DNA from: Thermoplasmata archaeon | GTDB taxonomy: Archaea > Thermoplasmatota > Thermoplasmata > Lutacidiplasmatales > UBA184 | Direction: 5' to 3' | Length of the DNA stretch: 59,159 bases | Assembly: GCA_021790425.1 (NCBI GenBank) | Contig: JAJYEA010000009.1 | Location: forward strand, 1-59,159 | The notes under the pieces: generated by a model | Told to the model about the DNA's origin: nothing | Seen by the model: only the letters and a program-made list of their open reading frames with translations | The model's database searches: none | Shown here: positions 1 to 59,159 of the stretch, piece by piece | How positions within the stretch are numbered: position 1 is the first letter of the stretch | How the letters are laid out: the number at the start of each line of letters is the position of its first letter | Position numbers and translations under genes: made by a program

Positions 1-1
1 C

Positions 2-2053
2 TTCGAGGAAGCGAACCAGCTCTACTCCCTGGTCCTCGACCTCGACCCCACCTTCACCAGCGCCCGGTTCAACCGCGCGCTCACGCTCGCGATCCTCAAG
101 CACAACCTCGAGGCCAAGGTCGAGATATGCAACCTGGTCGCCTCCGAGGGATGGGCCGCGGACGCCGCCTATCTCATGGGATTCGTGGCCGAGAACGAGG
201 GGCGCATGGAGGCCGCGGTCCAGCTCTACGCGAAGGCCATCGGGGAAGGGAACTACGCCAACGCCTGGTCGAGGCTCGAGGCCCTGATCAAGCGCCGCCA
301 CAAGCTGAAGGATGAGGGCGCCGCCACGGATGGCAAGGAGCCTTCGGTGGTGTTCAGCGAGGATCCGGGACTCGCCGCGGGTGCTCCCGCGATGGTGAAG
401 TGCATGAGCTGCGCCCGCGACATCAAGCGCGAGTTCCTGGTCTGCCCGTACTGCGGAGGGATCAGCCAGCCCGACACGCCCAAGACCCCGCAGGGGGCCG
501 CGAAGAAGACGCCGGAGGAACCCAGCCTGCCGTCGGCGGAAGAGGTCGCGCGCCGCTACGGCGGCGGGCTCGGCACCTCGAGCGGGGACTCCCACCGTCC
601 CGCGGATATCCAGATCGCCTGGCTGGAGGAAGCCCTCCGGCTCCTGGTCCCTCCGGGAGCCGACGTCCGGAAGCGGTCCGAGCTCGCGGTCGCCTGCATG
701 GAGCTCGACCGGATGGACGAGGCCAAGGGACTCCTGGAAGGGCTGACCCGGGAACACCCCACCGTGATCGGGTACCGGACCGCCCTGCTCCGCACGCTGC
801 ACCGCCTGAAGGACTGGAAGGGAGTGCTCCGGCTCTGCGACGCCGTCCCGGAGAACCAGGAGGTGCTCCGCTTCCGGATCACCGCGCTGCTCGGGCTGGG
901 CCGCCGGGACGAAGCCCGCCCGCTGATCGCCCGGCTTCCCCTGGAGACCGCGACCCAGTGCGAGGAGGCGGCCCGTTTCACCATCGCCGTCCGGGACCAT
1001 GCGGCGGCCGACCAGCTCCTGGACCGGGCGATCACCATCGACTCCACCCTCAACAGCGCCCACCTCCTCAAGGAGCTCCTGTCGGGCAACCCCGTCGTGA
1101 AGAGCCCACGGAGCACCCTGTCGCGGTTCGAAGGCATCGAGCCCGTGCTGGACCTCCTGGTCCAGCGCGTGGTCGCCCCGCTCCTGGTGCCGGAGAACTA
1201 CTATGCCTACGACATCGCGGACTTCCAGGTGCTCCTGGCCGGGCCCCCGGGCTGCGGGAAGACGTCGGTGGCCCGCGCGCTCGCCAAGGAGGCCTCCGCC
1301 TCCTTCGAGTACCTCCGGTTCGACCGGGTGGGGGACCTCTACTACGGGGAGACGGAGAAGGCGGTCCACCAGCTCTTCCTGCGGGCCCGCCGGGCGGCCG
1401 TCAGCGAGCGGGTGATCCTCTTCATCGACGAGGTCGACAGCTTCGCCTCCACCCGCCGGACGCGCGAGGAGCGGAACGAGCGCCGCCTCTTCACCCAGAT
1501 CATGACGGAGCTCTCCGAGCTCTCGGAGCATCTCCGCCACGAGACGCTCAACATGCGGGTCATCGGCGCCACGAACCGCCCGTTCGACCTCGATCCCGCC
1601 ATGATCCGGACGGGAAGGCTCGGGATGCCCGTCTATCTCGGTCCGCCCAACGCCCAGGCCCGACGGCGGCTGATCCAGCAGCACCTGGGGGGACTTCCCC
1701 AGCACGGCTCCTTCGACCTCGACCTCGCGACCCGCGAGACCGAGTGGTACTCCATGTCCGACGTCCAGGGGCTCCTGTCGGACCTGCTCTTCGAGGAACG
1801 CTCCTCGGACCTCATGCGGCGGGAGTGGAAGCTGACCAACGAACGGCTCCTCACGGAGATCCGGAAGCGTCCCCCGTCCGTCCTCGGATGGTTCCGCCAG
1901 GTCGACCGGCTCATCAAGGAGGGCGAGATCGAGGCGACGGACCTGGGTCGGGGCTTTGAGCAGGACTACCACCGGTTCACCCAGTGGCAGAGCCATGCCA
2001 CCACGACCACGGCCAACCCCCCGCCCGGCCGACGGGACCGGATGTTCGCCTAG
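2..2053 (+). CDS. TPR / zinc-ribbon / AAA ATPase, 5' end outside window
   Basis: The reading frame is open from base 2, so the start lies upstream; the first internal ATG at 176 is not the start because residues before it continue the same helical repeat pattern. The N-terminal part looks like TPR-type repeats. A zinc ribbon follows (CMSC...CPYC, near bases 400-460), then more helical repeats, then a classic AAA module: Walker A GPPGCGKTSVARAL near 1240, Walker B VILFIDEVDSF near 1410, and an arginine-rich sensor region with GATNRPFDLD near 1565. It is probably a cytoplasmic AAA+ remodelling ATPase whose repeats and zinc ribbon recruit a partner. The substrate is unknown. It converges on the ABCE1 gene with 34 bases between the two stops. 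Confidence 0.85.
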   Translation, partial: FEEANQLYSLVLDLDPTFTSARFNRALTLAILKHNLEAKVEICNLVASEGWAADAAYLMGFVAENEGRMEAAVQLYAKAIGEGNYANAWSRLEALIKRRHKLKDEGAATDGKEPSVVFSEDPGLAAGAPAMVKCMSCARDIKREFLVCPYCGGISQPDTPKTPQGAAKKTPEEPSLPSAEEVARRYGGGLGTSSGDSHRPADIQIAWLEEALRLLVPPGADVRKRSELAVACMELDRMDEAKGLLEGLTREHPTVIGYRTALLRTLHRLKDWKGVLRLCDAVPENQEVLRFRITALLGLGRRDEARPLIARLPLETATQCEEAARFTIAVRDHAAADQLLDRAITIDSTLNSAHLLKELLSGNPVVKSPRSTLSRFEGIEPVLDLLVQRVVAPLLVPENYYAYDIADFQVLLAGPPGCGKTSVARALAKEASASFEYLRFDRVGDLYYGETEKAVHQLFLRARRAAVSERVILFIDEVDSFASTRRTREERNERRLFTQIMTELSELSEHLRHETLNMRVIGATNRPFDLDPAMIRTGRLGMPVYLGPPNAQARRRLIQQHLGGLPQHGSFDLDLATRETEWYSMSDVQGLLSDLLFEERSSDLMRREWKLTNERLLTEIRKRPPSVLGWFRQVDRLIKEGEIEATDLGRGFEQDYHRFTQWQSHATTTTANPPPGRRDRMFA

Positions 2054-2087
2054 TCCCCCGGCATCGCCCGGTTCTCAGAGGGTGGGG

Positions 2088-3857
2088 CTACGCCGCTTCG
2101 TAGTAGTACTCGCCCTTCGCCCGCTGCTCGCGGTCGAGGACGGAACCCGCCTTGTTGACGCGGGGACGAAGGGTCTCCTCATCCCGGCGGAAGGTGACGC
2201 CGACGCTGGCCAGGAGCCGGTTCATCCCCTCCCGCATCGAGAAGGGCCCCTCTCCGCGGCCCGCGGCCTTCCCGTCCTGGTGGAAGACCATCAGGCTGTC
2301 CGCGAGGAGGTCCAGGAAGTAGACGTCGTGGTCAACGATCAGGGCCGTCGCTCCACGGTTCTCCACGGCGCGGCGGAGCACCTTGGCGGCGTTCATGCGC
2401 TCGTCGACATCGAGGTAGGCGGACGGTTCGTCGATCAGGTAGAGCGTGGCCTCCCGGGCCAGGGTGAGCGCGATGGCCACGCGCTGGAGCTCGCCTCCCG
2501 AGAGGTTCGGGAAGGGGGTCTCCATGAGCGGCTGGAGATGGAGGCTCGGAACGAGCTCGTTCTGGAAGAAGGTGTTGTCAAAGTCCTTCGCGGCGGCGAG
2601 GGCGAGCACCCGCTCCTGGAGCGTCGCCTCCCCGGTCGCCTTGAGGTACTGGGGCTTGTAGCTGACCCGGACCCCGCTCGGAGGCGTCCCCTGGGTCGGG
2701 ACCTCCGCGCCGGCCAGGAGCTTGACGAACGTCGTCTTCCCGGTCGCATTGGGACCCACGATCCCGATGGTCTCTCCCTTCCGGAGGGACCCCTCACCGA
2801 CCCGCAACCGGAAGTGGGGGTACTCCTTCTCGAGCGGCGGGAAGCTCACGAGCTCGTAGCGGCTGGTCGAGGGGCGCGGGGGATGGGCGGTGAAGGCCAC
2901 CGGCTCGGTCCGGAACCGGACGTTCTCGTCCCGGAGGTAGCCGCTGAGGTACGTGTTGATCGCCGTGCGCGTCGCCATGGGATGGGAGACCACGCCGAAG
3001 GCGGCCGACTCCCCGTAGAGCAGGTGCACCTGGTCGGCCATGTAGTCCAGGATGGCGAGGTCGTGCTCGACAACCACGACGGACTTCGTCTCCCCGAGCT
3101 TCCGGATGAGCGCCGCCACCCGGAGGCGATGGACGATGTCGAGGTAGCTCGACGGTTCGTCGATGAGGTAGAGGTCGACGTCCTCGGCCAGGGTGCGCGC
3201 CACCGCGGCGAGCTGCATCTCCCCGCCCGCGGCCTCGGCGAGGGGCTTGTCCTCCATGCCCTCGAGCCCGACCTCCCCGAGCGCCTTTCCGGTGTCGCCC
3301 CGAGCCTGGTCCACGTAACTCCCGATGGTGAGGTTCGAGTCCGCGAGCACGTCGACGTACTGGGGTTTCACGGAGACGCGGAGGTCCCCCTTCGCGAGGC
3401 GCCCGAGATGGGCCTGGAGCTCCGTTCCCCGGTAGTGGTCGAGGATCTCCTTCCACTCGGGCGGGTCGTCGTACCGCCCCAGGTTCGGTTGCTCTCGGCC
3501 GCTCAGCAGCCGGAGCGCGGTCGACTTGCCGATCCCGTTCGAGCCGAGGAGCCCCACCGTGCGCTTCAGCTTCGGCACCGGGAGTCGGAAGAGGCGGAAG
3601 GCGTTCTGACCGTAGCGGTGCACCATCTCCCCCTCGGCGGCCTCCGGGGTGTTGAGGATCTTGATGGCCGTGAAGGGGCACTTGTGGACGCAGATCCCGC
3701 ACCCGATGCAGAGGGATTCCGAGATGACCGGTTTGGAGTCCTCCCCCCAGACGATGCACTCCTGGCCCATGCGCACGGGGGGGCAGTAGGCAAGGCACTC
3801 CCCCTGGCACTCCTTGGGGTGGCAACGGTCGCGCAGCAGAACGGCGATCCGGGTCAT
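2088..3857 (-). CDS. ABCE1/Rli ribosome-recycling ATPase
   Basis: 589 residues with the complete ABCE1 plan. The N-terminal Fe-S domain carries two ferredoxin-like clusters (Cys12, 17, 21, 25, then CIGCGICVHKCP near residues 51-62). ABC domain 1 has Walker A GSNGIGKSTALRL near residue 105 and domain 2 has GPNATGKTTFVKL near residue 370; both carry signature-type motifs (GGEMQ, SGGELQ) and Walker B DEPS(S/A)YLD. The family splits the ribosome after termination together with aRF1/Pelota and is essential in archaea. Length is normal. The start is the ATG directly before the Fe-S domain. No clear TATA box was seen at the expected distance. Confidence 0.97.
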   Translation of the reverse strand: MTRIAVLLRDRCHPKECQGECLAYCPPVRMGQECIVWGEDSKPVISESLCIGCGICVHKCPFTAIKILNTPEAAEGEMVHRYGQNAFRLFRLPVPKLKRTVGLLGSNGIGKSTALRLLSGREQPNLGRYDDPPEWKEILDHYRGTELQAHLGRLAKGDLRVSVKPQYVDVLADSNLTIGSYVDQARGDTGKALGEVGLEGMEDKPLAEAAGGEMQLAAVARTLAEDVDLYLIDEPSSYLDIVHRLRVAALIRKLGETKSVVVVEHDLAILDYMADQVHLLYGESAAFGVVSHPMATRTAINTYLSGYLRDENVRFRTEPVAFTAHPPRPSTSRYELVSFPPLEKEYPHFRLRVGEGSLRKGETIGIVGPNATGKTTFVKLLAGAEVPTQGTPPSGVRVSYKPQYLKATGEATLQERVLALAAAKDFDNTFFQNELVPSLHLQPLMETPFPNLSGGELQRVAIALTLAREATLYLIDEPSAYLDVDERMNAAKVLRRAVENRGATALIVDHDVYFLDLLADSLMVFHQDGKAAGRGEGPFSMREGMNRLLASVGVTFRRDEETLRPRVNKAGSVLDREQRAKGEYYYEAA

Positions 3858-3966
3858 GGTCCTCTCGGTGGCACGCAGTGACGCGCAACCCTAGGGGGTA
3901 AGTAAGCCCTGCCGGAGCCGGCCGGCAGCGCCGCCCCTCGAGCGGGACCCCCGCAGCTCCCCGACA

Positions 3967-5262
3967 TCAGGCGAACCGGGGAAGCTTCGAGATCTCCTTC
4001 AGGCCGCCCATGTAGGGCTGGAGGACCTTGGGCACCTCGATCGTGCCGTCCTCCCGGGCATAGTTCTCGATCACCGCCGCGATGGCCCGGGGGCTCGCCA
4101 CGCCGGTGGAGTTGAGGGTGTGCGGGACCCGCTTCCCGGGAGCTCCGGGGCGCCCCATGCGCAGGCCGAGGCGGCGGGACTGGTAGTCCGTGCAGTTCGA
4201 GCAGCTGACGACCTCGCGGTACTTCCCCTGCCGGGGGAACCACGCCTCGATGTCGTACTTCTTCGCGGCGACGATCCCGAGGTCCCCCGTGCAGACGTTC
4301 ACGATCCGGTAGGCGATGTCGAGCCCGCGGAAGATGTCCTCCGCGTTCTTCAGGATCTCCTCGTGGAGCGCGGGGGAGTCCTCGGGCCGGGCGTAGACGA
4401 ACTGCTCGACCTTCTCGAACTGGTGCACCCGGAAGACCCCCTTCTGGTCGACCCCGTGCCCTCCGATCTCCTTGCGGAAGCAGGCGCTCAGTCCCGCGAG
4501 GCGGATGGGCATCCGGTCCTCCTCGAGGATCTCGCCCATGTGCAGCGCGGCGAGCGGATGCTCGCTCGTCGCGATGAGGTAGAGGTCCTCGTCCTGGATC
4601 TTGTACATCACGTTCTCGAAGTCGGCGAGGTCGGTGACGCCCTCGTAGGGCTCACGCCGGAGCAGGTAGGGGGGCAGGACGGGGATGAAGCCCCGCTGGA
4701 CCAGGAGGTCCAGGGCGTAGCGCTGGAGCGCGAGGTCCAGGAGCACCGCGGGCCCGACGAGGTAGTAGAACCCCGCCCCGCTCGCACGACGGGCGCGCTC
4801 AAAGTCCGCCAGGCCCAGGGACTCCAGGAGCTCGCCGTGGCTGGGGAGTCCGGCCGGGGCCTCGCGACGCGTGCCCCACTCGGCCACGACCTGGTTCTCG
4901 CTGTCGTCCTTGCCGTAGGGGACCGTGGGGTCCAGGAGATTCGGGATCCGCTTCAGCAGCCGGTCGCGTTCCGCGGCGAGTTCTGTCTCCTCCCACTCGA
5001 GCCCGCCCAGCACGTCCGGGAGATTCTCGGCCTCCTGACGGATAGCCCCGGGGTCTTCGCCCTTCTTCTTGGCCTCGCCCAAGAGACGGGAGAGCTCGTT
5101 GCGACGCTTCCGGGTCTCGGCGGCCTTCCGGCTGACCTCCCTCCAGGCACCATCCCTGGCGCGGAGGCTTTCGAAGAGCTCGAGATACTGCGGCACCTGT
5201 CGTCGGGCCAGATTCTCGCGCACCCGGTCGGGTTCCTTGCGGACGAGTTCAATGTCGATCAC
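3967..5262 (-). CDS. serS: Seryl-tRNA synthetase (standard class II type)
   Basis: 431 residues. The N-terminal long coiled-coil arm (about residues 1-110, rich in R/E/K) is the tRNA-binding arm of ordinary SerRS. The class II core follows with motif 2 around RKEIGGHGVDQKGVFRVHQF and motif 3 around ASPRAIAAVIENY. It is the common bacterial/archaeal form, not the rare methanogen type. The start is GTG at 5262 (reading V/M-IDIELVRKEP), because this is where SerRS homology begins and the codon shares GTGA with the stop of the upstream gene; the open frame continues upstream only as a shadow. Last gene of the cbs-cgl-cysS operon, so serine activation is co-expressed with a pathway that consumes serine. 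Confidence 0.95.
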   Translation of the reverse strand: MIDIELVRKEPDRVRENLARRQVPQYLELFESLRARDGAWREVSRKAAETRKRRNELSRLLGEAKKKGEDPGAIRQEAENLPDVLGGLEWEETELAAERDRLLKRIPNLLDPTVPYGKDDSENQVVAEWGTRREAPAGLPSHGELLESLGLADFERARRASGAGFYYLVGPAVLLDLALQRYALDLLVQRGFIPVLPPYLLRREPYEGVTDLADFENVMYKIQDEDLYLIATSEHPLAALHMGEILEEDRMPIRLAGLSACFRKEIGGHGVDQKGVFRVHQFEKVEQFVYARPEDSPALHEEILKNAEDIFRGLDIAYRIVNVCTGDLGIVAAKKYDIEAWFPRQGKYREVVSCSNCTDYQSRRLGLRMGRPGAPGKRVPHTLNSTGVASPRAIAAVIENYAREDGTIEVPKVLQPYMGGLKEISKLPRFA

Positions 5263-6293
5263 GATACCTCGAGGACGATCTTGCCGAACATATCCCCCGC
5301 CTTGAGCCTTGCCATGGCCTCGACGCCCTGGGACAGCGGGTATACGCGATCGATCACGGGATGGACGGCCCCGGAGTCGAGCAACTTCAGCGCCTCGTGG
5401 AACTCCGCGCGGTTCCCCATCGTGCTCCCCCGGACCGACGCGCCCCTCCAGAAGATGGGCCGCAGGTCCATCTCCACGTTCGGCCCGGTCGTGGCGCCGC
5501 AGAAGACGAGCCGGCCCCCCCGTCCGAGGACGCGGAGCGAGTCCGGGAAGGTGGCCCGGCCGTTGGAGTCGAAGACGACATCGAAGCCCCGCTTCTCCGA
5601 GAGTTCCCAGAGCCCCTTCCCCAGGCTGCGCTCCGGGCTGGTGACGAGAGTCGCGTCCGCCCCCAGCGCGCGCACCTTCTCGGCACGCTCGGCGGACCGC
5701 GTGGCCACCGTAATGTGGGCTCCCTTCCAGTGGGCGAGCTGGATCGCCGCGGTCACGAGGCCGCCGCCGGCCCCCACCATCGCCACCCGCTCCCCGGGCC
5801 GTAGCTCCCCCACGGTGAACAGCGCCCTCCAGGCGGTCATGAAGACGAGGGCGCAACCCGCCCCCGAGGTGAAGTCGAGCCGCGAGGGGAGGGGAACGAC
5901 GTTCCGTGCCGGCACGACCACCCACTCGGCCGCGGTCCCCTGGACGTGCTCGCCGAGGATCCGATAGTTCCGGCAGTAGACCTCGTCCCCGCGCCGGCAC
6001 CACTCGCAGGTCCCGTCCGAGAGGCTGGGGTCGATCATCACGCGGTCCCCGATCTTCGGCCCGACCGCGCCCTCACCGAGCTCGTCCACCACCCCGGTCC
6101 CGTCCCCCGCGAGGATGTGGGGGAGGGGCAGGGGAACGCCCGGCATGCCCTCCAGCGAAAAGAGATCGAGATGATTGAATCCCGCCGCCCGTATGCGGAC
6201 GCGGACCTCTCCCGGGCCCGCATGGGGTTCGGGGAGATCGAGGAACTCGAGACGGTCGAGGTCCCCGTGCTGGCGGAAGCCGAACGCCCTCAT
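5259..6293 (-). CDS. MDR-family zinc-type alcohol dehydrogenase-like oxidoreductase
   Basis: 344 residues with the medium-chain dehydrogenase fold: an N-terminal GroES-like domain (AGFNHLDLF), a cysteine cluster resembling the structural zinc lobe (CEWCRRGDEVYC), and a Rossmann domain with VGAGGGLVTAAIQLAHWKGA. These enzymes reduce or oxidise aldehydes, ketones or quinones with NAD(P)H; the substrate cannot be told. The ATG at 6293 overlaps the cysS stop (ATGA) and the stop overlaps the serS GTG, so translation is probably coupled. Its presence between two synthetase genes is unexplained. Confidence 0.88.
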   Translation of the reverse strand: MRAFGFRQHGDLDRLEFLDLPEPHAGPGEVRVRIRAAGFNHLDLFSLEGMPGVPLPLPHILAGDGTGVVDELGEGAVGPKIGDRVMIDPSLSDGTCEWCRRGDEVYCRNYRILGEHVQGTAAEWVVVPARNVVPLPSRLDFTSGAGCALVFMTAWRALFTVGELRPGERVAMVGAGGGLVTAAIQLAHWKGAHITVATRSAERAEKVRALGADATLVTSPERSLGKGLWELSEKRGFDVVFDSNGRATFPDSLRVLGRGGRLVFCGATTGPNVEMDLRPIFWRGASVRGSTMGNRAEFHEALKLLDSGAVHPVIDRVYPLSQGVEAMARLKAGDMFGKIVLEVS

Positions 6294-7789
6294 GGCTTGA
6301 GCCGCCAGCGGGCCCGGCCGCCGGTGTCCTCGACGAGGACGCCCGCCGCCAGGAGCTCCTGCCGGATGCGGTCGGCCTCGGCAAAGTCCTTCCGGGCCTT
6401 TGCCCGGGTGCGGGCCTCCAGGGCGATCTCGACAAGCTTGCCGAGCGCCTGTTCCGACGCTCCGCCCCCCTTCGCGGGGAAGAACCCGAGCACCTTCTGG
6501 GCGAAACGGAACGGCCGGAGCGCCCGGACGAGCGGCTCGAGCGGCACCTTCTCGGGGTTGTTGCCGAGGATGACGTTGACCTCTCCGGCCCACGTGTAGA
6601 GGCTGGCAGTGGCCTCCCGCACGCTGAAGTCGTTCGCCATGGAGGACTCCATCGACTCGAGCACCTTGTCCCCGCCGGGCTTCGAAGGGTCGGCCGGAAG
6701 GGTCGCGTCAACGGCTGCCACCCATTCCTTCCAGCCGGGGAAGGTGCGCGCCACGCCGTCCGGGCCCGTCCAGGTCCCGGGGAAGCGCTGGGCGAGGGCA
6801 TCCTCGAGCCGGTGGTAGCTCCCCTCGAGGGTCTCGTAGGCGCGGTTCGCCTCCTCGAAGGAGGAGGGCCCCGCGTAGTCGAGGGGGCTCCGGTAGTGTC
6901 CGCTCAGGAAGAAGAAGCGCAGCACCTCCGGACGGACCATGGTGAGCGCGTCCCCGAGCGAGAGCACGTTCCCGAGCGACTTCGACATCTTCTCCCCGCG
7001 CATGTTGAGGAGGCCGGCGTGCATCCAGATCGCCGCGAGGGGACTCTTGCCCGTCGCCGCCTCCGCCTGCGCGATCTCCGCCTCGTGGTGGGGGAACTTG
7101 AGCTCCAGGGCCCCGCCGTGGAGGTCGTAGGAGGGACCGAGCACGTTCACGGTGATCGCGGTGTCCTCGATGTGCCAGCCGGGGCGGCCCTCGCCCCAGG
7201 GGCTCGGCCAGCGCGGGCCCAGGCGCTCCCGCTTCCAGAGCGCGAAGTCCTCGGGGGCCCGCTTCTTCGGGTTGACCTCGACGTGGGCGCCGGGCTCGAG
7301 CGCTTCCAAGCGCTGTCCGGAGAGCTTCCCGTAGGCGGGGAAGCTCGCGACGGAGTAGTAGACGTCCCCCTCGCTCTCGTAGGCGTGCCCCTTCGCGATC
7401 AGGGTCTCGATCTGGGCGATGATCTCGGGGATGTAGTCCGTGCAACGGGCGTAGAAATTGACCGAGTCGACGCCGAGCGCCTGCATCTCCCGCAAGTAAC
7501 CCGCGAAATTGCGTTCGGAGATGACGTTCCACTCGACCCCCTCTTCCGTCGCCTCCCGGAGGATCTTGTCCTCGATGTCCGTGACGTTCTGGAGGTAGAA
7601 CACGCGGTACCCCAGATAGTCGAGGAAGCGGGCCGCGGTGTCGAAGAAGACCATCGTGCGGCCATGGCCGATGTGCGAGGGCTTGTAGGGGGTGATCCCG
7701 CAGACGAACATCGAGATGCGGGGAGGGACGCGCGGGCGGAGGGGGACCAGCTTCGCGTCGAGGGTGCTGTAGATCATGACCTCGCGCAT
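6290..7789 (-). CDS. cysS: Cysteinyl-tRNA synthetase
   Basis: 499 residues. Class I synthetase with a HIGH motif in THE form PSHIGHGRT preceded by the zinc-ligand region CGITPYKP, and a KMSKS motif GEKMSKSLGN. Length is normal. Two starts are possible: GTG at 7795, which overlaps the upstream stop, or ATG at 7789. I chose 7789 because GGAGGTGA, a near-perfect match to the 16S 3' end, lies directly in front of it; that sequence would overlap the GTG. It is fed by the two upstream transsulfuration genes, which make its amino acid. Confidence 0.95.
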   Translation of the reverse strand: MREVMIYSTLDAKLVPLRPRVPPRISMFVCGITPYKPSHIGHGRTMVFFDTAARFLDYLGYRVFYLQNVTDIEDKILREATEEGVEWNVISERNFAGYLREMQALGVDSVNFYARCTDYIPEIIAQIETLIAKGHAYESEGDVYYSVASFPAYGKLSGQRLEALEPGAHVEVNPKKRAPEDFALWKRERLGPRWPSPWGEGRPGWHIEDTAITVNVLGPSYDLHGGALELKFPHHEAEIAQAEAATGKSPLAAIWMHAGLLNMRGEKMSKSLGNVLSLGDALTMVRPEVLRFFFLSGHYRSPLDYAGPSSFEEANRAYETLEGSYHRLEDALAQRFPGTWTGPDGVARTFPGWKEWVAAVDATLPADPSKPGGDKVLESMESSMANDFSVREATASLYTWAGEVNVILGNNPEKVPLEPLVRALRPFRFAQKVLGFFPAKGGGASEQALGKLVEIALEARTRAKARKDFAEADRIRQELLAAGVLVEDTGGRARWRLKP

Positions 7790-7791
7790 GG

Positions 7792-8982
7792 TCACCTCCC
7801 GAGCGCCCGGAGGACGTCCGCCACCAGATCGTCAGGGTCCTCGACCCCGACCGAGAACCGCAGGAGCCCGTCCCGGATCCCCCGCGCCTCCCGTTCGGCC
7901 TTCGGGATGGACTGGTGCGTCATGAGCGCCGGGGCCTCGATCAGGGATTCGACCCCGCCCAGGCTCTCTCCCAAGTAGAAGTACCGGAGCTTCGACAGGA
8001 ACTTGCGGGCTTCCGGAAGACCTCCCTTGAGGTCCGCCGTCACCATGCCCCCGAACCCGGTCATCTGGCGGCGCGCGAGCTCGTGCTGGGGGTGCGAGGG
8101 GAGCCCCGGGTAGAGCACGCGCTCGACCCGTGGATGCTCTTCGAGCGCGAGGGCGACCGCGCGCGCGTTGGCGGCGTGCGCGCGCATGCGGAGCCCGAGG
8201 GTGTGGATCCCGCGGAGCACGAGGAAGCAGTCGAACGGGCCCGGGACGGAACCCGCGGCGTTCTGGAGCCAGCGCAGGGACTCGAGCCGCTCCCGGTCGC
8301 GGAAGACGAGCGCCCCTCCGATGACGTCCGAGTGTCCCCCGAGGTACTTCGTGGTGGAGTGCAGGACCACGTCGGCCCCGAACGCGAGGGGGCGCTGGAA
8401 GACCGGGGTCGCGAACGTGTTGTCGACCACGACGGTGGCGTCGACCTCGTGAGCGACCTCGGTGGCGGCCTGGAGGTCCACGAGCTTGAGGAGCGGATTG
8501 GTCGGGCTCTCGAGATAGACGACCTGGGGGCGCGTGGAGCGCACCTTCGTCCTTACCCGGGCCACGTCCCCGAGGTCCAGGTACTCGACCTCCAGCCCCC
8601 AGGTGCGCCGGGCATGCTCGAGCAGTCGGTAGGTCCCTCCGTAGAGGTCGTCGCCGGCCAGGAGCCGCGTCCCCGAGGGGAGGGACCAGAGGAACGTGTT
8701 CAGGGCCCCGAGCCCGCTCGAGAAAGCAAGGGCGCCGGTGCCCCCTTCGATCTCGGCGAGCGACTTCTCGAGGACCGACCGCGTCGGGTTGGCGGTCCGG
8801 GAGTAGTCGTACCCCTTGGTGACCCCCGGGGCGCTCTGGACGTAGGTGCTCGTCAGGTAGACCGGGACGTTCACGGCCCCGGTGAGAGGGTCCGGCTCCT
8901 GGCCCCCATGGATGGCCACCGTGTCGAAGCGGGGCGCACGGGGGTCCTTGGCGGGAGCGCGAGCTGTCCGCTTCCGCGTCAC
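7792..8982 (-). CDS. Cystathionine gamma-lyase/gamma-synthase family PLP enzyme
   Basis: 396 residues. Cys/Met-metabolism PLP family: substrate/PLP region GYDYSRTANPTRSVLE, glycine stretch FSSGLGALN, and the PLP-lysine motif STTKYLGGHSD near residue 210. Family members either split cystathionine to cysteine (gamma-lyase) or make it (gamma-synthase). The adjacent CBS gene and the downstream cysS favour gamma-lyase in reverse transsulfuration; this is inference from context. The start is GTG at 8982, overlapping the upstream stop (GTGA), with a basic leader before the conserved FDTVAIHGGQ. The longer open frame upstream is a shadow of the CBS gene. Confidence 0.93.
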   Translation of the reverse strand: MTRKRTARAPAKDPRAPRFDTVAIHGGQEPDPLTGAVNVPVYLTSTYVQSAPGVTKGYDYSRTANPTRSVLEKSLAEIEGGTGALAFSSGLGALNTFLWSLPSGTRLLAGDDLYGGTYRLLEHARRTWGLEVEYLDLGDVARVRTKVRSTRPQVVYLESPTNPLLKLVDLQAATEVAHEVDATVVVDNTFATPVFQRPLAFGADVVLHSTTKYLGGHSDVIGGALVFRDRERLESLRWLQNAAGSVPGPFDCFLVLRGIHTLGLRMRAHAANARAVALALEEHPRVERVLYPGLPSHPQHELARRQMTGFGGMVTADLKGGLPEARKFLSKLRYFYLGESLGGVESLIEAPALMTHQSIPKAEREARGIRDGLLRFSVGVEDPDDLVADVLRALGR

Positions 8983-10382
8983 CCGCTCTCCCCCCCTTCG
9001 ATGGAAAGGAACGTCAGGAGGTCGTAGCGCGTGAGGAGACCGACGAAACCCGCCTGGCCCTCGTCCTGGACGAGCACGGCGGTCGCCTCCTTGAGCGCGG
9101 CCATCAGCTCGGGGAGCGAGGCCGAGCGGCGAAGCACCGGGAAGGGCGGATCGAGGAGCTGTTGGATAGTGCGGTCCTGCATGCTCGCGTCGCGGATCAC
9201 CTCGCGCATGAGGGTGTCCTCGGCGATGCTCCCCTTGACCTCTGCCCCATCGATGACGGGCATCTGCGAGAGGTTCTTCTTCCGGAGCAGTTCCAGGGCC
9301 GCCCGCACCGTCGTAGTAGAGGGAGCGGAGAGGAGCGCGGGCTGGAAGTCCTTCACGGCGAGGATATCGGCCACCCGGGCGGTCTCGTCGATGAACCCGT
9401 TCTCTCGCATCCACTCGTCGGAGTAGAACTTGGAGAGGTAGCGGTCCCCGGAGTCGGGGAGGATGACGACGATGTTCGCATCGTCGGGGGGACGGTGGGC
9501 GTCGGCCCACTGCAAGGCCCCGGCCACGGCCGACCCGGAGGAACCGCCCACGAAGAGCCCCTCCTCGCGGGCGATGCGCCGGGCCATCTGGAACGACTCC
9601 CGGTCATCGACCGTGACGAAATCGGTGACGTACTCGAACTGGAAGGTCTTCGGGATCATGTCCTCCCCGATGCCCTCCACCTTGTACGGAACCGCCTTGG
9701 AGAGTTCGTGGGTCCGGTGGTAGTGCGCCAACACGGAGCCCTTCGGGTCCACGGCCACGATCCTCGTCGAGGGGCTCTTCTCGTGGAAGTACCGCCCGAT
9801 CCCGCTCACGGTCCCCCCCGTGCCGCTCGCGATCACGATGGCATGGACATCCGTTCCGAGGGCTTCGAAGATCTCCGGGGCCGTAGTACGGTAGTGGGCC
9901 TCCGGGTTCATCGCGTTCTCGTACTGGTTCGGGTAGTAGGACAGGGGGATCTCGTTCGCAAGGCGCCGTGCCACGGAGTAGTTGCTGAGGGGGCTCTCCG
10001 GGGGGACCGCGGTCGGGGTGATGACCACCCGGGCGCCGTAGGCCCGGAGCAGGCGGATCTTCTCCGTGCTCATCTTGTCGGGCATCACCACGATGAGCCG
10101 GTAACCCTTCACCGCCGCGATCATCGCGAGGCCCACGCCGGTGTTCCCGCTGGTGGCCTCGATGATGGTGCCTCCGGGCTTGAGCCACCCCTCCTCCTCG
10201 GCCCTCTCGATCATGAGGGGACCGATCCGGTCCTTGACGGATCCGCCCGGGTTGAGGAACTCGGTCTTCCCGTAGAGCTTGAACGGGAGCCCGCGCCCGA
10301 TCTTCCCAAGCGCCACCAGCGGTTGGTGACCGATGAGATCGAGGACGTTCCGGGCGATTCCGTGGGAGACCGGCATACGCAT
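8979..10382 (-). CDS. Cystathionine beta-synthase / cysteine synthase with CBS domains
   Basis: 467 residues. Fold-type II PLP enzyme with PLP lysine in NPGGSVKDR (Lys50), the substrate loop TSGNTG, and the phosphate-binding loop SGTGGT. A C-terminal pair of CBS domains (about residues 330-467) makes it longer than plain cysteine synthase. It would join serine and homocysteine, or O-acetylserine/serine and sulfide. The CBS-domain pair suggests allosteric control by an adenosyl ligand, as known for the family. First gene of the operon, with a TATA element about 23 bases upstream, so probably leaderless. ATG codons at 10382 and 10376 are both possible. Confidence 0.93.
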   Translation of the reverse strand: MRMPVSHGIARNVLDLIGHQPLVALGKIGRGLPFKLYGKTEFLNPGGSVKDRIGPLMIERAEEEGWLKPGGTIIEATSGNTGVGLAMIAAVKGYRLIVVMPDKMSTEKIRLLRAYGARVVITPTAVPPESPLSNYSVARRLANEIPLSYYPNQYENAMNPEAHYRTTAPEIFEALGTDVHAIVIASGTGGTVSGIGRYFHEKSPSTRIVAVDPKGSVLAHYHRTHELSKAVPYKVEGIGEDMIPKTFQFEYVTDFVTVDDRESFQMARRIAREEGLFVGGSSGSAVAGALQWADAHRPPDDANIVVILPDSGDRYLSKFYSDEWMRENGFIDETARVADILAVKDFQPALLSAPSTTTVRAALELLRKKNLSQMPVIDGAEVKGSIAEDTLMREVIRDASMQDRTIQQLLDPPFPVLRRSASLPELMAALKEATAVLVQDEGQAGFVGLLTRYDLLTFLSIEGGESG

Positions 10383-10402
10383 TTCCCACTATGGCCCCGT
10401 GC

Positions 10403-10408
10403 TTATAA
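10403..10408 (-). promoter_or_regulatory. TATA element of the cysteine operon
   Basis: TTATAA centred about 24 bases before the CBS start. The spacing predicts transcription starting at or next to the start codon, i.e. a leaderless mRNA. Confidence 0.55.
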
Positions 10409-10534
10409 CGGGGAGCGGAGGCGGCAGAAGGGAAGGAATGCTTTCGGGGAGAACGCGGGTCATCAATTGACTGATTCGGCGTGGCGAAAGTGAGCTTACA
10501 AAGAGTTGGAACGAGCCCTTGGAACCAACATATG

Positions 10535-10545
10535 AAAGATATACC
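10535..10545 (+). promoter_or_regulatory. TATA element of the respiratory cluster
   Basis: GAAAGATATAC in a locally AT-rich island, about 32 bases before ATG 10573. It supports ATG 10573 as the start over the upstream TTG at 10519, because the TTG start would place this element inside the coding region. Confidence 0.5.
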
Positions 10546-10572
10546 CGCGAGCCCACCACGCGCCGAGAACCC

Positions 10573-11232
10573 ATGGCGAAGTCCGAAAGCACCGAGTCCC
10601 AGTCGAGCGAGTCCCCCGCGAAACCACGCCGCACGCCGAGCATCAGCGGCCAGATGATCTCTTGGGGGGTCATCCTGATCGTCGTCACGGGCATCGTTGC
10701 GTGGTTCGCTTTCGCCGCGGCCTACGGCGTGGGCGTCGGCAACCCCTCCTCGTCGTCCGGGAATGGGAACGGGAACTCGAACTCGGGTGGCGGCGGTCCG
10801 GACTACGTCTACCTCGCCGTCAACGCGAACCCTGACCGCAACCAGTCCACGGACCAGTTCACCCCGGGCAACTTCACCGTCCCGGCCCATACCCTCCTGA
10901 TCTTCACCATCACGAACTACGACAACGGGCAGAACGTCGTGCCCACGGTGGACACCAAGGTCAACGGGACCGTCCACAACCTGATCTACGTGAACGGGAG
11001 CGCGACCGGGATCTCGAGCGTGACCACGCCCATCGCCCACACCTTCACGATCATGAGTACCGGGTTCAACATCCCGCTCCCGTCCGCGGGACCCGTCTCC
11101 CCTTCGGTCGTGACCTTCGAGGCCTACTTCAACGACACCGGCACGTTCACCTGGCAGTGCATGGCGCAGTGTGACCCGTGGTCCATGGGGGCGGCGGGAT
11201 ACATGACGGGCACCGTCACCGTGGTCTCGTAA
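10573..11232 (+). CDS. Membrane-anchored cupredoxin, CuA/subunit II-like
   Basis: 219 residues from ATG 10573. A basic N-terminus is followed by one membrane anchor (about residues 28-50), a Gly/Asn/Ser linker, and an extracytoplasmic cupredoxin domain. Metal-ligand candidates are a His in the strand AHTFTI and the C-terminal loop GTFTWQCMAQCDPWSM. The Cys-x3-Cys spacing is that of the binuclear CuA site of oxidase subunit II, but the usual His three residues after the second Cys is Ser here, with Met residues nearby. Lying just upstream of Rieske and cytochrome b, it may be the electron carrier or acceptor replacing cytochrome c. A mononuclear type I site is the alternative. Confidence 0.75.
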   Translation: MAKSESTESQSSESPAKPRRTPSISGQMISWGVILIVVTGIVAWFAFAAAYGVGVGNPSSSSGNGNGNSNSGGGGPDYVYLAVNANPDRNQSTDQFTPGNFTVPAHTLLIFTITNYDNGQNVVPTVDTKVNGTVHNLIYVNGSATGISSVTTPIAHTFTIMSTGFNIPLPSAGPVSPSVVTFEAYFNDTGTFTWQCMAQCDPWSMGAAGYMTGTVTVVS

Positions 11233-11252
11233 GAGGACATCTTCCCGACCCC

Positions 11253-11678
11253 ATGACGTCCCACGCACCGCTCAGGTCGAGCGACGCTCGACGGACTCCG
11301 GGCCAGCCCTCCGGCGGACGATGGATGATCGCCCTGGCCGCGGGCATCGTGATCCTCGCGGTCGCGCTTCCGCTGGGAGCCCAGGCAGGGATCGGCCTCG
11401 CGGCCGGTGCGTCCCCCGGCAAGCTACCGGGAACACTCGAGTTCAGGGGAGTCTCCAACGCCTCCTGCCCCTCCGGGACCACCTTCACGCTCGGGCCGCT
11501 GAGCGTGGACTGCTTCCAGGTCCTCAACCTCGCCGAGGTGGGGGCGCTCCTGACGAGCATCGCGATCAGCATCTACGTCTACTGGGGCTCGGACCGGGCC
11601 GAACTGCCCGGCGACTCCGCCGTGGTACCCGTGACCTCGGCCGAGCAAGAGGAGCTCCGCGCTCCGAGGGTCCCATGA
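11253..11678 (+). CDS. Small two-helix membrane protein of the Rieske/cyt b cluster
   Basis: 141 residues, family not recognised. Two hydrophobic helices are visible (about residues 25-50 and 95-112), with an external loop holding two Cys residues (NASCPSGT and VDCFQ) that could form a disulfide. The ATG at 11253 lies 20 bases after the cupredoxin gene, and the stop overlaps the Rieske ATG (ATGA). Position suggests an accessory subunit of the cytochrome b complex; this is inference only. Confidence 0.7.
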   Translation: MTSHAPLRSSDARRTPGQPSGGRWMIALAAGIVILAVALPLGAQAGIGLAAGASPGKLPGTLEFRGVSNASCPSGTTFTLGPLSVDCFQVLNLAEVGALLTSIAISIYVYWGSDRAELPGDSAVVPVTSAEQEELRAPRVP

Positions 11679-12499
11679 ACCTCACCGTCTTCGAAGAGGC
11701 ACCGGTCCCGGCCTACCGGAACCCGATCTGGCGCCCGTCCACGGGGTCCGTCCCGGGGCTCGTCCGCCGGCGACCCACCGCGCTCGCGGCCGGGGCCCCC
11801 GAAGCGGACGTGGACCACGCGAAGCGCAACTCGCTCAAGCTCATGGCCGTGGGCGCCCTCGTCATCGGGGGAGCGGCCGCGGGAGGTGCGGGAGCGCTGA
11901 ACATCCTGACCCCGCCGATGGCCGGGGCCTCCTCCTATCCCCGGGTCCAGCTGCTCTACGAGGACGGCTCGCCGGTGGTGGCGTCGCAGTACAAATACAC
12001 CTACAAGGACAACGGGCAGGTCATCTTTGACTACCCGCTCACGAACGAGCCCAACATGCTCCTCAACATCGGCACGCTCGGCTCGCCGTCGCCGCAGAAC
12101 CCCATCGCCAAGGGGGACGGGACCTACATGGTGGCCTACTCCGCCCTCTGTCAGCACCTCGGGTGCGTCCCACCCTACGTCTCGTACTACCCTCCGGGCC
12201 AGTGCGGCTCGTTCAACGGCGGGCAGGCGATCATCCACTGCGTCTGCCACGGGTCGACCTACGACCCCTGCGTGAAGGACAGCTCGAACGGTGGCGGCGC
12301 CAAGGTGCTCACCGGACCGACGGTGCTGCCCCTCCCCCAGGTGTTGCTGGAGACCGACTCGAGCGGCAACATCTACGCGGTCGGCATGATCGGCCCCGCC
12401 GTGAAAGGTCACACCAACACGCTTTCGGGAGGGACCGCGGTCACCTCTCCTGCGCGGCTTTCCCCGGTGGAAACCCCCACCCAGAGTTGCCCCACATGA
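11675..12499 (+). CDS. Rieske iron-sulfur protein
   Basis: 274 residues. One membrane anchor near residues 50-70 after a positively charged segment (DHAKRNSLK), then the Rieske domain. Box I CQHLGC gives Cys159 and His161; box II CVCHGS gives Cys189 and His192, the four [2Fe-2S] ligands. Cys164 and Cys191 match the conserved disulfide pair. The insert between the boxes is somewhat long and carries one further Cys (PPGQCGSF). It overlaps cytochrome b by ATGA, so the two subunits are probably translationally coupled. Acts outside the membrane in quinol oxidation. Confidence 0.96.
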   Translation: MNLTVFEEAPVPAYRNPIWRPSTGSVPGLVRRRPTALAAGAPEADVDHAKRNSLKLMAVGALVIGGAAAGGAGALNILTPPMAGASSYPRVQLLYEDGSPVVASQYKYTYKDNGQVIFDYPLTNEPNMLLNIGTLGSPSPQNPIAKGDGTYMVAYSALCQHLGCVPPYVSYYPPGQCGSFNGGQAIIHCVCHGSTYDPCVKDSSNGGGAKVLTGPTVLPLPQVLLETDSSGNIYAVGMIGPAVKGHTNTLSGGTAVTSPARLSPVETPTQSCPT

Positions 12500-13908
12500 C
12501 GACACCAACGGACCCCTCCGGAGCCTCCGCCGGCGCCCACCCCTCCGAGGTGCCGCTCCCGTTCTTCCAGGTGTTCCTCGACCGTACCTGGGCGTTCGTG
12601 GACCGACGCATCCGCACCGACAAGTGGGCCCTGCGCCCCCAGCCCGACTTCTCCTTCTCCCCGGCCTACTGGACGGGAGGGCTCGTGCTGGCCGTCTTCC
12701 TCCTCCAGGTGGTGAGCGGCCTGATCCTCATCCTCTACTACGTTCCCTCGACCTCCCCCGCCGCCGCGGGAGGGGTCTACATCGCGGGAGCCCCGATGGC
12801 CTGGGCCTCCACGTACTACATCATCCATCAGGTACCGCTAGGCTCCCTCATACTGACGACCCACCTCTACGGTGCCTACGCCGTGCTCTTCCTCGCCTTC
12901 GTGCACTTCTTCCGGGGATACTACACCGGGGTCTACAAGCGGCCCCGCGAGTTCACCTGGATGATCGGGACGATGCTCCTGGTCGGGATGCTCGGCATGG
13001 GATTCACGGGCTACCTACTGCCCTACACCGCCCTGTCGGTCGGGGCGACGGACGTGGGGCTGGTGCTCGCCACCTCGATACCCACCATGGGGCCGATCAT
13101 CGCCCCCGTGATCCTGGGCAACGGGACCTCCCAGGCCCTGCTCTCCCGGATGTTCGGACTGCACGTCGTGGTGATCCCGCTGATGCTGGCCGCGCTCCTC
13201 TACGCCCACCTCTCGCTCTTCGAGATCCACGGGATCGCCCCGCGGGCCTCGAGCGACCCGGACGCGAAGCGGGAGCTGACGGAGAAGGACGATCACCGCA
13301 TGGGCCCCTTCTTCCCGAACGTTTTCCTTTACATGACCAAGTGGGCCTTGCTCTGCGGCGGCGCGCTCCTCGCGATCGCCGCGTTCTTCCCCTGGGCCCT
13401 CCCCACCTACTACGGGTCCCCCCAGAGCGGAGGCGTCTCCCCGGAACCCGACTGGTACTTCCTCTGGCTCTACAAGCTGCTCGACTTCTGCCAGACGACC
13501 GGGACCACCTGCCAGGTGATCTCGCCGCTGTTCGGGGTCGCCCTCGTCACCGGGATCCTGATCTTCATCCTCCTGCTCCCCTGGATCGACCGGCACCCGC
13601 TGACATCGCAGCGGACCCATCCGCGAGACCGCCCGATCCTGCTCATCGTCGGGAACTGCCTGCTCAGCCTGTTTATCGTGCTCACGGTCTGGGGAGGAGT
13701 CCTCCCCGGCGTGGAGGTCCCCGTGGCGATGTACGCGGCCTACCTGGGAGCCCTGCTCGCGGTCAACGTGGCGGTCGTCGTCCCCCTGTACCTCCGCTAC
13801 CGGCGGAGCTACGCCCGGCGCATGCGTGCCCGGGAAGGGAGCGGGTTCGAGGGCGTGGAACCCTCCGAGCCGGCCCCGGCCGTTCCGGGAGGTGCCGTCG
13901 ATGGTTGA
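12496..13908 (+). CDS. Cytochrome b of a bc1/b6f-type complex
   Basis: 470 residues, fused N- and C-terminal cytochrome b parts. Haem ligands can be placed exactly: His123 and His137 in helix B, His223 and His238 in helix D. The helix-D pair has 14 residues between them, the spacing known for b6f-type and many archaeal/Gram-positive cytochromes rather than 13 as in mitochondrial bc1. The quinol-site PEWY motif appears as PDWY near residue 318. With the Rieske protein it forms a quinol oxidase module, but no cytochrome c1 gene is present in the window. Confidence 0.96.
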   Translation: MTTPTDPSGASAGAHPSEVPLPFFQVFLDRTWAFVDRRIRTDKWALRPQPDFSFSPAYWTGGLVLAVFLLQVVSGLILILYYVPSTSPAAAGGVYIAGAPMAWASTYYIIHQVPLGSLILTTHLYGAYAVLFLAFVHFFRGYYTGVYKRPREFTWMIGTMLLVGMLGMGFTGYLLPYTALSVGATDVGLVLATSIPTMGPIIAPVILGNGTSQALLSRMFGLHVVVIPLMLAALLYAHLSLFEIHGIAPRASSDPDAKRELTEKDDHRMGPFFPNVFLYMTKWALLCGGALLAIAAFFPWALPTYYGSPQSGGVSPEPDWYFLWLYKLLDFCQTTGTTCQVISPLFGVALVTGILIFILLLPWIDRHPLTSQRTHPRDRPILLIVGNCLLSLFIVLTVWGGVLPGVEVPVAMYAAYLGALLAVNVAVVVPLYLRYRRSYARRMRAREGSGFEGVEPSEPAPAVPGGAVDG

Positions 13909-13950
13909 ATTCCCCTCCGGGGACCGGACGCCCCGTGCCCAGGTGACCCC

Positions 13951-14298
13951 ATGATCGAGCTCGCTTCCTTCTGGCCCCTCGCCGCCGGAACCGTACTGCT
14001 CCTCCTCGCGGCAGGGCTGGTGGCGCACCCCTGGCTCCCACCGTTCCGGACACAGGACCCGGTGGCGGCCTACGCGCGGCGACTGAACTTCTACACCTTC
14101 GCGATGGTCCTACTGCTCGCCAGCGTGGCGCTGGTCGCGTTCTTTGCCGTGACCCTCCACAAGCTGTCCGTGCCCTGGGAGGAGGAGGCGTTCGGCCTCT
14201 CCGTCGCCCTCATGCTGGTCACCTTCGCCCTGATCTTCCACATCTTGGAGCTCTCGTACCGGGACCGGGCGATCGCCACCCGGCGACGGACGGTCTGA
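13951..14298 (+). CDS. Three-helix membrane protein, unknown
   Basis: 115 residues, almost entirely membrane: helices about residues 8-26, 48-68 and 80-98, with a basic C-terminus. Family not recognised. Same strand as cytochrome b, 42 bases downstream, so probably the same transcript. It may be a small subunit of the quinol-oxidising complex. Confidence 0.7.
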   Translation: MIELASFWPLAAGTVLLLLAAGLVAHPWLPPFRTQDPVAAYARRLNFYTFAMVLLLASVALVAFFAVTLHKLSVPWEEEAFGLSVALMLVTFALIFHILELSYRDRAIATRRRTV

Positions 14299-14397
14299 GC
14301 GCCTTCTCGCGGTCATGCGGCCTTCCCAGACAGGGAATTCCCGGGGAACCGGGCGGGTTCCCTGGGGGGGAGCGCCCGCGGACGAAGGGCACCGGCC

Positions 14398-14730
14398 ATG
14401 ACGAGCTTCCCGGAGATCTGGTACCTCCAGGCCATCATGGTCTTCGTCATGGCCCTCGGAGGGATCATCAGCTACTACTCGCTCCTGGCCGCGCGACACT
14501 CCGGTCAGCGGTCCCCGCTCCACTTCGGCCTCGGATTCCTCTCGGTCTCCGTCGGTGCGGGGGCCGCCGGGGTCATCTACGAGGTGCTTGCCGGCGACCT
14601 GCTGACGGCGTGGGTGGTCTGCTCCGGGGTCATGATGGTGGGGTTCATCCTGATCCTCCTCGCCCTCTGTGAGGGGGGCCCCTACCCGAGCAAGGAACTC
14701 GAGCCGGAAGAGAGCCGGGAGCCGAAGTAG
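14398..14730 (+). CDS. Small three-helix membrane protein (DUF7521-like pattern)
   Basis: 110 residues with three helices. The pattern GGIISYYSLLAARHSG followed by FGLGFLSVSVGAGAAGV resembles the small archaeal membrane family often labelled DUF7521, judged by eye. C-terminus acidic and charged. Role unknown; the start ATG at 14398 follows a 99-base gap containing a GC-rich inverted repeat. Confidence 0.6.
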   Translation: MTSFPEIWYLQAIMVFVMALGGIISYYSLLAARHSGQRSPLHFGLGFLSVSVGAGAAGVIYEVLAGDLLTAWVVCSGVMMVGFILILLALCEGGPYPSKELEPEESREPK

Positions 14731-14871
14731 CCCCGGTCGGCAACGCCGGCGTCCCGACGGGGACGCGAGGGGGGAAGGGATCCCGCGGGGAGCGTCGCAC
14801 CCTCCCGGGCTCAAGGATTATGGCCTTGCGGGCCTTCGGTTCGCCTCTCCGGCGTACGCAGGAGAGCCCAC

Positions 14872-16257
14872 ATGCTCGATCCGACGACCCAGTTCATCGT
14901 CGACCTCTTCCTCCTGATGGGGGGGGCCGTCCTCGCGGGAGAGATCGCCACCCAGCTCGGCCAGCCCGCCATGGTGGGCCAGCTCTTGATCGGGGTCGTG
15001 CTCGGTCCCACGCTCCTCGGCCCCTACTTCGGACTTACGGGTCTCACGGCCCAGCTCGGGGCCCTGCAGATCCTCGCCACGGTGTTCGTGCTCTTCATGG
15101 CGGGGCTCGAGGTCTCCCCCGAGCAGCTCTACAACATGGACCTCTCGCACGCGGCGCTGGGGGCCGGGGTGTTCTTCCTGCCCTTCCTCGCCTCGGCCGC
15201 GGTGGTCCCTCTCGTCCTCCACGGGGTCACGGTCTTCGAGGCGCTGTACATCGCGATCACGCTCTCCATCACCGCCCTGCCGGTCATGGGGCTCATGCTC
15301 GTGGAGTTCGGGCTGAGCGGCACCCGGATCGGGAAGATGCTGATGAACGTCGCCTTGGTCGGGGAGCTCCTGGCGGTGACGGTCTTCTCCATCCTCCTCA
15401 AGATGGGGACGGGCCAGGGAAATCCCTGGGTGACCCTCGGGATCGCCTTCGTCTCGGTCGCGCTCTTCATCGTGGTCATGTTCCTGATCCACAACCTCCT
15501 CCTGTTGCTGCGCAACGCGCGGCTCTGGGAGCCCCTGGTCAAGCAGTTCTCCCGGACCTGGCACTCCCGCCAGGGCAGCTTTGCCATCCTGATGGTGATG
15601 GTGGTGGGGTCGACGCTCTTCTCCCAGTTCCTCGGCCTGACCTACGTGATCGGGGCCTTCTACGCCGGCGTCCTCGTGACGCGGGAGAGCGCCGGGGCCG
15701 CGGCGCACACCTCCATCAGCAGCATATTCGACGCCATGACATGGGGGTTCTTCGTCCCGTTGTTCTTCGCGCTGGTCGGCGTCGAGATGAACCTTCACCT
15801 GATCGCGATGGTCGCCGGGCTCATCGCCTTCGTCTCGCTCCTCACCGTGGCCATCCTGTCCAAGTTCCTGGCAGGTTGGGGGCTTGCGTCCCAGTTCGGA
15901 TGGGGAGAGTCGGATGCCCGGGCGATCGGCTTCATGGTCGGCAGTCGAGGTGCGGTGGAGCTAGCCATGGCGACCATCCTGCTCACCGACGGGATCATCC
16001 AGACCGAGGCCTTCACCATCATCGCCGCGGTCGGGATCGTCGCGACGATCGTGGCCCCCATCGGGGCCATGTGGGCCTGGAAGGGAGACCCCGCCCGTTA
16101 CGCCGCCGTCGAGAAGAGCAAGTCCGAGCGACCCCCGCCCGCCATGACCTGGCTCCGCCCCGCGGCCCCGCCCCCGTTGCGGGAGCACGTCATCCCCCCG
16201 GAGGAGAAGCCACCCGCGGTCGAACCACCCCCCCTTCCTCCCCCCCGGAAGCGCTGA
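14872..16257 (+). CDS. CPA2-family cation:proton antiporter
   Basis: 461 residues with about 12 membrane helices. The helix pair GQPAMVGQLLIGVVLGPTLLG and the core segment FMAGLEVSPEQL are typical of KefB/NapA-type Na+(K+)/H+ exchangers. The C-terminal tail is short and proline-rich, without a TrkA-N domain. It would exchange cations for protons driven by the gradient built by the upstream respiratory genes. A TATA-like GGATTATGG about 50 bases upstream hints at its own promoter. Confidence 0.92.
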   Translation: MLDPTTQFIVDLFLLMGGAVLAGEIATQLGQPAMVGQLLIGVVLGPTLLGPYFGLTGLTAQLGALQILATVFVLFMAGLEVSPEQLYNMDLSHAALGAGVFFLPFLASAAVVPLVLHGVTVFEALYIAITLSITALPVMGLMLVEFGLSGTRIGKMLMNVALVGELLAVTVFSILLKMGTGQGNPWVTLGIAFVSVALFIVVMFLIHNLLLLLRNARLWEPLVKQFSRTWHSRQGSFAILMVMVVGSTLFSQFLGLTYVIGAFYAGVLVTRESAGAAAHTSISSIFDAMTWGFFVPLFFALVGVEMNLHLIAMVAGLIAFVSLLTVAILSKFLAGWGLASQFGWGESDARAIGFMVGSRGAVELAMATILLTDGIIQTEAFTIIAAVGIVATIVAPIGAMWAWKGDPARYAAVEKSKSERPPPAMTWLRPAAPPPLREHVIPPEEKPPAVEPPPLPPPRKR

Positions 16258-16326
16258 CGGCCCGCCGGTCGTTCCACCCTCGGAGCGCGGTGCGTACGTT
16301 TTGAGTCCCGGCGCCTGCTCCTGGCC

Positions 16327-16791
16327 GTGTACCGAACCCGGTATCCGTGGGAGAGCGAAGGAGAACTCTGCAAGTATTGCCTCGGATCGGGGTCCGGACT
16401 GGGCGGGAGCTGCAAGCACTGCTTCGGCCTCGGACGCACGTTCAAGGGCCAGGCCCGCGAGCCCTGCACGACGTGCAAGGGCACCGGGAAGAAGGAGGAC
16501 GGCACCCCGTGCACGAAATGCGAGGCCAAGGGATGGATCCTGGCCGCGGCGAAGAAGCGCAAGCCCTGCGGGTACTGCATGTCCAGCGGCAAGACGCTCG
16601 GCGGCGCGTGCAAGCACTGCGGGGGGACCGGATACATGGACCTCGACGAGAAGGGCCAGCCGATCGACCTCGCGCTCGGACTGAAGGCCGCCCAGGCGAA
16701 GTGCCCCTACTGCCTCGGCCTGGGGTACCGGATGCGGGGGGCCACCTGCGACGCGTGCCACGGCACGGGCATCGCCCCGTCGAAGGACTAG
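16327..16791 (+). CDS. Free-standing DnaJ-type zinc-finger protein
   Basis: 154 residues, GTG start at 16327. Eight CxxC pairs are seen (CKYC, CKHC, CTTC, CTKC, CGYC, CKHC, CPYC, CDAC), most followed by the x-G-x-G of DnaJ cysteine-rich repeats, enough for about four zinc sites. There is no J domain and no substrate-binding domain. In other systems such domains act as chaperone or thiol-exchange modules. A weak TATA-like stretch (ACGTTTTGAG, near 16296) about 27 bases upstream supports a leaderless GTG start. Exact role unknown. Confidence 0.8.
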   Translation: MYRTRYPWESEGELCKYCLGSGSGLGGSCKHCFGLGRTFKGQAREPCTTCKGTGKKEDGTPCTKCEAKGWILAAAKKRKPCGYCMSSGKTLGGACKHCGGTGYMDLDEKGQPIDLALGLKAAQAKCPYCLGLGYRMRGATCDACHGTGIAPSKD

Positions 16792-16825
16792 CCCGGTTCC
16801 GCGGACGGCCCCGCCGCGGGCCGGG
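16792..16825. terminator. GC hairpin between convergent genes
   Basis: Two nested stems (CCCGG/CCGGG and CGCGG/CCGCG) start just after the stop of the zinc-finger gene and lie between convergent genes. No T-run follows, so termination is only a possibility. Confidence 0.3.
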
Positions 16826-16884
16826 AAGTCCCCTTGCCCCGTCTCCCGCCGTTGAGATGAGGTCCGGCCGCGCTCCGCCGGAGG

Positions 16885-17838
16885 TCAGGGAGCGATCTTG
16901 AGGACGATCTTTCCCCTTCCGTGGCCCGAGTCCAGGCGCTCGTGGGCCTTCCGCGCGTCCTCGAGCGGGAGCACCAGGTCGATGAGCGGCTTCACTTCCC
17001 CCCGCTCGAGCAGCGGTCGCATCTCGTCCAGACGCTCCCGCTCGCGGGCCAGGAAGATCCCGTGGAGCGCGAGGTTATTGCGGTAGATGGGGCGCAGGTC
17101 CCCCGCGGGAGCGAGGATCGTCGCGGCCCGGCCGAACTCGCGGACATAGGGCAGCAGGCGGGCGAGGCTCTCTCCCCCGACCGTGTCGAAGAGGGCATCG
17201 ACGCCCCTCCCCTCCGTCTCCCGCCGGATAACGTCGCCCACGTCCTCGGAGGTGTAGTCGATCGGCCGGTCGACCCCCAGCTGGCGGAGGGTGCGCTGGT
17301 TGGCCGTGCTGGCCGTCGCGAGGACCCGGGCTCCCGCCCGGTGGGCGAACTGGACGGCGAAGGAGCCGACGCCCCCCGCCCCTCCATGGACCAGCACGGT
17401 CTCGCCGACCCGGACGGCCAGGCGGCGCACGATGCCGTCCCAGGCGGTGCCGCCCGCCAGGGGAACGGCGGCCGCCTCGATGAACGAGAGGGACCGGGGC
17501 TTGCGGGCCACGATGCGGGCGGGGACGACATTGTACTCGGCGTAGCATCCGCCCCGGTTCCCCAGGACCTCGGCCACGTAGTAGACCTCGTCCCCGGACC
17601 GGAAGCCCTCGACCCCGACGCCCACCTCCTCGACCACGCCCGAGGCCTCGTAGCCCAGGACCGCGGGGGGCTGGATCTTCGCCCAGTGCCCGGTGGCGCG
17701 GATCTTCGCGTCGAGGGGGTTCGTCCCGGCCGCCACGATGCGGACCAGGAGCTCTCCCGGGCCCGGGGTCGGACGCGGGACATCGCCCATCTGCAGGACC
17801 TCCGGACCGCCGAATCTTTGGAGCACCACCGCGCGCAT
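16885..17838 (-). CDS. Quinone oxidoreductase-like MDR protein
   Basis: 317 residues. N-terminal GroES-like domain and Rossmann domain with HGGAGGVGSFAVQFAHRAG, typical of NADPH:quinone/enone reductases. No structural zinc cysteine cluster, unlike the other MDR gene at 5259. C-terminus has the family ending GRGKIVLKIAP. Probably a soluble NADPH-dependent reductase of quinones or reactive carbonyls. The start ATG is about 26 bases from a TTATAA box shared with the divergent tRNA gene. Confidence 0.9.
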   Translation of the reverse strand: MRAVVLQRFGGPEVLQMGDVPRPTPGPGELLVRIVAAGTNPLDAKIRATGHWAKIQPPAVLGYEASGVVEEVGVGVEGFRSGDEVYYVAEVLGNRGGCYAEYNVVPARIVARKPRSLSFIEAAAVPLAGGTAWDGIVRRLAVRVGETVLVHGGAGGVGSFAVQFAHRAGARVLATASTANQRTLRQLGVDRPIDYTSEDVGDVIRRETEGRGVDALFDTVGGESLARLLPYVREFGRAATILAPAGDLRPIYRNNLALHGIFLARERERLDEMRPLLERGEVKPLIDLVLPLEDARKAHERLDSGHGRGKIVLKIAP

Positions 17839-17861
17839 GAGGGCCCAAATGCCCAGAGGTG

Positions 17862-17867
17862 TTATAA
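17862..17867. promoter_or_regulatory. Palindromic TATA element between MDR gene and tRNA-His
   Basis: TTATAA reads the same on both strands. It lies 26 bases from the MDR start on one side and about 31 bases from the tRNA 5' end on the other, both suitable for archaeal box A, so it could serve divergent transcription. Confidence 0.5.
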
Positions 17868-17895
17868 GGACCGAAGTCGTCCGCCGGCGGCAGAT

Positions 17896-18001
17896 GGCCG
17901 GGATGGGGTAGCTTGGTTATCCTGGGGGACTGTGGATCCCTCGACCCGGGTTCAAATGGAGCGAGGGCCTCCCCTCCCTCCTGAGATTCTCGGTCCCGGC
18001 C
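17896..18001 (+). tRNA. tRNA-His (anticodon GTG) with intron in the T arm
   Basis: The acceptor stem GCCGGGA (17897-17903) pairs perfectly with TCCCGGC (17994-18000); an extra G at 17896 pairs with the discriminator C at 18001, the G(-1):C73 identity pair of tRNA-His. The D arm starts GGGTAG, and the anticodon stem GGGGA/TCCCT closes the loop CTGTGGA with anticodon GTG. The T-stem half CCGGG and T loop TTCAAAT are followed by about 31 extra bases before the 3' T-stem half CTCGG. Removing them gives a normal tRNA. CCA is not encoded. Confidence 0.9.
17958..17988 (+). other. Intron of tRNA-His, at T loop / T stem junction
   Basis: 31 bases interrupt the T arm after position 59 or 60; the exact border is ambiguous by one base (17957-17987 or 17958-17988) because both flanks have T. 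The intron can fold a short GAGGG/CCCTC stem. I could not draw a perfect bulge-helix-bulge, so a relaxed motif is presumed. Confidence 0.75.
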
Positions 18002-18004
18002 CTC

Positions 18005-18697
18005 TCACCCGGACGCCGGGGGCGCGAGCTCGTCCAGCACCTCGGGCAGTCGCTCCAGGGTGTAGTCGGCCCAGCGGGCTCCCCAGCGCTTGAGATCGTT
18101 GGGGGTGAGCGTCCAGTCGGCCAGGTGGCTGGCCCGTCCCAGTATCAGATAGTCGGGGAATTGGCGGGCCACCTCCATGTCGAACCTCGAGTCCCCGACC
18201 ATGACGTGGGGGAGACCCGGGAGCAACGCGGAGTACTCCCGCAGGTGGACGTCCTTCGTTCCCTGGCCCGCCCCGAGGACCTTCTGGATGAGGAAGGCGA
18301 TGCCCTCCCGTTCGAGGATGAGCTCCGCCATCTCCTTCTCGGCCCCGGTGGCCACGACCAGGCTCCAGCCGGAGCGGTCGAGACGCCGAAGGACCTCCGG
18401 GACCTCGCGGAAGAGGCTCGCCTGCCGGTAGGCGTCCTTCACCTTCGTCTCGTGGAACTTCGAGACCGTTCGGCTGAGCTCGAAGGGGGTCGCCTCGGGA
18501 TAGAGCTCCCGGAGCTGGAGCTCGAAGGGCTTCCCGGTCGTGGAGTAGTATTGGGCCGCGGCGACCTCGAGGGGGGTCCCGAACGCCTCGTGGATCACTC
18601 GCGCGGCGCTCTGTCCGATCAGGTGCATGTCATCGACGAGCGTGCCGTCCAGATCGAAGACGACCAGTCCGCGGGCCTTGCTCGCCACCTCGCTCAT
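18005..18697 (-). CDS. HAD-superfamily phosphatase
   Basis: 230 residues. Motif I FDLDGTLVDD (nucleophile Asp about residue 15), an alpha-helical cap, motif II VVATGAEKE and motif IV VGDSRFD. This resembles phosphoglycolate phosphatase-like HADs, but the substrate cannot be assigned. The start ATG at 18697 precedes the conserved motif by a normal short leader; the open frame continues upstream without family similarity. Its stop is only 3 bases from the 3' end of the convergent tRNA-His. Confidence 0.85.
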   Translation of the reverse strand: MSEVASKARGLVVFDLDGTLVDDMHLIGQSAARVIHEAFGTPLEVAAAQYYSTTGKPFELQLRELYPEATPFELSRTVSKFHETKVKDAYRQASLFREVPEVLRRLDRSGWSLVVATGAEKEMAELILEREGIAFLIQKVLGAGQGTKDVHLREYSALLPGLPHVMVGDSRFDMEVARQFPDYLILGRASHLADWTLTPNDLKRWGARWADYTLERLPEVLDELAPPASG

Positions 18698-18881
18698 GCT
18701 CCGGGTTCCCCATCCGGACCGCTCCGCCGGTTTAAGGGTGACGGCGTGCGGGCCGGGCCCCGGAGCGAGCTCCCGGGCGGATCCGCGCTCCCCCGCGGGG
18801 GGAACGGGGCATGAAGACACCCGACCTCTTCCGGGCCCACCGTAAGCAAAGGTAATCCTTCCCCGGAGGTTGGCCCGGGCC

Positions 18882-19889
18882 GTGTTCGGGTGGGAAGAGT
18901 CGCTCAAGGAGTACCTCGGACGGAAGCGCGCCCCCCGGCTCGTCCCCTGTGCGTCCTGTGGCCAGCGGGTGCCCCCGTCGGACACCGGGACGTGCACGAC
19001 GTGCTCGAAGCCCATCTGCACGAAGTGCGGAACGGTGGTCTCCCTGCACTATGTCCACTTCTCGGAGCATCAGGGCGGCCTCGCCCGCACGTATGACGAG
19101 GAGGTCGCCCGGACGGGGACCTGCTCCGCCGAGTGCGCCCAGGAGCCCGTCCTCGATGCGGTCGCGAGCTGTCTCGTCGACGGGATGCGCAAGCGCCTCC
19201 GGGCGTCGGGCGTGAAGGTGGACCGGAGCGTCGGCATCTACGGCCCCGACTTCGTGCTGAACCTCCCCGGGCTCTCGACCTACGTGGCGAAGAGGATCGA
19301 CCGGTACTGCCGCACGGAGGGGCCGCGCCGGATGCCGTTCCGTTACCTGGTGCAGGCGCTGATCGCGGATGGGCATGGCATGGAGACGACCCCGGACGGC
19401 AGCTCACGCATCTTCATCGACGCGATCGACCGTTCCCGCTACGTCCTCCTTCGGGGCTCCCCCGTCGTGCTCGATGCGGCCCAGGCCGGCATCGGACAGG
19501 GCCCGGGCTCGTACTGGACGGAGGAGTGGTCCCGGTCGGTCAAGGGGGTGGCCGAGGTGCTCTCGACCGCGGGCCGGTTCGAGGAGGCCGCCCGTACCTA
19601 CGAACTGGGGGACTTCTTTGCCGAGGCCGGGCGCGAGCGGGCCAAGGCGCCCACGGGAGGGAACCTCTCCCAGACCATCGACGCCCTCGTGCGCGCCTTC
19701 CGGGCCTCCGACATCGTCTCCGTCTTCCGGTGCCCCTCCTGCGGCGCCTCGATCCGCTTCTCCAAGGACACGCCGGACCACCAGCTCAAGGTCTGCTCCT
19801 ACTGCGGCAACGAGTTCCGGCCGCACGACATGATCGACTTCCTCCGGGCCATCACACGGTCCGCGCCATCCCCCGCGAAAACCCCGTAG
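18882..19889 (+). CDS. Orphan zinc-ribbon protein
   Basis: 335 residues, family not recognised. N-terminal cysteine-rich region with CASC, CTTC, CTKC pairs and a further C/H group (HYVHFSEH, CSAEC), about residues 20-85. A mixed alpha/beta centre follows, then a TPR-like helix pair (FEEAARTYELGDFFAEAG), and a C-terminal zinc ribbon CPSC...CSYC. The start GTG at 18882 is chosen because GGAGGT lies 11 bases upstream; an alternative TTG at 18870 would overlap that site. Likely a soluble nucleic-acid- or protein-binding factor; function unknown. Confidence 0.7.
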   Translation: MFGWEESLKEYLGRKRAPRLVPCASCGQRVPPSDTGTCTTCSKPICTKCGTVVSLHYVHFSEHQGGLARTYDEEVARTGTCSAECAQEPVLDAVASCLVDGMRKRLRASGVKVDRSVGIYGPDFVLNLPGLSTYVAKRIDRYCRTEGPRRMPFRYLVQALIADGHGMETTPDGSSRIFIDAIDRSRYVLLRGSPVVLDAAQAGIGQGPGSYWTEEWSRSVKGVAEVLSTAGRFEEAARTYELGDFFAEAGRERAKAPTGGNLSQTIDALVRAFRASDIVSVFRCPSCGASIRFSKDTPDHQLKVCSYCGNEFRPHDMIDFLRAITRSAPSPAKTP

Positions 19890-19998
19890 GACCCCCCGGA
19901 CGAACTTCCTCCTCCCTTCACCGCAGGGGCATCCCCGCAGGGCTGAGCATCCTGACGGTCAGGGGCGCACGGTCACGCGCCGCTTGAAATGGTTGGGA

Positions 19999-20025
19999 CG
20001 ACCCTCCCCTGACGGGGAAGGGTCG
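19999..20025. terminator. Hairpin between convergent genes
   Basis: CGACCCTCCCC pairs with GGGG-A-AGGGTCG around a TGAC loop (11 bp, one bulged A). It sits between the convergent zinc-ribbon and thermopsin genes, 23 bases past the latter's stop. Could terminate both; no U-tract is evident. Confidence 0.4.
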
Positions 20026-20047
20026 CCCGGGGTTCCCGGTCCGGACC

Positions 20048-23000
20048 TTAGTGGGACGTCTCCGGGGCAGGTTCCGCGGCAGGCTCCGGCGCCGGAGGGG
20101 ACGAGGAGGTCGCGTTCGCCGGCGGGTTCTGCGACTTCCGCCGCATCATCACGGCCAGCACCGCGATCACCAGCGCGACCACCGCCACCACCAGCGCGAT
20201 CGCGAAGTACGTCTGCGCATCCGCGAGCGTCGCCGTCGGCGCGGGCGTCGAGGTCGTCGTGTACTGGCATCCCACCGTCACCGCGCTCCCGCTCACCGTC
20301 ACCGACGTCGAGGCGCAGGCCACCTTGTAGCCCGACACCTGCGAGACCGAGTAGCTGTACGACCCGTTCGCCTCGTAGAAGACCAGGTTCGTCCCGGCGG
20401 TGCTCTGCGTGACCCCGTTCACCGTTGCCGACCACGTCTGCCCGGTGAGCCCGGCCTCCTGCACCGTGATCGCGTACGTCACCGGCGTGTACGTCACGGT
20501 CAGGTTGTAGTTGCCGTTCACCGAGATCGTGCCCGACGCCGGCTTCACGGAGTAACCCGCCACCGGCGAGACCGCGTAGTCGAACGTTCCCGGGTTCACC
20601 TGGAAGGTCGCCGTGCCCGAGGTCGACGTCGCCGTCACCCCGTTCACCGTCGCCGACCAGCCAGTCCCGCTCGCCAGCCCGGACTCCATGACCGTCACGG
20701 TGTACACCGGCTGGGCCGTCGACGTGAAGCTGACCCACACCGTGTAGTTCCCGCCCACCGTCACCGTCCCGCTCGACGGGCTCACCAGGTAGCCGGCCAC
20801 CGACCCGATCTGGTACTGGTAGGTCCCGGGGGTCGTGGGGAAGGCGATGGAGGTCCCCGTGCCGGTCTGCGTCGCTCCGTTGAACGTCGCGGTCCACGAG
20901 GTGCCCGAGGCGAGCCCCGTCTCCGCCACGCTCACCGTGTAGGTGGGGGGCACCGTCGAGGTGTACGTCACGTCCAGCGTGTAGGCCCCGTTCACGTTCA
21001 CCGTCCCGCTCGACGGGCTCACCGCGTAGCCCGCGACCGATCCGACCTGGTACTGGTAGCTCCCCGCCACCACGCGATAGGTCAGCGTGGAGGCCGCGCT
21101 CGAGTTGCTCACACCGTTGAACACGGCCGACCAGGCCGTGCCCGCGGGGAGGCCGCTCTCCACCACCGAGACCGTGTAGTAGGTCGGGATGGGGGTGTAG
21201 ACCACCGTCTCGTTCAGCACGAGGGCGTTCCCGCCCATGATCGTCCCGGTGGTCGGGGTGCTCGTATAGCCGGCCACGGCCGGGACCGTGAAGGTGCTCG
21301 ATCCCGGGGGTGCGTCCAGGAGCTGCCAGGCGTTGGCGGTCGCGTAGGTCTTCGAGTTCAGGACCACCGACCAGGTCGTCCCCGCCGGAAGCCCCTTCTC
21401 GTAGAAGTAGACCGCCGTGTCTCCCTCGTGCGCTCCGAGCGGGTAGTAGTCCCATACCCCGTCCGAGAGGTAGTAGGGGTTGAGCCGCCCCTGCGCGTTG
21501 AAGGAGTGCCAGTCGGCCCAGAAGTTCCCGACCTGCCCGGACGAGTTGAAGAAGTTGTTGCTGACCGACCACGCCTGGATGTGGAGCGGGCTGTAGGTGG
21601 CCGTCGCCCCGTTGTCGCCCACGAACGAGCTGTCCCAGACCACGTTACCGACGCCCGACTCGATGTCCACGCCGTATCCCGTGTCGTTCGTGAACTGGGA
21701 GAGCGTCACCCAGTTGGAGTGCGCGTTCGCGTTCATCTGGAGTCCGATCCCATCCTGGACGAAGTTCAGGTTGGAGAAGTCCGACCAGTACGTCCCGTTG
21801 AGCATCGCTCCGTAGTCGGTGGTGGTGGCCGTCACCGAGTCGGCCAAGAGGTTCTCGGAACCGATGTCGTAGAGGCCTGCCTCGTAATTGGTGGCGGTGA
21901 CGGAGCCGATGGTGGTCTTGTAGGTTTGGTAGGCGTAGACCGCGGTCATCAGGTTTCCGAAGTAGTTGTACTGGCTCCAGGCGGTCCCGAGAGTGGCGTT
22001 GGTGGCGGTGACCCCCGTGACGGCATCGTTGGACCCGTACAGGACCCCGACCCCGATGGACCAGGAGACCTTCGTGTCGGTGATGGTGGTATACGACGAG
22101 TACTCAATCCAGACGCCCCAGGACTGGACGGAGGCGACCGTGTTGGTCACGGTAGACCAGCCCGAATAGATGAGATAGACCGCTAGGGATTCGTTCGTGA
22201 CCACCGTCCCGGTCACGGAGGAGTTGTCGGAGTACATCAGGTAGACCCCGCCCCACCGGTTGGCGCTGACGCTCGAGACCGTGACGTGAGGAGAGAAGTA
22301 GGCCAGGACCCCATAACCCCACGCCGCGGTCACCGTGCTGATGGTCGAGGGGGTGACGTACACGAGGGCCACCCCGTAGACGGGCTCGGTCGACGTCCCG
22401 GTCGCGGTCACGGTGTTGATGTTGTAGTTGGACCCGTAATCCCCCATGAAGACGTATGCCTGGTTGGTGGACCACGGGGCGACCATGGTACCGGCCAGGT
22501 TGGACGCCGCCACGTTGTTGACGTAGTCCAACCAGATCCCGTAGAGGGTCGAGGAGTTCTGGAACCAGCAGGTGATCTCGTTGAGGGTGACGTAGTTACC
22601 GTGGGCCAGCTCCACACCGTAGGACATGGAGGTGCCGGTCGCCGGGTCGGTCCAGAAGTTGAAGACGGACCTCTGGATGGTCACATGGTCGGTGTACTGC
22701 CCGTAGAATCCCGCGGTGGTGGAATTCGCATCGAAGTTGCTGACGGCCACCTGGGTGTCGTTGCCGGTCGAGATGGCATAGTAGTACGAGTCGTTGGCCT
22801 GCATGTCGGTCACGTTGACCCACGCATCCCAGTCCGTGACCAGGCCGTAGGAGAGGTCCGAGAGCACTACGTGGGACACGTTCGTGTAGTTGCTGTAGCC
22901 CGACTCGAAGCTGGCATAGTCTCCGCCGGTCGCATTGAACCAGTCGAGGGTCGTGTGGGAGGCGGCCGTCAGGCCGATCCCCATGTAGGCCCCATTGGTC

Positions 23001-25495
23001 TCCGTCACGTTGCGCATGGAGAGCTGGTTCGTGACCTGGAGGTAGATCGCCCAGGTATACCCCGAATCGTAGACGTTCTGGATCGTCGTCCCGTTTCCAC
23101 CCGGAATGTTGTAGTAGGAGAGCCAGCCCGAGCCAGCCCAGTACCCGCCGTTAATGCAGTACATGTAGATCATGAGGCACGTGAGATCCTCATAGACGCT
23201 CCCGGTGGTAGAGGCGGTGATGATCCCGTTCCCGGCGCCGTACGAGGGGTTGTACAGGGCCCGCAGGTTCTTCACCAGGGTATGGTGGCCCGCCACGTCA
23301 TAGACACCGGCCCCGCCCGCCACGGACACGTCGTTCATCACCACGGTGTCAGAGGAACCGCCCGTGAAGATCCCGTAGGCGCTACCATAGAAGTTGGTCA
23401 CCATGTCCCCGCTCGAGGAGTCGTTCCAGGCGAGGGTGTTGGTGTCCTTCCACAGGAAGGCGGCCGACCCGATGCAGTAGTAGAAGCACATGCTTACCAG
23501 GGTCTCGTTCGACAGGACGGCGCCGTGGTCCAGGAAGAGGTTGATGTCGGCCGTGTAATTGTCCACCGCGGTGAACACAGACGGAGGAGACCCAGCGTCA
23601 TAGATCAGGTTCGAGTTGGGCTGCTCCCACACATGGTTCACGTGGATCGAGCTGGACAGACCCTCGGCCTGGAACATCTCGAACGTGGTGAACCCGTAGT
23701 CGTTGATGTGCCCGAAGGAGTTGTTCAGGGCAAAGCTCTGCCCGGAGAAGGTCCACGGGGCCGTCCCGGAGCCGGTGATGTTGAGGGCCGCACCCTTGGC
23801 CTGCGCGTCCCCGTTGATGTAGATCGGGGCATGGAGGGGCGTCGTGACCAGCTTCGTCAAGGTGATGGGGAACGCCGGCTGGTTCGTCGCGAAGGATCCG
23901 TTAAACTCGGTCGCGTCCGGGGCGAAGCCCTGCACGTAGTACTGCTGGGCCCCGGGGAGGGGAGGCAGGTACGTGTCGAAGGTGCCCGTGCTGGTGGTGG
24001 GGACCCAGCTCGAGTTGAAGCTGGAAGGGTCCTGCGCCCCCGGGGTCACGAAGACGAAACCATAGGCCGGGGAGATGGTCCCCTTGAACTGGATGTCTCC
24101 GGAGGCCGCGGCACCGGCCGCCGGGGTTCCCCAGAACCCGTGGAGCAGGGACGGGCCCGCCGTGATCTGGACGGTTCCCTTGGTCAGCCAGCTCTCGGAC
24201 ACGCCCGCCGCGGTCTCTCCCGTGTCGGTACCGTAGTCGTAGGCCGACTGGATGGTCTTCCATCCCCCCGAGCTGGCGTTGGAGTACTGAAGGGACATCG
24301 TCCCGTTCAGAGAGCGGAACATCGCGTTGTCCCCGCCGATCCCGCCGCAGAGGACCAGCTCGGAGTCGTACGGGACCCCGGGGGTTGTGGTGTAGTGGCC
24401 GTTGACCTCGAAGTTCGGAGTGGGGCTGGTGGGCGTGACGATCCCCGTGAACGAGGGGTTGCTCTCGATGCCGGAGGCCTTGAATCCGCCCGCGCCGCTG
24501 AAGTGGTACCCGAAGGCGATCTGGTCATGCCCGTTCACGACGGACGCATTGTTGTAGAACTGGAGGGTCATCGGGAAGTCCGCCGGGGAGATCGGGATCG
24601 TGGAGCCCACGCACTGGTACAGTCCGTTCAAGGTCACGAGGTCGGTCACGTTCATCGAGGGGCACCCCGTGGGCAAGAAGGTGGTGCCCGAGGGGATTCC
24701 GCCCGATGCACCGTAGGTGAAGTTGAAGATGTCATCGACGAAATGGATGCCGGTGTCGTTGACGTCGACGACGTTCTGGGTCCAGAACGTCCCGTTGGTG
24801 TACCCGGGAATGGTGATGTTCGTGAGGATGGTGTTGAGCTGGATGCCGAACTCGTACTCGGATCCGACGTACCCCTCGTGCTCGCCACCGGGCATGATCA
24901 TCGGCATGGCTGCAGGCTGGGTCGCATTGGGCATCGAGTTGAAGGTGACGGTGCCCAGGAAATGGGAGGAATTGTACGCGAAGGGCCCGCCCGCGCCGAG
25001 GCCGAAGTCAGCGATCCCCATCGGGGCCGGGGCTTCGGAGTAGTAGGGGGACATGGCCGCGGAGACCGGGTGGATCCCCTGCACGATGTTGGCGTTGGGA
25101 TAGGAGACGAGCTGACCCAGGCGGGCGGTCGCTGCGTCGTGGACGCCCAGCGCCTTCTGGGCCCACAAGGGAAGGGAATGGTAGTTCGAGGGAAGATGGG
25201 ACCCCACGCCGTTCGAGTAGGAGTTCTCAACGTAGGGGGAATTCGCATAGGAGGCAACAGGAGAAGTCGAAGGGTTTGCCGAAGGGACGGTCGGGAGTTG
25301 ACCCAGCATTGGACCCGCTGGAGTGGCCGTGGCCGCAGGCGTCGAGTGGAGCGTCGCGGGAGCGGCTCCGCCCACCGGATTCGCGGCTTGGCCCAGCGAC
25401 TGGGCGGAGGACACCCCTCCCGAGAAGATCATGGTCAAAGCGACGATCAGCGCTAGGGCGACCAGGCGTCCACGGCGACTCCACCAAGCGTACAT
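20048..25495 (-). CDS. Giant thermopsin (peptidase A5) / beta-helix surface protein
   Basis: 1815 residues. A basic start and signal sequence (about residues 8-30) precede a Ser/Thr/Pro-rich stretch. A thermopsin-like domain spans about residues 150-455: PAPMGIADFGL, FLGTVTFNSM, FWTQNVVDVND and ELVLCGGIGGDN match the family by eye. A long right-handed beta-helix region (about 598-1340) has many short Asn/Thr/Tyr repeats of NosD/parallel beta-helix type. Five roughly 80-residue repeats follow, then a C-terminal membrane helix (about 1750-1775) and a short acidic tail. Thermopsins are acid proteases secreted by Sulfolobales and Thermoplasmata. This one would be anchored with its bulk outside. 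Abundant NxS/T sites suggest glycosylation. Monocistronic. Confidence 0.88.
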   Translation of the reverse strand: MYAWWSRRGRLVALALIVALTMIFSGGVSSAQSLGQAANPVGGAAPATLHSTPAATATPAGPMLGQLPTVPSANPSTSPVASYANSPYVENSYSNGVGSHLPSNYHSLPLWAQKALGVHDAATARLGQLVSYPNANIVQGIHPVSAAMSPYYSEAPAPMGIADFGLGAGGPFAYNSSHFLGTVTFNSMPNATQPAAMPMIMPGGEHEGYVGSEYEFGIQLNTILTNITIPGYTNGTFWTQNVVDVNDTGIHFVDDIFNFTYGASGGIPSGTTFLPTGCPSMNVTDLVTLNGLYQCVGSTIPISPADFPMTLQFYNNASVVNGHDQIAFGYHFSGAGGFKASGIESNPSFTGIVTPTSPTPNFEVNGHYTTTPGVPYDSELVLCGGIGGDNAMFRSLNGTMSLQYSNASSGGWKTIQSAYDYGTDTGETAAGVSESWLTKGTVQITAGPSLLHGFWGTPAAGAAASGDIQFKGTISPAYGFVFVTPGAQDPSSFNSSWVPTTSTGTFDTYLPPLPGAQQYYVQGFAPDATEFNGSFATNQPAFPITLTKLVTTPLHAPIYINGDAQAKGAALNITGSGTAPWTFSGQSFALNNSFGHINDYGFTTFEMFQAEGLSSSIHVNHVWEQPNSNLIYDAGSPPSVFTAVDNYTADINLFLDHGAVLSNETLVSMCFYYCIGSAAFLWKDTNTLAWNDSSSGDMVTNFYGSAYGIFTGGSSDTVVMNDVSVAGGAGVYDVAGHHTLVKNLRALYNPSYGAGNGIITASTTGSVYEDLTCLMIYMYCINGGYWAGSGWLSYYNIPGGNGTTIQNVYDSGYTWAIYLQVTNQLSMRNVTETNGAYMGIGLTAASHTTLDWFNATGGDYASFESGYSNYTNVSHVVLSDLSYGLVTDWDAWVNVTDMQANDSYYYAISTGNDTQVAVSNFDANSTTAGFYGQYTDHVTIQRSVFNFWTDPATGTSMSYGVELAHGNYVTLNEITCWFQNSSTLYGIWLDYVNNVAASNLAGTMVAPWSTNQAYVFMGDYGSNYNINTVTATGTSTEPVYGVALVYVTPSTISTVTAAWGYGVLAYFSPHVTVSSVSANRWGGVYLMYSDNSSVTGTVVTNESLAVYLIYSGWSTVTNTVASVQSWGVWIEYSSYTTITDTKVSWSIGVGVLYGSNDAVTGVTATNATLGTAWSQYNYFGNLMTAVYAYQTYKTTIGSVTATNYEAGLYDIGSENLLADSVTATTTDYGAMLNGTYWSDFSNLNFVQDGIGLQMNANAHSNWVTLSQFTNDTGYGVDIESGVGNVVWDSSFVGDNGATATYSPLHIQAWSVSNNFFNSSGQVGNFWADWHSFNAQGRLNPYYLSDGVWDYYPLGAHEGDTAVYFYEKGLPAGTTWSVVLNSKTYATANAWQLLDAPPGSSTFTVPAVAGYTSTPTTGTIMGGNALVLNETVVYTPIPTYYTVSVVESGLPAGTAWSAVFNGVSNSSAASTLTYRVVAGSYQYQVGSVAGYAVSPSSGTVNVNGAYTLDVTYTSTVPPTYTVSVAETGLASGTSWTATFNGATQTGTGTSIAFPTTPGTYQYQIGSVAGYLVSPSSGTVTVGGNYTVWVSFTSTAQPVYTVTVMESGLASGTGWSATVNGVTATSTSGTATFQVNPGTFDYAVSPVAGYSVKPASGTISVNGNYNLTVTYTPVTYAITVQEAGLTGQTWSATVNGVTQSTAGTNLVFYEANGSYSYSVSQVSGYKVACASTSVTVSGSAVTVGCQYTTTSTPAPTATLADAQTYFAIALVVAVVALVIAVLAVMMRRKSQNPPANATSSSPPAPEPAAEPAPETSH
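20270..21420 (-). repeat. Five tandem ~80-residue repeats within the thermopsin protein
   Basis: Each unit begins YxVxVxExGLxxGTxW and ends with GYxVxPxSGTVxVNGxYxxxVxYT. The units diverge at the DNA level, so they are an old protein repeat. They probably form Ig-like stalk domains that lift the protease from the membrane. The first and last copies are the most divergent. Confidence 0.75.
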
Positions 25496-25518
25496 CGAGA
25501 CGTGATTACACTCCTACT

Positions 25519-25528
25519 ACATAAAAAC
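25519..25528 (-). promoter_or_regulatory. TATA element of the thermopsin gene
   Basis: GTTTTTATG on the minus strand, centred about 29 bases before the ATG. Confidence 0.5.
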
Positions 25529-25708
25529 AGTCGTTGGCGTCCAAATGCTCTCACGGACCAAGACAAAGTGGTTGAAACCGCCGCCTGGGACGCGTATCCT
25601 CGTAAAGGCACCTTCTTCGCGATTGCGAGAACGCCCCGAGTGAGGGCTAGGCGCGTACCTCGCCGAGGATAGACTGCCGACTTTGGCCTTCTTGGCTTCG
25701 GACGCGAG

Positions 25709-25717
25709 CTTAAGTGG
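25709..25717 (+). promoter_or_regulatory. TATA element of the RGG zinc-ribbon gene
   Basis: CTTAAGTGG centred 26 bases before ATG 25739, predicting a leaderless transcript. The rest of the 243-base gap to the thermopsin start shows no gene. Confidence 0.4.
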
Positions 25718-25738
25718 ATAAGCCCCTAGCCCCCCCTC

Positions 25739-26386
25739 ATGGAGAACCCTGACCGCCGCGACTTCGACCACTCGCCGAACGAGGAAGAGGACGAAGAGGA
25801 AGAGGGACAGTCCGAAGAAGAGGAGACCACCTCCCGCAAGGGCTGCCCGTCGTGCGGTGAGGCTCTCACGTTCCAGCAGAACGACAAGGGAGAGGTGATC
25901 GGGACCTGCGACACCTGCGGGACCTCCTCTACCTTCGTGCTCTTTGACCCCGAAGCCCACACCGAGCCCCGGATGGACCGGGAACGAGCCCCCTCCCGCG
26001 GTTTCCGTGGCGGGGGATTCTCCGGGGGACGCCCCCAGGGCGGGGGACGCGGCTGCCGCCAGTGCGGTGGCCCGCTCGAATTCTCCACTCGACCCGACGG
26101 CTCGGTGACGGGCCGGTGCACGGAATGCGGCAACCGCTTCACCCTCCCTCCCCGCGAAGACCGGGGAGGCCGTGGGGGCGGCGGATACGGACGGGGGGGC
26201 GGCGGCCGGAGCTACGGCCGGGGACCCCGGGAAGGCGGATGGGGGGGAGGACCCCCCCGGTCCGGCGGCTTCCGCGGACCGGACCGCCGCGGTTTCGGTG
26301 AGCGGCGAGAGTACGGCTCGGACCGGCCCCGTTTTGGCGGCCCGTCCCGGTTCCGCAAGAAGCCCCGACGCTCGCACGACGAATAG
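25739..26386 (+). CDS. RGG-rich protein with two zinc ribbons
   Basis: 215 residues, ATG 25739. An acidic N-terminus (runs of E/D, about residues 10-30) is followed by zinc ribbon 1 (CPSC...CDTC, about 36-61), an Arg/Gly linker, zinc ribbon 2 (CRQC...CTEC, about 105-130) and a long Arg/Gly/Tyr-rich tail with many RGG, GRG and YGRG units. Such RGG tails bind RNA or drive condensates in eukaryotic proteins; in archaea they are uncommon. The two ribbons resemble each other, suggesting a duplication. Probably RNA-binding; not assigned to a family. Confidence 0.78.
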   Translation: MENPDRRDFDHSPNEEEDEEEEGQSEEEETTSRKGCPSCGEALTFQQNDKGEVIGTCDTCGTSSTFVLFDPEAHTEPRMDRERAPSRGFRGGGFSGGRPQGGGRGCRQCGGPLEFSTRPDGSVTGRCTECGNRFTLPPREDRGGRGGGGYGRGGGGRSYGRGPREGGWGGGPPRSGGFRGPDRRGFGERREYGSDRPRFGGPSRFRKKPRRSHDE

Positions 26387-26458
26387 ACGGACGAGCGGTC
26401 GGTCGCTCCTCCGGGAGAGGGACCCCCCTCCCCTCGAGCCGGCCGGAGGGCCCGGTGC

Positions 26459-27019
26459 TCAGTGCACCGGGATCGTCTTGTCGGTGGGCTCCGTGGGGGC
26501 GCGCTTCGGGAGGGTGAGGGTCAGCACCCCATCCTGGAAGGCTGCGTCGGCACGGTCCGCGTCGATCTCCTCGGGGATGCGGAAGGCGCGGTAGAAGCTC
26601 GCGTGGGAGCGTTCCCGGTAGACCGGCCCGGACCCTTCAGCGGAGTCCTGGGAGGATGCGCTCTCGGCGGAGATCTGCACCAGCCCCTCCCGGACCGACA
26701 CCTCGACCTCCTCCTTCTTCACCCCGGGGAGCTCGGAGCGCACGACCAGCGCCTTCCCGGTGTCCTCGATGTCCGAATAGACCGGGCGGAAGGAGAGGTT
26801 CCCGAGCGGGCTCGCCAGGTTCCCGGCAAAGAACCCCGAGAAGGGCTCGATGCCGTAGGCGTCCGCGATCCAGCGGTTCATCGTCCGCGCCATCTGGTCA
26901 AGCTCCGCGAAGGGAGAGTAGGGCACAGCGGGGGCCGGCGCTGGGGCCGGGGGGGTCGGAGCGATCGAGGTCGTAGGCTTCTTCCGGGTCGGTGGCGCAC
27001 GGGTCTTCTTCGTGGGCAT
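26459..27019 (-). CDS. Hsp20 / alpha-crystallin small heat-shock protein
   Basis: 186 residues. A Lys/Pro/Ala-rich N-terminal arm, an alpha-crystallin domain (about residues 75-170: VVRSELPGVKKEEVEVSV, FYRAFRIPEEID, GVLTLTLPK) and a C-terminal IPV motif of the I-x-I/V type used in oligomer assembly. ATP-independent holdase in the cytoplasm. It has its own strong promoter and ribosome-binding site. Confidence 0.95.
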   Translation of the reverse strand: MPTKKTRAPPTRKKPTTSIAPTPPAPAPAPAVPYSPFAELDQMARTMNRWIADAYGIEPFSGFFAGNLASPLGNLSFRPVYSDIEDTGKALVVRSELPGVKKEEVEVSVREGLVQISAESASSQDSAEGSGPVYRERSHASFYRAFRIPEEIDADRADAAFQDGVLTLTLPKRAPTEPTDKTIPVH

Positions 27020-27025
27020 TTCGTT

Positions 27026-27063
27026 TCACCTTGACAAAAGTATGTTTGCCCTTCTATATAAAG
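27026..27063 (-). promoter_or_regulatory. hsp20 promoter and Shine-Dalgarno site
   Basis: CTTTATATAG at 27063-27054 (minus) is one of the best TATA boxes in the window; AAGGTGA (27032-27026) lies 6 bases before the ATG. The spacing leaves a short leader of about 12 bases, unlike the leaderless neighbours. Confidence 0.65.
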
Positions 27064-27129
27064 ATAGAACATCCACAGGACCTCGGGCTCCAAGTGAAAG
27101 AGGGATCACCCCGGAGGCCGCGCTCCCCG

Positions 27130-28218
27130 TCATTTCGAGGCGAGGCGGGGGTCCAGGACGTCGCGGAGCCCGTCCGAGAGGAAGAGGATCCCCAGCCCGA
27201 ACAGGGCGATCCAGACCGCCGGGATGACGAACCCCCACCAGGCGTTCGAGAGGAAGGTGATGCCCGGGGCCGGGACCCAGGCCACTGCCCCGGTGGAGAG
27301 GACGAGCCCCCATTCCGGGAAGCCGAAGGAGGGGGTGACGGGGGCCACGGTGGGGCCCGCGAGCCCGTAGCCGCATCCGAACCCCGAGTTCGCCCAGTTG
27401 GAGGCCGTGACGACGAACTGGACCCCGACCACGAGGGCGAGGGTGAGCGCGACCGTCACCGGGATCTGGGCCAGCACCGGATAGAGGCTGTTCGGGAGCA
27501 CGTGCCGGCGTATCACGTGCCCTCGGGAAGAACCGGCCGCGTAGGCCGCCTCGACGTACGGGAGGTGGGCCACCCGGGCCGCCTCTCCCCGCACCCCCCG
27601 GGCGAACGGCGCCCACAGGACGAGCACCATGGCGAAGATGAACAGGTACGGGCCGGCCCACAGGGGAAAGTGCGGGGCAAGGACGCCGACGAGGAGCAGG
27701 ACGAAGACGAAGTACGGCACGGCGAGGATCACGTCGATGAGGGTCATGATGAGCCAGTCGATCCTCCCCCCGGAGCTTCCCGCCACGAGCCCGGCCCCGA
27801 GACCCAGCCCGGCCGCCGGCAGCGCGATCGCGGCGACGAGGAAGAGGTCCCACCGGCTCCCGACCACGAGGCCCTGGGCCACATCGTAGCCCATGAAGAT
27901 CGTCTCGCCGAACGGGTGCGGACCCGTTGAGAAGGGAACGAGCTGGAGCGTCGGCGGCGACGGCTCCGAGCACTGGATGAGATACGCGGTGTCCATCGAG
28001 AGGGAGGTGAGGTTGTGGGGATACCACACCGGGGCCATGAGCGCCATGGCCACGAAGAAACCGGTGATCGCGAGCCCTGCCACGAGCGAGGGCCGCCGGA
28101 GGGCCCACCCGAGGTTCTCGAGCTGACGGCGTCGCCGTCCGGAGGCACCTCCCCGACCGGACTCACCATGGGAGGAGGGTCCGGGCTCGTCCGCTTCGGT
28201 CGCTTCGTTCCCCGACAT
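27130..28218 (-). CDS. DppC-type ABC transporter permease (copy 3)
   Basis: 362 residues. An acidic/Ser-rich cytoplasmic N-terminus, then about six membrane helices. The DppC entry motif is HPFGETIFMGYDVAQGLVVG and the EAA loop, which docks the ATPase, is VEAAYAAGSSRGHVIRRHVLPN. It resembles the two genes upstream throughout, so the three arose by tandem duplication. An extended extracellular loop near the C-terminus (GFGCGYGLAGPT to VPAPG) is longer than usual. Peptide/nickel-type importers are the nearest family; substrate unknown. Confidence 0.9.
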   Translation of the reverse strand: MSGNEATEADEPGPSSHGESGRGGASGRRRRQLENLGWALRRPSLVAGLAITGFFVAMALMAPVWYPHNLTSLSMDTAYLIQCSEPSPPTLQLVPFSTGPHPFGETIFMGYDVAQGLVVGSRWDLFLVAAIALPAAGLGLGAGLVAGSSGGRIDWLIMTLIDVILAVPYFVFVLLLVGVLAPHFPLWAGPYLFIFAMVLVLWAPFARGVRGEAARVAHLPYVEAAYAAGSSRGHVIRRHVLPNSLYPVLAQIPVTVALTLALVVGVQFVVTASNWANSGFGCGYGLAGPTVAPVTPSFGFPEWGLVLSTGAVAWVPAPGITFLSNAWWGFVIPAVWIALFGLGILFLSDGLRDVLDPRLASK

Positions 28219-28224
28219 CCCCGC

Positions 28225-29373
28225 TCAGCGCGCGGTCCCCCGCGGCTCCCACGCGTCCCGTATCCCGTCGAAGAGCAGGATCACCCCAAGGCCGAAGAGT
28301 GAGATCCAGAGCGCGGGAATGACGAACCCCCACCACGGTCCGGACAGGAAGGTCACCGGCCCGAACCCGGGGGCCCACAGTACGCTCCCGGCGGCGAGGA
28401 CGAGGCCCCATTCGGGGTAAGCGGCCGAGGGGGTCACCGGGGCCACCCCGGAGGTGTTGGTCTGCCACCCGCACCCCTCTCCGTAGGGAGGGTGGGCGTT
28501 CGCGTAGGTCACGACGTACTGGACCCCGATCACCAGGGCGAGGATCAGCGCGATCGTGATCGGGATCTGGACGAGGACCGGGGTCAGGCTGTTCGGGAGC
28601 ACGTGCCTCCGCAACAGGTTACCCCGGCGTGCCCCCGCGGCGCGCGAGGCCTCGACGAAGGGCAGGGCCAGCACGCGGGAGGCCTCCCCGCGGACCCCCC
28701 GCGCAAAGGGCGCCCAGAGCACCGCGATCATGGCGCCGATGAAGAGGTACGGGGCGTCGTCCGCAGGGACCCGGGGGGACAGGAGGATCACCGCGAGGAT
28801 CACGAAGACGAAGTACGGGAAGGAGAGGATGGCGTCGGTGACCGTCATGAGGAGCCAGTCGACCTTCCCGCCATAGGAGGCGGCCGAGAGCCCCACGAGG
28901 GTCCCCATCACGGCCGCGGGCGCCGTGATGAGGGTGATGAGCATGAGGTCCCAGCGGCTCCCCACGACGAGCCCCTCCAGGACGTCGTAGCCCATGGACA
29001 GCGTCTCACCGAAGGGGTGGGGTCCCATCCCTAGCGGGAGGAAGGACAGCGTGGGCCCGGAGGGCACGCCGCAGGCGGCGACCATCGCGGTGTCGACGGG
29101 GAGGGAAGTGAGGTCGCGCGGGTACCAGAGCGGGGAGAGGAGGGCCATGGCCACGAAGAACGCGGTGATCCCGAGACCGGCGAGGAGGCTCGGGCGGAGC
29201 CACGCGCGGATCCACGCGGTACGGTGCGCTCCCGAGTGGTGGGGATCGGTAGGGGGTTGCGGTGTCTCCGTGTCAGGACCGGGCCCGTCCGTTCCGGGTG
29301 ACGTCTCCACTTCCTCCGGGGCGGCGTCGTCCGCCTCGGAAGCGTCCCCGCTCGAATCCTCGACCTGCACCAC
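28225..29373 (-). CDS. DppC-type ABC transporter permease (copy 2)
   Basis: 382 residues from GTG 29373. Same plan as its neighbours: an acidic N-terminal tail, HPFGETLSMGYDVLEGLVVG, and EAA loop VEASRAAGARRGNLLRRHVLPN. The same Cys-containing external loop is present (EGCGWQTNTSG). It lies 8 bases after copy 1 and 6 bases before copy 3, in one operon. Confidence 0.9.
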   Translation of the reverse strand: MVQVEDSSGDASEADDAAPEEVETSPGTDGPGPDTETPQPPTDPHHSGAHRTAWIRAWLRPSLLAGLGITAFFVAMALLSPLWYPRDLTSLPVDTAMVAACGVPSGPTLSFLPLGMGPHPFGETLSMGYDVLEGLVVGSRWDLMLITLITAPAAVMGTLVGLSAASYGGKVDWLLMTVTDAILSFPYFVFVILAVILLSPRVPADDAPYLFIGAMIAVLWAPFARGVRGEASRVLALPFVEASRAAGARRGNLLRRHVLPNSLTPVLVQIPITIALILALVIGVQYVVTYANAHPPYGEGCGWQTNTSGVAPVTPSAAYPEWGLVLAAGSVLWAPGFGPVTFLSGPWWGFVIPALWISLFGLGVILLFDGIRDAWEPRGTAR

Positions 29374-29381
29374 CCGTCCCC

Positions 29382-30374
29382 CTAACCGGTCCGCGAGCGG
29401 GCAGAAATCCCCGTCCCCAGACCATCACAAAGCAAGATGACGCCGATGCCGAAGAGCGCGATCCACAGCGCCGGGAAGACGAAACCCCACCAGGGACCGG
29501 ACAGGAAGTTCGTGCCGGGGGCAGGTGCCCAGTCGACCGAACCGGCCGCCAGAATGAGTCCCCACTCGGGGTAGTTGTACACCGGGACCACGGGAGCGAC
29601 GGCGGATCCGACCGTTCCGAAGCCGCAGAAGGCCGCGCTTTGCAGGTTGGCCATGGTCACCACGAACTGGACACCGACCACCAGCGCCAAGGTCATGGCC
29701 ACGGTGATGGGGATCTGGGCGAGCACCGGGGCCAGGCTGTTCGGCAGGATGTGGCGCCGCAGCACTCTTCCCAGCGAGGCCCCGGCGGCCCGGGAGGCCT
29801 CGACAAAGGGCAGGGCGACCACCCGGCTCGCCTCCCCCCGCACTCCCCGGGAATACGGGGCCCAGAGCACGAGGACCATGGCGGAAACGAAGAGCATCGG
29901 CCCCCACGCCGTGGGCACACGAGGGGAGAGCAGGATGACGAACAGGATCACGAAGACGAAGTAGGGGATGGCGAGGACCGCGTCGGTCACGGTCATGAGG
30001 AGCCAGTCGACCTTTCCCCCGTATCCGGCGGCCGTCAGGCCCGCCGAGGTGCCCAGCACGGCCGACGGGCCCGTGATGGCGGCGACGAGGAAGAGGTCCC
30101 AGCGGCTGCCGACGACCAGTCCCGCCGCCACATCGTACCCCATGAACTGCGTCTCCCCGAGGGGATGCGGGCCCCGCAAGGTGGGCCCGGGTGCAATGCC
30201 GCAGGTCTGGAGGAGGTGGAGGTCGTACGGGAGTCCCCCCAGGTCCCCGGGGTAGAGCAGCGGGGCCACGAGGGCCACCGCGACGTACCCCGCGACGATA
30301 ACCGCCCCGGCAAGGAAGGCCGGACGCGCAAGGATGTGCCCCCACGTCGAGCGCTGAAGAACGGCCTCGGTCAT
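29382..30374 (-). CDS. DppC-type ABC transporter permease (copy 1)
   Basis: 330 residues. ATG at 30374 overlaps the stop of the DppB fusion (ATGA), which fixes the start; the longer open frame upstream is a shadow. Motifs: HPLGETQFMGYDVAAGLVVG and EAA loop VEASRAAGASLGRVLRRHILPN. It has the shortest N-terminal tail of the three copies and is the most likely direct partner of the DppB-like subunit because of translational coupling. Confidence 0.9.
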   Translation of the reverse strand: MTEAVLQRSTWGHILARPAFLAGAVIVAGYVAVALVAPLLYPGDLGGLPYDLHLLQTCGIAPGPTLRGPHPLGETQFMGYDVAAGLVVGSRWDLFLVAAITGPSAVLGTSAGLTAAGYGGKVDWLLMTVTDAVLAIPYFVFVILFVILLSPRVPTAWGPMLFVSAMVLVLWAPYSRGVRGEASRVVALPFVEASRAAGASLGRVLRRHILPNSLAPVLAQIPITVAMTLALVVGVQFVVTMANLQSAAFCGFGTVGSAVAPVVPVYNYPEWGLILAAGSVDWAPAPGTNFLSGPWWGFVFPALWIALFGIGVILLCDGLGTGISARSRTG

Positions 30375-33061
30375 TGCGACCGCCGGAGGAGGCCGGAGGC
30401 GCTCACGCGGGGATCGAGGAACCGGACGAGGACATCGGCGACGACGTTGACGATCACCACCATGATGGCGAAGATGTAGATGATCGGAACGAGCTCGAAA
30501 ACCGAGCTCTGGGAGAGGGAGGTGTTGAGCATCCCCATCACCGCGCCGCCGATCCCGATGTCGCCGAAGACGTACTCCACGATCGCCTCGGTGATGAGGA
30601 ACGCGCTGAACGTGGTCGAGAAGGCGGACACGTAGAGCGGCAGGGCGCGCCGGGAGGCATGGTGCCACAGGAGCCGGCGCTCCGAGACCCCGCGGGCCCG
30701 GGACGCCGTGAGGTGCGGCTCCTCGGCCGCCTCGGCCACGCTGAAGCGGAGGTAGCGGAGGTAGACCGCCGAGTAGATCAGGGCGATGATGAGCCCCTGG
30801 AGCAGGGTCTTGATCACCACGATCTCCTCGAGCGACCACTCATTGTGGAGGGCCACGTCGATGATCGGGAAGCCCGTGGGCGTCGTCGTCCCGTAGAGCG
30901 TGAGCCAGGCGGGCACGCCCCCAAGGTGATCGAAGTACCACCCGGCCGAGATCGGGAGGATCCCGTAGAAGGAGGAGTCCCAGCCGAACGTGTAGAGCCA
31001 GGCCGCGTAGGCCCACCCCAGGACCAGGAAGCACAGGGCGATGGTCGAGAAGTAGAGACCGAACGTCGAGTACCCGCGGGTGACCGCATCGAGCTTGCCT
31101 CCGCGGTTCCACCCCGAGAGGAGACCGAGCGGGTAGGCGAGGAGCGCGCTCAGCGCCAGGGCGACCAGGATGAGCTCGAGGGAGGAGGTGAAGTACCACA
31201 TGATCGGGACCGTTCCGTAGTTGTACGAGAGCGTGGCCGCGAACCACGCCCCCGAGAAGAAGTTGCCGAGCGCCGAGCCCCACCCCTGGAGATACCCCAG
31301 GGTCGTGACGTGCGAAGCGCCCGGGAGCGAATCCCTCGCCGCCGACTCGAGGAAGTAGACGACGGTGACCACGAAGATGAGCTTCGAGAGCACGCTGAGC
31401 AGGGTCTCGAGGGCCCAGAAGGCCTGGGCCCTCCGGCGCAGCGTCGCCGGGGCCCGGGAGTGCCAGACCGTCTCCCACGCCTCCTGGGTGCGCCGCTTCG
31501 CGGCCCAGAGGAACGAGCGGAGGTCCCTATCACGCACGAACGCGACGAAGAGCGGGGCCAGGGCGAACGGGAAGGGGATGTGTCGGTTGACCCCAAGGTC
31601 GGCCAGGATCGCGCGCTGGTGCTGCTGGAAGAGCGCGGCCTTGACGGTGAGGATGCTGAGCCCCAGGAGGATGAGCCCGATGAGGACGACCCCCGCGACG
31701 ATCAGGGGCCAGGGGATCACGAGCGGGGGAGGGGCTGGGGGAGGCGGGGCCTTCACGTGGAGGCTCGCGGTGGTCCGCGCGGTGTCGCCGACGGCGTCCC
31801 GGACGGAGAGGGTGATCGTGAAGGTCCCGGTCGCGTTGGTCCGGAACACGTGCGTGACCGTCGTCCCCACGGCGGTGGCGGTCCCGTCGCCGAAGTTCCA
31901 CGTGTACGAGTAGGGGGCCGTGCCTCCCGTGGCCGACGCGGTGAGCGTGACCTTGAGGGGGGTGGTCCCGCTCGTCACCGAGAGGGCGATCGACCCGGCG
32001 AGACCCCCGGGAGACCCGCCGAAGGGGATCGAGAGGATCCAGGGCGAGATGACCTGGTCCGTGAGCGGAGCCCCGCCCGCCAGCACGAAGACGTTCGTGC
32101 CGAGGTCCCAACCCTCCACGAGCGATGCCCCCGCGGCGGGAGAAGGAGCCGGGGCGCCCGGGGCGAAGAGGGGCGTCAGGTTCTCCCAGGTATGGTTCTG
32201 GGGGAGGTACATCCAGGTGTCCCCGAGGGTCCCTTGGGGACCCGCTCCCCCGTAGAGGAGAGGATAGCCTCCCCCGGTCGTGGTCGCCGCGACAAAGGCC
32301 CGGGGCGAAGGTCCCGGGACCCCGGTGATCTCGCTCCAAGTGCCGTTGTGGAGGGCCCAGAAGTCACCCAGGACGGAGGTCCCGTTGGTACCCCCGAAGA
32401 GGTAGTCGGTGGAGTCCGCGGGGTCGTAGACCAGGCTCGCGCCCCACCGGGCCGGAGGGCTGGGGGTGAGGGTCTGCTGCGTCCACGTCCCGTTCGCGTA
32501 GAACCACGTGGTGTTGAGCGCCTGGCCCGACGCGCTCTCCCCTCCGAAGAGCATCACCCCGGACGGGCGGTTGCTCCAGGCCGCGGCCGCGAACGCCACC
32601 GGGGGAGGCGATCGGGCCGGCGCGAGCTCCTGCCAGGTGAGGGCCGTGCCACTGAACAACCAGGTATCGTCGAAGGTGGTGGTGTTGTTGCGACCACCGA
32701 AGTAGAGCGCCCCTCCGAGGGTCGGCGCCGAGACGGAAACCGCCCCCTCACGGGCCGCGGGGCTGGTCTCGTAGCGGAGACCCCAGTCCGGATACCCGGG
32801 GGCCCCCGTGAAGAGCCACGTCTGGTTGCTGTAGCCCGAGAGCGTGATGCCGCCGTAGAGCAGGTCCCCCGCCTGGTTCCCGGCGAAGACGAAGGTCCCG
32901 TTCGCGAACGACATCGGGGCCCCCGTCGCCGACACGTACTGGTCCCACGACGGGGCGCTGCCGAGGTAGGAAGGAGCGGGGGCTGCGTGGACGGCCGGCG
33001 CGGCCCCGAGGCCCAGCAGGAGGGGCACGAGCCACAACAGCCACCAGCGACCGGCTGTCAC
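30371..33061 (-). CDS. Kelch-propeller / PKD / DppB permease fusion
   Basis: 896 residues from GTG 33061. Signal peptide (about 1-26), then kelch-type blades (about 45-340; repeated GGxxxxxxxxDTWxY/F and NGTW units), a PKD domain (about 350-440, with YTWNFGDGTATAVG), a proline hinge, a first membrane helix (about 445-470), a basic cytoplasmic stretch (about 480-560) and a DppB-like permease core with about six helices and an EAA-type loop (ASRARGVSERRLLWHHASRRAL, near residues 790-810). Topology fits: propeller outside, permease in the membrane. The external part may capture ligand or bind the cell wall, replacing or aiding a binding protein. This fusion is not one I know from described systems. 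The frame is uninterrupted. Confidence 0.88.
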   Translation of the reverse strand: MTAGRWWLLWLVPLLLGLGAAPAVHAAPAPSYLGSAPSWDQYVSATGAPMSFANGTFVFAGNQAGDLLYGGITLSGYSNQTWLFTGAPGYPDWGLRYETSPAAREGAVSVSAPTLGGALYFGGRNNTTTFDDTWLFSGTALTWQELAPARSPPPVAFAAAAWSNRPSGVMLFGGESASGQALNTTWFYANGTWTQQTLTPSPPARWGASLVYDPADSTDYLFGGTNGTSVLGDFWALHNGTWSEITGVPGPSPRAFVAATTTGGGYPLLYGGAGPQGTLGDTWMYLPQNHTWENLTPLFAPGAPAPSPAAGASLVEGWDLGTNVFVLAGGAPLTDQVISPWILSIPFGGSPGGLAGSIALSVTSGTTPLKVTLTASATGGTAPYSYTWNFGDGTATAVGTTVTHVFRTNATGTFTITLSVRDAVGDTARTTASLHVKAPPPPAPPPLVIPWPLIVAGVVLIGLILLGLSILTVKAALFQQHQRAILADLGVNRHIPFPFALAPLFVAFVRDRDLRSFLWAAKRRTQEAWETVWHSRAPATLRRRAQAFWALETLLSVLSKLIFVVTVVYFLESAARDSLPGASHVTTLGYLQGWGSALGNFFSGAWFAATLSYNYGTVPIMWYFTSSLELILVALALSALLAYPLGLLSGWNRGGKLDAVTRGYSTFGLYFSTIALCFLVLGWAYAAWLYTFGWDSSFYGILPISAGWYFDHLGGVPAWLTLYGTTTPTGFPIIDVALHNEWSLEEIVVIKTLLQGLIIALIYSAVYLRYLRFSVAEAAEEPHLTASRARGVSERRLLWHHASRRALPLYVSAFSTTFSAFLITEAIVEYVFGDIGIGGAVMGMLNTSLSQSSVFELVPIIYIFAIMVVIVNVVADVLVRFLDPRVSASGLLRRSQ

Positions 33062-33082
33062 GTATCACCGAGACCCCGGCGG

Positions 33083-33089
33083 ATATAAT
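33083..33089 (-). promoter_or_regulatory. TATA element of the ABC permease operon
   Basis: CATTATATCC on the minus strand, centred about 25 bases before the GTG start, so probably leaderless. Confidence 0.5.
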
Positions 33090-33143
33090 GCCCTTCCGAG
33101 ACCCCTCCCTTCCCGGCAGGGAGCGCGCCCCGCGGAAGGAATC

Positions 33144-33150
33144 TTTTTAG
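33144..33150 (+). promoter_or_regulatory. TATA-like element of the YVTN/PKD gene
   Basis: TTTTTAG centred 28 bases before ATG 33175, divergent from the permease-operon promoter about 60 bases away. GAGGT at 33166-33170 may also help ribosome binding. Confidence 0.4.
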
Positions 33151-33174
33151 AGGGCGGACACTGATGAGGTACGC

Positions 33175-36100
33175 ATGGTTCGCCGGTGGGGAAGCCGTTC
33201 GTGGGCCGTCTGCGTGATCGCATCGGTCCTGGTGCTTCCGGGACTCGCGGTGGGCACGGGGGCGAACGGCCCTTCCCTTCCCCACTCCGTGGCCGACCGG
33301 GGGACCCCGCCGGCGCTGGCGCACCGGGGGCCGAGCCCTCCCTCGAATCCCGACACCCTTTCCCCCCGTAGGACCTCGACGACCCCTTCGCTGGTCCTCA
33401 ACCGGACCCTCGTGCTCGCCAACGGCACCGTCGTTCCCGGGGCTTTCGGAACCGAGACCGGCGTCATCCCCCTCGCCGCCGTTTACGACCCCGAGACCGG
33501 GGACATCCTCCTCGCCGGGTCCGCCTCCACGTCGTCCGTGGTGAGCGTGGTGGACCCGATCTCCGCCAAGCTCATCCGTGAGGTGCCGGTCCAGGCGAGC
33601 TCGCGCGCCCTGCTCTACGACCCGCAGGCCCACGCGATCCTCGTGGCGAACTCCTCCGGTGGGACGAACCTCGCCGTGCTGAACGCGTCGACCTACCGCA
33701 CCGAGACGAACGTCACGGTGGGCACCGACCCTGTCGCCCTCACCGAGGACACCACGAGCGGGGAGATCTACGTGGCGAACTCCCTCTCGCAGAACCTCAC
33801 GGTCCTGAGCGCGTTCACGCTCGGAGCGATCGCCTCGATCCCATTGACGGGGACCCCCGCCGGGCTGGCCTACGGCGCTCCGGGGGGCAATGTCTACGCG
33901 TCCGAGAGCTCCAACGCGCTCATCGCGGTCGTGAACGCCTCGGCGAACAGCGTCGTCACCACGTGGAAGGTCGGCGCGTCGCCCCAGGGCCTGGCCTACG
34001 ATCCGGTCAACACGGGGCTCTATGTGACCGATGGCCTGCTCAACAAGGTCTTTCTCCTCAACACCAGTATCGGTACGGGACCGGTGGTCCTCAATCTCAC
34101 GGTAGGCACCAACCCGACGCAGGACCTCATGGTCCCGAGCCTGAGCATGCTGTACGTCGCGAACAGCGGATCGGGGAACGTGACCTTCCTCAACACCCGG
34201 ATCTCGCAGATCGTGGCCACCGCGCGCGTGGGCATGGCCCCCGCCGGGATGGCATGGGACCCGGTGAACGGAGACCTCTACGTGGGCGACGCCTCGCACA
34301 ACGTCTCCGTCCTGGCCGGGTCGGTGGGAGTGACCGTCGGGAACATCCTCCTGTCGGTGAGCCCCTACGCGATGACGCTCGACCCCTCGGCGCACGAACT
34401 CTTCGTCTCGGACTACGGGGGGGGAAGGATGCTCGCGTTGAGCGAGGCGGGCGTGCAGATGGGCGACGTCGCCCTGCCCGGGAGCTCCTACCCCACCGGC
34501 GTGACCTACGTCCCGTTGACGGACGAGGTCTACGTCGGGATGCAGGGGAGCTCCTCCATCGATGCGGTCAATGCCAGCACCCTCCAGGTGGTCGGGACCT
34601 ATCCGATCACCGGCACCCCCGGGGCCTCCTGCTACGACCCGACGGGCACCAGCCTCGTGGTGGCCTCGACCGGGGGCTACTACACCTTCCTCGACCCCCG
34701 GTCGGGGTCGCCCTGGGCGTCGGGTGCGGTGACGAACGACACGCCCGCGGTGGCGTGCGACACGTCGAACGGGGAGGTCTTCGTCCCGAATGCCCCGAGT
34801 ATGTCGGTCCGCGGCAATCTCACGGTGATCAACGGGACCTCGCATGCCCTGCAGGCTTCAGTCCCCGCGGGCATCGGACCCTCGGCAGTGACGTTCGATC
34901 CCGTCAATGGGTATGCCTACGTCGCAGACGCCGGAGGCAGCACCGTCACGGTGGTCGACGGCCGGAACCTGTCCGTGGTGGCCACCGTGAACGTCCCCTG
35001 CGGCGCCGCCAGCGGGGCGACGATCGCCTACGTGGCGTACGGCAACGCGGTCTACGTCACGGCCGGGAGCACGGTGTGCGTGGTGAACACCACGTCGAAC
35101 ATTCTTCAGGGCCAGTTCACGCTGGGGCAGGCGCCGCAGGCCGTTGTCTACGACAGCGCCGTGCGGACCGCCTTCGTCCCCGACGAGATCGCGGGGACCG
35201 CGTACCTGCTCACCCCCGCTCCCGTGGTCAGCGGCCCCACGATCTCCACCTTCACGGCCTCGCCTCCGTCCATCACGCTGGGGGCCTCCGCCACGCTCAC
35301 GGTCTCGGCCAGCGGCGGCACCGCTCCGATCACGTACCAGTATTCCGGCCTTCCCCCCGGCTGCTCTGCAGCGAACCTCTCCTCCCTGACCTGCACCCCG
35401 ACCGCCGCGGGGGTCTTCCTCATCACCGTGAACGTCACCGACCATAACGGACTGTCCGCGTCCGCCACGACCACGCTGACCGTTTCCGCGCCCCTCGCCG
35501 CGACGATCGCCTTCGACTCCCCGAGCACCGGTCCCGCCCCGCTGACGGTCGCCCTCTCGGCGGGAGCCTCGGGAGGGGTCGGTCCCTTCGGCTACACCTG
35601 GAACTTCGGGGACGGGACCTCGGGCACGGGGCTCACCGTCACCCACACCTGGACCTCTTCCGGGGTCCATCAGGTGGTGCTCGACGTGACGGATGGCGCG
35701 GGCGCCCGCGCCTCCGCGACCGCCAACGTCTTCGCCACCGGATCGGCGGGGCTCACCGCGCAGCTCGTCTTCGACTCCCCCTCGCTGGGATACGCCCCGT
35801 TTAACGTCACGTTCTCCGGCAGCGCGACCGGGGGGACGGCGCCCTACAACTTCACCTGGTCCTTCGGGGACGGGTCCTCCGGGGCGGGCCCGAGCGTCTC
35901 CCACGCGTACGGGACGCTCCCCGCCGGATGCACCACCCTGCAGTGTCCCGTCAACGTGACGCTCGTGGTCCGGGACGCCACGGGGGCCCAGAGCTCCACC
36001 ACAGCCCAGGTGATCCTCCTCTCCGGGAGCTCACCGCCGCTCTCGCTCACGCTGGACGACACCCCCGGCACGGGGCTCGCCCCGCTCCCCGTCACCTTCC

Positions 36101-36978
36101 ACGCGGGGGCCGCGGGGGGGTACGCCCCCTACTCGTTCGTCTGGAGCTTCGGGGACGGGACCTCGGCGTCCGGGACCTTCGCCAACCACACCTACCTCAC
36201 CCCGGGCACCTACACGGTTCTCCTGACCGGGTCCGATGCGGCCGGCCACATCTCCCAGGTCAGTGCCACCGTCGTGGTCCTCCCGTCCTTCACCAACGGT
36301 GCCCCGGGGGCCCTGCAGATCGCAATCTCGGCCGCCCCCGCGACGGGCCCCGCGCCGCTCAACACCCGGCTCACCGCCGAGGTCTCCGGCGGATCGGGAC
36401 CCTACGCCCTGACGTGGCTCTTCGGCAACGGCGGGACCGCCCACAACGTGTCGTCGGTGAACCGCACCTACTCCTTCGGTAGCTACGCCGTCACGCTCGC
36501 TGTGTCGGATGCCGCGGGAGACCAGGCGATCACCGGGATCTTCATCCTCGCCACCGGGACGGGGAACGAACCCTCCAACCTTACCGCGTTCGTCGCCGTC
36601 CCGTCGATGTCCGGCGCGGCACCGTTGGAGCTCACCTGCATCCCGGCCGTACGGGGCGGGACCGCACCGTACGAGCTCTCGTGGGACTTCGGCGACCACA
36701 GCCCCATCGTCCACAGCTCGGGGCTTCTCCCCCAGAACCACACCTACTCCTCGGCCGGGGCCTACTACCCGACGGTGAGCGTCAACGACTCCGCGGGCCA
36801 CTCCCTCACCTGGTCCACGAAGGGCACGGGACTCTCGGTGGCCGTGAGCGCGGGGAACGCCCCCGGCCGCGGCAGCCCGGGGATGCCGGATTGGGTGATC
36901 TATGCCGTACTGGGGGTAGCCGTGGTGACTCTGGCGACCGTCCTGATCATCGGCAAGCGGAAGGTCATCTTCCGGTAG
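33175..36978 (+). CDS. Secreted YVTN beta-propeller / multi-PKD surface protein
   Basis: 1267 residues. Signal peptide (about 1-25), an S/T/P-rich region, then YVTN-type propeller repeats (about 98-680; pattern YDPxxGxxYVxNxxSxxVTVxN), one Ig-like domain with GLPPGC (about 690-770), four or five PKD-type domains (about 775-1225; several with WxFGDG) and a C-terminal membrane helix (about 1236-1258) ending in a basic tail. It would be anchored with its domains outside, probably in adhesion or cell-surface structure. Four bases after its stop comes the STAND/DUF835 ATPase gene, an operon-like arrangement suggesting a surface-to-cytoplasm link. Confidence 0.88.
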   Translation: MVRRWGSRSWAVCVIASVLVLPGLAVGTGANGPSLPHSVADRGTPPALAHRGPSPPSNPDTLSPRRTSTTPSLVLNRTLVLANGTVVPGAFGTETGVIPLAAVYDPETGDILLAGSASTSSVVSVVDPISAKLIREVPVQASSRALLYDPQAHAILVANSSGGTNLAVLNASTYRTETNVTVGTDPVALTEDTTSGEIYVANSLSQNLTVLSAFTLGAIASIPLTGTPAGLAYGAPGGNVYASESSNALIAVVNASANSVVTTWKVGASPQGLAYDPVNTGLYVTDGLLNKVFLLNTSIGTGPVVLNLTVGTNPTQDLMVPSLSMLYVANSGSGNVTFLNTRISQIVATARVGMAPAGMAWDPVNGDLYVGDASHNVSVLAGSVGVTVGNILLSVSPYAMTLDPSAHELFVSDYGGGRMLALSEAGVQMGDVALPGSSYPTGVTYVPLTDEVYVGMQGSSSIDAVNASTLQVVGTYPITGTPGASCYDPTGTSLVVASTGGYYTFLDPRSGSPWASGAVTNDTPAVACDTSNGEVFVPNAPSMSVRGNLTVINGTSHALQASVPAGIGPSAVTFDPVNGYAYVADAGGSTVTVVDGRNLSVVATVNVPCGAASGATIAYVAYGNAVYVTAGSTVCVVNTTSNILQGQFTLGQAPQAVVYDSAVRTAFVPDEIAGTAYLLTPAPVVSGPTISTFTASPPSITLGASATLTVSASGGTAPITYQYSGLPPGCSAANLSSLTCTPTAAGVFLITVNVTDHNGLSASATTTLTVSAPLAATIAFDSPSTGPAPLTVALSAGASGGVGPFGYTWNFGDGTSGTGLTVTHTWTSSGVHQVVLDVTDGAGARASATANVFATGSAGLTAQLVFDSPSLGYAPFNVTFSGSATGGTAPYNFTWSFGDGSSGAGPSVSHAYGTLPAGCTTLQCPVNVTLVVRDATGAQSSTTAQVILLSGSSPPLSLTLDDTPGTGLAPLPVTFHAGAAGGYAPYSFVWSFGDGTSASGTFANHTYLTPGTYTVLLTGSDAAGHISQVSATVVVLPSFTNGAPGALQIAISAAPATGPAPLNTRLTAEVSGGSGPYALTWLFGNGGTAHNVSSVNRTYSFGSYAVTLAVSDAAGDQAITGIFILATGTGNEPSNLTAFVAVPSMSGAAPLELTCIPAVRGGTAPYELSWDFGDHSPIVHSSGLLPQNHTYSSAGAYYPTVSVNDSAGHSLTWSTKGTGLSVAVSAGNAPGRGSPGMPDWVIYAVLGVAVVTLATVLIIGKRKVIFR

Positions 36979-36982
36979 CCTC

Positions 36983-39900
36983 GTGCCCCCGGCGAGCCCG
37001 ACACCCCTCATCGTCACCCCCGGGGAGACCGCTTTCGTGGGCCGGGCCCAGGAGCTCGGAACCCTCGAGGAGGGCCTGACCGAGGCCAGGGCCTCCCGGG
37101 GGTCCGCATGGCTCCTCGAGGGACCGGCGGGCATCGGCAAGACCCGGCTCGTGCGGCAGCTCCAGTCGCGGGCGTCCCCCCTCGGATTCGAGGCGCTCTG
37201 GGGGTACGGCCTGCGCGAGATGTCCACGCCCTTCCTCCTCTTCGAGCAGATCTTCCGCGGGCGCAAGGTCGTGCGCGAGCAGGACCTGCCCTCCCCGCTC
37301 CCCGCCCTCGTCATCCTGGAGGAAGCGAAGCCCCGCCGCCTCTTCTCCGCCGCCGCCTCGCTCTCGACCGAGCATCCCTGCCTCCTTATCAGCCGCGAGC
37401 GCCCCGCCCAGCTCCGCACCGAGCATCCCACCCTCTCCCCGAACGCCGTCGTGCGGTGGCTCTCCCGGGGCGAGTCCGAGGAGGCGGTCTCCCCGGCGAA
37501 CCTGGACCACCTCGGCGAGCGCATCTCCCGCCAGTTCGAGGAGCACCGGGGGAGCGTGGTCGGCCTCTCCGGGTTCGAGTACCTTGTCGCGCTCAACGGC
37601 TTCGGCCCCGTCCTCCGCCTCGCGCAGTTCCTCCGGGACGTCGCGGAGCAGTCGGGGGGCCATCTCCTCCTCTCGCTCAACCCGGCCACGCTCGAGCCCC
37701 GGGAGATCGCCCTCCTCGAAGGGGAGGGGGCGGTGGTGGGCCGGAGCGGCAAGGCCGAGGAGGCGCCGGCCCGGCCGGCGTCCCCCAGCGAGGCGATGAT
37801 GCGCTACCTCGACCTCCTGGAGCAGGACGCGGGACGCGGACCGGCCCTCGTGGTCCTGGACGACCTCCAGTGGGCCGACCCCGAGTCCCTGCGCACCTTC
37901 CAGTTCCTGGCCCGCAACGTGCGGTCCCTGCCCGTGGTGCTCCTCGCCACCCTGCGCACCGACGATGCCGCAGGGGCGGACGAATCCCCGTCGCGAGCGC
38001 TCACCGAGATCCTGGACACCATGACCCGGGAGGGTTCGGTCCATCGGGTGGCCCTGCGGGGGATCTCCCCGGCCGAGGGCGCCGACCTGGCCCGCGGGCT
38101 CTTCGGGGCCCCGCTCGCCGCGGGACCGGAGGAACCGGCCTTCCACGACCTCTACGAACGGTCGGAGGGGAACCCCTTCTTCCTGAAGGAGCTCCTCGTC
38201 CAGTGGGCGGAGCGCGGGCTGGTCCTGCGGGACAGGGACGGGGTCCATCTCTCCACGCCCGCGGAGGCGCGGGCCCGGGACACCACCGGGCGGCCGATGA
38301 TCCCCAACAGCCTGCGCCACCTGCTCTCCCGCCACCTCGAGCTCCTCCGCGCGCCCGAGCGGGACGTCCTGGAGTGGGGGGCGCTCATCGGGACCGAGTT
38401 CGACATCGCGCCGATCGCCGGGGTCCATCCCCACTCGCGCGACGACCTCGAGCCGATCCTCGAGGGGCTCGAATCCCGCTACCATCTCCTCGAGTCCCGG
38501 TCCGAGGGAGCGGAGTCCCGGTGGGGGTTCACGCACCCGCTCCTGTGGGAGGTGGTGCGCGAGGAGATGCCCCGGGGCGCCTTCCGTCAACGCGCGCTGG
38601 CCCTCGCCGACTGGTGGGCGGTCCACCGCGCCCAGGAGGTCGACACCGTGGCGCGGCTCTACCACGAGGCCGCCGAGGGACACCGGGGCATCCCCTGGGT
38701 CCGCCGGGCCGTGGATTCCGCCCTCGAGGCGAGGGCGCCGGAGCTCGTCGAGCGCTACCATCGGTGGCTCCACGAGCTTCACGCGTCGGTGGAATCCCAT
38801 CTCCACGAGCGCGTCGCCGACAGTCTCACGATCTCGGCGCAGATGCAGGAGCGCATGGGGTCCTCGGCCGAGGGGGTCCGCATCCTGCGCCGGGTGCTCG
38901 CCCTCCAGCCCGAGGACGAGATGCGGCAGGAGGCGGAGGCCTGGCTGGTGCTCGCCCTGCTCCCCACGGCCCCGAACGACGCGCTCCCGCTCCTCGAGAA
39001 ACTGCGGACCGAGGTCGGGGCGATGGCGGAGGTCCCCGTGCGCCTCGATGCGATCCTGGCGCTCGCGGAGACGAGCCTCGCCCTGGGGCAGGGCCACCCG
39101 GAGGACCTGGCCAAGGCGGTGGACCGGATACTGTCGAAGGGCGACCGGGTCCCGGTGTGGATCCGGGTCCGGGCGCTCTACTACTCGGGGGTCTCGCTCT
39201 CCCACCAGGGACGCGCGGCCGAGGCGCGGGCCCGGCTCGACGAGGCGCTCGCGCTCGCCACCCCGACCGGCGACCCGTGGCTCCTCGGGGCCTGCAGCGA
39301 CCTCGAGGCGTTCCTCGCCGGTCTACGCGGCGACGTGGGCGCCATGGCCCGGGCCACGGAGAACACCCTCCGGCACGTCCGCGTCATCGGCGACGTGAAC
39401 GTGATCACCCGGGAGGCGCTCTTCAACCTCGGGCTCGACCACGTCCTGGTGGGGGACCTCGCGGCCGCCCGGGAGAACCTCGCCGAGTGCCGGAAGCTCT
39501 CCGAGCGGTTCCGGCTCCCCTGGGGAGCCTACCTCCTTCCGAACCTCGAGGGTGAGATCGCCCTGCGCGAGCAGCACTGGCCCGAGGCCGTGACGCTGCT
39601 CGAGCGGGCCCGGGAGGGGATGGAGCGCCAGGGGGACTCGGAGCTCGGCGACTCGGTCACGCTCGCCCTGGCCGAGGCCCGGCTCGGGGCCGGCGAGCCC
39701 GACCCGGCGCTCGCGGAGCTCGAGCGGATGCGTCTCGGCGAGGACCGGGAGGTATCCGAGGACCTGTGGATCCTCTACCATCTCGAACTCGCATGGTACC
39801 GGTGGGCGAAGAAGGAGATCGGGGCCGCCCGCGCCAGCACCGCGGAAGCCCTGCGACGCGCGGAGGCCTCGGGCAATCTCTTTGGCCGGGCACTGGCCCG

Positions 39901-40069
39901 CCAGTACCAGTCCCGGTGGGAAGAGGGGACGGGGAACCATGCACGGGCCACGGAGCTCTCCGGAGAGGCGAAACGGCTCTTCGACGAGGCCGGCGTCCGT
40001 CCCGACGGTTGGGCGCGGTCGTGGCCGCCGTCATCGGTCACCCTCCCGTCGGTCCCCCCGACGGCGTAG
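36983..40069 (+). CDS. STAND-type AAA ATPase with inserted DUF835-like domain and TPR-like C-terminus
   Basis: 1028 residues, GTG start at 36983. AAA_16-like NTPase: FVGRAQELGTLEEGL and Walker A GPAGIGKTRLVRQL near residue 46, but Walker B (LVVLDDLQWADPES) comes only near residue 288. The intervening segment (about 104-255) matches DUF835 by eye: LLISRERPAQLR, VVRWLSRGESEEAVSPANLD, GSVVGLSGFEYLVALNGF. Then GNPFFLKELL, a winged-helix-like region, and TPR-like helical repeats (about 600-1010). This is the plan of MalT/LuxR-type signal-transduction ATPases without a recognisable DNA-binding domain. Cytoplasmic; probably a ligand-triggered scaffold or switch. Co-transcribed with the preceding surface protein. 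Confidence 0.85.
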   Translation: MPPASPTPLIVTPGETAFVGRAQELGTLEEGLTEARASRGSAWLLEGPAGIGKTRLVRQLQSRASPLGFEALWGYGLREMSTPFLLFEQIFRGRKVVREQDLPSPLPALVILEEAKPRRLFSAAASLSTEHPCLLISRERPAQLRTEHPTLSPNAVVRWLSRGESEEAVSPANLDHLGERISRQFEEHRGSVVGLSGFEYLVALNGFGPVLRLAQFLRDVAEQSGGHLLLSLNPATLEPREIALLEGEGAVVGRSGKAEEAPARPASPSEAMMRYLDLLEQDAGRGPALVVLDDLQWADPESLRTFQFLARNVRSLPVVLLATLRTDDAAGADESPSRALTEILDTMTREGSVHRVALRGISPAEGADLARGLFGAPLAAGPEEPAFHDLYERSEGNPFFLKELLVQWAERGLVLRDRDGVHLSTPAEARARDTTGRPMIPNSLRHLLSRHLELLRAPERDVLEWGALIGTEFDIAPIAGVHPHSRDDLEPILEGLESRYHLLESRSEGAESRWGFTHPLLWEVVREEMPRGAFRQRALALADWWAVHRAQEVDTVARLYHEAAEGHRGIPWVRRAVDSALEARAPELVERYHRWLHELHASVESHLHERVADSLTISAQMQERMGSSAEGVRILRRVLALQPEDEMRQEAEAWLVLALLPTAPNDALPLLEKLRTEVGAMAEVPVRLDAILALAETSLALGQGHPEDLAKAVDRILSKGDRVPVWIRVRALYYSGVSLSHQGRAAEARARLDEALALATPTGDPWLLGACSDLEAFLAGLRGDVGAMARATENTLRHVRVIGDVNVITREALFNLGLDHVLVGDLAAARENLAECRKLSERFRLPWGAYLLPNLEGEIALREQHWPEAVTLLERAREGMERQGDSELGDSVTLALAEARLGAGEPDPALAELERMRLGEDREVSEDLWILYHLELAWYRWAKKEIGAARASTAEALRRAEASGNLFGRALARQYQSRWEEGTGNHARATELSGEAKRLFDEAGVRPDGWARSWPPSSVTLPSVPPTA

Positions 40070-40126
40070 GTACTCGAAGTCCTTGGACCGGGGAACCCCG
40101 CGGTCTTCCCCCGCGGTGGCGGAGAC

Positions 40127-42031
40127 CTACAGGACGCGAACGGTCTCGAGGTTGTAGGGCACCCGGGTCTCCATCCCGAAGCGCTTGTGCAGGCTGGACG
40201 CGAGGTCGAGGGCCTTGGTCTCCTCGCCGTGGCAGAGGAGGATGCGCTGGGGCCGGGGGTCGAGCGTGGCCACGTAGTTCATCAGCTGGACACGGTCGGA
40301 GTGGCCGGAGAATCCCTCGCAGTTCACCATCTCCATCCGGACCGGGATCGTGGCGGAGCGGCCGTTGTCCGAGACCTGCGCCTCGGACATCCCGCGCTGG
40401 AGGCGGCGGCCGAAGGTGCCCTCCGCCTGGTACCCGGCGAACATGAGCCCGTTGTTCTCGTCGGGGGCCCAGCCCTTGAAGTATTCCATGACCGGACCGC
40501 CGCTCATCATCCCGCTCGTCGCGAGCACGATGGACGGGTCCTTGTCGTCGATGACCGACATCCGCTTGTGGGAGGACTCGACCCGCTGGAAGATGTCCGA
40601 GAGGAAGGGGTTGTCCCCCTGCTGGAAGATCTGCGTCCGGAGCATGGTGTTGAGGTACTCCGGGTAGGCGGTGTGGATGGCCGTCGCCTCGTAGATCATC
40701 CCGTCCAGGTAGACGGGGACGCGCGGGAGCTTCCCCGTGCGCATCTTCTCCTCGAGGACGAGCATGACCTCCTGGCTCCGCCCCACGGCGAAGACCGGGA
40801 TCAGGACATGGCCCCGGCGCCGGAGCACCTTCTCCACGAAGTGGGTCATCTCCTCGGAGGCCTCCGTGCGGGAGGGTTGGATGTCCTTGTGCCCGCCGTA
40901 CGTCGACTCCATGATGAGCGCCTCGAGGCGGGGGAAGCGGTTGGTGGCGGGGTTGAAGAGCCACGTGCGCTCGAACTTGATGTCCCCCGTGTAGGCCATG
41001 TTGTAGTCCCCGTCCCCGATGTGGAAGTGGGTGACGGAGGACCCGATGATGTGGCCCGCGTTGTGGAGCGTGAGCCGGAGGTCGGGCGCCACGTCGGTCG
41101 TCTCCCCCCAGCGGAGGGGGATGGTCTGCCGGATGACGTCGCGCACGTGCGAGGAGTCGAAGAGCCCCCGTCGGGCCTCGGCGTTCATCACCTTGATCGA
41201 GTCGAGGAGGAGGAGTGCCATGAGGTCGCGTGTCGGTGCCGTACAGTAGATGGGGCCGTCGTACCCGTACTTGAGCAGCACCGGGAGGAGCCCCGCGTGG
41301 TCCATGTGGGCGTGGGTGATCACCACGGCGTCGAGATTGTCGAGCGGGAGCATCTCGGGCGCGTTGAAGTAGGGGGTGCGCTCGGAGCCCGGGTCGATCC
41401 CGCAGTCGATGAGCACCTTCGAAGTGGGGGTCGTCAGCAGGTGGGCGCTCCGCCCGACCTCCCGGTATCCCCCGAGGGAAGAGTTCCGGGCCCAGATCTT
41501 CTCGGGAGAACGGTCCCGCGCGATGCGCGTCCCGACCCGCTTCAGGAACTTCTGCCGCTCGTCGAAGACGTTGCGCAGGAAGACCCGCACCTCCTCGACC
41601 GTCTTGGAGGGGATGGGCGGGGTCCGGACGACCACCGGGACCCAGCCGATCTTGCGCTTGATCTCGTTCAGGACGGAGGCCTGCTTCCCGATCGCGGCGC
41701 CCGGGTTCCCGGCCTCGATCGTGACCTCGCCGGTCTCCTCCTCGAAGAGGATCTGGCTGATCTCCGCCTCGGCGGGAATCTGCTCGCGGATGACCTTCTC
41801 GGCCTCCTTCTCCGTGAGACGGCTCGCCGTGTCCGATCGGACCACGACCCGCCGGTGGAGCTTCTGGGCGGCCTGCCGCATCAGGTCCCCGTTGTTGAGG
41901 AAGACGTCCATCTGGGGGGTGTAGAGGACGACGTACGGGCCTTCCAGCTCGACGGAGGTTACCTTGACCTCGGGGGGAAGGCTCTCCTTCAGCAGGCTGC
42001 GTATCTCCTGTATCAAACCATCGTAGCTCAT
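40127..42031 (-). CDS. Archaeal CPSF1 / FttA transcription-termination nuclease
   Basis: 634 residues. Two N-terminal KH-like domains (about 1-135, with EAGNPGAAIGKQASVLNEIK), then metallo-beta-lactamase motif THAHMDHAG near residue 240, HNAGHIIGSS, the beta-CASP domain with VFAVGRSQEVMLVLE, and the C-terminal motif GFSGHSD. This family ends transcription genome-wide in archaea by cleaving the transcript behind RNA polymerase. Length and order are standard. The ATG at 42031 begins the conserved N-terminus. Confidence 0.97.
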   Translation of the reverse strand: MSYDGLIQEIRSLLKESLPPEVKVTSVELEGPYVVLYTPQMDVFLNNGDLMRQAAQKLHRRVVVRSDTASRLTEKEAEKVIREQIPAEAEISQILFEEETGEVTIEAGNPGAAIGKQASVLNEIKRKIGWVPVVVRTPPIPSKTVEEVRVFLRNVFDERQKFLKRVGTRIARDRSPEKIWARNSSLGGYREVGRSAHLLTTPTSKVLIDCGIDPGSERTPYFNAPEMLPLDNLDAVVITHAHMDHAGLLPVLLKYGYDGPIYCTAPTRDLMALLLLDSIKVMNAEARRGLFDSSHVRDVIRQTIPLRWGETTDVAPDLRLTLHNAGHIIGSSVTHFHIGDGDYNMAYTGDIKFERTWLFNPATNRFPRLEALIMESTYGGHKDIQPSRTEASEEMTHFVEKVLRRRGHVLIPVFAVGRSQEVMLVLEEKMRTGKLPRVPVYLDGMIYEATAIHTAYPEYLNTMLRTQIFQQGDNPFLSDIFQRVESSHKRMSVIDDKDPSIVLATSGMMSGGPVMEYFKGWAPDENNGLMFAGYQAEGTFGRRLQRGMSEAQVSDNGRSATIPVRMEMVNCEGFSGHSDRVQLMNYVATLDPRPQRILLCHGEETKALDLASSLHKRFGMETRVPYNLETVRVL

Positions 42032-42074
42032 TGACGAAATGGAACGGAAAGGGTTCGGAAGGGGTTCAGGGGGC

Positions 42075-42090
42075 CCCGGCAGGCGCCGGG
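42075..42090. other. Short perfect hairpin between aCPSF1 and proteasome genes
   Basis: CCCGGC-AGGC-GCCGGG, a 6-bp perfect stem just downstream of the proteasome beta stop on the minus strand. It may protect or end that transcript, or be chance in GC-rich DNA. Confidence 0.3.
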
Positions 42091-42108
42091 ACCCGCTGTA
42101 CTAGAGAC

Positions 42109-42786
42109 CTATGGTAACTTGAGCTTTGTGAGCCTCTTCTTGATCTCGTCGTCCGTGAACTGCTTGTATTCCTTCTCCGTGATCGTGGCCACCAGGTAGC
42201 CGTCGCCGCTCGCGGAGTCGCGCTTCATCGCCACGGTGAGGCCGCGCAGGGCCAGGTCGACCCCGTCGTTGACGCTCATCCCCTTGGCGTAGTTCTCCTC
42301 CAGCACCCCGTAGGCCATCGTGGAACCGCTCCCGACGGAGACATACGAGTCCTCGATGTTGCCGCCCATCGGGTCGACCGAGTAGATGTGGCCGCCGTCC
42401 TGGCTCACTCCGCCCAGGATGAACCAGGCGTAGAAGGGGAAGTAGCGGTTGTTGTTGAGCATGTTCGCGAGGAGCGTGGAGGCACCCTCCACCGAGATGG
42501 GGGAGCCGCGGCGCATCCGGTAGAGCGAGACGGAGGCCCGGAGGTAGCGGGCAAGGGACTGCGCGTCCCCGACCAGGCCCGCGATGGTGAGTCCGATGTT
42601 GTCATCGATCCGGAACAGCTTCACCGTCGCCTTGTTGGCGATGAAGGAGCCCGCGGTCGCCCGCCGCTCGGTGGCCATAACGACCCCTTCCTTGCAGACG
42701 ATCCCGATCGTGGTGGTCCCCTTGAGGAAGTGCCCAGGCTGTGGTGTGCCAACCGGTCCTCTCACCGGAAATGCCTCCGACATCAT
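42109..42786 (-). CDS. psmB: 20S proteasome beta subunit
   Basis: 225 residues. A 23-residue propeptide ends in HFLKG, cleaved before Thr24 (TTTIGIV), which becomes the N-terminal nucleophile. The catalytic lysine lies in ANKATVKLF and the conserved SVGSGS loop follows. It forms the proteolytic ring of the archaeal proteasome with alpha subunits encoded elsewhere. Adjacent Met codons at 42786 and 42783 could both start. A good TATA box lies about 30 bases upstream. Confidence 0.97.
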   Translation of the reverse strand: MMSEAFPVRGPVGTPQPGHFLKGTTTIGIVCKEGVVMATERRATAGSFIANKATVKLFRIDDNIGLTIAGLVGDAQSLARYLRASVSLYRMRRGSPISVEGASTLLANMLNNNRYFPFYAWFILGGVSQDGGHIYSVDPMGGNIEDSYVSVGSGSTMAYGVLEENYAKGMSVNDGVDLALRGLTVAMKRDSASGDGYLVATITEKEYKQFTDDEIKKRLTKLKLP

Positions 42787-42810
42787 GACCGAACGGGGGG
42801 AGTAGCGGGC

Positions 42811-42820
42811 AGTATAAAAG
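42811..42820 (-). promoter_or_regulatory. TATA element of the proteasome beta gene
   Basis: CTTTTATACT on the minus strand, centred about 30 bases before ATG 42786. Confidence 0.6.
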
Positions 42821-42918
42821 GACTGAGCGAGAGGGAAGTCGGTCTCACCTCGGGGAGCCGGGGGACGCTTGAGTCTGGGGGCACCGGAACCGCAGGGACG
42901 TGCAACATACCTTCCAGC

Positions 42919-45900
42919 TCACGCCCGACCCGTCGAGAGTTCCTGCCGAGCCGCGGCCGACAGAGGGACCGCGCGATATCCCTGCGGCGTGGACCCTACC
43001 CCGGCCGGATGGGCCCTCGACCGGACGTCGGCGGGGGTCCCGCGGGGGTCCGGCCCTGCCGGAGCCCCGGGCTCGGGAACTCCCGGGCCCTGCGGGGATG
43101 GTGGCTGGGGGGGGCGTCGTCCGATCTCCACCTCTTCACGGTGGCGAATGATCATGGCGACCACGAGGGCCGCTCCGAGCACCGCGATGATGAGGGCAAG
43201 GAAGTACGGGGTCCAGTCGAAGGAGCCTCCCCCTCCGCTCGGGGACGTCGTCGTGGTGTTGGTGGACGGGGATTTGGTGGGGGCCGGGTTCACGACCACG
43301 GACAGCGAGGCGTTCGAGTAGGCGCCGGTGGGGTCCGACACGTTCACGCTGACCCCATAGCTGCCGGGCGCGGTCGGGGTGCAGCTCAGCACCGGCGAAT
43401 CCCCGGGAGCACAGCCGGTGGGGAGTCCGCTCCAGGAGTACGCGTAGGGCGGGGCCCCGCCCGACTCGATCGCGGAGAGGGTGAAGGACGTCCCCGCGAC
43501 GAGGGACGAGGCGCTGGCCACGAGCGAAGCCGTCCCCAGGCGGGGCAGCACGGTGAGCACGACCACGTTCGAGAGGACAGGGGTCTGTCCCGGGAGCGTC
43601 CCGGAGACCTCCACCGCGTAGGTGCCGGTCGCCGTGGGAGTGCAGGTGAAGTATGTGCCGGACGGGACGCACCCGCCCGGGAGCCCCTCCCACTGCCAGG
43701 AGACCGTAGAGTTGTTTCCCACGGATCCCACCCGGATGTCCGAGGACTGTCCCAGTTCGAGAGTGGCGGGGGAGGACTGGAGCACCACCGAGGAGAGCGT
43801 CGCGTTCACCTCCACGACCGTGAAGGCCCGGGGCGAGACCACCCCGGTGGCATCGGTGACCTGGACGGAGACGTTGTAGTCGCCCGTGGTGCTCGGGACG
43901 CAGGAAATCGAGGCCGCGTTCATCGCGGGGCATCCCCGGGGAAGACCTGTCCAGAGGAACGTGTAGGGCGTCTCGCCCCCGGAGATGTCCGTGGCGAGGC
44001 CGAGCGTCCCCCCGAGGCCGATCCGGGAGGGGCTGGCGGAGAGGGAGGGGTTGCCGAACGCGGGGTACACGGTGACGACCGTCGGCGGCGAGGTGATGCT
44101 ACCCGCGATTGGGCCGGAGCCCGTGACCGTGATGGAGTAGGTGCCCGGGGTCGTGGGCTGGCACATGATCGAACCGAGGGTGCCCGCGCACCCTGGGGGA
44201 AGGCCCGACCAGGTGAAGTTGAGGACACCGGTGTACCCCGTCACCGCGGCGGCGAGGGTCAGGTACTGGAGCACGTCGACCTGGGAGAGAGAAGCGGACA
44301 CCCCCACGCTCCAGTCGGGACCGCCGATCGTGAGCGTGACCGGGGCGGAGGTGACGTTGAACCCGGTGCCGTCCAGGGCGCTCACGTGGATCTGCCACGT
44401 GCCCAGGTCCGAGGCAAGGTTCGGGGTGCAGGTGAGGGCGTTCGTGGGGCCCGGGGCTGCCGTGCAGTTGGCGGGAAGCCCGAACCACGCGATCGAGGAG
44501 AACGTCTCGCTCCCTCCCGAGGCATTGGCCCAGAGCGTCACGTTCTCGCCCAGCGCGATCTGCGAGGGGTGGAGCGAGAGAACGACCACGGGGTCCGTGT
44601 TCACGTTCAGCGAGAGGAAATTGCTCGTGACGCCGGGGAGCCCGTTCCCCGAGGAGACCACGTCGGTCACGAAGAAGGTCCCGTTGGTGGCCGGGGTGCA
44701 GGCGACGGACGCCGCGCCGTTCGCGGGCGCGGCGCATCCCGGCGGAAGTCCTTGCCAGGAGTACCCGGGGGCGCTCACGCCGCCTCCGCTGGCCGCCGCC
44801 GAGATCTGGACGCTCTCCCCGAGGTCGATCGTCGTGGGGGAGGCGGTCGGGGTCAGCGCCGTCCACGGGGTTCCGACCATCCAGGTGTCGGTGATCGGCC
44901 CGTAGCGCGAGGAGCCCCCGAAGAGGAGGAGATTGTCACCCTGGCCCGTGTACGCGAGGGAGGCGTACCCCCGTCCGGAGGGCCCGTAGAGGGGCTGGGA
45001 GGTCCAGTTGACCCCGTCGTAGACCCACGTGTCGGAGAGCATCCGGGTGGCGCCGGCCCCGCCGAAGAGGACCACGACGTCCCCGGTGGGGTCCAGCGCG
45101 ATCCCGGCGCCCGCGCGCACCGAGGGGCAGTGGGAACGCGCGCAGTACGAGGCGTTCTCGATGGACGTCCATGCCCCGCCCTGGAACGACCAGGTGTCGT
45201 TGAGCATTCCCGTCGCTCCCACGCCTCCGAAGAGCAGGACCCCTCCGTTCGTGAGGAGCCCCTGGGACATCCCGGCGCTCGCCCGGGGGGAGGGGCACGC
45301 GCGCGTCGCACACTGCGACGGGCTCAGGACCTCCTGCCAGGCTCCACCGTAGAATACCCAAGTGTCGTTGTCGTAGCCAGTTCCCACGCCGCCGAAGAGG
45401 ACGAGTTCCTGGTCCGAGGCATCCCAGGCGATGGACGCGTTCGACCGCGCAGAAGGGCAGGTCGTGCTCGTGCAGGCGCCGCCCGCGATGAGCTCGGTCC
45501 AGGAGTTGGCGGAGAAGCTCCACGTGTCCCGGAGGTAGCCCCCGGTGGTCGTGGACATTCCCCCGAACAGGATCAGGGTACCGTTGACGCCGTCCCACCC
45601 GAGGGAGGTTCCCGCCCGCGGGGAAGGACAGGTCGATGCCAGGCACTGGGCCGACGAGATGACCTCGGTCCACACCCCCTGGGAATACGTCCAGGTGTCC
45701 CCGAGGGTGGTCCCGTCCGAACCACCGAAGAGGACGACTACGTGGTCCGAGGGGTCCCACGCCATGCTGGCGTCCCATCGGGGACCCGGTGCGTTGGAGA
45801 ATGCGAACGGGCTCCAAAGGCCCCGCACGAGACTCCAGGTGTCCCCTCGGTAGGGATACCCGCCGAACATGAGGAGGCCGCCGACCGAAGGGTCGTCGGC

Positions 45901-47244
45901 CAGACCCGCCAGGCTCCGTCCCCCCGGGCACTGGAGGCAACCCGAGGCGGCGGACTGGAACTGCCAGTGCTCGGCCACAAGGTACCATGTGTCCGAGAAG
46001 TCCACGGAACCGTTGTACCCGCCGAAGAGGACCAGGTCACCGATGGCGGAATCGTAGGCGAGGCTCGCCTCGTCCCGCGCCGCCGGGCAGGGGGTCGGCC
46101 CCGCCGGTCCCGTGCACTGCGAGGGTGAGATCAGCTCCGTCCACGACCCCTGCCGGTAGAGCCAGGTGTCGTTGAGCGGAGCGCTGGAAATGTCCCCGCC
46201 GAAGAGGACGTCCCCCGGGAGCGTGGGATCCCAGGCCATCGGCGCATCGGCGCGGCCCGAGGGGCACACCACGGTGCCGCCGCCGCTCGTGCAGCTCGAG
46301 GACGAGATGAGCGGGACCCACGTGCCGGAGCTGAACTCCCAGGTGTCGTCCAATCCGCCGTATCCGCCGAAGAGGACGGCGATCCCGTCGACCGGATCGT
46401 CGGCGAAGGACCCGCTGTCCCGGGCCGAGGGACACGTCGTCGTGCCTCCCGAGCCCGCGCAGCTCGACTGGGCGATCAGGAGCTGCCAGCGACCCCCCGA
46501 GAAGGACCAGGTGTCCCCGTACTCGTAGGGACCGTTGTTCCCACCCCATCCCCCGAAGAGCACCACGTACCCTCCCTTGGTGTAGTAGGTCATGTAGGCC
46601 CCCAGGCGCGGGCCCGGGGCCACCGGGAGCGAGAGCTCCGTCCAGTGACCCTCCTGGAAGATCCAGGTATCTCCCTGCACCGAGGAGCTCGACCCGCCCG
46701 AGAACAGCACCACGTAGCCGTCCGCGGGGTCGTAGACCATCGAGACCCCCGACCGACCGATCGGGGTCCCGACGGGGGACCACGCGAGGGAGGGGACCGC
46801 GGTCCTGGGCGCGGCACAGGTGACGGAGGAGCCGGAAGCTACGGACGAACAGGATTGAGGGATCCCGTGGGCGGGCCCGCCGCCCGACACGTAGGACCGC
46901 ACGGCGTCCTGGAGCTGCGATGTGGCGGTCGCGGAGCCGTCCCGAACCGTCGGAGCCGAGGAGAGCGGATGTCCCCCAACCACGGGAGCCGCGGGACTCC
47001 CGTACGCCGATGCGGGAAAGAGCGAGACCGTGAGCATCACGAGGAGCATGGGCACCGTCACGAGCGCCGCGGGTTCCTTCCACCGGGGACGGACGTAGGC
47101 CGCCTTTTTCGTGGGACGGGAGTTCACGGCCGCCGTTTCCTTCTCCTTCCCGAGGATATCCGTGGGATCGGGGAGGTCTCTCCAGGCTCCGGCCGGTCGT
47201 CGCTTCTCCGTCGGCGCGCTCTGGGGTGCGGTCACTCTCGCCAT
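42919..47244 (-). CDS. Giant kelch / Ig-like surface protein with membrane anchor
   Basis: 1441 residues. A basic N-terminal region (about 1-62) precedes a membrane/signal helix (PMLLVMLTVSLFPASAYG). Many kelch repeats follow (about 148-788; LFGGxxxxxxxxDTWxFxxGxWTE), enough for more than one propeller. Then about eight Ig-like domains with the marker GLPxGC (about 790-1335), a membrane helix (about 1347-1370) and a proline-rich cytoplasmic tail. Paired Cys in kelch loops (SQC...CP) suggest disulfides outside the cell. A substrate cannot be inferred; adhesion or S-layer function is likely. The start may lie further inside, as the signal helix is 60 residues in. Confidence 0.85.
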   Translation of the reverse strand: MARVTAPQSAPTEKRRPAGAWRDLPDPTDILGKEKETAAVNSRPTKKAAYVRPRWKEPAALVTVPMLLVMLTVSLFPASAYGSPAAPVVGGHPLSSAPTVRDGSATATSQLQDAVRSYVSGGGPAHGIPQSCSSVASGSSVTCAAPRTAVPSLAWSPVGTPIGRSGVSMVYDPADGYVVLFSGGSSSSVQGDTWIFQEGHWTELSLPVAPGPRLGAYMTYYTKGGYVVLFGGWGGNNGPYEYGDTWSFSGGRWQLLIAQSSCAGSGGTTTCPSARDSGSFADDPVDGIAVLFGGYGGLDDTWEFSSGTWVPLISSSSCTSGGGTVVCPSGRADAPMAWDPTLPGDVLFGGDISSAPLNDTWLYRQGSWTELISPSQCTGPAGPTPCPAARDEASLAYDSAIGDLVLFGGYNGSVDFSDTWYLVAEHWQFQSAASGCLQCPGGRSLAGLADDPSVGGLLMFGGYPYRGDTWSLVRGLWSPFAFSNAPGPRWDASMAWDPSDHVVVLFGGSDGTTLGDTWTYSQGVWTEVISSAQCLASTCPSPRAGTSLGWDGVNGTLILFGGMSTTTGGYLRDTWSFSANSWTELIAGGACTSTTCPSARSNASIAWDASDQELVLFGGVGTGYDNDTWVFYGGAWQEVLSPSQCATRACPSPRASAGMSQGLLTNGGVLLFGGVGATGMLNDTWSFQGGAWTSIENASYCARSHCPSVRAGAGIALDPTGDVVVLFGGAGATRMLSDTWVYDGVNWTSQPLYGPSGRGYASLAYTGQGDNLLLFGGSSRYGPITDTWMVGTPWTALTPTASPTTIDLGESVQISAAASGGGVSAPGYSWQGLPPGCAAPANGAASVACTPATNGTFFVTDVVSSGNGLPGVTSNFLSLNVNTDPVVVLSLHPSQIALGENVTLWANASGGSETFSSIAWFGLPANCTAAPGPTNALTCTPNLASDLGTWQIHVSALDGTGFNVTSAPVTLTIGGPDWSVGVSASLSQVDVLQYLTLAAAVTGYTGVLNFTWSGLPPGCAGTLGSIMCQPTTPGTYSITVTGSGPIAGSITSPPTVVTVYPAFGNPSLSASPSRIGLGGTLGLATDISGGETPYTFLWTGLPRGCPAMNAASISCVPSTTGDYNVSVQVTDATGVVSPRAFTVVEVNATLSSVVLQSSPATLELGQSSDIRVGSVGNNSTVSWQWEGLPGGCVPSGTYFTCTPTATGTYAVEVSGTLPGQTPVLSNVVVLTVLPRLGTASLVASASSLVAGTSFTLSAIESGGAPPYAYSWSGLPTGCAPGDSPVLSCTPTAPGSYGVSVNVSDPTGAYSNASLSVVVNPAPTKSPSTNTTTTSPSGGGGSFDWTPYFLALIIAVLGAALVVAMIIRHREEVEIGRRPPQPPSPQGPGVPEPGAPAGPDPRGTPADVRSRAHPAGVGSTPQGYRAVPLSAAARQELSTGRA

Positions 47245-47293
47245 GGCCCTGCTCGAGGTTGGAGCCGCGGCTAGGAATTTCTACTCTCGGTTA

Positions 47294-47309
47294 GGAGAAT
47301 ATAGTCTCC
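47294..47309. promoter_or_regulatory. Inverted repeat around ATATAG upstream of the kelch gene
   Basis: GGAGA-ATATAG-TCTCC. A TATA-like core sits inside a 5-bp inverted repeat about 55 bases before the kelch gene start; possibly a promoter with an operator. The leader would be about 30 bases. Confidence 0.35.
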
Positions 47310-47347
47310 CCGTTAGGACTGCATACCCGGAGTGTGGCAAACGGTCG

Positions 47348-47362
47348 CCTAGGAGTCCTAGG
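47348..47362. repeat. Perfect 7-bp palindrome
   Basis: CCTAGGA-G-TCCTAGG just upstream of the transposase remnant. It may be a relic of an element end or a regulator site. Confidence 0.35.
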
Positions 47363-47408
47363 GCGGTGATGCCGAATTGGCTACGTTCGAAGCCCCGCGT
47401 GCTTTGTC

Positions 47409-47813
47409 CTTGACACGCGGGTCTCCCTGCCTGTCTCCCTCACACCGGAGGAACACGCCCAGCTCTCCGCGTGGGCACGGGGTCGTTCTACTCCGCATCG
47501 CCGGGTCCTCCCCCACCAGATCGTCCTGAGCGCCTCCGAAGGCAAGACGAACGAGCCGATCGCGGGAAGACTCCATACCGAGTGCACCACCTGCGCCCTA
47601 GGGCGACACCGATCCATCGCCGGACGGATTTCTGGCCTGGAACTGCATGACCCACGCGCGGGGGCACCCACCACCATTCCGGAACGAGAAGATCCGATGG
47701 AACCGGATGAACGTTGGTCAGGCGGTGTCACCACACTAAGGGTCTCTGCGGAAGTTGCCTTCCGCATCTCTCGCGGGGTAGCCTTGGCCTCCTTCGCAAG
47801 AACTTTCCCGTAG
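47409..47813 (+). pseudogene. IS630-type transposase N-terminal remnant
   Basis: An open frame without a usable start, ended by TAG at 47811. Its translation matches the IS630 N-terminus by eye: LTPEEHAQLSAWARGRSTPHRR, IVLSASEGKTNEPIAGRL (helix-turn-helix region), GLELHDPRAGAPTTIPERE (normally GLxDxPRxGRPxTI), then DERWSGGVTTL in the region normally WSvrxLA. Key helix positions are altered and the DDE catalytic part is missing. It is therefore a decayed fragment. The rest of the 616-base gap between genes holds only the two palindromes. Confidence 0.75.
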
Positions 47814-47859
47814 GGCAGAGCGCGTGGATCAGTCCCGGGCCACCGGTCTTGGCACGGGC

Positions 47860-48807
47860 TCACGCGGGGCCGGCGTGTCGCGGAGGGGGCCGCGTAAGGT
47901 ACCGGAGGAGACCCATGGCCGCCATCTCGTATCCCGTGACGGCGTTCGTCCGCTGGGCCTGGATCGCGGGCTCCCCCTCGGCGCGTGACAACGCGAGGTC
48001 GTCCTCTTCGAGCGCACGCGCGATCTCTGGGACCGTGGGGGTCTTCTGGATCACCTCGCGCGCCACGGCCACCCAGCGGTTGACCCGCTCCGCCGCCTCC
48101 TCGAGGCGGGCGACCGCGTTGTCCGCCGGGCCGTAGTGGCTGAAGAGGAGACGCCGGGGGGCGAAGGAGCGCATCCTTTCCAGGCTGGAGAGCAGCATGT
48201 CCACGTCGAGGTCCGGAGGCGGGACCGCCGGGCGGACGTGCGTGGACCCCTGGAGCAGGACACCGGCCCCGTCCCCCGTCATGACGGCGGCGAGGGCCGA
48301 GTCGAAGAACGCCACGTGGTGGTTTGCGTGACCCGGCGCCGGGATCACGGTCAGCGAGGCTCCGCGGTCCAGCGCGAAGGTCTCGCCTCCCTTCAAAGCG
48401 CGGAGGCGGTCGGCGGGCACCGGCAGGACCGGACCCCACAGTTGGTCGGACATCGGCCCCCAGGCCCGGGCGGCGCTCTGCACGAGCTTCGAGGTGTCGA
48501 GCATGTGCGGTCGACCGACCTCGTGGACATGGAAGACCGCCTTCGGCAGGCTGTCGACGAGCGCGCCGAGCCCGCCGGCGTGGTCGAGATGGATGTGGGT
48601 GACGAAGACGTCCTTCACCTCGACCGGGGTGATCCCGGCGGCCGCGAGACCTTCGAGGAAGGCTTGGTGGCAGGTGGTCGGACCGACCTCCACGACGGCC
48701 CATCCGCCGTCCTTCTCCGGGAGCAGGTAGCTCCCGATGAGCCCCGGGGTGTGCTGGAAATCTAGATCGATGAGGAGGCGACCTTCGCCCAGCTCTTGGA
48801 TGGCCAT
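47860..48807 (-). CDS. Metallo-beta-lactamase-fold hydrolase
   Basis: 315 residues. MBL fold with THIHLDHAGG (HxHxDH zinc motif, about residue 72), PAPGHANHHVAF, MTGDGAG and FSHYGPADN. This pattern fits glyoxalase II-like or thioester/lactone hydrolases of the MBL superfamily; the substrate is unknown. The C-terminal helical extension (about 235-315) is longer than the minimal domain. It is third in a minus-strand operon after the TPR and M50 genes, 12 bases behind the latter. Confidence 0.9.
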   Translation of the reverse strand: MAIQELGEGRLLIDLDFQHTPGLIGSYLLPEKDGGWAVVEVGPTTCHQAFLEGLAAAGITPVEVKDVFVTHIHLDHAGGLGALVDSLPKAVFHVHEVGRPHMLDTSKLVQSAARAWGPMSDQLWGPVLPVPADRLRALKGGETFALDRGASLTVIPAPGHANHHVAFFDSALAAVMTGDGAGVLLQGSTHVRPAVPPPDLDVDMLLSSLERMRSFAPRRLLFSHYGPADNAVARLEEAAERVNRWVAVAREVIQKTPTVPEIARALEEDDLALSRAEGEPAIQAQRTNAVTGYEMAAMGLLRYLTRPPPRHAGPA

Positions 48808-48819
48808 GCTCCGGCGTCC

Positions 48820-49509
48820 TCAGAGGATGAAGAGGAATATGAAGAGTGCCACTGCGCCGGCGAACGCGCCTACCCAGACGGGCTTGCTCCAGTGCCAGAT
48901 CTTCCGGCCGTCCAAAGGCCCCCAGGGAATGAGGTTGAAGATCGCGAACCAGGTGTTGACCTGCGCGACCAGCGCGAAGACCGCGGTCCAGAAGAGGTAA
49001 CCGTGGTAGTGGAACGGGAGCAGTGCCGCGCCGAGGAAGGCACCGGTCCAGACGAGGTTCATCCCCGGGCCCGCGATGCTGATGAGTCCCCACTCCCGCT
49101 TCAGCGAGGGAGCCCCGCTCACCATCGTCGCTCCCGGCGCGGCGTAGAGGAAGCCGATGGCGGCCATGATGATCGAGAGGAAGAGGGTCTGCACGTACAT
49201 CCGGAACTCGGCCCAGAGCCCGAAGGCCCGCGCGGCGAACTTGTGCGCCATCTCGTGGGAGAAGAATCCCGTGAGGCCCACGAGCAGGGCCACGGCCAGC
49301 GCCTGGACGTAGTTCATCCCGGCGACGTGGGCGAACATGCTGAACCCCGTGAGGCCCGAGAAGAGGAGCCAGAAGTCGAAGGTCAGCACCGTGAGCGCGA
49401 TCACGATGTGCTGGATCTCGGTGCGGGAGAACGTGGCCGCGGGCCGGCGGGGCGCGTACGTTCCCGGAAGCGTGTACTGGTACGTCGCCGCGGAGCTCCG
49501 GGACCACAT
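48820..49509 (-). CDS. M50-family (site-2-type) membrane metalloprotease
   Basis: 229 residues with about six membrane helices. The zinc motif HEMAHKF lies near residue 85 and the third-ligand motif NLIPWGPLDGRKI near residue 200, both typical of M50/S2P proteases acting inside the membrane. No CBS or PDZ domain is present, so it is a minimal form. The conserved core has archaeal-type spacing. Lies between the TPR and MBL genes with gaps of 9-12 bases. Confidence 0.93.
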   Translation of the reverse strand: MWSRSSAATYQYTLPGTYAPRRPAATFSRTEIQHIVIALTVLTFDFWLLFSGLTGFSMFAHVAGMNYVQALAVALLVGLTGFFSHEMAHKFAARAFGLWAEFRMYVQTLFLSIIMAAIGFLYAAPGATMVSGAPSLKREWGLISIAGPGMNLVWTGAFLGAALLPFHYHGYLFWTAVFALVAQVNTWFAIFNLIPWGPLDGRKIWHWSKPVWVGAFAGAVALFIFLFIL

Positions 49510-49518
49510 GGATGGTAT

Positions 49519-50616
49519 CTACTTGCGCCGCCCCGAGGTCTTGGCCTTTGCGGGGCGGGACTTCGGCGCCGGCTTCGAGGGCGGGGGAGCCGCGGGAGCG
49601 GCGACCTTCTGTCCGGGGGCCGGGATGGGGGGGAGCGTGACGGACTTCGGCCGCTCCTTCCCGCGCTGGAGCGTCTTCTCCTGGATCATCATGGTCTCGT
49701 AGACCCGGAGCACTTCCTCCATGGGGAGGCCCGTGGAGAGCGCGACGGCTTCCTCGCGCGCGGCCCCCTCGCGGTCCCCGGTGTGCCACAGGCACGCCGC
49801 CCACATGGCGTGGAAGCGGCCCTCGCCAGGGGCGAGACGCAGGAGCTCCTCGACATGCTGTCCCGCTTCGGCCCACTCCTGGGCCTCCACGAGCGCGGCG
49901 AAGAGGTGCGTGCGGACGACCGCGTTCCCCGGGGCGTCCGCGAGGATCGATTTGAGCGCGCGGATCTCCTGCTGGATCTTCCCGTGGACGCCGTGCGCCC
50001 GCGCCTTCCCGACCCGGGCCTGCATATTGTCCTCCTGGAGCGTTAGCACCGTGTCGAACGCCTCCCGGGCCATGTCCCCCAGGCCGAGGGCGAGGTAGGA
50101 TTCCCCGAGCCCGAGGTAGGCCGGGATGTACTCCGGCTTCAGCGAGACCGCCTCCGAGTAGAACCGGGCGGCGAGTGCCGGCACGCCCTGCCCCAGCCAC
50201 TCCCGGCCGACGTGCATCAGGCGGTCGAGCCGGTCGGCGGTCGGCAGCGTGCGGTGCTCCCCGATGGACGCGGGCGCGGGCGTCTCCGGGGCCGCGATCG
50301 TGTCCACGCCGAGGATCTCGAGCAGGTGCTGGAAGCGGGCGCCTTCGACGACGGTGACCTTGCGGTTCGTGAGAGGGGTACGCACCGCGCTCGGGATCTG
50401 CCCTGAGGTGAGCACCACGATGTGCTTGAAGTCCTTGAGCCCCTTCTTCACCATCGCGGAGAGGTAGGGCTCCGTCATGTGGGCCGGTTCCTCGACGAAC
50501 GCGTAGAGGAAATCGTCCGGGGTGGAGAGGAAGGTCGTCGACCCGGACCTCTTCGCCTCTGTCAATCGCTGGCCGAAGCTTTCGGCGATGGTCTCCACGA
50601 GCCTTGCGGATGTCAT
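49519..50616 (-). CDS. TPR-repeat protein with N-terminal restriction-endonuclease-like fold candidate
   Basis: 365 residues. An alpha/beta N-terminal domain (about 1-105; DFKHIVVLTSGQIPSAV) of a type I did not recognise for certain, then TPR repeats (about 125-300; AARFYSEAVSLKPEYIPAYLGLGESYLALG), and a Lys/Pro/Ala-rich basic tail. Probably a protein-interaction scaffold. First gene of the TPR-M50-MBL operon. Divergent from the prenyl synthase gene with 74 bases between starts. Confidence 0.8.
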   Translation of the reverse strand: MTSARLVETIAESFGQRLTEAKRSGSTTFLSTPDDFLYAFVEEPAHMTEPYLSAMVKKGLKDFKHIVVLTSGQIPSAVRTPLTNRKVTVVEGARFQHLLEILGVDTIAAPETPAPASIGEHRTLPTADRLDRLMHVGREWLGQGVPALAARFYSEAVSLKPEYIPAYLGLGESYLALGLGDMAREAFDTVLTLQEDNMQARVGKARAHGVHGKIQQEIRALKSILADAPGNAVVRTHLFAALVEAQEWAEAGQHVEELLRLAPGEGRFHAMWAACLWHTGDREGAAREEAVALSTGLPMEEVLRVYETMMIQEKTLQRGKERPKSVTLPPIPAPGQKVAAPAAPPPSKPAPKSRPAKAKTSGRRK

Positions 50617-50653
50617 CTATCGGACCTCGTCGGGGTTTCGCGATACTGCGAGG

Positions 50654-50661
50654 CTATAAAT
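50654..50661 (+). promoter_or_regulatory. TATA element of the prenyl diphosphate synthase gene
   Basis: CTATAAAT, centred about 33 bases before ATG 50691. Confidence 0.6.
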
Positions 50662-50690
50662 GGTAGGTACTCTAACGCTCCGGGCATACG

Positions 50691-51755
50691 ATGAAGCTCA
50701 AGGAACTCTTGGCCTGGAGGCCGACCATCGAGAAGCGCCTCTCGTCCGAGCTCACGCGCGAGATCGCGCTGGCCCGGGCGGAGAGCCGCCATCTGGTCCC
50801 CTTCCTCGAGGCCACCCAGGAGTTCAACCTGCGGGGCGGGAAGCGCTTCCGCGCCCTCCTCGTCCTGGCCGGATACCACGTGGCGGGAGGCAAGGTCCTC
50901 GCCGTCCCCGTGCCGGCGGCCGCGGCCCTCGAGACCTTCCAGAGCTGGATGCTCATCCACGATGACGTGATGGACCACGGCGAGAAGCGCCGGGGCGGGC
51001 CCACCATGCACGTCAGCATGGCCGAGTACCACTCGAAGCATGAGCTCGACCGCCTCGACTCCGACTTCGGGGAGGCGATGGCGATCACGCTCGGTGACCT
51101 CATGGAGGCCGTCACCACGCGGGGGCTCCTCGCGGTGAAGGTCCCGGCGGAGCGGAAGGTGGCGCTCATGGCCGAGTACTCCCAGATGACCCGGCTGACC
51201 GCCTACGGCCAGCTCCTCGACGTGTACCTCGGCGCCTCCCCGCTCTCCCGCGTCAACGAGCAGGACGTGCTGACGATCCACCGGCTGAAGACCGCGGCCT
51301 ACACCGTGAGCTCCCCGCTCCGGATGGGCGCGATCCTCGCAGGGGGAAGCCCCGCGCTCCAGCAACGCCTCGGGAGGATCGGCGACGACCTCGGGGTCGC
51401 CTTCCAGCTCCGCGACGATGTCCTCGGGCTCGGCCTGGGGGACAACGTCTCCCTCGACAAGAGCACCAACGACCTCTTCGAGGGCAAGCGGACCCTCCTC
51501 GTGATCGAAGCGTGGCGCCGGGCGTCCCGCAAGGGACGGGAGGTCCTCGAGCGGGTGCTCGGGAACCCCATCGCCTCGCCGCGGCAGCTCGACGACGCGA
51601 TCGAGGTCATCCGCGCCACGGGCAGTCTCGACTACTCGGAGGAGCGCATCGCGCAGCTGCGCGACCGGGCCTACAAGGCGCTCGGAACGATCCCCAAGGA
51701 CCGCGCCGACCTCCTCCGGGAGATCGGCCAGATGCTCACCGAGCGCGCGAAGTAG
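50691..51755 (+). CDS. Geranylgeranyl/farnesyl diphosphate synthase
   Basis: 354 residues. Trans-prenyltransferase with GGKRFRALLVL, the first Asp-rich motif in IHDDVMDHGEKRRGG (about residue 90), and the second in FQLRDDVLGL (about residue 240). It condenses isopentenyl units to C15-C20 chains for archaeal ether lipids. Bulky residues before the first motif set chain length, but I cannot assign C15 versus C20 reliably. Monocistronic, short leader. Confidence 0.95.
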   Translation: MKLKELLAWRPTIEKRLSSELTREIALARAESRHLVPFLEATQEFNLRGGKRFRALLVLAGYHVAGGKVLAVPVPAAAALETFQSWMLIHDDVMDHGEKRRGGPTMHVSMAEYHSKHELDRLDSDFGEAMAITLGDLMEAVTTRGLLAVKVPAERKVALMAEYSQMTRLTAYGQLLDVYLGASPLSRVNEQDVLTIHRLKTAAYTVSSPLRMGAILAGGSPALQQRLGRIGDDLGVAFQLRDDVLGLGLGDNVSLDKSTNDLFEGKRTLLVIEAWRRASRKGREVLERVLGNPIASPRQLDDAIEVIRATGSLDYSEERIAQLRDRAYKALGTIPKDRADLLREIGQMLTERAK

Positions 51756-51815
51756 GCGCGGGTCTTCCCGCCCGACGACGACCGGGGGACCCTCCGAAAG
51801 GTCAGGCCGCGAGTC

Positions 51816-52922
51816 TCAGAGGATCCGTCCGCGGCGCAGGAGGGGTGTCCCGTCCACGCTGACCTCGGCCCCGGCCACCGATACCCAGTCCATGAAGCTC
51901 GAGTCGTTCGTGCCTCCGAAGCCGGTGTTCCGTCCCACCTGGAGACTGACGACGCCCCGCTCGCTCACATGCATGCTCGGGACGTCCTTCAAGAGCGGAT
52001 TGAGCCCGAAGGCCAGCGCGCCCGCACGGTCCTTCCCCGCCGTGCCCTGCGCGTAGCGCTCCCGGAAGGACCCTTCCCCCTCCTCGAAGGAGAACTCGGT
52101 GAGCCGGCCCTCGTGGAACTCAAGGCGCCCCCCCGAGTTGGACCACCACGGCGTCCAGGTGGGAAGATTGGCCACGATCGTCCCCTCCGCGGTGCTCCCG
52201 TCGAGGGCGACGGGGAGTCTCCCCTCCGGATTTCCCGAGAGCATGCCGTAGGGGTCGACCGCGGAATGCCGGCCCGGTATCCCCGTGTGCAGCTTCGAGG
52301 GCACGCCGGCCAGGGCCACCTCGAGGTCCGTCCCGTTCGGGTGCCGGATCTGGACCCGCGGACGGCCCCGAAGGGACCGCTGCAACCGCGCCCCGTCCCG
52401 TGCCATCGACCGCGGGTCGGCGCTGCTCGCCTCGAGGATCCTGCGGGTCAACCGGTCCAGGGTGGTCCCCCAGGCCCTGGCGTTGCTCTCGGTCGCGAAC
52501 CCGAGGGCCATCCGCACTCCGCGGAGTCCCGTCGTGCGCACGATCGCGTACCACGGGTCGTTCCAGGCCGTGACTTCGTCGGAGGTCTTCAGGTCGAGCT
52601 GGTTGAACCGTGCGCTGTCGCCCGGCCCCCAGAACATGACGTACACGTCGGCCTCCTTGAGCGCGGCCTGCTCGGGGGCCCCCATGGTCCCCAGCAGCCG
52701 GGTCTGTTTCCGGTCGACGGCACTCCAGTACGCCGTCTCGTCCTCCAGGAACATGAGCGGGACGCCCCCCACCCGGCGCACCTCGTCGACCACCGCCGAC
52801 GCCATGGAGAGGGTGTGCGGCCAGGTCTCGACCACCACGTTCTCCCCGCGCCGGACGTTGAGGCAACGTCTCACCAAGTTGCGTGCCGCGAGTCGCTGGA
52901 GAGCTGAGAGTTCTCGAGGCAT
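51816..52922 (-). CDS. M29-like aminopeptidase family protein
   Basis: 368 residues. The start and general plan (RNLVRRCLNVRRGENVVVET, HPNGTDLEVAL, GNPEGRLPVALDGSTAEG, and a C-terminal FGGTNDSSFMDW) resemble thermophilic M29 aminopeptidases and their relatives. The C-terminal zinc ligands usual for M29 are only partly visible, so catalytic activity is uncertain. Probably cytoplasmic peptide turnover. Confidence 0.78.
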   Translation of the reverse strand: MPRELSALQRLAARNLVRRCLNVRRGENVVVETWPHTLSMASAVVDEVRRVGGVPLMFLEDETAYWSAVDRKQTRLLGTMGAPEQAALKEADVYVMFWGPGDSARFNQLDLKTSDEVTAWNDPWYAIVRTTGLRGVRMALGFATESNARAWGTTLDRLTRRILEASSADPRSMARDGARLQRSLRGRPRVQIRHPNGTDLEVALAGVPSKLHTGIPGRHSAVDPYGMLSGNPEGRLPVALDGSTAEGTIVANLPTWTPWWSNSGGRLEFHEGRLTEFSFEEGEGSFRERYAQGTAGKDRAGALAFGLNPLLKDVPSMHVSERGVVSLQVGRNTGFGGTNDSSFMDWVSVAGAEVSVDGTPLLRRGRIL

Positions 52923-52987
52923 GACCCACGGGAAGGAGGGCCGCTATTTCCCTTTTGGCCACAAACCCGGCGATAAATGTCAGTCGA

Positions 52988-53035
52988 CCCGTTCGCGGCC
53001 GGTGTCGGGTTTCCCGACCGACCCCCGCGAACGGG
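52988..53035. other. Strong two-part stem-loop between prefoldin and peptidase genes
   Basis: An 11-bp perfect outer stem (CCCGTTCGCGG / CCGCGAACGGG) encloses an inner 6-bp stem GTCGGG-TTT-CCCGAC. It lies downstream of the prefoldin stop and upstream of the peptidase start on the minus strand. Terminator, leader structure or small RNA are all possible; no family recognised. Confidence 0.6.
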
Positions 53036-53061
53036 GGGGGCGAACGACGATGGCGCGGAGC

Positions 53062-53445
53062 CTATTCGCTCTCAGGAGGGGGGACGCTGACCTCCTTGAG
53101 GCCGGCGGCCCGGATCTGCTCGGTGAGCTCCTTCTGCATGGCCTCGTAGCGCTCGCGGAGATGGCCCTCCTGGCGCTCGATCGCCTTCAGCCGTACCTCG
53201 AGGGTCTCCTTCTCCTCCGAGAGCTTGTCCTCGACCTCCTTCTTGCTGGAGGCCTTGACCAGGAGCCCCCCGATGCTGCGGTAGATCGGGGTGTCGTCGT
53301 TGAGCGACTGGAGTTCCTCGGTGGTGCGGTTGGTCTCCCGGAGCTTGACCTCGAACTGGGCCTTCTGTTGGGCGAGCAACCCGATCTCCTGCTGGAGGCG
53401 CTGGAACTGCCGGAGATCGTTCTGGAGCTTGGCGGGTACGGACAT
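53062..53445 (-). CDS. pfdB: Prefoldin beta subunit
   Basis: 127 residues, normal for the family. Two long coiled-coil helices flank a central beta region (DDTPIYRSIGGLLVKAS), the prefoldin signature. It assembles with prefoldin alpha into the hexameric co-chaperone that passes unfolded proteins to the thermosome. The start is ATG 53445, supported by a TATA box 26 bases upstream; the open frame upstream is a shadow. Confidence 0.95.
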   Translation of the reverse strand: MSVPAKLQNDLRQFQRLQQEIGLLAQQKAQFEVKLRETNRTTEELQSLNDDTPIYRSIGGLLVKASSKKEVEDKLSEEKETLEVRLKAIERQEGHLRERYEAMQKELTEQIRAAGLKEVSVPPPESE

Positions 53446-53466
53446 GCGCGAGGGCAAGGACGGTCC

Positions 53467-53476
53467 CATTATGAGG
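53467..53476 (-). promoter_or_regulatory. TATA element of the prefoldin gene
   Basis: CCTCATAATG on the minus strand, centred 26 bases before ATG 53445 (leaderless). Confidence 0.5.
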
Positions 53477-53517
53477 CTTTCACACGGCTCGCGCTCGGCG
53501 CCGATCTTGGATATGGA

Positions 53518-53526
53518 CTTATAACC
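53518..53526 (+). promoter_or_regulatory. TATA element of the second YVTN gene
   Basis: CTTATAACC, centred 30 bases before ATG 53552, divergent from the prefoldin promoter about 45 bases away. Confidence 0.55.
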
Positions 53527-53551
53527 GCATTCAGAGTGCTCGCTTGAACCC

Positions 53552-56500
53552 ATGTCGAGTTCGAAGTGGACGCACGTCGCGCTGTGCCTGACCGTTGCCC
53601 TTCTTGCCGCGATCCCGGGGGTCCCGCTGGCCCATGCCGTACCCTTGGCGGCGGGGGCCCACGCGTCCCCGGGTACGCAACCCGGAACCGCGGCCGGCGC
53701 GTCACCCCGTTCCCCGTCCTCCTCGGGGTCGCCCGCACCTTCCACGCCCTCCTCCTCGGCCTATAACAGCAACTACGTTGGGTGGGAGCTCTCCTTCCCG
53801 AACGGGACGTCGCTGCAGGGGGGTCCCACTCTCCTGGGGTGCCAATGGTCGAGCGCGGGCGCCTACGACCCTGTGAATGGCTACCTCTACGTGGCTTCGA
53901 GCCGATACAGCACCCTCTGCGTCGTGGACCCGCGGTCGGGGGCGGTGCTCGACAGCCTCCCAACGGGGAGCCAACCCGAGTCGGTGGTCTACGACCCCGC
54001 CAACGGCTACGTGTACGTTTCCAATTACCTCTCGGGAACGGTGACGATCGTGAACACGGCGAGCGAGACCGTCGTGGGGTCGGTCGGAGTGGGGAAGGGC
54101 CCCCTCGGCCTGGCCTACGATGCGAGCCGCGACGACCTGTACGTCGTAAATTCCCTCTCGAACAACGTCACGGTGCTGAACTGCTCCACCGGGACGATCA
54201 CAGCCTGGCTCGGCGTCGGGACGCAGCCCTACCGGGCGGCGTGGGACCCGGTGACGGAGGAGACGTACGTGACCAACCTCATGAGCGCCACCGTGACGGT
54301 CTTCAATGGCACGACCACCACGGCCACGATCAACGTGGGCCAGTACCCGCTCGACGTGCTCTACTCGGAATCCAACCACTACCTCTATGTCGCGAACGAA
54401 GGGACCAAGAATCTCTCCGTCATCAACACCGTCACCCACTCGGTCTACACCACGATGAGCCTGGCGGGAACCCCCACGTACCTCGCGTACGACCCTACTT
54501 CCACGGAGGTCTACATCGGGGAGGGGACGCAGATCCAGGTCATCAACTCGACCAACAACGCCCCTTCGACCACCCTCAATCCGGGCTTCTCTTCCACCGG
54601 CATGATCGCGGACCCCGCCTTGGGGGCCATCTACGCGATGGGGGTGGCGTTCCTCTACGAATTGTCCGGCTCCTCGAATGTCGTTCTCGCGACCATCTCG
54701 ATCGGGACCGCGCCCGTGCGGGTCGCGTTCGACCCGCGGACGGGCGAGTTCTTCGTCGCTCTTCTCGGCGCCAATGCCCTCGCGGTGCTCAACGGGACGA
54801 CCCGGGCGGTGGTCGCGACGATCAACGTGGGAGGGAGTCCTATCGGGGTGGCGTACGACCCCTCGAACGGGCATATCTACTGCGCCAACAATGCGAACAA
54901 CAACGTGAGCGTGGTGGACCCGGCCACGCGCACCGTGGTCGCGAGCGCTCCGGTAGGGACCCAACCCTCCGACATCGCCTACGATGCCGACAACGGCTAT
55001 CTCTACGTCACGAACACCGTCTCGAACAACGTAACGGTCATCAACGGAAGCACGAACCAGGTCGCCGGGAACGTCCCCGTCCAGGCCACGCCCACCGGGA
55101 TCGCCTGGGACTCGCTGAACGGAGAGATCTACGTGGCGGACTACGGCTCCCACAACGTGAGCGTCATCCAGGGCCTGAGCGTCGTGGCGACGCTGCCGGT
55201 GGGGACCAACCCGGACGGAGTCGCCTACGACGCGCAGAACGGGGACATCTACGTTGCGAACTACGGCTCCGGCAACCTGAGCCTCATCAACTCGGCCAAC
55301 GCCGTCGTGGCCGCGGTCGCCGTCGGCTCCAGCCCCGAGATGGACGTCTACGACAGCGGGAACCAGGAGATCTACGTCGCCGACCCCGGGACGACCATGG
55401 TCGAAATCGTCAGCGGAAGCACGGTCGTGGCCATGCTCGGCATGGCGACCATCCCGGTCGCCGTGGGATACGACTCTCAGAACGGGGAGGTCGCGGTCCT
55501 CGAAGAGACCTCCAGCAACCTCGTCCTGCTGGGAGGGGTCTACGTGAACGGCTCCTTCCCCATCGCGACGTATCCGTCCGGGGAGGTGGACGACCCCGCC
55601 AACGGGAACGTCTACGTGTCCCAGTGGTATACCGGCGACGTCAGCGTGGTCTCCCCGGCCACCCGGTCGCTCGTCGCGAACTTCTTTGTCGGGGCCCTGC
55701 CCGGCGCCGTGGCGCTCGATCCCGTCCATCAGGACCTTTTCGTCGCGCTCGAGGGCAACCTTGACGTGAGCGTGGTCGACCTTGCCCTGGACCGGGTCGT
55801 GGCGAACATCAGCGTCGCGGCCCGGGCCAATGCCCTCCTCTACGACCCCGCGACGCACGAGATCTACGCATCGCTCTCGAACTCCCAGCTCGTGGCCATC
55901 AACACCACGACGCGGACCGTCACCGCGACCATGCTGCTCCCGTCGTACGGCATGATGGCCTTCGACCCGAGCAACGGGGACATCTACGTCGCCTGCGAGT
56001 TCAACAGCTCGATCGGCGTGGTCGACGGCACCGCCCACAAGGTCCTGGCGAACATCTCGCTCGGGGCGGGCAACTACCCCTGGGGGATCGCCTTCGACAC
56101 GGCCAGCCGAGAACTCTACGTCCCCGACGACAGCACGAACAACGTGTCCATCGTCAACATGACCACCGACACGGTGGTCTCCGTCGTCCACCTCTGGGGG
56201 ACCCCGTACACTGCGGTCTACGACCCCGAGAACGGGGAGGTCTATGTCACGGGGGACCACTCGGGCAACGTGACGGTGTTCGATGGCACCTCGAATGCGA
56301 TGGTGGGCAATTTCACCGTGGGGGCATACCCGGAGTCGGAAGAATATGACGCGTCGGACGGCATCGTCTACGTCGGGGTGGCAGGCTACAGCCTGCTGGC
56401 CGCGGTGGCGACCGGCCCGCTGGTCACCTCCTTCACGGCGGTCCCCAACCCCGTCCAGGCCGGAGCGTACACCAACTTCACGACCGCGGTGACGGGCAAC

Positions 56501-57811
56501 GTCTCGGTCACCACGTTCCGGTATGGCGGGCTCCCTGCCGGGTGCACCAGTGCGGACCTCGCCGTCCTCCCCTGCCAACCCACGACCCCGGGGAACTATA
56601 CCGTGTGGGTGAACGCGAGCGACGGGAACGGTCACTGGTCCAACGCGAGCCTTCCGCTCACCGTGCTGACGCCGGCCGTCCTCGCCTCGGTCACGGTGAA
56701 CCCGCCCTCGGACACCCTGGGGGTCAGCACCTCCGTCTCGTTCACCGCCGTGCCGAACTGCACGGGAGGATCCTGCCCCACCACGGGCATCCACTACGCC
56801 TGGGCGCTCAGCAACGGTCTGGGCAAGCTCAACGCCACGACCGGTGGGACGGTCCTCTTCACCGCGGGCACTGCCGCGGGCACGGTGGTCCTGACGCTCT
56901 GGGGCACGTGGAACGGGGCGAACCGCACCTCCACGGCCAGCATCACGATCTCCGCCGGGTCCGTGTCCGCCCTGGTCTCGGCCTCGGTCAGCCCGACCGC
57001 GGTCCCCGTCCATGTGGGCGGCACCCAGAACTTCACCGCCACCGCCCAGTGCTCTCCGGGAGCCTGCCCGGCCGGGGTCACCTATCAGTGGAGCCTCAAC
57101 AACACCCTCGGCTCACTGAGCGGCGCCACCTCGGCGACCACGACCTTCACGGCCGGCCCCAAGGCGGGTTCCGTGCAGGTCCGGGCCGCGATCGCGCTCA
57201 ACGGGGTCGTGAAGTGGGCGAATGCGACCGCCAACCTCACCACGAGCGCGGTCCCCGTGCTGACCGGCGTGACCGTGAGCCCGACCTCGGCCAGCCTTGC
57301 CCCGGGGGCGTCGGCCACGTTCGTGGCCACCCCCACGTGCAGCGGGGGCGCCTGTCCCAACCCCGGCGTGACCTACACCTGGTCCCTCAGCGACACCCAC
57401 CTCGGGACCCTGTCCCCTTCGACCGGTACGAGCGACCAGTTCACGGCGGGATCGGCGACCGGAACGCTGACGCTCGTGGTGAACGCCTCGCTCAACGGGG
57501 TGACCGAGCACAGCGCCCCGGTGACGATCCAGATCGCCACGTCCCCCGGACCCAGCTCGGGCCCCTCGATGCTCCTCTGGATCGCGGTCGCGGCGGTGGT
57601 CGTCGTGGCGGCCCTGGTCGGGGTACTGTTCTTCCTCCGGCGCAGGAAACAGACCACCCCCGCGGCCCCCCCGCCGAGCGCTGCTCCCCCGATGAACGCC
57701 GCTCCGCCCCCAGCCCCTTCTCCCGAGCCGGCGGCGACACCCCCGCCTCCCGAGGCGGCACCTCCGGCGGCCATGCCACCACCGCTGCCACCGCCGCCTC
57801 CCCCGGCGTAG
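53552..57811 (+). CDS. Giant YVTN beta-propeller / Ig-like surface protein
   Basis: 1419 residues. Signal peptide (about 8-28), an S/P-rich linker, then about 20 YVTN-type repeats (about 70-950; YDPxNGxIYVxNxxSNNVxV), enough for two or three propellers, one GLPAGC Ig-like domain (about 954-1040), three Big-type domains (about 1045-1330, each with a conserved C-x-GG/PGA-x-CP pair likely forming a disulfide), a membrane helix (about 1338-1362) and a very proline-rich cytoplasmic tail. Similar in plan to the gene at 33175. Probably a surface or adhesion protein; archaeal S-layer proteins use the same repeats. Confidence 0.88.
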   Translation: MSSSKWTHVALCLTVALLAAIPGVPLAHAVPLAAGAHASPGTQPGTAAGASPRSPSSSGSPAPSTPSSSAYNSNYVGWELSFPNGTSLQGGPTLLGCQWSSAGAYDPVNGYLYVASSRYSTLCVVDPRSGAVLDSLPTGSQPESVVYDPANGYVYVSNYLSGTVTIVNTASETVVGSVGVGKGPLGLAYDASRDDLYVVNSLSNNVTVLNCSTGTITAWLGVGTQPYRAAWDPVTEETYVTNLMSATVTVFNGTTTTATINVGQYPLDVLYSESNHYLYVANEGTKNLSVINTVTHSVYTTMSLAGTPTYLAYDPTSTEVYIGEGTQIQVINSTNNAPSTTLNPGFSSTGMIADPALGAIYAMGVAFLYELSGSSNVVLATISIGTAPVRVAFDPRTGEFFVALLGANALAVLNGTTRAVVATINVGGSPIGVAYDPSNGHIYCANNANNNVSVVDPATRTVVASAPVGTQPSDIAYDADNGYLYVTNTVSNNVTVINGSTNQVAGNVPVQATPTGIAWDSLNGEIYVADYGSHNVSVIQGLSVVATLPVGTNPDGVAYDAQNGDIYVANYGSGNLSLINSANAVVAAVAVGSSPEMDVYDSGNQEIYVADPGTTMVEIVSGSTVVAMLGMATIPVAVGYDSQNGEVAVLEETSSNLVLLGGVYVNGSFPIATYPSGEVDDPANGNVYVSQWYTGDVSVVSPATRSLVANFFVGALPGAVALDPVHQDLFVALEGNLDVSVVDLALDRVVANISVAARANALLYDPATHEIYASLSNSQLVAINTTTRTVTATMLLPSYGMMAFDPSNGDIYVACEFNSSIGVVDGTAHKVLANISLGAGNYPWGIAFDTASRELYVPDDSTNNVSIVNMTTDTVVSVVHLWGTPYTAVYDPENGEVYVTGDHSGNVTVFDGTSNAMVGNFTVGAYPESEEYDASDGIVYVGVAGYSLLAAVATGPLVTSFTAVPNPVQAGAYTNFTTAVTGNVSVTTFRYGGLPAGCTSADLAVLPCQPTTPGNYTVWVNASDGNGHWSNASLPLTVLTPAVLASVTVNPPSDTLGVSTSVSFTAVPNCTGGSCPTTGIHYAWALSNGLGKLNATTGGTVLFTAGTAAGTVVLTLWGTWNGANRTSTASITISAGSVSALVSASVSPTAVPVHVGGTQNFTATAQCSPGACPAGVTYQWSLNNTLGSLSGATSATTTFTAGPKAGSVQVRAAIALNGVVKWANATANLTTSAVPVLTGVTVSPTSASLAPGASATFVATPTCSGGACPNPGVTYTWSLSDTHLGTLSPSTGTSDQFTAGSATGTLTLVVNASLNGVTEHSAPVTIQIATSPGPSSGPSMLLWIAVAAVVVVAALVGVLFFLRRRKQTTPAAPPPSAAPPMNAAPPPAPSPEPAATPPPPEAAPPAAMPPPLPPPPPPA

Positions 57812-57971
57812 GACCGAGATCGGGTCGCACTCTCTCCAGCCTCACGGGGGGGAGGCCTCCCTCCGTTCAGCCCCCCGGACTCCCCCGACCTGCGCGCGGG
57901 CTTGCGCTACCTCTCCCAGACGCTCAACGTCCACCCGCGGCCGTTGAGCGGCAGGTTCTACCGCCCATGGG

Positions 57972-58382
57972 TTGGGAATCCTGGCCGGGACACGTCGAGG
58001 AGGAGGGGCAGGGTATCCCTACGAGCGCCGGGTGCACGTTATCCGGGATAACCTGAGCCGCCACTGCGCACCGGCGGAGCGGTCGTGGGCGAAGCGGAAC
58101 AGCGTGACCCCGGTGGCATCCGCCCCACCGTCCAGATGCATGGACCCGGTGGAGAGGCTCGCGGGGGTCCTGCAGAGGATGGTGATGGAAGGGAGTGACT
58201 TCGGTTCTTGCCCCAGGCCGGAGTTCGACAACCATCGAGAGGATTTCATCACCGGTACACCGGGGTTGACCAACCCCCCCAAACTTGGCGATACAGTCTC
58301 TGACCGCTGTCCCCACTTCTTCCCTCGGCGAGCGGCCCTGCAGGGGGTGCCGCGGGGAGGACCCTGTAGGGAGGGTTCATGA
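57972..58382 (+). pseudogene. IS630-type transposase C-terminal remnant
   Basis: From about 58011 the translation matches the IS630 catalytic C-terminus: YPYERRVHVIRDNLSRH (Asp of the DDE triad) and DPVERLAGVLQRMVMEGSDF (Glu of the triad). The ATG at 57972 is not a real start. Upstream bases 57890-58000 read in another frame as LNVHPRPLSGRFYRPWVG, possibly the preceding part of the protein, which implies a frameshift. The N-terminal half is absent here. It fills most of the 635-base gap between genes. Confidence 0.75.
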
Positions 58383-58404
58383 CCACTCTTGTGTCGTGAG
58401 CCAC

Positions 58405-58415
58405 TTGATATATCC
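58405..58415 (+). promoter_or_regulatory. TATA element of the toxin-antitoxin-like pair
   Basis: TTGATATATCC, centred about 36 bases before ATG 58446, giving a leader of about 10 bases; GAGGTTGA just before the ATG may bind the ribosome. Confidence 0.5.
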
Positions 58416-58445
58416 CCTTGCCTATGTTGGCTATAGAGGTTGACT

Positions 58446-58661
58446 ATGGCGACTACCAGCATCGCTGTCAGCCAGGAGACAAGGAAGCTTCTGGAGTCCC
58501 TGAAGACTGGAGGCGAGACCTACGACGATGTGATCCGGGCACTGGTTGTCTCCCATCCGGTACGGTTGACCTGGGCCGAAATCGCGCGGCGCATTCGGGA
58601 GGAGGAACCCGAGGGTCCGATTGAAGAGTTGATTGCAAGGAGCCGGAAGCAGCCCTACTGA
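58446..58661 (+). CDS. Antitoxin-like small protein
   Basis: 71 residues. The N-terminus TTSIAVSQETRKLLESLK followed by GETYDDVIRAL is the pattern of archaeal VapB/DUF7557-type antitoxins, which bind DNA and a partner toxin. The C-terminal half is charged and helical. The stop overlaps the next ATG (TGATG), as in many toxin-antitoxin pairs. Base composition is lower in GC than in the surrounding genes. Confidence 0.7.
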   Translation: MATTSIAVSQETRKLLESLKTGGETYDDVIRALVVSHPVRLTWAEIARRIREEEPEGPIEELIARSRKQPY

Positions 58662-59017
58662 TGACCTTCCGGGTTCGGCGCAAGCTCGTCTGTGACCCAG
58701 AGTTCTTGGGGCACCCACCCCACGTGCGAGAAACCTACATTTCAGTCTTTAGGGAGTTGGCGGTAGCAGACTCTCCCACCCTCAAGGGGTCCGGATGGTA
58801 CATCGAGGAACTGCAGCAGAAGCAAAAGTTGGCCCCGGAAGGTATCTTCTCGGTGCATGTTTCAGATGATCGAGGGAAGACCTGGCCGTGGCGGGGGGCA
58901 TTCTTCCGGCGTGGAGGGGACATTGTCTTTTTCGGTTTCGGTCCGCGTAACCCGGATTTCTACGTCAGGATGGCACGGGTTCGAGAAGCGCTGGGTCGCA
59001 TCGATGACCAGCATTGA
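58661..59017 (+). CDS. Small protein downstream of antitoxin, toxin candidate
   Basis: 118 residues, family not recognised. Mixed alpha/beta; the segment SDDRGKTWPWRGAFFRRGGDIVFFGFGPRNPDFY recalls the small beta-sheet core of RelE/ParE-type toxins but no catalytic residues can be assigned. The start overlaps the antitoxin stop. Position and size make it the toxin candidate; this is inference. Confidence 0.6.
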   Translation: MTFRVRRKLVCDPEFLGHPPHVRETYISVFRELAVADSPTLKGSGWYIEELQQKQKLAPEGIFSVHVSDDRGKTWPWRGAFFRRGGDIVFFGFGPRNPDFYVRMARVREALGRIDDQH

Positions 59018-59159
59018 CCGTCCTCTGCTACTTGTCAGGGCCCTGGTCGAAATCCTCCGTGATACCCTCGAACCATGATCATCACCCCCCTTCCCGACGG
59101 GCCTCTAACTGGAGTACCCTCCTTCCTAACGGTGGAAAAGGCGGCGTTTTGACGGGTCG
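59018..59159. other. No gene recognised at the right edge
   Basis: 142 bases after the toxin candidate show no convincing reading frame or RNA. Confidence 0.4.

Follow-up and report, generated by a model that had tools for sequence, protein, structure and literature searches.

On the minus strand of the window, the whole 59,159-nucleotide stretch of DNA from a Thermoplasmata archaeon that was analysed here, lies one uninterrupted open reading frame in which a signal peptide, a kelch propeller, a PKD domain, an extra membrane helix, a linker and a DppB-type permease core follow one another (Table 1). The initial annotation had read this arrangement from the letters, and open reading frame, Pfam and hydropathy analyses agree with it. 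The kelch (PF24681, E = 3.5e-28, and also PF13418), PKD (PF18911, E = 6.4e-12) and BPD_transp_1 (PF00528, residues 643-887, E = 6.3e-21) matches are all above the Pfam gathering cut-offs, the last with a score of 75.4 bits against a curated cut-off of 26.4. None of the Pfam matches to the fusion belongs to a substrate-binding-protein family; kelch and PKD stand in its place. Among solved permeases, the chains nearest to the core by sequence are those of DppB. Hydropathy along the protein resolves the signal peptide, the extra helix and then the DppB helices.

Table 1. Coordinates of the fusion gene, its parts and the DppC partners (window positions unless a locus is given)
Feature	Coordinates	Strand	Remarks
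Whole fusion: signal peptide, kelch propeller, PKD, TM, linker, DppB core	30371..33061	-	896 aa, GTG start
Signal peptide (predicted), aa 1-26	32984..33061	-	hydrophobic stretch aa 8-26
Kelch propeller, six blades in model, aa 38-345	32027..32950	-	Pfam PF24681, PF13418; AF2; Foldseek
PKD domain, aa 355-437	31751..31999	-	Pfam PF18911, PF00801; AF2
Extra membrane helix, aa 453-471	31649..31705	-	hydropathy 3.0; AF2 helix 451-489
Basic linker, predicted cytoplasmic, aa 476-550	31412..31636	-	12 K/R vs 5 D/E
DppB-type permease core, aa 551-896	30374..31411	-	PF00528; nearest solved chain DppB 8z1v; orphan B clade
Motif T-x-PTGFP-x2-D, aa 726-735, predicted extracellular	30857..30886	-	common to canonical OppB
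EAA (coupling) loop of B, aa 774-812	30626..30742	-	clade signature RGxxExxLLWxH
DppC paralog 1	29382..30374	-	PF00528, weak OppC_N; start overlaps fusion stop by 4 bases
DppC paralog 2	28225..29373	-	PF00528
DppC paralog 3	27130..28218	-	PF00528
G005 kelch-PKD-DppB-DppC single-chain frames	L047:6145-10050 and L054:1-3600		

The AF2 model of the fusion (13 relatives) contains a six-bladed propeller with pLDDT mostly 80-92, a PKD sandwich and the helix. The permease core has a pLDDT of about 45-85, and the model as a whole has a mean pLDDT of 70 and a low pTM of 0.42. Foldseek matches the head to the kelch domains of LZTR1 and KLHDC. The ectodomain contains 11 N-glycosylation sequons and the remainder of the protein one; shuffling gave an expectation of 2.8 for the ectodomain and a maximum of 8 among 1000 shuffles. 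The linker behind the extra helix is basic and therefore probably cytoplasmic. The sequons and the charge of the linker together support a topology in which the propeller and PKD domain lie outside the cell, the linker lies inside and the DppB core has its usual orientation, in agreement with the earlier proposal that the permease has an external module built in. In the EAA loop of the core, residues R788, G791, E794, H801 and R804 are common to canonical OppB; R790, the LLW sequence and P808 are specific to the clade, and the loop as a whole has diverged from OppB.

The three DppC paralogs stand in tandem, spaced by 6-8 bases, and are 57-64% identical to one another. The segment 27130-30374 has three DppC genes behind one DppB, and relatives have one or two. 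Wherever a B copy is not cut off by the end of its contig, a DppC gene lies directly downstream. In one genome (G005) the kelch, PKD, DppB and DppC parts form a single protein of 1301 residues with two permease matches. The adjacent DppC genes and the joining of B and C in one chain in G005 are strong evidence that the fused B and the downstream C make one pore.

Opp/Dpp-type importers usually, although not obligatorily, have OppD and OppF encoded in the same operon. No ATPase gene is found beside the fusion/DppC unit in the window or in the relatives, with the exception of G016. Likewise, no SBP_bac_5 gene adjoins the unit; such genes are located at other places, close to canonical OppBCDF, and G016 has one in convergent orientation to the operon. 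Apart from DppC, no conserved functional neighbour of the B units was found. The units that carry a PQQ-type head have a conserved chromosomal neighbourhood, in which glyA-like and thioesterase-like genes were recognised by eye; it looks like plain synteny.

Full-length, single-frame relatives of the fusion are present in genomes G001-G005, G010, G015 and G020. They are carried by each of the four further genomes of the genus that were examined, and by other genera of the family too. The fusion is also present in separately deposited GTDB MAG records titled Thermoplasmata archaeon, and in one titled only 'bacterium'. Comparison of four ortholog pairs gives dN/dS values of 0.08-0.36 for the ectodomain, 0.18-0.56 for the linker and 0.08-0.19 for the core. 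The fusion is genuine, conserved and subject to purifying selection. A frame error or MAG misassembly that joined two genes had been named as a possible source of the frame, and the window is indeed a contig of a 153-contig genome assembly in which kelch and PKD genes are common. However, the same frame is open in many other genomes and evolves as coding sequence over its whole length; because of this conservation an artefact was ruled out, and we regard its probability as negligible. The other objection raised at the outset, that related genomes might lack a homologous fusion, fails on the relatives in independent Thermoplasmata MAGs.

The host organisms are uncultured Thermoplasmata known only from MAGs. 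Within a 390-genome sample of the phylum, the fused form was not found outside one family, and a GTDB pattern scan returned only Thermoplasmata-type MAGs and none from other phyla; both searches were led by these sequences, so that unrelated kelch-permease fusions could be missed.

In a tree of 68 B cores, the orphan B proteins stand apart from canonical OppB with full support, and their clade consists of a kelch half and a PQQ half, both on branches of moderate support. In a tree of 40 kelch domains, the fused domains form one group (support 98) that excludes 19 of the 20 free kelch domains. The lone free row within the fused group comes from a frame cut by a contig end and is probably an incomplete fusion. 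The grouping of the fused kelch domains broadly matches the B-core tree. Since these domains form one clade, a single recruitment of the kelch head is probable, after which it was kept with its permease. A recent chance recruitment of one of many kelch domains was considered as well, and was ruled out by the separate clade of the fused domains and its broad match to the B-core tree.

The head differs between genera. In sister genera within the family, permeases of this clade bear a PQQ_2 propeller (Pfam PF13360), CarboxypepD_reg-like domains and a TM helix; the top Foldseek matches of the AF2 model of this head are BamB, with E of about 1e-23. The head in G016 and G021 is kelch with three PKD domains, and in JOPF201 it is a CarboxypepD_reg-like domain only. 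Headless B copies occur in G030 and G034, and as one copy in G004. By these domain matches the head is exchangeable between genera, being either kelch-PKD or a BamB-like propeller with CarboxypepD_reg-like domains. The existence of naked copies suggests that translocation does not require the head, which would be an accessory. The first interpretation is supported in part: the external propeller module on a permease is borne out, and ligand capture, wall docking and sensing are suggested roles for it; the unit without a neighbouring ATPase or SBP gene, the exchangeable head and the naked copies are new to that interpretation.

The genome of the window has about 30 ABC ATPase matches. It contains one OppD/OppF pair, on contig C108 beside ordinary OppB and OppC. 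These two were the only Opp-like ATPases found, and no further one was present among the extractable ABC frames, to which the comparison was confined (a few loci gave no frame). Thus a TMD pair without an ATPase gene of its own occurs in this genome together with one candidate ATPase set. Among 18 other genomes that carry orphan B, 12 likewise showed exactly one OppD/OppF pair, and only in G016 does the pair share a contig with the orphan B. There, the gene order on one strand is fusionB-C-OppB-OppC-OppD-OppF, and the gene for the binding protein is convergent. In G010, four fused B copies stand against one OppDF pair. No OppD/OppF match was found in G001 and G003, which are 64% and 93% complete and both have orphan B.

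The coupling loops were compared with those of the canonical subunits of the same genome. The C loop is nearer to the genome's own OppC than the remainder of C is in 34 of 34 comparisons, an excess of identity that generic EAA conservation would give likewise. For B, the loop is nearer to the same-genome OppB than the remainder of B in only 12 of 27 comparisons. The indirect signs on NBD sharing, read from these loops, conflict, with a C loop that is OppC-like and a B loop that is not especially OppB-like. Taken together, these findings make it likely that the propeller-headed B/C pairs share OppDF.

The number of SBP_bac_5 matches does not rise with the number of fused B copies: G010 has one weak match against four copies, and G015 has two against three. 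These flat numbers would be compatible with a tethered receptor. The genome of the window encodes membrane-anchored SBPs at other loci. Two SBP_bac_5 proteins of more than 1000 residues each (L037:966-4088 on C115 and L038:1349-5065 on C47) have PKD or Ig-like domains and, at one end, a membrane-spanning segment. The canonical OppC (L036:2932-5220 on C108) has an N-terminal PKD domain too, and a gap of the size of that PKD between the OppB and OppC matches is seen in relatives from kelch-type genera and not from PQQ-type genera. The T-x-PTGFP-x2-D motif that the fusion has in common with canonical OppB may indicate that the usual entrance partner is still used.

We consider it somewhat better than an even chance that the fusion is the propeller-headed B subunit of an Opp/Dpp-type (type I) importer pore, with a shared OppDF motor and a tethered propeller for recruitment or docking. 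The B subunit of such a pore would have acquired a permanently tethered external propeller. The head and stalk would lie outside the cell, and the extra helix would cross the membrane to the cytoplasmic linker. The DppB core would pair with one of the DppC proteins encoded downstream, so that in the species of the window the three C paralogs could yield three pore variants behind one head. The B/C pair would be driven by the single OppD/OppF pair of the genome and might import peptide-like solutes. The propeller, in turn, could recruit substrate-bearing material or a membrane-anchored binding protein to the pore, or could dock the pore in the surface layer. Because both types of head are closest to binding scaffolds, namely kelch domains and BamB, we favour docking or recruitment over enzymatic action.

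The role of the propeller may be seen differently. That it took over the receptor role from the separate binding protein, with interchangeable types and one shared OppDF motor for several pores, is a possibility to be taken seriously, if a doubtful one. In the form in which the propeller captures ligand for its own pore, like the fused domains of GlnPQ and OpuA, the idea seems to us rather unlikely. It draws on the lack of an SBP gene beside the units, on the flat SBP_bac_5 numbers and on the nature of kelch and BamB-like propellers as binding scaffolds. Yet naked B/C pairs exist, the head type switched from kelch to PQQ, or the reverse, inside one permease clade, the membrane-anchored SBPs encoded elsewhere could serve these pores, and a ligand site was not identified.

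Other alternatives concern the motor. As the coupling loop of B is divergent from OppB, B may use another motor, and the same permease could be powered not by OppDF but by another, or a dedicated, ATPase whose gene lies elsewhere. The conserved signature that the B loop has of its own, and the other ABC ATPases of the genome (about 30 matches), leave room for this. We nevertheless think it unlikely, given that those ATPases that were compared are only distantly similar to OppD/OppF (a few loci had no extractable frame), that the C loop is OppC-like and that the unit in G016 sits in an OppBCDF operon. It is improbable that the permease does not transport at all and serves as a membrane anchor or sensor displaying the propeller at the surface. 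The missing motor gene next to the unit and the abundance of kelch/PKD surface proteins in the family would agree with such a role, but selection on the permease core is as strong as or stronger than that on the head, the EAA residues and the pore motif are conserved, and the C genes are kept, duplicated and even fused. The propeller-headed, OppDF-driven pore is the reading that we prefer.

Type I ABC importers are textbook machines in which the external part is a binding protein. The fusion resembles the OppB/DppB permeases of solved structure (DppB 8z1v, Rv1283c 8j5q, DppB 8wd9 and OppB 8z21) in its BPD_transp_1 core, EAA-loop residues and adjoining DppC. It differs from them by an N-terminal extension of about 550 residues (propeller, stalk, extra TM and linker), by its separate clade and by a unit without an ATPase or SBP gene. 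In GlnPQ and OpuA, an external module is likewise joined covalently to the transmembrane domain (PMC8025302, PMC11065425), but there it is a substrate-binding domain, whereas the fusion and its relatives bear a stalked propeller of the kelch or BamB-like type. The second type of head has a PQQ_2 propeller like that of BamB; BamB itself is a separate lipoprotein, whereas this head is fused via CarboxypepD_reg-like domains and a TM helix to the DppB core. MsmX and MsmK are established examples of one ATPase that serves several importers (PMC7658222). Those importers, too, have TMD pairs without an ATPase of their own and one candidate motor elsewhere in the genome, but theirs is a CUT1 sugar-importer ATPase in Firmicutes, whereas the motor here would be an Opp-type heterodimer in archaea, which we infer to be shared.

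Among open-access papers, nothing relevant was found on a kelch domain or other propeller fused to an ABC permease, which is weak evidence of novelty. In the family of archaea described here, the permease comes with a built-in propeller head, the type of which has been swapped between genera. Pores seem to be multiplied without multiplying motors, as in G010. The family offers a concrete, testable case in which a transporter has gained a surface module and in which archaeal Opp-type importers possibly share a motor.

Several other genes of the window encode large multidomain proteins. A divergently transcribed gene at 33175-36978 codes for a protein of 1267 residues with YVTN-type propeller repeats, several PKD domains and a C-terminal hydrophobic stretch. 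The segment 36983-40069 encodes a 1028-residue protein with AAA_16, DUF835 and TPR matches. A thermopsin protease domain and NosD repeats are combined in the 1815-residue product of 20048-25495. The gene at 42919-47244 encodes a kelch and PKD protein of 1441 residues without a permease, and its kelch domains are not part of the fused clade.
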